Positions 1 to 37,197 of a DNA stretch of 37,197 bases are shown here, one piece after another (position 1 is the first letter of the stretch; the number at the start of each line of letters is the position of its first letter). The notes beneath the pieces are model-generated. The model was given only the letters and a program-made list of their open reading frames with translations. It was not told the origin of the DNA and did not search any database. The translations under genes and the position numbers were made by a program. Source of the DNA: Lentisphaerota bacterium. Lineage in GTDB: Bacteria > Verrucomicrobiota > Lentisphaeria > Victivallales > UBA1829. The stretch covers positions 1 through 37,197 of the forward strand of contig SUVR01000019.1 of assembly GCA_015061915.1 (NCBI GenBank), written 5' to 3'.

Positions 1-127
1 CGCCCTGAAACATGATTTTTCGTGACTTTTTCAAGAAAAAATCACAGCCGATGCGTCAAAATTGGTTTGACGCTGAAAAAATCAACTTTTTAACAAGATG
101 AGCCAAAACGTTTTGAAATTGGCTCTG
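1..127 (-). terminator. Hairpin-rich 3' region of the oxidoreductase operon
   Basis: Three inverted repeats follow the stop of the minus-strand operon. They are 100-125 (GAGCCAA/TTGGCTC arms), 53-73 (GCGTCAAA/TTTGACGC, 5-base loop) and 22-45 (GTGACTTTTTC arm with one mismatch, 2-base loop). Read on the minus strand, the first two are followed after a gap by T-rich stretches, which suits transcription termination. No hairpin is followed directly by a clean U tract, so the exact terminator is not certain. No gene is visible here. Confidence 0.45.
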
Positions 128-1552
128 TTATTTCTTTTTCAATTCGTTCAGACGGATCGCTTCCGGACGCCGTTTGTAAAATTCATCCAGCGGGAAACAG
201 CCGGAGATCATGCCGTTCCGGGGCGCGTTGGTGCAGTCCCCGAAAGTCCGGCAGATGTGTCTGCGGTCCAATGGTTTACCAGCAAGAACATCCGCGCACA
301 TCTCCGGATAGGAAAGGACCATGCGCCCGATCCCGGCAAAGTCCGCCCAGCCATGCTCGATGGCATACTCCGCCGCATGGGGCAGATATTCCTGCAGGCA
401 GGTGAGCCCGGACGCAACCACCTTCAGATCCGGGTGCAGTTCTTTCAGACGCTTTGCCGCCGCAAGATGCCGTCCCACATTGTAAAGCGGCGGTTCCGGA
501 ATAGCATAGCCATCACAGACCGGATAGTATGCCGGACGCTGCATATGGACCGAATAGTAGGGGCTGCCAATGGTACCGCAGATCAGATCCACGCCATAAG
601 ACTTCAACAGATCCACAAAGGCGCTGACTTCTTTCAGATCCGGGTCCATCCCCAGCCCGGTGCCGTCGCCGCCGAAGGCGTACGGATAAACGCCCTGCCA
701 GTCCATAGGCTTGCCCGTGCCGTCCTCACCCTTGATGAAGGGCATGATGTCGAAAATGCTCAACCATACGGAAAGTTTCAGCTCCGGCACCGCCGCCCGG
801 ATCCCTTCCAGAATTTTCCGGCAGAAACGGGTGCGGTTCTCGAAAGAACCGCCATACTTGCCGGGTCGGTCATACGCCGTGAGGAACTCGTGGGCAAGAT
901 AGCCGTGTGCGTGCTTGATGTCTACAAAATCGAAACCGGCGGCATAAGCCACCTTCGCAGCCGTAACAAAATGCTGCACAATATCTTCCACTTCTTCATC
1001 ACGGACAACATTTGCCTGTGAGTTGCCGAACTTTTTGTCCAGCAGCGGATGGGCGTACGCAGTCACCGACTCCAGTTTATCATCCGTGTTCGGGTGGGAA
1101 TAGCGTCCGGAATGGGTCAGCTGCAAACCGATCGCCAAATCATCGTCACGCCCGAATTTTTCCCGGTGGACACGGCGCATCTCTCTGACCAGCAGAGTCA
1201 GCGTTTCCTGCGTGTGGGGTGCCGCCATCAGCTGCCGGGGATTGCTGCGACCGGAGTGCATCACCGCCGCCGCTTCCGTGCCGTAGATCAGCTTCGCCCC
1301 GCTGGACGCAAAACGCAGCCAACGCCGCATGGTCAGGTCACTGGGGGTACCGTCCGGCAGACAATCCCAGCCCTCCATGGGCAGGATCGCCCAGCGGTTG
1401 CCCAGCGTTTTTCCGAGACATTCCGCCGTCTGTGCCAACGCCTCATGCCTGCCTTCCGGGGAAAAACCGATGTGATAACCCTGTTCCCCAATATAGGCAG
1501 AAAATGATTCCACATCCTTGAATTCAGTAACTTTACGATAATTTTCCGCCAT
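128..1552 (-). CDS. NADH:flavin oxidoreductase, old yellow enzyme family
   Basis: A 474-residue FMN-dependent TIM-barrel ene-reductase-like protein. Family hallmarks visible are HSGRYSHP (residues 147-154), the HAHGYL motif (214-219, substrate-binding histidines) and GGSFENRTRF (234-243, phosphate/FMN region). The length exceeds single-domain OYEs (about 350), yet the C-terminal FAD/NADPH domain of 2,4-dienoyl-CoA reductase types is missing. The extra tail holds Cys434, Cys440 and Cys452; the C-x11-C spacing recalls the Fe-S linker of the two-domain enzymes, but one of the usual four cysteines is absent. Such enzymes are soluble and reduce activated C=C bonds with NAD(P)H; the substrate here is unknown. 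It is the last gene of a four-gene operon and starts 2 bases after the regulator's stop. A GAAAGGAA ribosome-binding stretch lies about 15 bases upstream. Family is firm, specific reaction is not. Confidence 0.9.
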   Translation of the reverse strand: MAENYRKVTEFKDVESFSAYIGEQGYHIGFSPEGRHEALAQTAECLGKTLGNRWAILPMEGWDCLPDGTPSDLTMRRWLRFASSGAKLIYGTEAAAVMHSGRSNPRQLMAAPHTQETLTLLVREMRRVHREKFGRDDDLAIGLQLTHSGRYSHPNTDDKLESVTAYAHPLLDKKFGNSQANVVRDEEVEDIVQHFVTAAKVAYAAGFDFVDIKHAHGYLAHEFLTAYDRPGKYGGSFENRTRFCRKILEGIRAAVPELKLSVWLSIFDIMPFIKGEDGTGKPMDWQGVYPYAFGGDGTGLGMDPDLKEVSAFVDLLKSYGVDLICGTIGSPYYSVHMQRPAYYPVCDGYAIPEPPLYNVGRHLAAAKRLKELHPDLKVVASGLTCLQEYLPHAAEYAIEHGWADFAGIGRMVLSYPEMCADVLAGKPLDRRHICRTFGDCTNAPRNGMISGCFPLDEFYKRRPEAIRLNELKKK

Positions 1553-1554
1553 GA

Positions 1555-2094
1555 TCAGAACCGGTTTCCTTTCTTCAGATGAATAATAATGATCTCACAA
1601 TCTTCCAGCACTTCATAGGTATGAGGCATGAGCGCATCGAACTGCAGGGACATACCCGCTTCCAACCTGCAAAGTTCTTTCGGCAGCGCGATCTGCACTT
1701 TCCCCTTCAACCCCCAACAGGTCTCCAGGTCATCGCCGTGGAGATCCGGCTTGGAAAGTTTCGTGCCAGCCGCAGCAAAGCCGTGCATACACCGGAAATT
1801 TCCATAGCTGACCCGGTGAAACTGAAAATCGCCGGACCGGTACTGCTCCGCATTGACCAGGTGCGCCACTTTATGCTCCGCAAGGCTGATCAGATCGCCG
1901 AGGGAAAGGCGGAACACCCGGGCAAGACGGTAGAGCGTATCCACTTCCGCTTTGGTCTGATTCCGTTCCAGCTTGGAGATCACACTGGCAGATACGCCGC
2001 TTTTTTCCGACAGCTCCACAATGCTCAGGTGGTGACTTTTCCGCAGTTCACGCAGGATCCGGAAATCGCATATCTTTTCATTTTCATCAATCAT
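1555..2094 (-). CDS. XRE-family regulator with C-terminal cupin domain
   Basis: A 179-residue transcription factor. Residues about 11-70 form an XRE/Cro-type helix-turn-helix (LSIVELSEKSGVSASVISKL, then a conserved ER...). Residues about 90-175 are a small cupin barrel typical of effector-sensing regulators such as PuuR or SutR. I place the start at 2094 because an AAGGAG site lies 8 bases upstream and the ATG overlaps the flavoprotein stop in an ATGA; an upstream ATG in the same frame would add 16 residues with no ribosome-binding site. Its position inside the operon, between the flavoprotein and the OYE reductase, suggests it senses a pathway substrate or product and controls this operon. 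That role is inferred from context. Confidence 0.88.
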   Translation of the reverse strand: MIDENEKICDFRILRELRKSHHLSIVELSEKSGVSASVISKLERNQTKAEVDTLYRLARVFRLSLGDLISLAEHKVAHLVNAEQYRSGDFQFHRVSYGNFRCMHGFAAAGTKLSKPDLHGDDLETCWGLKGKVQIALPKELCRLEAGMSLQFDALMPHTYEVLEDCEIIIIHLKKGNRF

Positions 2095-3815
2095 TTTCCG
2101 GTCTCCTTCACATAGATCCCGCCCTCCCGGTAATCTTTCCACAAGGTTTCAAACCATCCGTCCGGATCGGGAACGGGGCGGCACACCTCCCACACAAACA
2201 TATCGTTTTCAAAGACTTGACAAACTTTCCGGAACGCTTCATCCTCCGGCTGGATCTTCCAACTCAGTTTCGGGTGGATCGCTTTTCCGTCATCCGAAAG
2301 AACAAGTGAGCTTCCCCGTGAACCGACTCCGGCAGCAGTCTGGTGGATAATCGCTTTCAGATAAAGGATCTGCGCACGCAGAAGCTGCTGATTTCTCAAG
2401 ATTTCTGCAGTATTTCCCCGCAAACCGTCACCGGCAAGACGCTCCAGTTGCGCTTCCGCATCCGTCAAAGCCTGTTCCAGTGTCCCCCGCTCCCGCACGA
2501 AAGCAGCAGAGGTACTCATACGGTGCTGAAAGATCTTCCGTTCCATTCGCCAGTCAAAGGCGGGGACGGACTTCATTTTTTCCGTCAGGATCTGCTCAGT
2601 CTGTGCGGCGATCTGCTCCGCTTCTGCAAGGTCAATGCTCCAGTCTTTCCGGACATTGGCAATATATTCCGCCGCCCGGAACGCCCCGCACTGACCCGCA
2701 TTGAGGGCAGAGCCGCCGGGACGCGTAACCCCGTGAGATCCATTGACTTCTCCCACCGGGAACAAGCCTTTGATATTTTCCGATTCCCACCAGAGATCCC
2801 CGGCAAGTCCACCATTGTTGTGCTGGGCGCAGACTGCAATCTCCAACATATCCTCCGCCAGATCGATCCCGTGGTCCCGGTAAAGTTCAATGGCGGGCGC
2901 ATTCAGTTTTTTCAGCCGTTCAAAGGGGGAGTTTTCCAGCAGACAGCCGGAGCGTTCCAGATAATTTTTCGCCTCATCTCCAAGCCGCGCCGGATCGTAA
3001 TCTGCCGGATCGGAGCGATAGTCCAGAAAAACACGCCGTCCACGCTCCGCCGTTTCGATATGCACAAAGATATCGATGAGAGACGATCCCGGTACGTGTC
3101 CCGCCGCAAAGGGCCACTGATACCCTTTCAGAAAAATATGATCTGCGATAACAGACTGATCTTCAAAGTATTCCCGCAAAAATTCCCGTTCATCGCTGAC
3201 GCCGTCCGCCGCCCGGGAAATGAACCGGGGCAGCACCTGCATATAGCTGCCGGAAACATTCCAGCGGAATGCAGTCGAAGCCAGACCGAACTGGAATTCG
3301 GGCAGATTCCGCACCTTCGCCCCGATCTCCGCCGCCAACCCGATCGCACCTGTATGGACCGCCGGATAGACGCTGTTCTCAAACAGACCGCCGGGACCGC
3401 CAACCGCAAACACAACATTTTCTGCAAGAACAGTTTGCATCTTATCGGAATGATCCGCAAAGACAGCGCCGCAGATGTGGTTGTCAGCCGTTTTCAACAG
3501 TTTGACGGCGCTCTGATCCTCCACCACTTCGATGTTCCGGCGTTTCACTTCTGCGATCAGCGCCCGGCACATCTCCCGGGACGTATAGGGTCCGCAACTG
3601 GTGGCTCGGCGTCGGGGATCATGATCCGTTTTGTAGCCGGGAAACTGACCGAAAGCATCGTGGGGAAACGGTACGCCGAGACCGGCGAGGTGAGCAAATG
3701 CCACCGGCGAAAGCGCTGCCTCCGCCAGCGCCAGATCCCCGTGGACCGCACCGCCCCGGGCAAGGTCCTGTGCCATCAGAACGGGGGAATCCGGCTCCCG
3801 CCCGTACATACCCAA
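2091..3815 (-). CDS. FAD-dependent oxidoreductase (SdhA/FrdA/aspartate oxidase-like), 5' end frameshifted
   Basis: A 574-codon frame encoding most of an FAD_binding_2 flavoprotein. Residues about 332-380 carry the HNNGGL, GLFPVGEVNGSHG and RPGGSALNAGQ blocks characteristic of fumarate reductase/succinate dehydrogenase flavoproteins, and the helical C-terminal region follows. The N-terminal GxGxxG loop that binds FAD is absent from this frame. It lies just upstream in another frame (3975-3930), and a TGA closes this frame immediately before the join, so the first ATG is 3815. The intact gene would have started at 3975, one base after the SDR stop. It sits between SDR and regulator genes in a translationally coupled operon, so it probably served the same redox pathway. 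Either this copy is dead or the break is a sequencing or assembly error. The substrate cannot be named. Confidence 0.8.
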   Translation of the reverse strand: MGMYGREPDSPVLMAQDLARGGAVHGDLALAEAALSPVAFAHLAGLGVPFPHDAFGQFPGYKTDHDPRRRATSCGPYTSREMCRALIAEVKRRNIEVVEDQSAVKLLKTADNHICGAVFADHSDKMQTVLAENVVFAVGGPGGLFENSVYPAVHTGAIGLAAEIGAKVRNLPEFQFGLASTAFRWNVSGSYMQVLPRFISRAADGVSDEREFLREYFEDQSVIADHIFLKGYQWPFAAGHVPGSSLIDIFVHIETAERGRRVFLDYRSDPADYDPARLGDEAKNYLERSGCLLENSPFERLKKLNAPAIELYRDHGIDLAEDMLEIAVCAQHNNGGLAGDLWWESENIKGLFPVGEVNGSHGVTRPGGSALNAGQCGAFRAAEYIANVRKDWSIDLAEAEQIAAQTEQILTEKMKSVPAFDWRMERKIFQHRMSTSAAFVRERGTLEQALTDAEAQLERLAGDGLRGNTAEILRNQQLLRAQILYLKAIIHQTAAGVGSRGSSLVLSDDGKAIHPKLSWKIQPEDEAFRKVCQVFENDMFVWEVCRPVPDPDGWFETLWKDYREGGIYVKETGK

Positions 3816-3975
3816 TTTATAGTAGGTCTGTTTGTCACTGCCGGTGTTGATGGAAGTGCCGAGGTCCAGCCCCTCCGTATAGATCGCCAGATCGGTAATG
3901 CCCAGCGCGTGAAGACGGACCGCCGCTGCCGATCACGAGTGTATGGATCTTTCTGCGTTTGAACGGGATCTGCAT
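3816..3975 (-). pseudogene. Detached N-terminal piece of the FAD oxidoreductase
   Basis: ATG at 3975-3973 follows the SDR stop by one base. It opens a frame reading MQIPFKRRKIHTLVIGSG, the beta-alpha start of an FAD Rossmann fold. At about 3917-3930 the homologous reading jumps by one codon phase: the continuation AVRLHALGITDLAIYTEGLD is found in the frame of the downstream ORF. In its own frame the leader instead runs to a TGA near 3838. The usual alanine-glycine-leucine part of the nucleotide loop is also missing at the join, so more than one base appears to have been lost, within GC-rich GGC/GCG repeats. Confidence 0.75.
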
Positions 3976-3976
3976 C

Positions 3977-4738
3977 TTACAACCTGCCGATCGTCATACC
4001 GCCATCCACGCCGATGACTTGTCCGGTGGAGTAGGCAAGCGCGCCGGAAGCGATTGCCGCCACCACTTTGCCGATGTCTTCGGGCTGTCCCCAGCGACGC
4101 TGCAGGGTCAGCCCCTCTCCGATCAACTTATCATATTTCGCCGTAACGGCACTGGTCATATCCGTGGCGATGATGCCGGGGCGGATCTCGTAAACCGCGA
4201 TCCCCGCTTCCGCCAGACGGACCGCCCACAGCTTGGTCCCCATGGAAACGCCCGCTTTGGAAAGACAGTATTCCCCGCGGCTGATACTCGCCACATCTGC
4301 CGAAACGGAACTGATATTGACAATGCAGCGGAACGGCGCAGGTTCTTTGGATTCCAACATCTTCTGCGCGACAAGCTGGGTCAGAAAGAAAGGTCCCTTC
4401 AGGTTGATCGTCATGACCCGGTCAAAACTTTCCTCACTCATCTCCAGAATGTCGGCACGAACCTCCGGGGCAACACCGGCGTTGTTCACCAGCATATCCA
4501 GCGAACCGAAGTCCGAACAGAAGCGGTCGATCAGCGCCGTGCGGTCCGATGTCTTGGAAATATCGCAGGAATAATATTGGAACGAGCCGGAAAAACGGCT
4601 CCGCAGCTCCGTCAGGAAGTCGGCAGCGACAGCCTCCGCTCCCCGCCCGCAAAAGCCGATGTTATGGCCCTGCTCCGCCAATGCACGCACAATCCCTGCC
4701 CCGATCCCCCGGGCACCGCCAGTTACAAGAACATTCAT
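3977..4738 (-). CDS. Short-chain dehydrogenase/reductase (SDR)
   Basis: A 253-residue classical SDR, NAD(P)-dependent and soluble. Visible motifs are TGGARGIG (residues 6-13, cofactor loop), LVNNAG, a serine-containing ISSVSA strand, the catalytic Tyr157-x3-Lys161 pair (YCLSK) and the RPG motif after it. Length and order match FabG-like and sugar or steroid dehydrogenases; the sequence alone does not tell the substrate. I chose the ATG at 4738 because AGGAG stands 10 bases upstream; the longer in-frame start at 4765 has no such site and would add nine atypical residues. It is the first gene of the operon, with a likely sigma-70 promoter at 4785-4812. With the OYE reductase and flavoprotein it suggests stepwise oxidation/reduction of a cyclic or hydroxylated compound (inference). 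Confidence 0.9.
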   Translation of the reverse strand: MNVLVTGGARGIGAGIVRALAEQGHNIGFCGRGAEAVAADFLTELRSRFSGSFQYYSCDISKTSDRTALIDRFCSDFGSLDMLVNNAGVAPEVRADILEMSEESFDRVMTINLKGPFFLTQLVAQKMLESKEPAPFRCIVNISSVSADVASISRGEYCLSKAGVSMGTKLWAVRLAEAGIAVYEIRPGIIATDMTSAVTAKYDKLIGEGLTLQRRWGQPEDIGKVVAAIASGALAYSTGQVIGVDGGMTIGRL

Positions 4739-4784
4739 CGTAAAATCTCCTGTATTTTTTCTCAAAATCTATGTTTTAATAAAA

Positions 4785-4812
4785 AATATAGCGTTTAAGA
4801 AAATATTTTCAA
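4785..4812 (-). promoter_or_regulatory. Probable sigma-70 promoter of the SDR operon
   Basis: On the minus strand TTGAAA (4812-4807) and TATATT (4790-4785) are separated by 16 bases in an AT-rich stretch 47 bases before the SDR start codon. The boxes are close to consensus. Nothing else in the 4739-4882 gap resembles a gene. Confidence 0.55.
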
Positions 4813-4882
4813 GATAAAAAGGAGATTTTTTCTTTATTTTCGACTGTTTTTCTGTACGGATGGGGTATTGATGGCAGCGCGG

Positions 4883-5016
4883 GGGGCGGCTCAGGCGCAG
4901 CAGACCGCTGCGCACAACCGCATGAAGGGGCATGGCGCATCATGCGCCATGCCCCTTCATGTGCGGTTGCCGGGGTGTGACCGCCACGCGGTCACGCCCC
5001 GGTGCTGAGCCGCCCC
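4883..5016. repeat. Cloverleaf inverted-repeat element A
   Basis: A closing stem of 12 perfect pairs (4883-4894 with 5005-5016) encloses three hairpins that almost touch. The first is 4895-4913 (7 pairs, 5-base loop). The second is 4915-4969 (7 pairs, 2-base bulge, then 19 pairs to the tip). The third is 4970-5002 (14 positions, one of them T/G, which would pair as G-U in plus-strand RNA). Unpaired junction bases number only three. The right arm lies 5 bases beyond the stop codon of the von Willebrand gene. No T tract follows on the minus strand, so a plain intrinsic terminator is unlikely. See the matching element at 16612-16746. Confidence 0.85.
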
Positions 5017-5021
5017 GCCGC

Positions 5022-6962
5022 TTACTTCTGCGGCAGATCTTCTGCGGCTTTCACGAGGGTGAGGAATTCCGCCCGTTTGCCGTCGGGATCGGAACCGAGG
5101 GCTTTCTGAGCCCGGGCGCGGAGGTCCTTATAATTGGCGTTGCCCTTGTGTTCGCTGTTGCGGAGCAGCAGGCTGAACTCGGTGACGGCAGCCGCCCAGC
5201 GGATGTTATCTGTCGTCTCCGGCAGAGTCTTCAGGTCGAAGGTCAGCAGACGGCTGGGATCTTTTCCTTCCGGCTTCTGATAACGGAGCTTGAAGGTGAG
5301 GATGTCCTCGGATCCGGTGCTTTCCGTTTTCTTCTGATACTTGAGATCATCCACGCTGCCGAGATATTTCTTTTTCACATCGGCGGGGGCATCTGCCATG
5401 ATCAGTTCGTACACTGCGGTGACCTGATGACCGACACCGACTTCGCCGGCATCTTTCGTGTCATCGTTGAAGTCACGGGCGGCGAGTTTCCGCAGTTCGT
5501 ATCCGACCAGCCGGTATGCGGCGACTTTGGCGGGGTTGAACTCGATCTGGAACTTCACGTCTTTGGCGAGGGTGAACATCTTACCGGTCATTTCGTTGGT
5601 CATGACCCGTTTGGCTTCCCGGACGTTATCCAGGTAGAAATAGTTGCCGTTTCCTTTGTTGGCAAGCATTTTCAGTTTGCTGTCCTTGTAGTTCCCGCTG
5701 CCCACACCGAAGGCGCTCAGATAGATGGCGCTCTGCCGTTCTTTTTCCACCATCGTAACCAGTTCGGATTCGCTGCTGACACCCACATTGAAATCGCCAT
5801 CCGTGATCAGGACGATCCGGTTGTTGCCGCCTTTGATGAAGTGTTTATGCGCCAGTTTGTACGCTTCCACGATCCCTGCGCCGCCGGGGGTATAGCCGCC
5901 GGAACAGAGGGAGGAGATTTTTTTCTTGACAGCTTCTTTGTCTGCGCCGCTGCCGCCATCCATGAGGGTACTCACGCCGCCGCCATAGGTCACGAGGCTG
6001 ATCCGGTCATTTTCCCGGAGCTGATCTGCCAGAGTATTCATAGCTTCAATGACCATGGGGAAGACACTGAACATAGAGCCGGAGTTGTCGATGAGGAAAA
6101 CAAAGTTGGAAGGGGGCAGATCTTTTGTTTCCACGTCCTTTGCCTGCACGCCCACCAGCAGCAGTTTGCGGTCCGGGGACCAGGGGGCATCCATGCTTTC
6201 AAAGTTCACATGGAAGTCGGCATCGCCCTGCGGCGCTTTGTAGTCATAGGTAAAATAGTTGAGGAATTCTTCCGTGCGGACCGCATCTTTCGGCGGGAGG
6301 GTATTCTGCTGAAGGAGGAACCGACGCACGTTGGTGTAAGTGGCGGTATCCACATCCGCCCCGAAGGTGGAGAGCGGGGAGACAGTGGTGGCGGTGAAGC
6401 CGTTTTCCGTCAGGGACTTGTATTCCTCGGTGTTGAAGTTGACAGCAGGTGCGGGGATCCGGTCACTGACGCTGTAATATGCGGGGCTGTTCATGACCTT
6501 TCTTTCTTTTCTTTTGACGCCAGTCGCCATCACAGCCCTGCCCATGGCAGGAAGACTGTACTGCATAACAACGGGTTCGGGCGGCAGAGAATGTGCCGAT
6601 GCGCCATCTTCCGCCACAGCGATTTCAGCGAGAGCAACTGTTTTTTCCTGTTTGGATTCAATCGTTTGTACGGATTCCGGTGTATCTTTTGTGAGAGTGA
6701 TACCGGTACGCTGCGTTTCCTGCGTCTGCTCCTGCTGGAACGCAATAACCAGCCCGCAGCAGACAGCCACCGCAGCAGCCGTTGCCCAGACGAAACGCAG
6801 AAAGCGGGGAGCAGATTTTTTCTTTTCCGGCTTTTCTTCCGATTTCACTTTTGCGAAGAAATCTGCCTTGAACTGTTCCGTGGACTTGTAGTCCTGTTGG
6901 GGATTGGTGCGATTTTTCATGGTATCGAGAAGCTCATCAATTTTCGGTTCGTTGTTGTTCAT
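5022..6962 (-). CDS. Membrane-anchored von Willebrand factor A protein, DUF3520 (YfbK-like)
   Basis: A 646-residue protein. Residues 1-54 are charged and cytoplasmic; one transmembrane helix spans about 55-76 (FVWATAAAVAVCCGLVIAF), leaving the rest outside the cytoplasm. A von Willebrand N-terminal domain (about 165-270) is followed by the vWA domain, whose metal site DxSxS is Asp292-Ser294-Ser296, with the TDGDFNVG segment later. The C-terminal DUF3520 domain covers about 455-640. This arrangement matches E. coli YfbK and planctomycete/Bacteroidetes relatives, whose biochemical role is unclear; metal-dependent protein binding is expected. The start overlaps the sigma-factor stop (ATGA), with GGAGG 8 bases upstream, so the two are translated together. 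The short cytoplasmic tail plus helix resembles an anti-sigma factor layout, so it may hold the sigma factor at the membrane (inference). Confidence 0.9.
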   Translation of the reverse strand: MNNNEPKIDELLDTMKNRTNPQQDYKSTEQFKADFFAKVKSEEKPEKKKSAPRFLRFVWATAAAVAVCCGLVIAFQQEQTQETQRTGITLTKDTPESVQTIESKQEKTVALAEIAVAEDGASAHSLPPEPVVMQYSLPAMGRAVMATGVKRKERKVMNSPAYYSVSDRIPAPAVNFNTEEYKSLTENGFTATTVSPLSTFGADVDTATYTNVRRFLLQQNTLPPKDAVRTEEFLNYFTYDYKAPQGDADFHVNFESMDAPWSPDRKLLLVGVQAKDVETKDLPPSNFVFLIDNSGSMFSVFPMVIEAMNTLADQLRENDRISLVTYGGGVSTLMDGGSGADKEAVKKKISSLCSGGYTPGGAGIVEAYKLAHKHFIKGGNNRIVLITDGDFNVGVSSESELVTMVEKERQSAIYLSAFGVGSGNYKDSKLKMLANKGNGNYFYLDNVREAKRVMTNEMTGKMFTLAKDVKFQIEFNPAKVAAYRLVGYELRKLAARDFNDDTKDAGEVGVGHQVTAVYELIMADAPADVKKKYLGSVDDLKYQKKTESTGSEDILTFKLRYQKPEGKDPSRLLTFDLKTLPETTDNIRWAAAVTEFSLLLRNSEHKGNANYKDLRARAQKALGSDPDGKRAEFLTLVKAAEDLPQK

Positions 6963-7447
6963 GCCATCACCTCCAGTTTTTCTTTCAGGAGTTGTTTTGC
7001 TTTGTGGATACGCTGGTAGAGGGTGTTGACGGTGCAGCCGAGAATGGATGCGGCATCGTCCGAGCTGTAATCGCTCAAAAACCCAACGAGGATGGAGTCC
7101 CGATACAGTTCCGGCAGCTCCGCAATGGCGTCCGCCAGTGCATCCAGTTGTGCGTTATCCGTTGATGTATCAGCGGCTTTCTCCTCTGCATACGCCTTGA
7201 GTTTTTCCGCTTCCCGTTTCCGTCTCCGGATCCGGTCGCAGCACTGGTTCACTGTGATCCGGTAAACCCAAGTTGAAAGTTTCGCTCCGCCGCGGAACTG
7301 CTCAAATTTGTTCCATGCAGTCAAGAGCGCCTCCTGGACCGCTTCGTCCACTTCCGCCGGATCTCCGAGCAGCCGGTACGCCGCAGCCCGCAGCACGCCC
7401 AGCTCCTCCGAGATCAGGGAATCAAAGATCTCCTGTTTTGTTTTCAT
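6959..7447 (-). CDS. ECF-type RNA polymerase sigma factor
   Basis: A 162-residue sigma-70 family protein of the extracytoplasmic-function class. Region 2 covers about residues 10-80 (ending with STWVYRITVNQCCDRIRRRK, promoter melting and -10 contact). Region 4 covers about 108-157 (LPELYRDS... followed by a helix-turn-helix around 125-152 that reads the -35 box). Regions 1.1 and 3 are missing, as expected for ECF factors. ATG at 7447 has an AAAGGAAC site 7-8 bases upstream. Coupling by a 4-base overlap to a transmembrane vWA protein suggests that protein regulates it. I could not find a convincing ECF-type autoregulated promoter in the 117-base gap upstream. Confidence 0.93.
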   Translation of the reverse strand: MKTKQEIFDSLISEELGVLRAAAYRLLGDPAEVDEAVQEALLTAWNKFEQFRGGAKLSTWVYRITVNQCCDRIRRRKREAEKLKAYAEEKAADTSTDNAQLDALADAIAELPELYRDSILVGFLSDYSSDDAASILGCTVNTLYQRIHKAKQLLKEKLEVMA

Positions 7448-7564
7448 GTTCTTGTTCCTTTTGTTTTTTTCTGTACAGAATGAGTGTTTCTGACAGATAG
7501 GACGAAACTTACCGGCATTTTCTTATCGGTTTCCGAAAATTTTTTGTATTTTTTTGATTCACCC

Positions 7565-8428
7565 TCACGTCAGCAGGATCAGAGCGGCGACACCGCAAAG
7601 CAGAGCACCGATCTTACAAACAGTGATTTTTTCCTTGAGAAAGACTGCACTCAGGACAAAGGTCACCAGAAAACTCATCTGGGCAATGGGCAGCACCACA
7701 CTGGCGTTGGCATCCTTGAACTTCAACGCCTGCGCCATAAAGAAGATGATCCCCGCCACCAGAAGACCGGAAAGGATCCCATAGCGTACGGTCTTGATGT
7801 CAAACCATTTCTGCGCCCGTTCCCGCCAGAGACAGTAGACCGGACCGCTGATGATCCAGAGGACCATGGTCAGAAGGCTGACGCCGTTGGGAGATGCGCC
7901 CTGCATGAAGCCGTATTTGTAGGAAAGTCCCAGACCCGCCCGGAACACGGCTGCCGTTATGATCATGACCAGCGGCAGAAGCGCTGCTTTCCGGTCGGTC
8001 TGTTTCACGCCCGCTCCGGTGCTGCCCGGCAGAAACGCCAGGATCGCCGCCAGCGCAAACGCCACGCCGAGATATTGTTTCAATCCCAGTTCCTCCCCGA
8101 AGATCAGTACCGAAAAGGGAACGACCAACGCCAGATTCAGCCGGTAGATCGTGGAACACATCCCTGCACTCAGACTGGACATACTTTCGATCAAAAGAAT
8201 ATTCCCGACAGCCGAAAAGATGCCGCCGATCACACCCCAAAGCAGCGTGGTCCGCCAGTCATCACCCCATTTATCCGGCAGAAACAGCAGAAACAGAGTG
8301 GAAAAGATCCCCACATACATCACAAACATCCCCCGGGAGCGCTCCTTCCGGGCAAAAAATTTGAACACCAGATCGTTGACCGCCGAACAGGCAAGACAGC
8401 ACAGGGTAAAAATCAGGATCAAACTCAT
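7565..8428 (-). CDS. EamA/DMT-superfamily transporter
   Basis: A 287-residue very hydrophobic protein with about ten transmembrane helices in two similar halves (about 1-140 and 150-287), as in the drug/metabolite transporter superfamily. Residues near 83-112 (MSSLSAGMCSTIYRLNLALV) and 225-255 (ANASVVLPIAQMS) correspond to the repeated helix-start motifs of the EamA fold. It should lie in the inner membrane and move a small metabolite, direction unknown. It begins 21 bases after the GH78 stop without a strong ribosome-binding site, so it is probably the last gene of the hydrolase operon. Uptake or efflux of a deoxysugar or oligosaccharide product is plausible from context; DMT carriers are too diverse to predict more. 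Confidence 0.85.
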   Translation of the reverse strand: MSLILIFTLCCLACSAVNDLVFKFFARKERSRGMFVMYVGIFSTLFLLFLPDKWGDDWRTTLLWGVIGGIFSAVGNILLIESMSSLSAGMCSTIYRLNLALVVPFSVLIFGEELGLKQYLGVAFALAAILAFLPGSTGAGVKQTDRKAALLPLVMIITAAVFRAGLGLSYKYGFMQGASPNGVSLLTMVLWIISGPVYCLWRERAQKWFDIKTVRYGILSGLLVAGIIFFMAQALKFKDANASVVLPIAQMSFLVTFVLSAVFLKEKITVCKIGALLCGVAALILLT

Positions 8429-8449
8429 ATTGATACCGCCATTTCTGTC

Positions 8450-10525
8450 TTATTTTTCCGCCGCGCGGGCGTCGAGCGCACGGACCATCAGGACATTGAT
8501 ATAGGAGGCGAAACCGTGACAGCAGCTGGCGTGGGTGTTGTCGTGTTCCCACAGGGTCCCGGTCAGGTCCGCCATCTTTTTGAAGTATCCGGTGGTCTCG
8601 CGCAACACCTGTTCGTGGAAGCCCGCCTGTGACAGCAGTTCCAGCCGCAGATAGTTGCCGATAAACGCGTTGGAGGGGTAAATCTCCTGCCAGAGCCCTT
8701 TTTCTTTCCGGTCTGGACCGAACTCCGTGCAGAGCCGTTTCCAGAGGTCGGGATGGCTTTCCGGCGTGGCACAGCGGGTGAAGAAGGCGTAGTACTGACA
8801 GGTCTCGGTGATGTCGCTTTCCGGAACCAGCAGGGAACGATCCTCCTGACGGACGCCGTGATCCCGGAACCACATACCGTCGAAAGACTGCTTCCGGATG
8901 GTCTCTTTGATGGCGGCGGCACGGTCAGCAAAATGCGGTTCCCCGTACATTTCCGCCATACTTTCCAGCGCCACTGCGTAGATCATATTGGTGGGATAGC
9001 TCACATCCTGCACAAACTTGTTTGCCATGCTCCACTCCACAAAGACCCATTTCGTCAGATTTTCCAGCAATCCATCGCTATTTTGGAACGTTTCCATGTA
9101 CTGGATGAACGCATCGAACTTGGGTTTGATCAGGGAGACGAGTTCCCGGTCGCCGCTGCGCTTCCGATATTCATTGGTCTGGATGATCAGCCACATCGCC
9201 CAGTTCGGGATAAAACTCTGATCGGTATGATCGCCGGGATACAGCATGGGAATCGCCCCTTTTGCGATGTGTTCAAACTCATCTGCAAGGGCAAAGTTTT
9301 CCAGAAAGAACCGTTCCAGCAGGGTGCTGCCGGTAAGCATGAGGGAGGTCTGTGCGGTAAAGAAGCTGTCGCAAAGCCATGCCGCCCGTTCCCGGCTGGG
9401 ACAGTCGGTAAAACAGTCCACGGCGTTGGCGGCGAACGTCTCCCGTCCGGCATCGAAAACCGCCTTCAGATCCGGGTCATCGCACGGGAAAGAATAATCC
9501 CAGCCGAGGGGGCTTTTGTATTCCCGGAGCGAGAAATCCAGCACCTCCGCTGCGCCGCCTTCCATGAAGACTTCCGCATACTTGAGGGTGTTGGCTTCGA
9601 TGGCTTCCAGTTCATACAGTCCCGGTTCCAGCAGATTCCAGAAAATGGCGTTGACCGCTGACTGACGGGTGGGTTCCACGCAATTTTCCGGAGCGATCTC
9701 GGAAAACATCACGGTCAGTCTGCCGGGGGTTTTGCAGTTCACTTTCAGCCGGATAAAGCCGGTGTTGTTGATCCTGCCGCCGTAAAGGGTGCTGACAATG
9801 GATCCGTTTTCATCGTACGTCAGCTGTTTCAGGTCGGTATAGGCATCAAATTCCAGATCGCCATGCCGGTAGCACTTGAATTCGGGGCGGTCATCATAAT
9901 AGCGATACTGCGTTTCCACCTGCAGATCCCTGCCCCGCCGGAAGGTACGGACCGGTTTGTAGCTGGAATCCATTTTGTACTCCGGAAACGGTACGGTCCG
10001 GGGCAGATAACGGCGGGCGGGGAATGTTTCCAGTTTCAGTTCCGCCAGACCGATCCGGGCAGGTTTGACGCGATACACTTCGGCAAACATCCGCTGGTAA
10101 CAATAACGGGAGACTTTCCGCACCCGTTCGGCTGAAAGGTCGTACGCGGCAAAATCCTTTCCGGTACAGGCGATAACTGTTTCCCCCAGGCACACTTCCG
10201 CCTGAAGAAAACTGGGTTGGTCCATATAATAATAACTGTTCACATTGCAGCCGGAAACCTCGATCTCCAGCACATTTTCTCCGGCAGAAGCATTGAACGG
10301 GATCTCATCGATCCGGAAATATCCTTTCGGACCGCGCGCCGAACCGTAGGCAAGAAATTCGCCGTTCAGCCGGACCCGGTAGAGAGTGGACCCGGTCAGG
10401 CGCAGTGTATAAATTTTTCCTGTTTCGCCGTTGAAGATGGCGCGGAACAGCACAAAATCGTTCATCACGGTGGATCTGCCCGCGGGCCACACGGGAACGG
10501 CAGAGAGAAAAGAAGCGGTATTCAT
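8450..10525 (-). CDS. GH78-like alpha-L-rhamnosidase
   Basis: A 691-residue glycoside hydrolase. An N-terminal beta-sandwich (about 1-330) leads into an (alpha/alpha)6 barrel. The family signature DCPSRERAAW gives Asp374 and Glu379 as the general-acid motif; Glu660 in TLWEHDN near the C-terminus fits the position of the catalytic base, and a C-terminal HGFASYI stretch follows. The family removes terminal alpha-L-rhamnose from pectin, plant glycosides or bacterial polysaccharides by inversion. It is shorter than many GH78 enzymes (900 or more residues) and lacks extra carbohydrate-binding modules. No signal peptide is visible, so it is probably cytoplasmic and acts on imported oligosaccharides or glycosides. 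It lies 12 bases after the GH123-like gene and is likely co-transcribed. Divergence from the classic DCPQRDER spelling leaves another specificity possible. Confidence 0.82.
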   Translation of the reverse strand: MNTASFLSAVPVWPAGRSTVMNDFVLFRAIFNGETGKIYTLRLTGSTLYRVRLNGEFLAYGSARGPKGYFRIDEIPFNASAGENVLEIEVSGCNVNSYYYMDQPSFLQAEVCLGETVIACTGKDFAAYDLSAERVRKVSRYCYQRMFAEVYRVKPARIGLAELKLETFPARRYLPRTVPFPEYKMDSSYKPVRTFRRGRDLQVETQYRYYDDRPEFKCYRHGDLEFDAYTDLKQLTYDENGSIVSTLYGGRINNTGFIRLKVNCKTPGRLTVMFSEIAPENCVEPTRQSAVNAIFWNLLEPGLYELEAIEANTLKYAEVFMEGGAAEVLDFSLREYKSPLGWDYSFPCDDPDLKAVFDAGRETFAANAVDCFTDCPSRERAAWLCDSFFTAQTSLMLTGSTLLERFFLENFALADEFEHIAKGAIPMLYPGDHTDQSFIPNWAMWLIIQTNEYRKRSGDRELVSLIKPKFDAFIQYMETFQNSDGLLENLTKWVFVEWSMANKFVQDVSYPTNMIYAVALESMAEMYGEPHFADRAAAIKETIRKQSFDGMWFRDHGVRQEDRSLLVPESDITETCQYYAFFTRCATPESHPDLWKRLCTEFGPDRKEKGLWQEIYPSNAFIGNYLRLELLSQAGFHEQVLRETTGYFKKMADLTGTLWEHDNTHASCCHGFASYINVLMVRALDARAAEK

Positions 10526-10537
10526 AGAGAAACTTTC

Positions 10538-12199
10538 TTACTTTTTAAGATATTTTTTGATAGCGTTATTGACCGCGTCCCGCAATTTGTGCAGGAACGC
10601 CTGTTCGATGGGGAAGTCATTGATCTGCAGATCTTTCCCCGCCGTCTTCCGGATCAGTTTCAGCACGGCATCCCGTCCGGCAAGACTTTCCAGCAGCTGC
10701 AGTGCGCGCTGATCCTGAAGTCCGGCAAAGAACACCTCGCTGCGGATGGAATCCAGCGGTCCCTCCGGTCCGGGATAGACCAGACACGGGTCGCCGGAAT
10801 GGAAACCGGGATCCGGCTCGCTGCTCAGAGGATTACAGTAGACCCCCGTGTTTCCCCAGTTCCAGAAATTATATCCCCAATGTGCAAAGCCATCCATTTC
10901 ATAGACATAAAGCAATGTTCCCATGATCCGGTTGGCGGAGGCGGGCATGGTGTGGATCCGGTTGCTGTACGGCAGATCCGGTCCACCGCAGTAATAGGTC
11001 CAGCGTTCGGGCAGATCCAACGGCAGGAACTGGGTCAGAGCGTACTCGCAGGGAACGGGCAGCGCAATCAGACCTTCCGTAAAATATTCCGTATGAGACG
11101 CAGCTTCCAGCACACGGAAGCCCTTTATGTGCTTGTGAACGATGGCTGCGACCGCTTTGTACTGCGCCACGTGATCGCCCGCCGGTTCATCGGAAATATG
11201 GAAATAGCAATCTTCCGCAACGCCTTCGGCTTTCAGGAATTTCACCAGTTCCGGTAGCATGGCATCCAGAAATTTTTTGTAAGACGGCGCCAGCGCTTCC
11301 ACGTGCCAGCCGAAGATCCGCTGATCCTTTTTGCCGTCCACGTCCGCCACCACTTTCGGCGAATATTTCGCCCCGCCCTGACTGAACAGGTGGGACATCT
11401 CAAAACACCGCACGCCACACTTGCGGGCAAGGCGGATCCAGCGTTTCAGGTTCGTGAAGTCAAAGCTGTATTTCCCTTTGGTGCGGGTGACTTTCACCAG
11501 CTGGGTGGTCAGGCGCTCCTCGCCGAACGCCGTATCCAATGCGGGCGTCACAATGGGGGTATAAAGCACATTGATCCCGTGTGCCACAAAGTTTTTCAGG
11601 TACTTTTCCAATATCTTCCAGAACTTCGGTGTCCAGAGCGCCACATTGTACGCCTGCGCCAGACAATCGCAATGGAACCATTCCGTATGGGACAGCAGCT
11701 GGGGCGGCAGCATGGCACCGATCACTTCCAGTTCAAACTTGACCGTAGCGCTTGTTTCCTCATCTTCAAAGAGCGTGAACGAGAGAGGATAGCGGCCCGC
11801 CTTGCAGTTCTGCGGCACATCCACTTCCACCCAGACGGCATACCACACAAACGGATCGGCGTAAAGGATCTTCTGCACATCATCTTTCAGAAGATCGGGA
11901 AACAGACCCGGTTTCGTGCGTTCAAAGCCGACCTGTTCCTCCGGTTTCCGCATGACCACATCCCCCATCCGGGCAGTCGCCACATTGACGACCCGCAGGA
12001 GACGGATGTGTTTTTTCAGCGGGGATTCCGCCACTTCCAGTTTCATCGGTCCCCGGACAAAGGTATTGCAGCAGTAGGCAAGTTGGAAACAGTATTTTTC
12101 CCCGCGCAGGGCAGAACCTTTTTTCAGCGTGAGGGCATGGACCGGTTCCGCATCGGGAAAGACCTTGGCGAGGGGGGAAACGAGGCGCAGATCAAGCAT
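10538..12199 (-). CDS. GH123-like/DUF4091 glycoside hydrolase
   Basis: A 553-residue protein with an N-terminal beta-sandwich (about 1-165) and a TIM-barrel-like catalytic domain of the DUF4091/GH123 type. HISDEP places adjacent Asp337-Glu338 on one barrel strand, which corresponds to the Asp-Glu pair of GH123 beta-N-acetylgalactosaminidases that use substrate-assisted catalysis; aromatic pocket residues (HWGYNFWNWG) follow. No signal peptide is present, so a cytoplasmic role is likely. An AGGAGTGATTT ribosome-binding site supports the ATG at 12199. It is the first gene of a minus-strand operon with the rhamnosidase and transporter, under a sigma-70-like promoter at 12242-12270. Many DUF4091 proteins in PVC bacteria are uncharacterised, so release of beta-GalNAc is a family-based guess. 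Confidence 0.75.
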   Translation of the reverse strand: MLDLRLVSPLAKVFPDAEPVHALTLKKGSALRGEKYCFQLAYCCNTFVRGPMKLEVAESPLKKHIRLLRVVNVATARMGDVVMRKPEEQVGFERTKPGLFPDLLKDDVQKILYADPFVWYAVWVEVDVPQNCKAGRYPLSFTLFEDEETSATVKFELEVIGAMLPPQLLSHTEWFHCDCLAQAYNVALWTPKFWKILEKYLKNFVAHGINVLYTPIVTPALDTAFGEERLTTQLVKVTRTKGKYSFDFTNLKRWIRLARKCGVRCFEMSHLFSQGGAKYSPKVVADVDGKKDQRIFGWHVEALAPSYKKFLDAMLPELVKFLKAEGVAEDCYFHISDEPAGDHVAQYKAVAAIVHKHIKGFRVLEAASHTEYFTEGLIALPVPCEYALTQFLPLDLPERWTYYCGGPDLPYSNRIHTMPASANRIMGTLLYVYEMDGFAHWGYNFWNWGNTGVYCNPLSSEPDPGFHSGDPCLVYPGPEGPLDSIRSEVFFAGLQDQRALQLLESLAGRDAVLKLIRKTAGKDLQINDFPIEQAFLHKLRDAVNNAIKKYLKK

Positions 12200-12241
12200 A
12201 AATCACTCCTGTTCAATGTGTGGATTTTTCGATTTCCGGTA

Positions 12242-12270
12242 AAGATAGCAGTTCCCCGCCGAAAAATCAA
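12242..12270 (-). promoter_or_regulatory. Probable promoter of the GH123-like/GH78 operon
   Basis: On the minus strand TTGATT (12270-12265) and TATCTT (12247-12242) are 17 bases apart, about 43 bases before the start codon. The -10 box sits in TGCTATCTTT, the same ten bases found at the cation-transporter promoter near 17984. CCGGTAAA occurs twice on the plus strand around it (12237 and 12287), possibly a regulator site. Confidence 0.55.
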
Positions 12271-12335
12271 GGGCAAAGGAGCGGAACCGGTAAAAATCTT
12301 CATACTTTTTTGTGAGGAAATTCATATTTTCCGGC

Positions 12336-12363
12336 TTGAAATCAACCGGCACGCCAGTATAGT
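12336..12363 (+). promoter_or_regulatory. Probable promoter of the isomerase-fucosidase operon
   Basis: TTGAAA (12336-12341) and TATAGT (12358-12363) are separated by 16 bases and end 43 bases before the ATG at 12407. It faces the opposite way from the 12242-12270 promoter, so the two hydrolase operons diverge from a common 207-base region. Confidence 0.55.
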
Positions 12364-12406
12364 AATCCAGTCTTCCAAAAACACAATCAACACGGAGAGA
12401 ATCATT

Positions 12407-13168
12407 ATGAAACATTCCCAGCTTGCAGCCCAGCTCTATACGGTGCGGGATTACGCAAAAACAACTGCCGATTTCGCAGGGACTATGAAAAAGATCAAAG
12501 CCATCGGTTACGAGGCGGTTCAGGTCTCCGGCATCGGTCCCGTTCCCGAAGATGAGATCCGCCGGATCTCCGAGGGCGAAGGTCTGACCATCTGCGCCAC
12601 TCACGAAAACGGCGCCACCATCATTGATGATGTGGATTCCGTGATCGCCCGTCTGAAAGCAATCAACTGCAAATATACCGCCTACCCCTGGCCCCATATC
12701 GTTCCGGCAACCCATTACGGCGCAGTGGATATGGCAAAGAAACTGAACGCCAGCGCCGAAAAAATGGCTGCCGCCGGACTGGGTCTGTGCTATCACAACC
12801 ACGCCATCGAATTCCAGAGACTCGACGGTGAACTGTTGCTGGATATTTACTACAACAACGCCCCTGCCCTGCTGGGTGAGATCGATACCTTCTGGGTTCA
12901 GGCAGGCGGCGGAAACCCGGTGGAATGGGTCAAGAAACTCGCCGGGAGAATGCCCCTCCTGCACCTGAAAGAATTTGCTGTCTCCGGAAACGATAAGCGT
13001 ATGTCCTACATTGGCGGCGGCAACCTGGATTGGAAAAATATCATCGCAGCCGGTGAAGCGGGCGGCGTGGAATACTACATTGTGGAACAGGATGACTGCA
13101 ACGGTATGTGCCCCTTTGAAGCCCTCAAACGCAGCTACGATTACCTCACGGAAAACTTTGTCCGGTAA
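12407..13168 (+). CDS. Sugar phosphate isomerase/epimerase-like TIM barrel protein
   Basis: A 253-residue member of the xylose isomerase-like TIM barrel (AP endonuclease 2) superfamily. Motifs that fit the metal centre are YHNHAIEF (residues 129-136), EIDTFWVQ (158-165), HLKEF (186-190) and the terminal strand IVEQDD (225-230). The order resembles IolE/inosose and hexulose epimerase-type proteins, which act on free or phosphorylated sugars in the cytoplasm with a divalent metal. The start follows a CGGAGAGA site 7-10 bases upstream; longer in-frame starts would run through the promoter. The fucosidase gene begins 16 bases after its stop, so it may process the released deoxysugar, though L-fucose isomerases proper belong to other families. 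Exact substrate unknown. Confidence 0.87.
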   Translation: MKHSQLAAQLYTVRDYAKTTADFAGTMKKIKAIGYEAVQVSGIGPVPEDEIRRISEGEGLTICATHENGATIIDDVDSVIARLKAINCKYTAYPWPHIVPATHYGAVDMAKKLNASAEKMAAAGLGLCYHNHAIEFQRLDGELLLDIYYNNAPALLGEIDTFWVQAGGGNPVEWVKKLAGRMPLLHLKEFAVSGNDKRMSYIGGGNLDWKNIIAAGEAGGVEYYIVEQDDCNGMCPFEALKRSYDYLTENFVR

Positions 13169-13184
13169 GCAGAACAGACAAGCC

Positions 13185-14873
13185 ATGGATTTTCAGCAAA
13201 AGTATTTTCAAAGGGTACCTTCTGCCCAGATTCTGGCGCAGCTGGATACGGAACTCTACGGGCTGATCCATTTTTCCGTCAACACCTTCACCAACAAAGA
13301 ATGGGGTTACGGCAATCCGGAGGACGCTCAACTTTTCAATCCGGTGGAGTTTGATTCCGATCAGATCGTTTCCGCCGCAAAGGATGGCGGTCTGAAAGGG
13401 ATCATTCTCGTCTGCAAACACCACGATGGTTTCTGCCTGTGGCGCACGAAGACCACCACACACAATATCTCCAACTGTCCCTGGCGGGACGGTAAAGGCG
13501 ATATGGTGCGGGAGTTTTCCGATTCCTGCCGGAAATTCGGCTTGAAGTTCGGGGTCTATGTCTCCCCGTGGGACCGGAACAGCGCCGTTTACGGCACGCC
13601 GGAGTATGTGAAGATTTTTGAGGAACAGATCCGGGAAGTCCTGACACAATACGGCGAAATTTTCGAGATGTGGTTCGATGGCGCCAACGGCGGCGACGGC
13701 TGGTATGGCGGAGCCTGCGAAAAACGGAATATCGGCATCGCACGGGATTACTACAACTGGGACCGGATCTTCGGGATCGTCCGGGAGCTGCAGCCCAATG
13801 CCCGGATCTTCGGCGGTCCGGATCTGCGCTGGTGTGGCAACGAACGGGGTCATATTCCCGCTGACAGCAGTGCAATGTACTTTCCGCCGGACCTCCTCGG
13901 AGGTACAAGCCCATCCCCGGCGGAACACTACGCCATGATGCAGAACGGCACAAAAGATGAACCCCGTTTCTTTATGATCCCAGAGTGCGATTTTCCTATG
14001 CGTCAGGGCTGGTTCTATCATCCTGAAAGTGACGGACTTTCCCGCAGTGCGCTGACCCTGCTCATGGATTACCTGAACACGGTCGGCAACGGCGGTCTCA
14101 TGAATCTGGGGCTGGTGCCCGATAAACGCGGTCTGATCACCGATGAAGACTGCCGCAAGCTCCGGGGATTCGGCGAAAAACTGAAGATGCTCCGGGAGCA
14201 GAAAGTTTTTGAATTCAATGTATCCGGTGACGGTTCGTTCCGGTTCGACATCCCGGCGGATGCTCCGTTCAATGTGCTGGAACTGGTGGAGGATATCGCC
14301 AACGCACCCGGCGAAAAGGTGGAAGAATATTCCATCAAACTGGACGGCACGGAACTGGCGTCCGGAAAGGTCATCGGAGTACGCCGGATCCGTCTGCTGA
14401 AAGAGGAAGTCTGCGGCAGAAAACTGGAACTGACACTGAAAGGTGCATCTTTTGTGCGCCTTACCGGTTGGCGTGCGGGGAAAGACCTGCTCACACCCGT
14501 GGAAGATCCCTCAACACGCTTCGATGACAAGGCGCTGGAGGATGTGACCTGCAAGATCATTGCGTCCGATGCCGCCACATTGACCATCGACCTCGGTGCA
14601 CTGCGGAAGTTCAACGGCTTTGTGCTGACGCCCGATCCGGATGATCTGGAAGGACTGCCCCTGCGCTACGGTTTTCTTTGCAGCAACGATCAGAAAAACT
14701 GGGAATGGCTGGCTCTGGATGAAGGCTTTGAGAACATTCAGGCGAATCCGATACCCCAGCGCGTCCGCCTCAAAAGTACATCTGCGCGATTCCTGAAATT
14801 CATGTCGTATCAGCCGGTCCGGGATGGTGCGCCAATGAAGATCAAAGCATTCGCCATTCTCCGGGAAGATTGA
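13185..14873 (+). CDS. GH29 alpha-L-fucosidase
   Basis: A 562-residue retaining fucosidase-like protein. The N-terminal catalytic barrel (about 1-340) contains KHHDGF (residues about 83-88), a classic GH29 substrate-binding block, and EMWFDGANGGDG, where Asp165 matches the nucleophile of the family. A beta-sandwich follows, and the last 130 residues look like an F5/8 type C (discoidin-like) carbohydrate-binding domain (LRKFNGFVLTPD ... RFLKFMS). No signal peptide is visible although most GH29 enzymes are exported, so it may work on imported oligosaccharides. ATG at 13185 has no clear ribosome-binding site; translation may rely on coupling to the isomerase gene, which ends 16 bases before. GH29B-type (alpha-1,3/4) versus GH29A specificity cannot be judged by eye. 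Confidence 0.9.
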   Translation: MDFQQKYFQRVPSAQILAQLDTELYGLIHFSVNTFTNKEWGYGNPEDAQLFNPVEFDSDQIVSAAKDGGLKGIILVCKHHDGFCLWRTKTTTHNISNCPWRDGKGDMVREFSDSCRKFGLKFGVYVSPWDRNSAVYGTPEYVKIFEEQIREVLTQYGEIFEMWFDGANGGDGWYGGACEKRNIGIARDYYNWDRIFGIVRELQPNARIFGGPDLRWCGNERGHIPADSSAMYFPPDLLGGTSPSPAEHYAMMQNGTKDEPRFFMIPECDFPMRQGWFYHPESDGLSRSALTLLMDYLNTVGNGGLMNLGLVPDKRGLITDEDCRKLRGFGEKLKMLREQKVFEFNVSGDGSFRFDIPADAPFNVLELVEDIANAPGEKVEEYSIKLDGTELASGKVIGVRRIRLLKEEVCGRKLELTLKGASFVRLTGWRAGKDLLTPVEDPSTRFDDKALEDVTCKIIASDAATLTIDLGALRKFNGFVLTPDPDDLEGLPLRYGFLCSNDQKNWEWLALDEGFENIQANPIPQRVRLKSTSARFLKFMSYQPVRDGAPMKIKAFAILRED

Positions 14874-14882
14874 GCATTTCTG

Positions 14883-14919
14883 CAAATCTGTAAGTTTTAC
14901 AAACAAATCTGTAAGTTTT
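14883..14919 (+). repeat. Direct repeat of 16 bases with 21-base period, possible operator
   Basis: CAAATCTGTAAGTTTT occurs at 14883-14898 and exactly again at 14904-14919. The 21-base period equals two helical turns, so both copies face the same side of DNA. The repeat lies in the 140-base gap between the fucosidase and the Gfo/Idh gene. I see no convincing -35/-10 pair nearby, though TAAATTAAAG at about 14958 resembles the -10 region at 18096. Confidence 0.6.
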
Positions 14920-15013
14920 TTTCGTTTTTTGCGTATGCAATTTTGAAGCAGGCTGCGTAAATTAAAGCAGAGTCCGATGATTTTTCAACAATCAAGAGAA
15001 AGGAAAAAATCTT

Positions 15014-16582
15014 ATGGCAGACGAAAAACGCAATATTTTCGGCGGAAAAGAGGGATTCCATGCAGACGGGACCCGGAACATTTTTAACACGGAAAAACGG
15101 ATCAAACTGGGGATCTGGGGTCTGGGCCGCGGTGGCAGTTTTGTGGCGTGCGCAAAAGATCTGAATATCGATGTGGTCGCCGGATGCGATTTCAGCCCGT
15201 ACATCCGGGAAAAATTCTCAAAACATAATCCGGATGTGTTCGTAACGGACAACGAAGATGAATTCCTGAGCATGGATATCGATGCCGTGCTGGTGGCGAC
15301 ATTCTTCCCCTCCCATGTGGAACACTGCATCAAGGCACTGAACGCCGGAAAACACGTGATGTGCGAAGTCACATCCTTTATGAAGCCTTCGGACGGCGTC
15401 CGCCTGGTCGAAGCCGTGGAAAAGAGCGGAAAAGTTTACAATCTGCTGGAAAATTATCCGTTCGCAAAGAAAAATATGTTTGCCCGGAAGTTGTGGCAGG
15501 ACGGTCTGTTCGGAGAATTTGTCTATGCCGAATATGATTATCACCATGACTGCCGCACGCTCCAGTACACTTATGTGGACAGCACCCCGCTGGAAAACGG
15601 TTGGGAACTGCATAACTGGCGTTCCTGGCTGAACGGTCATTATTACAACACCCACTCCCTCGGTCCCGTTATGCAGATCACCGGTCTGCGCCCCGTGGAA
15701 GTTTCCGCCCCCCCGATTTCCGTGAAACAACCCGGCTGCATCCTGCCGGGAGGTCCCTGTCTTTCCGTAGTAAAGATGGAAAACGGCGGGATCATGCGGA
15801 ACCTGATGGGGGCGTCCAGCCACGACACTCACACCAGACGGATCTGGGGAAGTAAAGGCGCATTTGATTTCTCCGAAGCAGAAGAAAAGGTCTATTTCGG
15901 AGCCACCGGACACGGCAAAGGCTACAAAATCAAAACCGAATGGCCCGAACTGGGCGAACTCGCCGATACCATGGGCCACGGCGGCGGCGACTTCTGGGAA
16001 CTCTATTACTTCGCACGGGAAATCCTCACCGGCGAAAAAGCACCGTGGAATATCTACGCAGCGTGCGATGTGACCCTCGCCGGGATCATGTCCGTCCGCA
16101 GTCAGATGCAGGGCGGGATCCCCGTGGAAGTGCCGGATTTCCGCGATCCCGCAGTCCGGGAAAAATACCGGAACGATGACTTCATACAGGAACATTTCGA
16201 TCCGGAAACTTACCTTTTCCCCGAAGGTCATGATAAATCGATCACCGGCAAGTTCTCCAAAACGATGGCAGATCTCTCCAACGCATGGTGCAGAAACGGC
16301 GTCACCCTCGTCCGTCAGGTGTACGATGGTATGAAGATCTATCCTCTCCTCGCAGACGATGCCGGACGCTTCTCCGTGATCTGTGATGTTCAGCAGCTGA
16401 TCGCCGAAATCGATGATCTGGCAGAAACATACCGCACCGCAAAAGAAATCATCAACGCATACCCGGATTCCGTCGCAGCCGAACAGCTCCGCAGTATGCT
16501 GGAAATCGGCGAAGAAGAAAAAATCCTCTTCCCCGATGAAACCAAACAGGAACTGACCGACTGGCTGAAACAGGTCCGGTAA
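15014..16582 (+). CDS. Gfo/Idh/MocA-family protein, GH109-like
   Basis: A 522-residue protein. Residues 30-150 form a dinucleotide-binding Rossmann fold with GLGRGG (36-41). The lysine of the usual CEKP motif is not present: the position reads CEVTSF (117-122). YNTHSLGP (211-218) and GHGGGDF (321-327) resemble the active-site blocks of GH109 NAD-dependent N-acetylgalactosaminidases, which use bound NAD to eliminate and re-add across the glycosidic bond. Loss of the EKP lysine fits a hydrolase better than a dehydrogenase (inference). An unusual helical extension, about residues 415-522, goes beyond the normal 330-450. No signal peptide or twin-arginine motif is present, unlike many GH109 proteins. 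AAAGGA lies 8-13 bases before the ATG. It is 140 bases downstream of the fucosidase, perhaps with its own promoter, and ends at a strong terminator. Confidence 0.82.
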   Translation: MADEKRNIFGGKEGFHADGTRNIFNTEKRIKLGIWGLGRGGSFVACAKDLNIDVVAGCDFSPYIREKFSKHNPDVFVTDNEDEFLSMDIDAVLVATFFPSHVEHCIKALNAGKHVMCEVTSFMKPSDGVRLVEAVEKSGKVYNLLENYPFAKKNMFARKLWQDGLFGEFVYAEYDYHHDCRTLQYTYVDSTPLENGWELHNWRSWLNGHYYNTHSLGPVMQITGLRPVEVSAPPISVKQPGCILPGGPCLSVVKMENGGIMRNLMGASSHDTHTRRIWGSKGAFDFSEAEEKVYFGATGHGKGYKIKTEWPELGELADTMGHGGGDFWELYYFAREILTGEKAPWNIYAACDVTLAGIMSVRSQMQGGIPVEVPDFRDPAVREKYRNDDFIQEHFDPETYLFPEGHDKSITGKFSKTMADLSNAWCRNGVTLVRQVYDGMKIYPLLADDAGRFSVICDVQQLIAEIDDLAETYRTAKEIINAYPDSVAAEQLRSMLEIGEEEKILFPDETKQELTDWLKQVR

Positions 16583-16623
16583 CCATCAGGGAAAATACGC
16601 ACAGAACAACAGGCGCGGACGCT

Positions 16624-16660
16624 CCCCGTTCAGCGTTGAGCTGAACGGGGGGCTTTTTTT
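16624..16660 (+). terminator. Intrinsic terminator of the Gfo/Idh gene
   Basis: The stem CCCCGTTCAGC/GCTGAACGGGG (16624-16634 with 16640-16650, loop GTTGA) is followed by GGC and seven T residues (16654-16660). It begins 41 bases after the stop of the Gfo/Idh gene. Confidence 0.85.
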
Positions 16661-16690
16661 GCCCCGGCGGCACAGTGCCGCCGCCGGGGC

Positions 16691-16734
16691 AAAAAAAAGC
16701 GCGTCATCCGGGGCGTTCCCGCCCCGGATGACGC
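16691..16734 (-). terminator. Intrinsic terminator of the cation transporter gene
   Basis: A 14-pair GC-rich stem (16701-16714 with 16721-16734) is followed on the minus strand by GC and eight T residues (A run at 16691-16698). It lies 47 bases beyond the stop of the CDF gene. Confidence 0.82.
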
Positions 16735-16781
16735 TGCGTCCGCGCCCGTGTCTTCTGCGCTGATCCCGTCCCGATGCGCTA

Positions 16782-17957
16782 TCAGATAAAGCTCTTGAGG
16801 AACGTGATCTCCAGTTCCAGACCGTCTTTGTAGGCTTTCATCCGTTCCTGTAAAGCGGTACGGATCTCAGCTTCGGTCATGCCGTACCGGTGTGGGATCA
16901 GCAGATGGAAGGAGAGGCTGACCACTTCGCCAGCGGCATTTTTACCCAGACGGAAGTCATAGAGTTTCAGTTCGCTGTCAAATTTTGCCACCTCATTTTC
17001 CATGCGGCTGCGCCAGTAGATCACTTCCGGATTGGACTTGCTGTAAGGATCGCCGTGCAGAAGCAGATGAACGGGGAGCGACTGTGCCACAACAACTTCC
17101 GCATTTTCCAGAATATCGTGTGCGGAATAGCGGTCCCCATCGCAGGAGATTTCGGCGTGTGCCGTCACATAGTAGGAATTTTCCCCGTAATTGTGGATCA
17201 TGATGTCATGCACGCCATCGATCCCGGGACAGGCAAGGATGGTCTCCCGCAGTTTGGTGACCAGTTCCGGATCGGGCGGCTCGCCCAGCAGTTTATTGAC
17301 GGTATCTTTCAGCACCCCTGCCCCCGCCCAGAGGATCAGCAGGGCAACGATGATCCCGGCGCATCCGTCCACGGGAAAATCAGTGAATCGGGAAACAATG
17401 AGGGCTGCGATCACCAGACCGGTGCCGAGACAGTCGCTGAGGCTGTCATAAGCAGCCGCCCGGACCACGTCCGACTTGATCAATTTTGCCACTTTCCGGT
17501 GGAAGAAAAAGAGCCAGCACTTCACAAGAACGGTCGCAGAAAATATGACAATCATCACGGTACTGACATCAAGTTTTTCCGGATGGAACAGGGAGGCGAT
17601 GGAATCTTTCAGGAAGCTGACGCCAAGACCAACGATCAGCAGTGCCACAACCAGCCCCGCCACATACTCCGTACGCCCGTGTCCGAAGGGATGTTCCGCA
17701 TCCGGCGGCTGACTGGAGATGCGGAATCCGACCACCGTAATGATGCCGGATCCTGCATCGGAAAGGTTGTTCACGGCGTCCGCTGCGACGGCGATACTAC
17801 CGGTAAAAACGGCAAGAATGACCTTCACGATCACGAGAAAAATATTACAGATGATCCCCACGATCCCGCTGACGATCCCGCACCGGGTCCGGGTCGCCGG
17901 GGACAGCTCTTTTCCCATGCAGGGAACGGTCCATTTCAATAACAAACTGGTCAACAT
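16782..17957 (-). CDS. Cation diffusion facilitator (CDF) family transporter
   Basis: A 391-residue inner-membrane metal/proton antiporter-like protein. Six transmembrane helices (residues about 25-210) carry the metal-site residues: Asp60 and Asn63/Asp67 (DAVNNLSD) on helix 2, the loop HPFGHGRTEY (89-98) and the helix 5 block YDSLSDCLG. A cytoplasmic dimerisation/metal-sensing domain (about 212-285) follows, and the last 100 residues form a further domain seen in longer MMT1/FieF-type proteins of anaerobes. Zn, Fe or Mn export is typical; the mix of Asp and Asn does not decide the metal. I prefer the ATG at 17957 because AGGAG lies 8 bases upstream; another ATG at 17963 is only two bases from it. 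A promoter at 17984-18011 precedes it. Confidence 0.92.
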   Translation of the reverse strand: MLTSLLLKWTVPCMGKELSPATRTRCGIVSGIVGIICNIFLVIVKVILAVFTGSIAVAADAVNNLSDAGSGIITVVGFRISSQPPDAEHPFGHGRTEYVAGLVVALLIVGLGVSFLKDSIASLFHPEKLDVSTVMIVIFSATVLVKCWLFFFHRKVAKLIKSDVVRAAAYDSLSDCLGTGLVIAALIVSRFTDFPVDGCAGIIVALLILWAGAGVLKDTVNKLLGEPPDPELVTKLRETILACPGIDGVHDIMIHNYGENSYYVTAHAEISCDGDRYSAHDILENAEVVVAQSLPVHLLLHGDPYSKSNPEVIYWRSRMENEVAKFDSELKLYDFRLGKNAAGEVVSLSFHLLIPHRYGMTEAEIRTALQERMKAYKDGLELEITFLKSFI

Positions 17958-17983
17958 TTTCATAACTCCTTTCGCACTTGCAA

Positions 17984-18011
17984 AAGATAGCACAAAACCG
18001 GATTTTTTCAA
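17984..18011 (-). promoter_or_regulatory. Probable promoter of the CDF transporter gene
   Basis: On the minus strand TTGAAA (18011-18006) and TATCTT (17989-17984) are 16 bases apart. The -10 region TGCTATCTTT is identical to that at 12242-12270. The start codon follows 26 bases after the -10 box, so the leader is short. Confidence 0.6.
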
Positions 18012-18072
18012 CACGGAGATGAAAATTCTGTCTTTTTATGTCATTTTTCTCCGTTTTCTCTCAAAAAAGCTC

Positions 18073-18101
18073 TTGACTTTTTCGTATGTCTAACATATAA
18101 A
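18073..18101 (+). promoter_or_regulatory. Strong sigma-70-like promoter of the giant surface protein
   Basis: TTGACT (18073-18078), a 17-base spacer and TATAAA (18096-18101) form the best promoter match in the window, 56 bases before the giant gene's ATG. GTATGT (18084-18089) and ACATAC (18116-18121) make an inverted repeat around the -10 box that could be an operator. AAGGTGG at 18146-18152 is the ribosome-binding site. Confidence 0.75.
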
Positions 18102-18157
18102 TTAAAGTAAATATAACATACAAAAAACAAACGCCTACGGGCAGCAAGGTGGAAAAT

Positions 18158-21100
18158 ATGAGTCAGAAGCAAAACAAGGTGGAGATCTTCAAACTGGAAG
18201 ATCGTGTGCTTTTTGAAGCAGGTGCAGTGATACAGGCAGCCGAAGCGGCAGCAGCAGATCAGGCGAACAACGATGCGGCAGCGGCAGATGCAGACGCGAC
18301 AGGCGATACAGACAGCACGGACAACGAAAGTGCGGAAGCGGCTCTCGCCCAAATTCCCGGAGTGGATTCTTTGGATGCTGTCGGTGACAGCATCCCTGCT
18401 GCAGCAGGGGGCGATGATGATGCGGAATCACCGGACGCCGTCGCGTTTGTCGATGCACCGGTCGCCTCTTCCGAAACTTCGGAACGGATCCTTGTTGTCC
18501 TGAACTCTTCTGTCGCCGATGCGGATTCTATCGTAAACGACCTGGGCGATAATGTGGAGGTCCTGCGCCTTGAAGCAGGCACCGATGCTCTTGACACGAT
18601 CAACGACTACCTTGACGAACACGCCGACACCAAATATTCCGCCATCCACCTTGTGTCCCACGGTTCTGAAGGCTATATCACGCTCAACGGCGAAAAGATC
18701 GACTCCACCACGATCAATCCCGCCGACTGGAAGGCTATCGGGGAACACCTGACCGATGATGCCGACATCCTTGTTTACGGTTGCGATACTGCCAAGTCCG
18801 ACGAAGGCAAAGCCCTTGTCCAGACCATCGCCAACCTGACGGGCGCAGACGTTGCCGCTTCCATCGACTCCACCGGCGCCAACGGCGACTGGGATTTGGA
18901 ATACCGTTCCGGTCTCATCGAAGCCGCCACGCTTGTTCCGGAATCCTACCGCTATGACCTCGCAGCGACCACCATCACGGTCAACACCCTGACGGATGTT
19001 GTTGATGCTGCGGATGGCGTTACCTCTCTCCGGGAAGCCATCACGGAAGCCAATACCAACGGCGGGGAATACACGATCGTCTTTGATCAGACGCTCGCCA
19101 AAAATGCCGATACGGACGGCAATGCAGAAAACGGCAACGACTCCTATGTGATCAAACTGGATGCCACACTCGGCACACTTAATCTTTCTCTGGAAGGTCT
19201 TGATCTGACCATTGACGGAAGTATTGGCACCGACCGGGTCACCATTGACGGCGGCAACAGTTTCTCGATCAAGGCAAGCGATGGTACAATTACCAATTCC
19301 AAGACAGGGATGCAACTTTTCAATATCACCAACAGTTCTGTGCTGTTGCAAAATTTTCAACTGCAACATGCGTATTCCGCCGGATTGGGCGGTGCGCTTT
19401 ATGTGGGAACAGGCGGCAATGTAACCGTATCTGATGTGCTTTTCTACGGCAACTACGCCAAGGGCGGCGGTTCGATTGCGCTGTCCGGTGGAACCCTCCT
19501 TGTGGAAAATTCTATTTTTGATTACAATGGTGCAACATATGCAGGATCAGGAAATGGCGGTGGCGGCGGCGGCTTCTATTCCTTGAGCGGAACAGCGACT
19601 TTCAGAAATACATATTTTACCAGAAACTCATCAGATGGAGGTGGATGGTTAAACTTCCAGGCAAGTGCCATGTTGGTGGCAGGTTCTGCAAGTCTGACGG
19701 TTGAAAACAGTACGATCTTCGGGAATTATCAGGGAGCGATCTCTTTGTTGAGTGGAGCAGGCAAAAAAGTCTTCATCAACTCCACCATTATCGGAAACGG
19801 TACAGACGGTAACGACTCCGCCATCTTTTCACCCGGTGGCAACTATACATTGCTGAATACCATTGTGGCAAACAACTGGAAAGATTTCGGCGATAACGGC
19901 AATTCCGGGACTCGCTTAATGCAGGGGGTCATTACAACGAATGTACATCTCAAATCCTCCACTGCATTTTCCGGCGATTACACAGTCATTACGAAAGAAC
20001 AATTGCTGACGATGCTTGATTCTGCCTGTATCAGTACGGATGGCAAAAATACAATTCTTCTGAATAAAGACGGTCAGATCGCACTCAACGGTTCCGGTGC
20101 GGCAGCCGGCGGAGGGGTTCTGGTGGCACAGTTGGCAGACGGCACTTATGTGGTTGCAAAAGATGGATACTGGCACAATCTGAACAACACCCGTTATCAG
20201 ATCGACGGTGCAGATGTGGCGTTCAATGCCGCCGACAGCGCCAACGGTTACGGTCTGGGGGCAACTGCCACGGTGTTCGATACGGATGCAAACGGAAACA
20301 GCCGTCTTGCCGGAGCCCAATACGGCGTGTTCAGTGCCGGTGCAGTTGCAGCAGACAGCATCCAGCAAGAGACCGTGCAGTCGCTTGTTGTCAACACACT
20401 GACAAGCGGCACCAATGCGTATGACCACAAGACATCGTTTGAAGAAGCCTATGCGTATGCCCAAACATTGGAAGGGGATCAGACCATTTCTTTCAGCAGC
20501 ACACTGCAGCCCAATACAGATACGGGTTATATCATTGCTCTTTCTCAGAAACTGACCCACAACAAAAGTACGCTCAACCTCACGATTGACGGCTCTATCG
20601 GAACGAAACAGGTGACCTTTGACGGCGGCGACAGCATAAAATTCATGACCGTTTCCGGAGCAACACTGACCCTGCAGGATCTTACGGTCCGCAATTTCTA
20701 TGATGGCTACGGGGCAATCACGGTCAGCAGCGGGAATCTGACATTGAACAATGTTGCTATGGAAGGCAATACCGCCAGTCATTGGGGCGGTGCAGTCAAG
20801 GTCGATGGCACATCTACTTTGATCGTTGACAACAGCAGTTTCCGCGACAATGACGGCAGCGGCTGGGGCGGTGCGATTTATGTGGAAGGCTCCGGCACCG
20901 GCACGCAGTTTACGATCAGCAACTCTCTCTTTGATAAAAACACAGCCACTTACGGCGGGGCGATCAGCATTTGGACGGGAGCGACCGGCACGATCTCCGG
21001 ATCCGTTTTCACTGGCAACATCACGGATGATGCCTCGAAAGCCTCTGTGCTTTATTCCAGCCAGCCGGTCTCGATCAGCAACAGCTCCTTTTCCGGTAAT

Positions 21101-24100
21101 ACGGGCGGTTATGTTATCAGCATGATGGGAAATGCCGCAGCCACGATCGAGAACAGTACCTTTGTCAACAATAAAAACGGCGTTCTTTCTGCCAAAAATG
21201 CTACGATCATCAACAGCACGATCGTCGGCAACACCGGCACCGCCGTTCAGTTATCGGCGGGCGGCAATATGTTGCTGCTTAATACACTGATCGGCAACAA
21301 TGAAAAGGACTTCGGTGCTGCAGCCGCCTCCACAGCCCATCTCTACTACACCCTGACCACTGCGGTAAAAGACACCACGGTGACACTGGATGGCGTGGGA
21401 CACAAAGAAATTGATTCCAACGCATTCATGCGTTTTATTCCGTTTGACAAATATGCCGCAGACGGCAGTTTACTGCTGGAAGCGGACGGCACTCTTGCGA
21501 TTATGCCGATCGGTGATGCTGCAAATGCCGGCACTCTGATCGGCAAAATCGGCAGTACCTGGTACTATGTTTCCAACGGGAAGTGGTACAGCACCGGCAG
21601 CACAGAAGCATATGCAGATTTCAACAAGGAAGCCGCCGGATACGGTCTCGGCGATACTGCCACACTTTACACCACCGGAGCCAATAAAGATGCCAACGGC
21701 AATGTGACCCGCATTTACGATAACGGTCTTTACAGTGTCGGTGCGTATGCGTTGGAAGCCGGCGTTTCCAGCGGCGATATCCCCAGTCTGGTCGTTACCA
21801 CCGAACAGGATGTTGTGAATGCAAACGATGGTTTGATCTCCCTGCGGGAAGCATTCGACCTCTTGAATACCCATAAAACATTTTTTGGTGAAACAACGAT
21901 TACCTTTGACGCCTCTCTCTCCGGGAAGGTCATCACTCTCTCTTCAAAACTGGGGGCGGTAACCACCGGAATGACCATCAACGGGGATATTGACGGCGAC
22001 GGCAATGCAGACATCACCATCAACGGCGGCGGGAAGTACCGGTTCTTTGACCTTTCCACGGCGGATGTGACCCTCACACTCAACGGACTGATCCTGCAGA
22101 ACGGTTATTCCGAAATGGCGGCAAAGACTGCCGGCGGCGTGATCAATCTGACTGCCGCCGGCGTGACGGTGAACCTGACCAACTCCACCGTGACCGGCAG
22201 CAAGAACACTGCACACGCTGCGGTCTTCTACATCTCTGCGGCGGGAACCACGGTCAATATGACGGACTCCGCTCTCAACAACAATACCTCCTTCTGGTCT
22301 GCTCCGGTTCTCTTCTCGAATAAGGCAAACACCACGGTTACGATCACCCGTTCCGAGTTCAACAACAACAAATCTTCCGATGCAGGCAATGCAACCGAAG
22401 ACGGTGGTGTGATCTACCTTGGATCAGGCGCACACAATTCAAAACTGACAATCACCGGCTCGACCTTTGACGGTAACAGTCTGGCAAAAAGTCCGGGCGC
22501 AGCGCTCTCGGTCATTAGTTCTCAGAATTCCGTGATCACCATCTCCAACAGCACATTCAGCAACAACAGTGCCGGTTCAAGCGGCGGTGCCATCTATATG
22601 CTGAATGCAACCGGGACGACGCTGGATATTGAAAACAGCACCTTCACCGGAAACAAGGCAAATGGAACCACCGTTAAGACCGATAATTCCGGTACCGGCG
22701 GCGGTGCGATCTATGTCCGGAACAGCGGGGCTGTAACGATCGAAGACAGCACATTCACCGGGAACAGCAGCAAAGCCTGCGGCGGTGCCATTCTGGTGCG
22801 TGGCGGGTCTCTGACGCTGACCGATACCGATTTCACCAACAATACGGCACAGTACGGCGGTGCGATCTCCAATTATGATACTGTCGCCTCCACCATCACC
22901 ATTACCGGCGGCACGTATTCCGGGAACAGTGCCCCGAAAAACAGCGGCACATTCCATATCAATTCCGGAGCAAATGCGACGGTAAAAATGACCGGTATAA
23001 CGGTTGAAAACAGTTCCTCCGATTCTCTTGGCGGTGCCATTGGGGTCTACGGGGGGTCTCTGACGCTGACGGATGCCATCTTTACCAATAACAGCTCCAA
23101 TACCAACGGCGGTGCGATCGGTGTCAGCAGCGGCACGCTCGATATCAGCGGCAGTACTTTCCAGGACAACAGTGCAGCAAACAATGGTGGTGCGATCTAT
23201 ATCAGCAGCGGCTCGACCGGCACAGTCGATATCCGCAACAGCACCTTCACGAACAACAGCACAACAACGAACCAGAGTGTTGCCAATACGCTGGTGGGCG
23301 GCGGTGCGCTCTATATCGGCACCGGCACGGTCAATATCAGCGACAGTACCTTTACCGGAAACCATGCAGACGGAGCAAACGGGGAATACGCCGGCGGCGG
23401 TGCGGTCGGGCTTTTTGCCGGAACAATGAATCTCACCGGCACCAATACCTTCACCGGAAACTATGCCGTAGAAGGACACGGCGGCGCCATCTTCAATCAG
23501 AAAGGCACGCTCAATATCAGCGGTACCAACACCTTTACCGGCAACAAAGCAGGCTACGGCGGAACCGCAACAGATTATCGCGGCAACGGCGGTGCCATCT
23601 TCCTTGACGGGAACGCAACTGCGATCCTGACCGTTAGCGGCAACACGCTCTTTGAAGAGAACAACGCCCGCAACTGGGGTGGCGCCATTGCCCTGTATGC
23701 CAACAGCATCAGCTACATTGACAGTGCCACATTCAGAAACAACACCACAAGCAGAAGCAGCGGCAGTGCTTTCTATGTTGCAGGGAATCTGACGATCACA
23801 AATTCCACCTTTACCGGAAACTATATCAACGGCACAACCGATGTAAACGGGCTTTCCGGTCATTCCGTGCTTGATGTAAGTGCCAATGGCAGACTTTTTA
23901 TTGTCAACTCCACGTTCCTCAACAACAGCAATGCGGCGGAAACGCTCCCCACGACTTATGATGTTTACAACCGGGGTGGAACCGCGAATGCAGTTTATCT
24001 GATCAACTCCATCTACGATCACGGAGTCGATACAAAGACCAAAGGCTACGGAAACGTAAAGGCTGTTGCCGGAACGAACATTGACGCCACCGCAAAGACC

Positions 24101-27100
24101 GACGGCAATCAGACTTATTTCCTGCCGACCGGAGAAGACACCGTGATCGGCGGAAAACCGGTTACTGTCAGCGGAAAAACACTGACCTACAACGGAACAA
24201 ACATTGCAATCAGCAACCTGACCGCCGACCAGCAAACCCTGCTTGCGGGCGTGATCGGGAAAGATCAGCTCGGTGCTGACCGGGCTCTCGGCACGACGCC
24301 CTACTACTCCGTGGGCGCGGTCAACGGGATCCTGCTGGCTCCGGAAAATGTCACCCTCAAATGGACCATCGGGGACTACACCTACAACGGCGCAGATCAG
24401 ACCGTGACCGTTCAGGTGGTCAACGCGGAAAATGATACCATTGTCCACGACACCATCACCGTCACGCTGAAGTACAACGACGGCACCTCCGATCTCGATG
24501 CCATGCTCAATGCGGGCAGCTACACCGTGACCGTGGACGAAACGGCACTTCTGGCGGCTCTCGGCTACAATCAGACGCTGGTGGCTGCTGCCGATGCCCT
24601 GACAAAGACCGTCACCGTCAAACAGAAAACCCTGAATGTGACGGCGGACAACAAGGAAATGTTCAAGGATGGCGTCCTGCCGGAACTGACCTACACGGTC
24701 AAGGATGGCGATCTGCTGGATGGCGATGATGCCGGATTCACCGGCGAACTGAAATCCACCGCAGACGGCACCGTGGAAGGCGATTTTGCCATCGAAGCGG
24801 GTACTCTTACCGTCGGCAATACCAACTATATAATGAATTATACAGCCGGTACGATCACGGTCGTGGATGCAAACGGCGTCCTTGACCCGTCCCGTCTGAT
24901 CGTTGACACCGCAAGCGATGATCCGGATTCGGGCAACACACTCCGGGAAGCGCTGGAATATGCGGCAGACTTCGGCGGCGATCTGACGATCACCTTCGCA
25001 GCGGATACCTTCGCAGCTGATACCAAGTTGACCCTGAATTCCGAACTGGCGATCTCCCTCAATCTGGAAGGAACCCTCACCATCGACGGTTCCTATGTTG
25101 ACACGGACGGCAACACCGGCAGGATCACGATCGACAACACCGGCAAGACGTTCCGCATCCTTTCCTATACAGATACGGATACCACCTCCGCTGCCGGTCT
25201 GACGATCAACAATCTGGAAATCCTCGCTGGATCGACTACTTCAAGCATGACTGGTATGGGTATTTACTCCCGTAATGTCACCCTGACGCTGGATAACTTC
25301 CGTCTCGCCAATGCAGTTTCCAAGTACGGGGACGGTGCCGGGATCAACCACTCCGGCGGCGATGTTTCGATCACCGATTCTGAATTCTATGGAAACGGAC
25401 ATAAAAACGGCAACGGCTACAATGCCAACGGCGGTGCCATTTACCTCGGCAGTGTTGGAAAATTGAACATCAACAACACTCTCTTTGAAGCGAATTGTAT
25501 TGAAAACAAGTCCGGATCGACCCACGGCGGTGCCATCTATCTGAGCTCTACAACGGTGGTAACGATCAACGACTCCCAGTTCATTTCCAACTACACGAAT
25601 TCAAGCGGTGGGGCAATTTACGGGGGGAGCGGTTCTGTACTGAATATCAGTAATACCCTGTTTGAGAACAACGTTGCCGGTGCGAGCGGCGGTGCTCTCT
25701 ATACGATGAAGGGATATGTCAATGTTTCGGATTCCACCTTTGTCGAAAACAAAGCCGGTACCGGTGGTGCGATTTCCACCTGGTATTCCTTCAATTCTTC
25801 CAACAGCGTATTCCGGGACAATTATGCTTACGGTACCGGTTCAACGCTTGTCAAGGATTCTGCAGGAAAGGAACTGTTTACGATTACGCATTCCGATTCC
25901 GGTCACGGCGGTGCTGTTCACCTCCATTCCCCCAGCGGTGATAAATCTAATATTTACAATACCACCTTCTACGGGAACAGTGCAGCCGGGCGCGGCGGGG
26001 CATTGTTTATAAAATCCATCGGATACGGTCACAGCATCGATATTGTGAACACCACCATTGCGGGCAACACTGCCGGGGTGGCGAGCGGCGGCATCCATTA
26101 CTGGGCACAGACAGCAGACCATATTCTGATCGCAAACAGCGTCATCCTCGGCAACAAAGCCGGAACGGCGGATTATGACATTGCGTTCGCACAGAATGCC
26201 CACAACACCAACAACTACATCTACTCCGTCGCCTCTACCATCGGCGTGGTGAAACATGAAGGATTTACCTCAGGTTATGTGTTCGACAGAGCATCCGTTC
26301 AGGCACCGATCACGGACAAGTACGGAAGCACCATCGGAGAGATCTGGACCGTCACGGAACAGGCCGACGGCACCTTTGCCCAGACACTGACCACCCGCGA
26401 TACGCTTCCGGTCGCTGACTTGAAGAAGAGTGTCTTCGGCACGGAAACGCCCACCCTCGCCTCTGACGGAAAGAGCGTGGTGATGATGGCATCCAAAGAC
26501 TACGTGCTGAACGGTGTCAACACCGCATGGACGGCAGACGGGATCCAGCCACTGTATCAGGATGCAAACGGCGACTGGTACTATGTGAGCGGCACGAAAT
26601 ACACCGGTACGCCCACGGTCATCGATAAGGACATCAACGGTGCGGCGCGTCCCAAAGACATCAACGGCACGAACTACTATGTAAAAGGTTCCTCCACGCT
26701 GGTTCAGGAATACTCCAGTCTGGTGGTGGATACGCTGGATGACGTGATCAACCCCTTCGACTTCAAGACATCGCTGCGGGAAGCAGTCGCCTTTGCCAAT
26801 GCGGGCGGCGGCGGCACAATCACCTTCTCCACAGATGTGGATTGGAGCGCCACGGATAAGACCATTACGCTGGATGCAAAGGACGCAGAAGGCAACTTCC
26901 TCGGTCAGATCGCCATCACCGCCGCCATCACCATCGACGGCAGCCTGATGCGCGGCACCTTTGACTACGGTGTGGTGACCATCAAGGTCCCGGTGACCTA
27001 CGGGGAATCGGTACTGGATACCACGCTGACCGCCAGCAACTTCCGTATTTTCAACATCACAGCAACGACCACGCTCAAGAACATGATCCTTCAGGGCGGC

Positions 27101-30100
27101 AAAGTCACCGGCAACGGCGGTGCGGTCTATGCGTCCAAGAGTCTGACGCTGGATACGGTACAGGTCATGGATTCCTACTCCTCCAGCAAGGGTGGCGGTG
27201 TTTACAGTGATGGATACACGCGCGCCGAAAACAGTGTCTTTATCAACAATACCGCCGGAGACTACGGCGGCGGTCTCGGCGGCTACAACAACGACATCCG
27301 GGTACTCAACACCCTGTTCTACGGCAACCGGGCAAAAAACGGTGCTGCGGTCATGAATTGGAGCTGGACTCTGCAATTCATCAACAGCATCTCTACGGAG
27401 AATTATGCAAGCGAAGGAGCTTCGATCCAGAACAATCAGGGGGCGATCCATCTGCTGAACTCCGTGGCGGTGGGCGCTGCGAACGGTTACGATGTCAAGT
27501 TCGACAACGCCTACAACAAAGCGATGCGCTTCTACAACTCCGTTTACGGCAATATCACACAGGGAGTACCGGCAGATGGTTCCGCACTTTACAACTATGT
27601 TGACAGCAACTCCTGTATTGCCACAAAAGCAATGACCTTCGGCGACAACACGATCTATCAGGACTCCAAGGGGTTCTATGCGATCGACATTCTGGATCAG
27701 GGCGCCGCATCCTGGGGCGGCAGGATCTTCTCGGAAGTTCATTTGTCCGATAACATGAAAAATGTCAACAACAACCATAAAATGGTTGGCTATTTCGATG
27801 AAAACGGCTACTTCCGCAATGTTGACGGTCTGCTGGTCGCATTCTCCGGGGCAAACAATAACAATACCTCGACCGTGCCTTATTACAGCAATGATGACGG
27901 CGTCACCTGGTACACAGATACCGCCTGCACCAAAGAGTTTTACGATGGCTACATGGCGGGAACCAATTCAACCACCATCGTCCGGCAGAATATGTTCCTC
28001 ATGACCCGCAACGGCATCGAACAGGTCTTCCCCGAAAAAGGCGCTTTCACATACAGCACCCTGACCGGTCTGACCGATGAGATCTATGCCACCTGGTTCA
28101 CCGACTGGAAGTATGACCGCAACGGTGCCGACCGCACGGCGGAAAAATATCTCGCCATGGGCACCACGGTCCATGACAACACCCTGGACCGCCTGACCGA
28201 TCTGGAAAACAACCTGACCGTCACCTCCGAAGGGACGGCGATCGATGCCGCCGACGGCGTGATCACCCTGAACGAAGCACTGCTGGTGGCGGGCAAGCTC
28301 GGCACGGCAGAGATCACCTTCGGGGACAATGTTTCCGAATTTGTCATTAATCAGCAAATCACGATCAATTACGATCTGACCATCACTGCGGCGGAAGGAC
28401 AGAACATTACGTTCCGTACTGCCGCACAGGGCGTGGCAGATGACGGCACTTACGATTCCGCTGCAGCCAATATCAACCGGATCTTCCGCCTGTTCCACGA
28501 TGGCTCCCTCACCTTGAACAACCTGACTCTTTCCGGTGGGAAAGTTAACTACGGTGCGATCATCTACGGTGAAAATGCCTCCAGCGTCACGATCAACAAC
28601 AGTACGCTGGAAAACGGCTACGCCACCAGTGAAGGCGGTGCCATCTACCTGACACAGGCATCCAGTCTCCAGATCAACGATTCTGTGTTCCGCAACAACC
28701 ATGCGGACTCCGGCGGCGCCATCGCCCTCCGGGCGGATAGAGATATTCTCATTGAAAACACGCTCTTTGAAAAGAACACTGCCTCCACCGGCGGCGCCAT
28801 CAGGCTGGCACAGAGCAACAGCGGCACCTATATCTACCGCCCCCACATGATCGTGAATGACTCCGTCTTCCGCGAAAACGGCAAGAGTAACTGGGGCTCC
28901 AAAGGCGGCGGTGCCATCCGGGTAACTGACGGCACTCTGGCAGAACTCCACCGCTGCTTCCTGGTCGGGAACACGGTTACAGCCGGCAGTTGGTACGGCA
29001 CAAACGGCGGTGCTCTCAGCGCAACCGGCAATGCATCGATCCTGCTGGAATCCAGCACCGTCATCAACAGCCAGAACGGGGCGATCTCCTCGGACGGCGG
29101 GAAAGTCACGGTCATCAACAGTACGATCATGAACAACGGCGGCAGAGCTTTCTTCCAGGGTGGTGCGGACCAGATCACCGTGGTCAACTCCATTGTGGCG
29201 CTGAACGGACATGATTTCTGTCAGCGCAACCACGCCGGAGCAGATTACAAGTTCAATCTGAAGAATGTCATCACCACCGGTACACTCGCCAGCGCCGGTA
29301 TGGTCTTCGACACGGATCAGGTCACGGTCCTTTCCGCTGCCGACTTCAAGGCGCTGCTGGAAGATATCTGCCTCGATGAAGCGGGCAAAGTGATCCTGAA
29401 CCCGATCCTCGGCAACACATACACCTTCGATCCGGCGAGCATCGCTGCTCAGAACGGCGTACTGGTCGGCAAGATCGGCAATGCGTACTACTACGCAAAG
29501 AACGGTCTCTGGTACAGCGTGGCGGACGGCTCCGTCTATCAGATCGACGACGGCACCGGAACCATGGTGGATGTGGCATATACCAACGATGCCGCAACCA
29601 ACTACGGTCTCGGCACAGCGGAAGGCACTGCCGTTTACACCTTCGATCAGAACGGCAACGAACGTTTCATGCTCAACGGCAAACTGACCGTCGGCGTGTC
29701 CAACGCACGGCAGGAATCGTTGATCGTGACCGATGCCACCGATGAAAACAACCCCTACAACAACAAGATCACCCTCCGGGAAGCGATCGACCTCGCCAAC
29801 CGGACCGCTGACGCACAGGAAGTCACCTTCGACAGCAACGTGTTCAAGGACACCGCCACCGAATATGTGATCGACCTGGAATCCACGCTGAAGATCACGG
29901 ATGCCGTTACCATCAGCAACACCACCGGCGCAAAGATCGTTCTGGACGGCGGCAACACCGTCACCATTGATGCAACGACCGGCGCTGTCACATACGGCGA
30001 AGACGGCGTCCGTATCATGGACATCGCAGCCAATGCGGCGACCACGATCGACGGACTCACCTTCCGCAACGGCTTCGGTTCCAGTGATCTGCGTACCACG

Positions 30101-33100
30101 GCAAAAGGTCAGACCTACGGCGGCGGCGGTGCCATTCTCACCGCATCTGCTCTGACCGTGAAGAACTCCACCTTTGAATTCAACTACTATAAGAATCAGG
30201 CGGATAATCCCTACTCCTCCGGCGGCGGCGCCATCTTTGCCAATGCGGATCTGACCGTCGAAAACAGCACGTTCAGTCAGAACGGCGTCAGTCTGAAGAG
30301 CATTTACGCCTATAAGGGCGGCAGTGCTATCTTTGCTCAGACCGGCAGCTTCACCCTCACCGGGTCCACCATCAAAGACCACACCACCGATCCGGCAGTT
30401 TATGCGTACAACACCACCGGATTGAACATTGATCAGACCACCTTCACCAACAACAAACGCGGAGCCCTCTCCCTTTCCTACACCAGCGGTGCGGATCAGA
30501 AGATCTCCAACTCCATCTTCACCGGAAACGCCCACACCAACGGTGCTTCCGGCGCCATCAACGCCCAAGTCTCCTCCGGAACGCTGACCATCAGCAACAC
30601 CACATTCGGCGGGACCGGGGACGGCGAAGGCAACCGGAACTCCGGCGGCAACGGCGGCGGCGCAGTTACTCTCAACAGCGGAAACAAAGCTCAGATCGTA
30701 GTCACGGACAGCAAGTTTATCAACAACTATCAGAAAGACGGTTACGGCGGCGGTGCGGCGTACATTCTCGGCAATGTGACTTTCCGGAACACCCTTTTCC
30801 AGGGCAACAGCACCGGAGCCACCGGCGGCGCCATCAGCGTCATGAACGGAAATCCCGTTATTGAAAACTGTACCTTTGTCAGCAACTCGGCGAAGGACGG
30901 CGGTGCCATCAACATCAACTCCGTCTATGGCGTGGCAAATACGGTCAACATTGTCAACAGCACCTTCCTGAACAACTCCGCCACCGGTTCCGGGAACACG
31001 ATCATGGTTCTGGATCCCTCCAGCACAAACGAAGCAGGCCGGAAGCCCATGACGGTGAACCTGATCAACTCCACCATCCTTTCGGATGATGCGGACAGCG
31101 CTGCGATCCAGTTGGGGTACAACAATGTGACTCTGAATATGCTGAACAGCATTGTTGCCTCCGCAACCGCCCTCAACGCCGTTGCCGGAAGTACCGTCAA
31201 TGCTCATTACAACGTGACGGGCGCGGTTTCTCTGGCATCCGGTACGACCCTGAACGGCACTGCCCTCACCGCTGATACGACCGAACTTGGCGGAACCAAC
31301 AAAACGGCAGAGGCGGCGGACATCTTCAAGTCCACCACCCTCACCGCGCAGAACACGCTGGAGATCAGCAAGGAAGGCGCAGCAACCATCGCCGGTACCC
31401 TGGTCGGTCAGAAGGATGGTGCGTTCTACTATCGGGACGGCAGCACATGGAAGAAAGTCGGCGGAACCGATGCGGATAATCTGGCGTTCGATGCTGCCGA
31501 TACCGTCACCTACGGGCTCACGGACGGCACGATCCTCACCCTCGCCCAGAACGGAGTCAGCCGTGTCCTCACGCTCACTGCATTCAACGCCGGCGCTCAC
31601 GCACTGGAACCGACGCCCCTCTCCAGCGTGGTCAACTCCCTCGAAGACTCCATCAACTACTTCGATGACAAGATCACTCTCCGGGAAGCGATCGCCAACT
31701 TCGGCAGCGTCTCCTTCTCCGATCAGGTCGATTGGAGTCTGACCGATAAGACCATCGTCCTGACGATGGGACAGCTCTACCATTACGGTAATTTCTCGCT
31801 CAACGGCGCCCTCTCCTTCAATGGCACTGATCAGGGCAGAGTTACCGTCAAGGTCCCTGTCACTTACGCAGAAGCACAGGCAGACAGTACCCTTACGATC
31901 AGCAATCACCGGGCATTCCAGTTCGCTGGTGGCGATGTAAAATGGAGTCATGTTCAGTTGAGCAACATCATCGTGAAAGGCGGTTATGCCGATAACGGCG
32001 GTGCGATCCAATGTTCACCGAATCTCACCCTCACCAATGTAACGGTCGCTGACTCAAAAGGCTGGGCGGGCGGCGGAATTGCTGCCAGTCATAATCTCGT
32101 TCTGCAGAACAGTTATATCGTCAACAACTTTGCCACTGCCTCCGGCGGTGGAATCTATCTTACGAAAGGTTCATCCAGTAGTTACGGTCATCCGAAGATT
32201 GAAAACTCCGTTATTGCCGGAAACACTTCCGGCTCTGCAGGAGCAGGACTCTATATTTCGTGCAATTCATCCGGCATTACCACGCAGATCATCAATACGA
32301 CAATCGCCGGTAACACGGGAAAATCTGCATTCTATCAGGGAAATCAGTCAAGCACCTTGCAGGTGATCAACTCCATTATCGCAGGGAACACGGTTACTGA
32401 TACAGATATTGTCATTGCACCGGGTTCCGGTAAAACGGTAACGGCATCCCTGATCAGTTCTGTTTATGGCACGATCAGCCATACCTCAACAACGCTCACG
32501 GAAAGCGCGAACCTCTCCGGCGTTACTTACGCGGATGTCTTCGGCACCAATACCCTGACTGAAAAGGCGGGAGGAACTTACGAACTGGCTGTCGTTCCCA
32601 CCGGAAAAGCAGCGGTCACCGGGACTCTGGTCGCCTCGGTCGTTACCGGAAATGCACTTGGCGGAACGGTCAACAAGGATTACTACTACCTTGACACCGC
32701 CACCGGCAAGTGGATGCTGAACGGTGCCGATGCCGGTTATACCTATGATCCCACCGCCGCCAACTATGGGCTGGGCGTGAAAAATGCCGTGATCCTCGGT
32801 ACCGCCCTGAACCGGGATGCCGAGGGCAACTTTGTCTCCCGTCTGGATGCGGCTCCTTACAGCACCTTCACTGCCGGGGCGTATGCCCTCACGGCGGAAA
32901 CTACCGGAACTGTCGTAAAAGTCGGTACCGATAACGGCTTCTTCAACCCGTTTGATGGCGAGATCACCTTCCGCGATGCTGCCACTTATGCGGGCGTTGG
33001 CGCCCTCCCCAGCGAAGTCACCTTCGATGACGCCCTCACGGAAGTGGTCCTGACCGATACCCTCACCATCAGCAAGGATCTGACCATCACGGATGACAAT

Positions 33101-36100
33101 ATGAAGATCTCCGGCGCTGCGCTCGCAGTCGCAGAAAGCGTCACCCTCACCGTCAGCTCCGGCAGCAAGTTCGAGATCACGGAAGCCGTCAACAACGGCA
33201 CGATCGACAACAAGGGCGCTCTCACTCTGGGAACTCTCTCCGGCACCGGTGCTTTTGTCAACAACGGTACTGCCACTGTCACCGGAAACCTGACGCAGGC
33301 GAATGTGACCAACAACCAGTCCATGACCGTCAGCGGCAACTATGAGACCACGGACAACACGGACAACGCCACCGGCGCGGAACTCACCGTCTCCGGCACC
33401 CTCACCACGAAAGATCTGGGCAACGAAGGCACCCTCAAAGCAACGGGCAACATCGCGGTAACGGATCATCTGGAAAATACCGGGACCCTCACCGCTTCGG
33501 CGGCATTCTCTGCGGCGACCACCGACAACTCCGGTTCTCTTGCGGTCGGCGGCGACTTCTCCGGCGGTGCGGTCAACAACACCGGAAGCATGACCCTCTC
33601 CGGCACAAACAACACCGCCACCGATGCGACCAAACTGGGTAACGTGACCTACGACGGCGCAACCGCCCAGCAGGTCATCGCCGGTACATACGCCGCCCTG
33701 ATCCTCTCCGGTGCAGGCGCAAAGACCGCCACCGGAAACGTCACGGCAAACAGCGTCAAGAACGAATCTGAAACCACGGTCAACGGCAACCTTTCCTCCA
33801 TCGGAACGGTTGATAACGATGCAAATCTGACTGTCAACGGCAACTACTCCGCCGACACCACGGATAACAGCTCCGACCTCAAGGTCACCGGCACTTACAC
33901 TGCCGACACCACCACCAACAGCGGCACGCTGGATGTGAACGGCAACTTTGCGGGCGGCACGGTGGATAACACCGGCAGCATGACCCTTGCGGGCGAAACA
34001 AACTCCGGTACCGGTACGCTGGGCAATGTGACTTACGACGGCGCAGATCAGACTGTTATCACCGGAACCTACGGCAACCTGACCATCAACTCCACCGGCA
34101 AGGCGTCCGCTACGGGCAATGTCGTTGCCAACGGCGACCTCGTCAACACCGCAGAGCTGACGGTTGACGGCAATGTTGCAGCGGCAAGTATCACCACCTC
34201 CGGCGATACAGAAGTCACCGGCAATCTGACGGCAGACAGCGGCGATATTGAGAGCACGGCGGCTCTGACCGTCGGCGGCAACGTCGTTGGTGGCAACATC
34301 ACCACCTCCGGCGAAACGGAAGTCACCGGCAGCATCATCGCCACCGGCGACATCGAAAGCACGGGCGCTCTCACGGTCGGCGGCAGTGTGGAAGCGGACA
34401 ACAACATCACCACTTCCGGTGTCACGAAGATCACCAACAACCTCACCGCAAACAGCGGCGACATCAAGAGTACAAATGAACTCACGGTCGGCGGCGATGT
34501 GAAAGCGGAAGATATCACCACTTCCGGCAAAACGGAAGTTACCGGCGACATCCTCGCAACCGAGGATCTTGAAAGCGCTGCAGCTCTGACCGTCGGCGGA
34601 AATGCGAAAGCGTACGGCGACATCGCCATCGGCGCCGAAACCGAAATCTCCGGAGATATGACAGCCGGTGACATGATCATTAACTGGACTGATGGCAACT
34701 TGAGTGTCGGCGGTTCGGCGGAAGCTCAGCAGCTTGTCAATTACGGCGAAATGGAAGTCACCGGCGATGTCACGCTCAACAGTGATATCGTTGCTTACGC
34801 AAAACTGACCGCTTACGGTTCGATGAAAGTCGGTGGCGACGTGGAAGTGGAAAGTGTTGCAAACTTCGATGCGTTGGAAATTGCAGGTGACCTGACCGCT
34901 ACTGATAACATTTACAACGCGAAAAAATTGACCGTCGGCGGCGATTACTCCGCTGCCTCCACGAACAACGACGAGACCCTGACCGTCGGCGGCAATTTCG
35001 CTGGTGGCACGGTGACCAATACCGGTGCGATGACGCTCTCCGGCGCATCCAACACCGCCAATGCGGGCAGCACCCTGGGCGATGTGACCTATGACGGCAC
35101 CACCGATCAGGAAGTGATCGCGGGCACGTACGAAGATCTGGTCATCTCCACCACCGGTAAGGCGACCGCCAACGGCGACATCTCTGCGGTAACGGTCAAG
35201 AATGATGCTGAAACGGCGATCACGGGCAATCTGACCGCCACGGGCAACATCACCAGCAACGGCGACATGGATGTGACCGGCAACCTGACCACCACGGGCG
35301 ACCTCGCGAGTACGGCTGCCCTCACGGTCGGCGGCAATGCCTCTGCAAACAATGCGACCCTCTCCGGCGACACGGCGATCACGGGCGACCTGACTGCAAC
35401 GGGCGATCTCGCAAGCACGGCTGCCCTCACGGTCGGCGGCAATGCCTCTGCAAACAATGCGACCCTCTCCGGCGACACGGCGATCACGGGCGACCTGATC
35501 GCCACCGGCACGGTCGATTCCGATGCGGCTCTGACCGTCGGCGGCAACCTCACCGCAGACACCGCAGACAACAGCTCCGCTCTCACGGTCGGCGGCACCT
35601 TCACCGCCAATACCACCAACAACAGCGGCACGCTGGATGCGGAAGGTGATCTGAATGCGGGCGCACTCGCCAACAGCGGAAGTATCTCCGTCGCAGGCGC
35701 TTTTGCCACAACCAGTGCCGATCTCGGCGCGGTGGAATACGACGGCACGGCAGCACAGAACGTGGTCGAAGGTACGTACTCCGATCTGTCTCTGACCGGC
35801 GGCGACAAGTCCCTTGCGGGCGCTGTCACCGTGACCGACAGCCTGACAGCCGATGCCAATATCGACACCGCCGGACAGGATCTGACCATCAGCGGCGACG
35901 TTGCCGGAACCGGTACGATTTCCACCACAACTGACTCCGGAACCGTCACTTACGACGGCACGGCGGATCAGAACATCCTCGCGGGCGCGTACAATAATCT
36001 TGCACTCGCCAACGGCACCAAGACCTTGAACAGCGCCAATACCACCACGGTCAACGACACCTTTACCGCCAACGGTACCACGCTCCAGAGCGATGCGGCA

Positions 36101-37197
36101 GATGTCCTTGCATCTCTTACGGTTAAGGACGCGGGCAACGACAATGCGCCCAGCAGCGCCATCGCCGGAACCACCTTCAACGGTATTGCCCTGAACAATA
36201 CCGGCAGCGCAGACGGTTATCTCTACGTGAACGCCGATACCAACAATGCAGATGATGTCACCACCGGCGTCTATCTCGTTGGTAATGTGTTTGTTGCGGC
36301 GGAAGGAATCATCTACGGCGATACCCTCGGCGAAGTCTATATCACCGTCACCAACGGCAACGGCGATGTGATCAGCGAAGGTACGGCGGATGACCTCGGC
36401 TGGACTTGGGCGGTGGGCAACGATGCCATCGAAAACGCCACAACCGGAACAGCTTACGAACTTATCTCCAAGGAAGGTTTCAAGTTCCGCTTCCACGGCG
36501 ATGTGGACGTGGTCATCGGCAAACGCGCCATCACGGTCAAGGCGGATGATCTGGAAATCGATACCGGTGACGATCCGGTGTTCACTTACACCTACGTCGG
36601 TGAACTCGTTGGAACCGATACCTTTACGGGCGAACTTGCATCCGAGGGCGACGGCTCCAAGCCGGGCGACTTCGAGATCACGCAGGGTACGCTCACCCTC
36701 GGCGACAATTACGACATCACCTTCATCGGCGGCGTGCTGACGGTGGAAGGCGGCGGTCAGGATGCCCACCAGTTCCCGAACTACAACAATCCGGGCAACT
36801 TTGCGGGCGTGTATGACGCTCCGGTCCACAGCACGATCCACAGCTACGATCATCATGAGTCCGTTCCCACGCTGGAACATCAGAACGATCGCAGCATCGG
36901 ATTCCTGTTCAGCGTCAGCAACAAGCAGCTCGGCGATGCCACCGGCGCCTTCGGCGACAACGCTCCCCGGGGCGCAAACGTGGATATCCACGCTCACACG
37001 CTCTCCGATCTGCTGAAGTCTTACGATAAATCCGAACAGATCATCGCATCCCCGGCGAATGAAATTCAGGACGCTCAAGACGACATGAAGGATCTGCACG
37101 ACTTCTCCAATAATCCGTTCGGCATCCTGCCCGATGATGAGGATCTGCACACCCGCGCCTACGACGAAAGCATCGACTTCACCGTCATCGGCGAGGA
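18158..37197 (+). CDS. Giant LEPR-XLL/DUF4347 beta-helix adhesin-like protein, 3' end outside the window
   Basis: At least 6,346 codons in one frame from ATG 18158 (AAGGTGG site upstream, strong promoter) to the right edge. Order by residue: LEPR-XLL-type motif KLEDRVLFEAGA (12-23); Ala/Asp-rich linker (24-105); DUF4347 (about 109-265); three CSLREA-type modules (starting near 290, 760, 1228); MBG-like segment (about 2067-2240); six more modules (near 2261, 2872, 3370, 3872, 4507, 4937); Thr/Gly/Asn-rich solenoid with YDG repeats (about 5000-6010); second MBG-like segment (about 6115-6200); a polar tail still open at the edge. Modules are built of GGAI and FxxN repeats like chlamydial Pmp proteins, expected to fold as a right-handed beta-helix. 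No cleavable signal peptide is seen; LEPR-XLL is thought to mark exported giant proteins. Likely a surface adhesin or matrix protein. Continuity was judged by translating many points, not by full computation. Confidence 0.9.
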   Translation, partial: MSQKQNKVEIFKLEDRVLFEAGAVIQAAEAAAADQANNDAAAADADATGDTDSTDNESAEAALAQIPGVDSLDAVGDSIPAAAGGDDDAESPDAVAFVDAPVASSETSERILVVLNSSVADADSIVNDLGDNVEVLRLEAGTDALDTINDYLDEHADTKYSAIHLVSHGSEGYITLNGEKIDSTTINPADWKAIGEHLTDDADILVYGCDTAKSDEGKALVQTIANLTGADVAASIDSTGANGDWDLEYRSGLIEAATLVPESYRYDLAATTITVNTLTDVVDAADGVTSLREAITEANTNGGEYTIVFDQTLAKNADTDGNAENGNDSYVIKLDATLGTLNLSLEGLDLTIDGSIGTDRVTIDGGNSFSIKASDGTITNSKTGMQLFNITNSSVLLQNFQLQHAYSAGLGGALYVGTGGNVTVSDVLFYGNYAKGGGSIALSGGTLLVENSIFDYNGATYAGSGNGGGGGGFYSLSGTATFRNTYFTRNSSDGGGWLNFQASAMLVAGSASLTVENSTIFGNYQGAISLLSGAGKKVFINSTIIGNGTDGNDSAIFSPGGNYTLLNTIVANNWKDFGDNGNSGTRLMQGVITTNVHLKSSTAFSGDYTVITKEQLLTMLDSACISTDGKNTILLNKDGQIALNGSGAAAGGGVLVAQLADGTYVVAKDGYWHNLNNTRYQIDGADVAFNAADSANGYGLGATATVFDTDANGNSRLAGAQYGVFSAGAVAADSIQQETVQSLVVNTLTSGTNAYDHKTSFEEAYAYAQTLEGDQTISFSSTLQPNTDTGYIIALSQKLTHNKSTLNLTIDGSIGTKQVTFDGGDSIKFMTVSGATLTLQDLTVRNFYDGYGAITVSSGNLTLNNVAMEGNTASHWGGAVKVDGTSTLIVDNSSFRDNDGSGWGGAIYVEGSGTGTQFTISNSLFDKNTATYGGAISIWTGATGTISGSVFTGNITDDASKASVLYSSQPVSISNSSFSGNTGGYVISMMGNAAATIENSTFVNNKNGVLSAKNATIINSTIVGNTGTAVQLSAGGNMLLLNTLIGNNEKDFGAAAASTAHLYYTLTTAVKDTTVTLDGVGHKEIDSNAFMRFIPFDKYAADGSLLLEADGTLAIMPIGDAANAGTLIGKIGSTWYYVSNGKWYSTGSTEAYADFNKEAAGYGLGDTATLYTTGANKDANGNVTRIYDNGLYSVGAYALEAGVSSGDIPSLVVTTEQDVVNANDGLISLREAFDLLNTHKTFFGETTITFDASLSGKVITLSSKLGAVTTGMTINGDIDGDGNADITINGGGKYRFFDLSTADVTLTLNGLILQNGYSEMAAKTAGGVINLTAAGVTVNLTNSTVTGSKNTAHAAVFYISAAGTTVNMTDSALNNNTSFWSAPVLFSNKANTTVTITRSEFNNNKSSDAGNATEDGGVIYLGSGAHNSKLTITGSTFDGNSLAKSPGAALSVISSQNSVITISNSTFSNNSAGSSGGAIYMLNATGTTLDIENSTFTGNKANGTTVKTDNSGTGGGAIYVRNSGAVTIEDSTFTGNSSKACGGAILVRGGSLTLTDTDFTNNTAQYGGAISNYDTVASTITITGGTYSGNSAPKNSGTFHINSGANATVKMTGITVENSSSDSLGGAIGVYGGSLTLTDAIFTNNSSNTNGGAIGVSSGTLDISGSTFQDNSAANNGGAIYISSGSTGTVDIRNSTFTNNSTTTNQSVANTLVGGGALYIGTGTVNISDSTFTGNHADGANGEYAGGGAVGLFAGTMNLTGTNTFTGNYAVEGHGGAIFNQKGTLNISGTNTFTGNKAGYGGTATDYRGNGGAIFLDGNATAILTVSGNTLFEENNARNWGGAIALYANSISYIDSATFRNNTTSRSSGSAFYVAGNLTITNSTFTGNYINGTTDVNGLSGHSVLDVSANGRLFIVNSTFLNNSNAAETLPTTYDVYNRGGTANAVYLINSIYDHGVDTKTKGYGNVKAVAGTNIDATAKTDGNQTYFLPTGEDTVIGGKPVTVSGKTLTYNGTNIAISNLTADQQTLLAGVIGKDQLGADRALGTTPYYSVGAVNGILLAPENVTLKWTIGDYTYNGADQTVTVQVVNAENDTIVHDTITVTLKYNDGTSDLDAMLNAGSYTVTVDETALLAALGYNQTLVAAADALTKTVTVKQKTLNVTADNKEMFKDGVLPELTYTVKDGDLLDGDDAGFTGELKSTADGTVEGDFAIEAGTLTVGNTNYIMNYTAGTITVVDANGVLDPSRLIVDTASDDPDSGNTLREALEYAADFGGDLTITFAADTFAADTKLTLNSELAISLNLEGTLTIDGSYVDTDGNTGRITIDNTGKTFRILSYTDTDTTSAAGLTINNLEILAGSTTSSMTGMGIYSRNVTLTLDNFRLANAVSKYGDGAGINHSGGDVSITDSEFYGNGHKNGNGYNANGGAIYLGSVGKLNINNTLFEANCIENKSGSTHGGAIYLSSTTVVTINDSQFISNYTNSSGGAIYGGSGSVLNISNTLFENNVAGASGGALYTMKGYVNVSDSTFVENKAGTGGAISTWYSFNSSNSVFRDNYAYGTGSTLVKDSAGKELFTITHSDSGHGGAVHLHSPSGDKSNIYNTTFYGNSAAGRGGALFIKSIGYGHSIDIVNTTIAGNTAGVASGGIHYWAQTADHILIANSVILGNKAGTADYDIAFAQNAHNTNNYIYSVASTIGVVKHEGFTSGYVFDRASVQAPITDKYGSTIGEIWTVTEQADGTFAQTLTTRDTLPVADLKKSVFGTETPTLASDGKSVVMMASKDYVLNGVNTAWTADGIQPLYQDANGDWYYVSGTKYTGTPTVIDKDINGAARPKDINGTNYYVKGSSTLVQEYSSLVVDTLDDVINPFDFKTSLREAVAFANAGGGGTITFSTDVDWSATDKTITLDAKDAEGNFLGQIAITAAITIDGSLMRGTFDYGVVTIKVPVTYGESVLDTTLTASNFRIFNITATTTLKNMILQGGKVTGNGGAVYASKSLTLDTVQVMDSYSSSKGGGVYSDGYTRAENSVFINNTAGDYGGGLGGYNNDIRVLNTLFYGNRAKNGAAVMNWSWTLQFINSISTENYASEGASIQNNQGAIHLLNSVAVGAANGYDVKFDNAYNKAMRFYNSVYGNITQGVPADGSALYNYVDSNSCIATKAMTFGDNTIYQDSKGFYAIDILDQGAASWGGRIFSEVHLSDNMKNVNNNHKMVGYFDENGYFRNVDGLLVAFSGANNNNTSTVPYYSNDDGVTWYTDTACTKEFYDGYMAGTNSTTIVRQNMFLMTRNGIEQVFPEKGAFTYSTLTGLTDEIYATWFTDWKYDRNGADRTAEKYLAMGTTVHDNTLDRLTDLENNLTVTSEGTAIDAADGVITLNEALLVAGKLGTAEITFGDNVSEFVINQQITINYDLTITAAEGQNITFRTAAQGVADDGTYDSAAANINRIFRLFHDGSLTLNNLTLSGGKVNYGAIIYGENASSVTINNSTLENGYATSEGGAIYLTQASSLQINDSVFRNNHADSGGAIALRADRDILIENTLFEKNTASTGGAIRLAQSNSGTYIYRPHMIVNDSVFRENGKSNWGSKGGGAIRVTDGTLAELHRCFLVGNTVTAGSWYGTNGGALSATGNASILLESSTVINSQNGAISSDGGKVTVINSTIMNNGGRAFFQGGADQITVVNSIVALNGHDFCQRNHAGADYKFNLKNVITTGTLASAGMVFDTDQVTVLSAADFKALLEDICLDEAGKVILNPILGNTYTFDPASIAAQNGVLVGKIGNAYYYAKNGLWYSVADGSVYQIDDGTGTMVDVAYTNDAATNYGLGTAEGTAVYTFDQNGNERFMLNGKLTVGVSNARQESLIVTDATDENNPYNNKITLREAIDLANRTADAQEVTFDSNVFKDTATEYVIDLESTLKITDAVTISNTTGAKIVLDGGNTVTIDATTGAVTYGEDGVRIMDIAANAATTIDGLTFRNGFGSSDLRTTAKGQTYGGGGAILTASALTVKNSTFEFNYYKNQADNPYSSGGGAIFANADLTVENSTFSQNGVSLKSIYAYKGGSAIFAQTGSFTLTGSTIKDHTTDPAVYAYNTTGLNIDQTTFTNNKRGALSLSYTSGADQKISNSIFTGNAHTNGASGAINAQVSSGTLTISNTTFGGTGDGEGNRNSGGNGGGAVTLNSGNKAQIVVTDSKFINNYQKDGYGGGAAYILGNVTFRNTLFQGNSTGATGGAISVMNGNPVIENCTFVSNSAKDGGAININSVYGVANTVNIVNSTFLNNSATGSGNTIMVLDPSSTNEAGRKPMTVNLINSTILSDDADSAAIQLGYNNVTLNMLNSIVASATALNAVAGSTVNAHYNVTGAVSLASGTTLNGTALTADTTELGGTNKTAEAADIFKSTTLTAQNTLEISKEGAATIAGTLVGQKDGAFYYRDGSTWKKVGGTDADNLAFDAADTVTYGLTDGTILTLAQNGVSRVLTLTAFNAGAHALEPTPLSSVVNSLEDSINYFDDKITLREAIANFGSVSFSDQVDWSLTDKTIVLTMGQLYHYGNFSLNGALSFNGTDQGRVTVKVPVTYAEAQADSTLTISNHRAFQFAGGDVKWSHVQLSNIIVKGGYADNGGAIQCSPNLTLTNVTVADSKGWAGGGIAASHNLVLQNSYIVNNFATASGGGIYLTKGSSSSYGHPKIENSVIAGNTSGSAGAGLYISCNSSGITTQIINTTIAGNTGKSAFYQGNQSSTLQVINSIIAGNTVTDTDIVIAPGSGKTVTASLISSVYGTISHTSTTLTESANLSGVTYADVFGTNTLTEKAGGTYELAVVPTGKAAVTGTLVASVVTGNALGGTVNKDYYYLDTATGKWMLNGADAGYTYDPTAANYGLGVKNAVILGTALNRDAEGNFVSRLDAAPYSTFTAGAYALTAETTGTVVKVGTDNGFFNPFDGEITFRDAATYAGVGALPSEVTFDDALTEVVLTDTLTISKDLTITDDNMKISGAALAVAESVTLTVSSGSKFEITEAVNNGTIDNKGALTLGTLSGTGAFVNNGTATVTGNLTQANVTNNQSMTVSGNYETTDNTDNATGAELTVSGTLTTKDLGNEGTLKATGNIAVTDHLENTGTLTASAAFSAATTDNSGSLAVGGDFSGGAVNNTGSMTLSGTNNTATDATKLGNVTYDGATAQQVIAGTYAALILSGAGAKTATGNVTANSVKNESETTVNGNLSSIGTVDNDANLTVNGNYSADTTDNSSDLKVTGTYTADTTTNSGTLDVNGNFAGGTVDNTGSMTLAGETNSGTGTLGNVTYDGADQTVITGTYGNLTINSTGKASATGNVVANGDLVNTAELTVDGNVAAASITTSGDTEVTGNLTADSGDIESTAALTVGGNVVGGNITTSGETEVTGSIIATGDIESTGALTVGGSVEADNNITTSGVTKITNNLTANSGDIKSTNELTVGGDVKAEDITTSGKTEVTGDILATEDLESAAALTVGGNAKAYGDIAIGAETEISGDMTAGDMIINWTDGNLSVGGSAEAQQLVNYGEMEVTGDVTLNSDIVAYAKLTAYGSMKVGGDVEVESVANFDALEIAGDLTATDNIYNAKKLTVGGDYSAASTNNDETLTVGGNFAGGTVTNTGAMTLSGASNTANAGSTLGDVTYDGTTDQEVIAGTYEDLVISTTGKATANGDISAVTVKNDAETAITGNLTATGNITSNGDMDVTGNLTTTGDLASTAALTVGGNASANNATLSGDTAITGDLTATGDLASTAALTVGGNASANNATLSGDTAITGDLIATGTVDSDAALTVGGNLTADTADNSSALTVGGTFTANTTNNSGTLDAEGDLNAGALANSGSISVAGAFATTSADLGAVEYDGTAAQNVVEGTYSDLSLTGGDKSLAGAVTVTDSLTADANIDTAGQDLTISGDVAGTGTISTTTDSGTVTYDGTADQNILAGAYNNLALANGTKTLNSANTTTVNDTFTANGTTLQSDAADVLASLTVKDAGNDNAPSSAIAGTTFNGIALNNTGSADGYLYVNADTNNADDVTTGVYLVGNVFVAAEGIIYGDTLGEVYITVTNGNGDVISEGTADDLGWTWAVGNDAIENATTGTAYELISKEGFKFRFHGDVDVVIGKRAITVKADDLEIDTGDDPVFTYTYVGELVGTDTFTGELASEGDGSKPGDFEITQGTLTLGDNYDITFIGGVLTVEGGGQDAHQFPNYNNPGNFAGVYDAPVHSTIHSYDHHESVPTLEHQNDRSIGFLFSVSNKQLGDATGAFGDNAPRGANVDIHAHTLSDLLKSYDKSEQIIASPANEIQDAQDDMKDLHDFSNNPFGILPDDEDLHTRAYDESIDFTVIGE
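18482..18955 (+). other. DUF4347 domain with His/Cys pair
   Basis: Residues about 109-265 of the giant protein. Strand ILVVLNSS, helix and strand VEVLRL lead to HLVSHGSEG (His168), then a 41-residue gap to ILVYGCDTA (Cys209). The hydrophobic-His-Gly and hydrophobic-Cys spacing is the layout of clan CD cysteine peptidases (caspase, gingipain, C80 autoprocessing domains). DUF4347 is an established family in giant bacterial surface proteins; peptidase activity is my inference. The domain ends before the first CSLREA module. Confidence 0.75.
18989..24340 (+). repeat. CSLREA modules 1-3 with Pmp-like GGAI/FxxN beta-helix repeats
   Basis: Protein-level repeats inside the giant gene. Module openers are TSLREAITEAN (residue 290), TSFEEAYAYAQ (760) and ISLREAFDLLN (1228), each preceded by a TLTD/TEQD-type strand and followed by a strand, VTIDGG-like turn and a ladder of GGA(I/L/V) and S(T/L)F-x-x-N motifs. 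Between 22560 and 23700 the ladder is densest, with GGAI units every 20-40 residues. Modules 1 and 2 end in a junction with YGLG (near 20255 and 21650) before the next opener. Confidence 0.8.
24356..24880 (+). other. MBG-like immunoglobulin-type segment in the giant protein
   Basis: Residues about 2067-2240: WTIGDYTYNGADQTV, then a strand-rich stretch to TLNVTADNKEMFKDGVLP, ELTYTV and GTLTVGNTNYIMNY. Pattern and spacing match MBG domains of large adhesins. It separates module 3 from module 4, perhaps as a rigid spacer. Confidence 0.65.
24890..33100 (+). repeat. CSLREA modules 4-9 with Pmp-like repeats
   Basis: Openers are NTLREALEYAA (residue 2261), TSLREAVAFAN (2872), ITLNEALLVAG (3370), ITLREAIDLAN (3872), ITLREAIANFG (4507) and ITFRDAATYAG (4937). 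Most intervals are 430-635 residues. Most modules close with a junction of form YYxxxGxWY ... YGLG ... G(A/V) followed by a VVDTL/VTDAT strand and the next opener. The first cysteine of the canonical CSLREA is replaced by Thr, Ile or Lys-Thr in every copy. Confidence 0.8.
33640..36000 (+). repeat. YDG-type and TVGGN solenoid repeats in the giant protein
   Basis: Five units of the form VTYDGxxxQxVIAGTYxxL begin near 33649, 34034, 35089, 35738 and 35948. Between them run 30-35-residue repeats with TSGxTEVTGNLTATGD and ALTVGGN cores, most regular at 34150-35650. Composition is Thr, Gly, Asn, Ala and Asp. This is likely a second beta-solenoid, distinct from the GGAI ladder. Confidence 0.75.
35312..35498 (+). 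repeat. Recent 105-base tandem duplication
   Basis: Bases 35312-35393 and 35417-35498 are identical over 82 positions at a 105-base (35-codon) offset, keeping frame. The bases between have diverged slightly from the block just upstream, so the repeat array has expanded recently, probably by slippage or unequal recombination. Confidence 0.85.
36490..36755 (+). other. Second MBG-like segment near the C-terminus of the giant protein
   Basis: Residues about 6112-6199: RAITVKADDLEIDTGDDP, FTYTYVGELVGTDTFTGEL and GTLTLGDNYDITFIGG show the strand pattern of MBG domains. It is followed by a different, polar tail (DAHQFPNYNNPGN...) rich in His, Asp and Asn that runs to the window edge. Confidence 0.65.

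Follow-up and report, generated by a model that had tools for sequence, protein, structure and literature searches.

In the genome of a gut bacterium of the Lentisphaerota, dozens of stretches at gene ends appear to share one four-armed cloverleaf fold without sharing their letters, and the majority resemble two-way stop signals. Two of them, elements A and B, lie in the window (the whole stretch of DNA that was analysed, 37,197 nt of contig SUVR01000019.1), and judging from sequence and predicted folding we consider it fairly probable (a probability of a little below 0.6) that both are members of a dispersed, lineage-specific family of cloverleafs, in which most members would be compound terminators and the dyad would be kept at the DNA level. 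The family goes beyond the first-pass annotation of element A in that most members carry paired intrinsic terminators, that it occurs in one genus only in 61 genomes, and that its pairing is nearly pure Watson-Crick.

The outer stem of element A (4883–4894 paired with 5005–5016; 5' arm GGGGCGGCTCAG) is perfect, with 12/12 pairs, and encloses hairpin 1 (4895–4913; 19 nt, 7 pairs, 5-nt loop), hairpin 2 (4915–4969; 55 nt, 25 pairs, 3-nt loop) and hairpin 3 (4970–5002; 33 nt, 15 pairs, one of which is G-U on the plus strand), none of these parts being assigned to a strand. Only three junction bases (4914, 5003 and 5004) are unpaired in the plus-strand fold. This is the architecture that the first-pass annotation had described, down to the single mismatch that turns into a G-U pair on the plus strand. 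The fold is very stable on both strands (plus: MFE -122.5 kcal/mol, z -12.8, 0/200 shuffles folding as well; minus: MFE -117.7 kcal/mol, z -12.7, 0/200 shuffles reaching this value), and the element is confirmed as real. The outer pairing reaches weakly to 4879 on the 5' side and to 5021 on the 3' side, where it adjoins the stop codon at 5022 of a minus-strand vWA/YfbK-like gene (5022–6962; vWA and YfbK_C domains), whose 3' end thus abuts the element. The next gene downstream on the minus strand encodes a short-chain dehydrogenase (SDR; 3977–4738), and element A is situated about 140 nt upstream of its called start; the location proposed earlier, between the 3' end of the vWA gene and the promoter region of the next operon, is therefore correct when read on the minus strand, according to our own gene calls. 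A sigma-70 family gene (6959–7447; region 2 and region 4_2 domains) lies directly upstream of the vWA/YfbK-like gene.

Comparison of element A with Rfam yielded no family at the gathering score and 12 sub-threshold matches only (top score: the mir-3622 model, 30.8 vs 78 bits gathering; sbcD RNA: 26.9 vs 40 bits), in agreement with the earlier view of a four-way-junction element of no nameable kind. A DNA search of its own genome with element A returned the element itself and chance-level short matches only; its junction-near motif is GGGCGGC, and it has no strong sequence relative. The reported lack of a U tract also holds, as runs of five T or A are absent from the element. It fails the hairpin-plus-T terminator rule on both strands and is therefore not classed as a bidirectional intrinsic terminator; with no tract at all, the terminator reading is weak for this particular member.

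Element B (16609–16749, no strand assigned) exhibits the same architecture as element A with a different sequence, and it does possess T/A tracts. Its hairpin 1 (16621–16653, plus strand) is followed by a T tract and is a predicted intrinsic terminator for the plus-strand gene ending at 16582, while hairpin 3 (16701–16734, minus strand), with a minus-strand T tract after it, is a predicted intrinsic terminator for the minus-strand gene ending at 16782. The base of hairpin 2 (16654–16697, no strand assigned) is formed by the T tract at 16654–16660 paired with the A tract at 16691–16697. Element B passes the rule of a GC hairpin plus T tract on each strand. Elsewhere in the window, our gene caller placed one giant reading frame on the plus strand (18149–37195, about 19 kb), which runs to the contig end.

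The chance-level matches from the DNA search with element A included one pair (C4:37271 and 37380) that turned out to be the outer stem of a third cloverleaf. Since a cloverleaf had emerged from such weak DNA matches, a structure detector was written, which folds sites where hairpins lie side by side and records any closed multiloop, whatever its number of arms. It was applied to 836,973 bases (about one third of the genome), i.e. to the window and 40 stretches of about 20 kb spread over the contigs, some of which cover early matches. The detector identified 28 elements, 28/28 with exactly three arms, and no element in 41/41 stretches after a first-order shuffle of each. The first 20 stretches had earlier been scanned by a plain sliding fold, which identified 11 multiloops; two of these, with a two-arm frame, resolve into three-armed elements. 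The unselected set of 30 comprises the 28 detector elements, L051:1756 (from the sliding fold) and L062:7217 (seen in part or whole in both scans). By extrapolation, the genome would carry about 90 cloverleafs.

When the same sequence (836,973 bases) was searched with a covariance model built from element B alone (R1), 37 matches reached E 0.1 or better; most elements were matched on both strands, and element A scored 42.2 bits (E 4.3e-5). Standard pairs fill 96.2% of the 1917 cells in the resulting alignment, vs 42–49% in slid structures, and 60/60 pairs change on both sides somewhere; as the model shaped this alignment and many elements appear in it twice, we take these figures as support rather than proof. 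The second model, R2, gave 72 matches at no fewer than 43 distinct places of the genome (150 of 1162 candidates scored). The full set (n=59) combines the unselected 30 with 29 elements chosen through R2 and for this reason leans towards element B; all 59/59 are three-armed.

The cloverleafs are 105–192 nt long (median 143), with an outer stem of 8–31 pairs (median 16) and 0–10 unpaired junction bases (median 2; n=59 throughout). In 33/59 of them the T tract that opens hairpin 2 pairs with the A tract at its end, so that one strand carries a terminator-like hairpin 1 plus T tract and the other a terminator-like hairpin 3 plus T tract; the paired tracts beside hairpins 1 and 3 would thus place two opposed intrinsic terminators in one fold. 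In some other elements a single arm is itself an A-hairpin-T terminator. According to a simple hairpin-plus-T rule, applied with 10 nt of flank included, 45/59 elements pass in both directions (31/35 of those between convergent genes) and 8/59 in neither. Tracts are missing from 11/59, element A included, and eight of these belong to the unselected 30 (A, L048, L053, L058:1772, L088, L098:2780, L098:8082 and L102). A separate terminator for one neighbour stands beside L048, L053 and L058:1772, and L098:8082 has terminator matches on both sides; none was found beside A, L088, L098:2780 and L102.

Genes around the elements were called with our own simple hexamer gene caller. Convergent neighbours flank 17 of the 28 two-neighbour elements from the unselected 30, vs 86/599 gene pairs, and the nearest stop codon is mostly less than 40 nt from the element. 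If gaps of at least 30 nt are considered, 17/52 convergent ones hold a cloverleaf, vs 10/276 others (Fisher 5e-9). The complete set shows 35 convergent, 20 tandem and 2 divergent locations, with 2 elements at an edge; the exceptions to gene-end placement are L098:8082, inside a predicted gene, and L099:17138 and L218:3773, between divergent genes. The remaining 35 convergent gaps contain simple terminators both ways (27), one way (5) or none (3), which suggests that the cloverleafs occupy places where bidirectional simple terminators would otherwise stand. On the preferred reading, RNA polymerase approaching in either direction would transcribe a GC hairpin and then a U tract and would halt there, and the element would in this way insulate convergent genes. 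More tentatively, the members without tracts, such as element A, might be U-less 3'-end barriers for one gene.

The same placement would be expected if the element were a site of DNA rather than RNA function, i.e. a four-way junction, extruded or single-stranded, bound between converging units by a protein acting on junctions or topology (gyrase, RuvA-like or HU). The constant feature of the family is indeed the set of three tight arms, with their median of 2 unpaired bases, and not the tracts; the pairing is almost purely Watson-Crick; and a role in supercoiling has been proposed for REP/BIME elements (PMC3733652, in excerpt). We nevertheless regard such a binding site as improbable, as it has no known binding partner and leaves the T tracts right behind the hairpins unexplained, and as the same kinds of sites are filled by simple terminators.

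What would keep the pairing so regular? G-U pairs make up 11/1083 of the outer-stem pairs and 50/2557 of the arm pairs of the cloverleafs (1–2%), vs 40/365 in 35 tandem (11%) and 14/219 in 19 convergent simple terminators from the same stretches, which had been selected with a fold rule and may include some chance cases. This near absence of G-U suggests that the pairing is kept at the DNA level. Convergent use of both strands would also disfavour G-U, but the tandem elements are low too (27/1220 on the sense vs 15/1207 on the antisense strand); the small sense-strand excess hints at some RNA-level selection. It can also be counted for a structured RNA 3' end, in which the cloverleaf would be transcribed whole and protect or process the mRNA, together with the very strong fold on both strands, the stop codons adjoining the elements and the existence of tract-less members such as A, which this idea would suit. 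We find it very improbable, given that G-U is far rarer than in the simple terminators of the same genome and that most transcripts should stop at the first U tract, with the fold still incomplete.

The upkeep of the dyad can be followed in G001, a genus-mate of our genome (72% complete, 350 contigs; 110 reciprocal best hits with a median of 94% amino-acid identity in the sequence compared). G001 carries at least 16 elements, of which 12/16 stand beside the orthologue of a gene of our genome that has an element, 1/16 lies where our own stretch is cut, and 3/16 are without a match in the sequence compared. A thirteenth orthologous pair (L225/L113) was placed by synteny; its G001 copy received no detector call. 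The orthologous elements with their flanks are 82–96% identical, and over the 13 pairs of elements changes on both sides affect 23/736 base pairs, vs 2.1 by shuffling (maximum 8 in 2000); for the outer stem only, the figures are 8/208 vs 0.54 (maximum 4). Unpaired positions differ at 56/236. In two pairs whole arms have been rewritten into different hairpins: hairpins 1 and 3 in L222/L205, and the tip of hairpin 2 together with hairpin 3 in L235/L207. The first-pass annotation had predicted that covarying copies in many intergenic gaps would mark a structured family, and that an absence of copies, or copies with pairing lost, would speak against it; with 59 three-armed elements in this genome, at least 16 in the genus-mate and 13 compensated orthologous pairs, the copies exist and their pairing is kept. 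Orthologues of A and B were not found in G001, where the matching contigs end before either site, and another contig ends inside the orthologue of L099:7048.

Taken together, the near absence of G-U, the paired changes and the rewritten arms suggest that the whole dyad, outer stem included, would be kept at the DNA level by template switching (an arm being copied onto an arm at replication), by selection for the four-way junction, or by both. Template switching is a known route to DNA-level upkeep of palindromes (PMC8794818, in excerpt). Loss of SbcCD was considered as a cause of palindrome persistence and rejected, since SbcD scores above the cut-off in both members of the genus; loss of Rho was rejected likewise, as Rho is present in both.

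Could the family be a mobile or formerly mobile miniature palindrome (MITE- or REP/BIME-like), spread to gene 3' ends, with the outer stem as its terminal inverted repeat and the terminators as passengers or co-opted parts? The motif GGCGCRG occurs near the junction in 26/59 outer stems, vs 2.0 expected by shuffling (15/30 in the unselected set), and outside this motif the stems differ in sequence. At E 1e-4 or better 52/1711 pairs of elements are alike, and the likeness between L212:5158 and L226:3865 (different contigs, 75% alike) stops about 10 nt outside the element; the confinement of the family to one genus would also be in line with mobility. MITEs and mitochondrial hairpin elements are small dispersed foldback DNAs with a terminal inverted repeat; unlike them, the cloverleafs have sites shared between species, with no transposase or target duplication identified. 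Wherever checked, sites are occupied alike in both species, including the unselected site L098:18650 / C294, and no empty site was found among the orthologous junctions compared, which are few in a sample that leans towards occupied sites of our genome. Furthermore, the likeness of element B and L062:7217, which are related, comes with a duplicated neighbouring gene. No vehicle for spread was found: the Y1 transposase family (PF01797) has one partial match in our genome and none in G001, so that RAYT-driven spread is not supported. We therefore consider a mobile origin unlikely. These sequences would be explained best by descent from a common ancestor, the copies having diverged through paired changes and the exchange of arms. 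Two cloverleafs 3.3 kb apart (L211:3928–4113 and 7418–7558; 86% alike) represent a local duplication.

The comparison with G001 revealed some further features. Next to one of our cloverleafs about 1.1 kb (L098:18778–19921) is absent from G001, whose sequence resumes at 19922 of ours; either DNA was inserted beside the element or G001 has lost it. A second palindromic repeat (L098:19806–19904, i.e. G000:C25:169806–169904) of about 95 nt has a conserved sequence and, by eye, three small separate hairpins, with copies at G001:C129:250–343 (84%), G001:C347:82–182 (77%) and L094:9404–9494 of our genome (76%). The G001 contigs C192 (end of L339) and C15 (end of L117) break inside cloverleafs, both ends matching halves of elements of our genome, and four of the elements in G001 are no more than 140 nt from the start of a contig; cloverleaf folds may fragment assemblies.

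Within the genomes searched, the family has so far turned up in only one genus of gut Lentisphaerae. R2 has matches in 2/61 genomes, namely our own and G001, and none in 34 other genomes from the family or in 25 from the order; across 288 genomes of the phylum our own is the sole match, a weak negative result as only 11 candidates were scored per genome. R2 gave 0 matches in 28 of 80 loci from named relatives. The detector, applied to 764 kb from eight relatives outside the genus, made two marginal calls (-0.59 and -0.60 kcal/nt), and the one in L155 resembles coding sequence by eye. A neighbouring protein has its named relatives in Lentisphaerae/Lentisphaeria MAGs, several of them from ruminant gut, with at most 74% identity (records of our own genome were possibly left out). 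Such a family is not described in the literature found, judged on titles and abstract openings.

Among known systems, the cloverleafs resemble bidirectional intrinsic (Rho-independent) terminators in standing between convergent genes with a GC hairpin and T tract usable on both strands, and compensatory evolution has been described for the terminators of Bacillus cereus (PMC5381666, in excerpt). They differ in the three hairpins and long outer stem present in all copies, in the pairing between the tracts of two separate terminators, in their tract-less members and in the scarcity of G-U. Like REP/BIME elements, they are palindromes scattered over the genome at gene 3' ends, in convergent and tandem arrangements (PMC3733652, in excerpt). 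REPs are 20–40 nt long, with a tag and sequence families, whereas the much longer cloverleafs are mostly unlike in sequence; PMC3733652 (in excerpt) notes frequent G-T pairs in REP stems, which are rare in the cloverleafs. Neither the conserved palindrome of 20–40 nt nor the intact associated RAYT (Y1) transposase that marks REP/BIME was found, the search for the latter covering our genome and G001. Hairpin-cluster terminators share with the cloverleafs the location of hairpins after stop codons, often without a U tract, but their hairpin number falls off exponentially (PMC8355165, in excerpt), while the cloverleafs always have three within a closing stem; a term search of the PMC8355165 text returned no cloverleaf, multiloop, convergent or bidirectional case.

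An efficient stop at the first U tract would leave the outer stem idle in RNA, so termination leaves the invariant part of the element unexplained: the purpose of the fixed three arms and the outer stem is not explained by the termination reading. Or perhaps the cloverleafs represent a category of element defined by shape, i.e. a closed four-way junction with exactly three perfect arms, held to perfect Watson-Crick pairing at the DNA level by arm-to-arm copying at replication, subject to turnover of whole hairpins between species and used as the standard insulator of convergent genes in the genus? We put this forward only tentatively, as somewhat doubtful. If the main reading is true, the genus would possess a repeat family that is recognised by its fold alone and escapes repeat searches by sequence, and a type of terminator in which a single closed junction accommodates two opposed stop signals. 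Dozens of copies in two species, with orthologous pairs, would also provide a natural set in which template switching can be weighed against slow compensatory substitution as the source of palindrome perfection, and which bears on why the four-way junction should be invariant.

Follow-up and report, generated by a model that had tools for sequence, protein, structure and literature searches.

Nested three-armed palindromes at gene ends in one genus of gut Lentisphaeria: putative transcription boundaries that seem to be paired at the DNA level

Several kinds of palindromic DNA resemble, in one respect or another, the elements described here. ERIC / RU-1, CREE/NEMIS and RUP are palindromic, intergenic, multicopy MITE-like repeats of about 100-170 bp, and their copies have a consensus sequence. 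In attC sites and parvovirus-type terminal hairpins, function is read from the folded DNA strand and not from the sequence; an attC site forms one hairpin in which some bases are extrahelical, and the parvovirus ends are T-shaped. The reported lengths of RU-1 and RU-2 are 127 bp and 168 bp, respectively (PMC2759123). REP and BIME repeats are multicopy intergenic palindromes that are found mostly downstream of genes, often between convergent genes, and are limited to related species (PMC3733652, PMC1525189). Bidirectional intrinsic terminators, which lie between convergent genes, have a hairpin that is followed by a U tract in both directions, and their stems show compensatory evolution (PMC5381666). 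Template switching has been described as a source of perfect stems and compensatory changes (PMC8794818). We found no description in the literature of an intergenic repeat family built as a cloverleaf, a nested palindrome or three hairpins, which is weak evidence of novelty, as the coverage of subscription journals was partial. Bacterial intergenic repeats are usually found and defined by sequence, so a family to be recognized mainly by its fold would escape such searches.

The window, i.e. the whole stretch of DNA that was analyzed, is an entire contig (C23; 37,197 nucleotides) of a gut Lentisphaeria MAG (G000), which comprises 2.49 Mb in 31 contigs. Relatives of one flanking gene were found in gut MAGs labelled Lentisphaerae or Lentisphaeria, many of them from sheep, yak, buffalo and deer. 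Two nested palindromes, elements A and B, are present in the window. Their parts and neighboring genes are as follows.

4883-4894, + strand: element A, outer stem, 5′ half (GGGGCGGCTCAG)
4895-4913, + strand: element A, arm 1
4915-4969, + strand: element A, arm 2 (middle)
4970-5002, + strand: element A, arm 3
5005-5016, + strand: element A, outer stem, 3′ half
5022-6962, - strand: gene with its stop codon 5 nt from element A, in a co-directional context
15014-16582, + strand: GFO/IDH/MocA oxidoreductase gene upstream of element B, stop codon 29 nt ahead of the element
16612-16622, + strand: element B, outer stem, 5′ half (GGCGCGGACGC), bearing the junction-proximal GCRCRG box
16623-16651, + strand: element B, arm 1 (29 nt); with the T tract after it, the putative intrinsic terminator of the + strand gene
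16652-16700, + strand: element B, arm 2 (middle, 49 nt), with the T tract pairing with the A tract at its base
16654-16660, + strand: T tract of seven T, the U tract of the putative + strand terminator
16691-16698, - strand: A tract of eight A, the U tract of the putative - strand terminator
16701-16734, - strand: element B, arm 3 (34 nt); together with the A tract, which is a T run on the - strand, the putative intrinsic terminator of the - strand gene
16736-16746, + strand: element B, outer stem, 3′ half
16782-18014, - strand: convergent gene of the cation efflux family, stop codon 35 nt from element B

An earlier note on this DNA had described element B as an outer stem of 11 bp enclosing three hairpins of 29, 49 and 34 nt. 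We confirmed this layout and added only one unpaired T, at 16735. For the + strand, the RNA fold has an energy of -128 kcal/mol (z = -13.6); the - strand reaches -137 kcal/mol (z = -14.0), and DNA parameters give -80 kcal/mol (z = -15.6). None of the shuffled sequences reached an equal folding energy. On the + strand, the stop codon is followed by 29 nt, the outer stem, arm 1 and seven T in this order, and the - strand mirrors this layout, with arm 3 followed by eight T. Element A (4883-5016; z = -14.1) was said to share the architecture of B, and it is indeed three-armed and built on the same plan. It lies 5 nt past a stop codon on the - strand and has neither a T nor an A tract, which rules out an ordinary intrinsic terminator. 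ARAGORN detected no tRNA genes in the window. The window also contains two very long - strand ORFs, at 27968-32011 (1347 aa) and 32486-37150 (1554 aa).

We surveyed 1.04 Mb (42%) of the same genome, read in stretches, with an unbiased scan that required an outer seed of at least 7 bp, an energy below -0.62 kcal/nt and a length of at least 80 nt, and accepted any number of branches. Thirty dense nested palindromes were found, and all 30 had exactly three arms. Two rows of the scan showed six and two arms, owing to a greedy choice of a larger interval around element A and around the L135 element; taken by themselves, both elements are three-armed. Stricter scans agreed with this one on the set of elements. 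The same scan returned no element in dinucleotide-shuffled sequence, and a chance origin of the three-armed palindromes was therefore rejected. Large plain hairpins and two-arm or four-arm palindromes of like energy density were absent from the 1.04 Mb sample. Extrapolation from the 42% gives about 70 copies per genome. The elements are 120-189 bp long (median 152, n = 30), their outer stems measure 9-35 bp, and 104 of the 120 junction strands have no or one unpaired base. The earlier note had allowed that the window might hold the only two copies, or that arm number might vary at random; neither proved to be the case. Its impression of a fixed size of about 135 bases did not hold over the whole set, and the middle arm, said to be the longest, is so in 23 of the 30 elements only. 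Its central suggestion, selection on shape, fared much better: together with the empty shuffled control and the compensatory double changes between orthologues given below, the constant number of arms strongly supports selection on, or active maintenance of, the three-armed shape.

The elements are concentrated at gene ends, as judged from crude gene calls based on simple ORFs and codon usage. Twenty-five of the 30 start within 40 nt past a stop codon. Convergent gene pairs flank 19 of the elements and co-directional pairs the other 11; no element was found in a divergent pair. Among 643 neighboring gene pairs taken as background, 85 (13%) were convergent, 468 co-directional and 90 divergent, so that the enrichment of elements in convergent pairs is highly significant (Fisher test, P = 5e-11). 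About a fifth of the convergent junctions in the sample (19/85) bear an element. In being multicopy, intergenic, situated at gene 3′ ends (25/30 within 40 nt) and biased to convergent pairs (19/30), the elements resemble REP and BIME repeats. However, REPs are 20-40 bp long and conserved in sequence, whereas our elements are 120-189 bp long, divergent in sequence and three-armed; REPs are tagged by GTAG or CGTC, and none of the 30 elements is.

The T and A tracts follow the gene context. Tracts of at least five T and five A were both present in 18 of the 19 convergent elements compared with six of the 11 co-directional ones (P = 0.016), and strict two-way terminators made up nine of the 19 convergent elements and none of the 11 co-directional ones (P = 0.011). 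In a second layout (e.g. L008, L010 and L021), the inner hairpin of one arm is preceded by an A tract and followed by a T tract. The reading as a two-way terminator, which the earlier note had proposed from the T/A runs of element B, fits B and most of the elements between convergent genes. Intrinsic termination alone does not explain the tract-less elements, which comprise five of the 11 co-directional elements, A included, and one of the 19 convergent ones. Nor does termination, for which a plain hairpin would suffice, explain the constant three arms. Known bidirectional terminators consist of one hairpin, whereas these elements hold two putative terminators and a joining arm inside an outer stem. 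At L026:17999-18337, an FMN riboswitch is located 80 bp downstream of a co-directional cloverleaf element, as if the element parted the gene end from the next riboswitch leader.

Most pairs of elements could not be aligned with one another, in agreement with the earlier statement that A and B are unrelated in sequence. This statement needs qualification, as a short box is shared and a few pairs are paralogous. The best pairs scored 121, 81, 74 and 59, compared with a top score of 36 in a reversed-sequence null. A weak GCRCRG motif was found in the outer stem beside the junction (7.8 bits, against 5.4-6.0 in shuffled stems), and in most elements it lies 0-2 nt from the junction. The pair L025:8365-8528 and L141:5146-5300 is alike from end to end in opposite orientation, with dissimilar flanks, and element B is similar to a relative on contig C28. 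Some members of the family, at the least, thus descend from a common ancestor and were dispersed, probably long ago. No near-identical copies were found among the 30 elements. Several elements, e.g. those of L008, L026, L033, L036, L122 and L135, have one hairpin core in common, GCCGGAGC...GCTCCGGC, which forms arm 1 in some and arm 3 in others, as if the arms were interchangeable modules. Compared with ERIC / RU-1, CREE/NEMIS and RUP, these elements share only a fold and a short box, and lack target duplications.

We also compared the pairs in the arms with those of ordinary terminators. G-U pairs account for 20 of 1301 arm pairs in the elements (1.5%), and for 94 of 1439 (6.5%) and 50 of 493 (10%) in two sets of ordinary terminators from the same genome; 4% was reported for ancestral pairs of bidirectional terminators in B. 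cereus. Outside the innermost seven pairs, the frequencies are 1.6% in the elements and 13.8% in ordinary terminators (P = 2e-16). Co-directional elements, for which transcription is expected on one strand only, are equally poor in G-U pairs (6/452). Selection on RNA alone would tolerate G-U pairs, whereas maintenance on two strands or at the DNA level, or template-switch repair, would not. The depletion therefore indicates that pairing is kept at the DNA level.

In the one other species of the genus that was examined (G001), 213 kb, which include contigs chosen for holding orthologues, contained five elements, all of them three-armed. No elements of like strength and layout were found in 330 kb drawn from five other genera of the family and from further families of the order, in 208 kb of Lentisphaeria relatives or in 565 kb mostly of Clostridia. 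Searches with the sequence of element B against 40 relatives, and with that of the L025 element against the family, gave short or no matches beyond the own genome. As seen so far, the element family is confined to one genus. Between G000 and G001, the elements at serS, PPDK and cmk have kept their place and their three arms. Among the 148 shared pairs of these three orthologues, which are paired in both species by definition, 138 are unchanged, eight have changed on both sides and two on one side. When the pairs of G000 were laid on the aligned letters of G001, a further 17 were broken and 15 gapped, many of them in the PPDK element, which has an indel in its middle arm. In sister genera, serS and PPDK have a single hairpin or a simple terminator at their 3′ ends in place of a cloverleaf; the serS ends of L193 (G013) and L192 (G007) are single long hairpins of about 18-20 bp.

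Three contigs of G001 (L150, L258 and L261) end inside orthologous elements, L234 ends within about 30 bp of elements at both ends, and the contig of L238 stops 27 bp short of one. The palindromes seem to break short-read assembly, and these contig ends imply that fragmented short-read MAGs probably under-count and under-report the elements. An assembly artefact was rejected as their origin, as two species that were assembled separately have them at matching gene ends and differ by compensatory changes.

We lean towards the interpretation that the elements are gene-end transcription boundaries, made of nested three-armed palindromes with Watson-Crick pairing at the DNA level, which would terminate or insulate transcription. 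Each element has an outer stem, similar to terminal inverted repeats, around exactly three hairpins, and these form a nearly perfect four-way junction, mostly with no more than one unpaired base on each strand. Between convergent genes, arm 1 and the T tract would halt one gene, whereas on the opposite strand arm 3 and the A tract would halt the opposing one; in the middle arm, the two U tracts pair with each other. In the second layout, a single arm may serve alone as a two-way terminator. What keeps the pairing at the DNA level might be selection, acting on an extruded or two-strand form; alternatively, it might be repair of one stem arm from the other by template switching. In both cases, the sequence could drift while the shape stays. 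We infer that this maintenance reflects a use of the DNA shape. Most likely, the elements work partly like REP and BIME repeats without being members of the REP family.

It is possible, but unlikely, that termination is a by-product, and that the elements work through DNA topology or protein binding, like the gyrase sites of BIME/REP repeats: an extruded cruciform whose shape and GCRCRG box are read by a DNA-binding protein, with supercoils absorbed or anchored between convergent genes. Pairing that is Watson-Crick only, even where one transcribed strand is expected, would fit such a site, as would the scarcity of unpaired junction bases, the closeness of the box to the junction (0-2 nt for the most part), the preference for convergent pairs and the existence of elements without U tracts; for REPs, both a location between convergent genes and the binding of gyrase have been reported (PMC1525189). 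However, the T/A tracts follow the convergent context, which points to transcription. An RNA function is far harder to reconcile with the data. Their location downstream of stop codons and the very stable RNA fold of both strands might suggest a 3′-UTR stabiliser or a small RNA selected as RNA, but G-U pairs, which are harmless in RNA, are depleted, and in the B-type layout a transcript that stops at the first U tract would lack the 3′ half of the outer stem. At gathering level, no Rfam family matched any of 12 elements tested (from the window, L026, L141, L025, L008, L122, L191 and L217). We regard such a function as barely credible.

Like MITEs, the elements have terminal inverted repeats, namely their outer stems of 9-35 bp with the shared GCRCRG box, and the elements, multicopy in a single genus, with paralogs alike from end to end but not beyond (L025:8365-8528 and L141:5146-5300), might be miniature non-autonomous mobile elements, MITE- or REP-like, that were inserted at gene 3′ ends and have since diverged. 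This origin is distinctly doubtful: there are no GTAG/CGTC tags, no near-identical copies among the 30 and no target-site duplications at the elements, where flank words are no longer than chance. G000 and G001 share positions where these could be read through, and no empty site was seen; in sister genera, whose divergence is too great for a clean empty site, neither serS nor PPDK has an element. Many REPs are linked to RAYT, whereas our elements have no dedicated RAYT. A search for the Y1 domain detected many copies in genomes of other genera, a single truncated copy in the own genome and none in G001, which is 72% complete. As the Y1 family shows no link to the genus, mobilisation by RAYT/HUH was rejected. 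Past dispersal of the elements is likely and present-day mobility unlikely. Template switching between hairpin arms during replication, which might perfect and enlarge terminator hairpins whose shape is itself unused, would account for the perfect Watson-Crick stems, the double changes and the depletion of G-U pairs, as this process is described to yield such stems and changes (PMC8794818). But it does not predict exactly three arms in 30 of 30 elements, the absence of large one-, two- and four-arm palindromes from the sample, the closing outer stem or the shared box, and as a full explanation it seems very improbable.

Beyond the interpretation as transcription boundaries, we tentatively raise the possibility of a DNA site coded by shape. 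In this case, the folded four-way junction, with its outer stem, three arms and GCRCRG box and about 70 copies per genome, would itself be what is conserved as a signal, to be recognized by a protein or through topology, and nearly all bases would be free to drift. In being read from folded DNA, the elements would resemble attC sites and parvovirus ends, from which they differ in their three-armed four-way junction. They provide a natural test case for whether DNA shape alone can be a selected signal, and for telling apart template switching and selection as the cause of perfect long stems.
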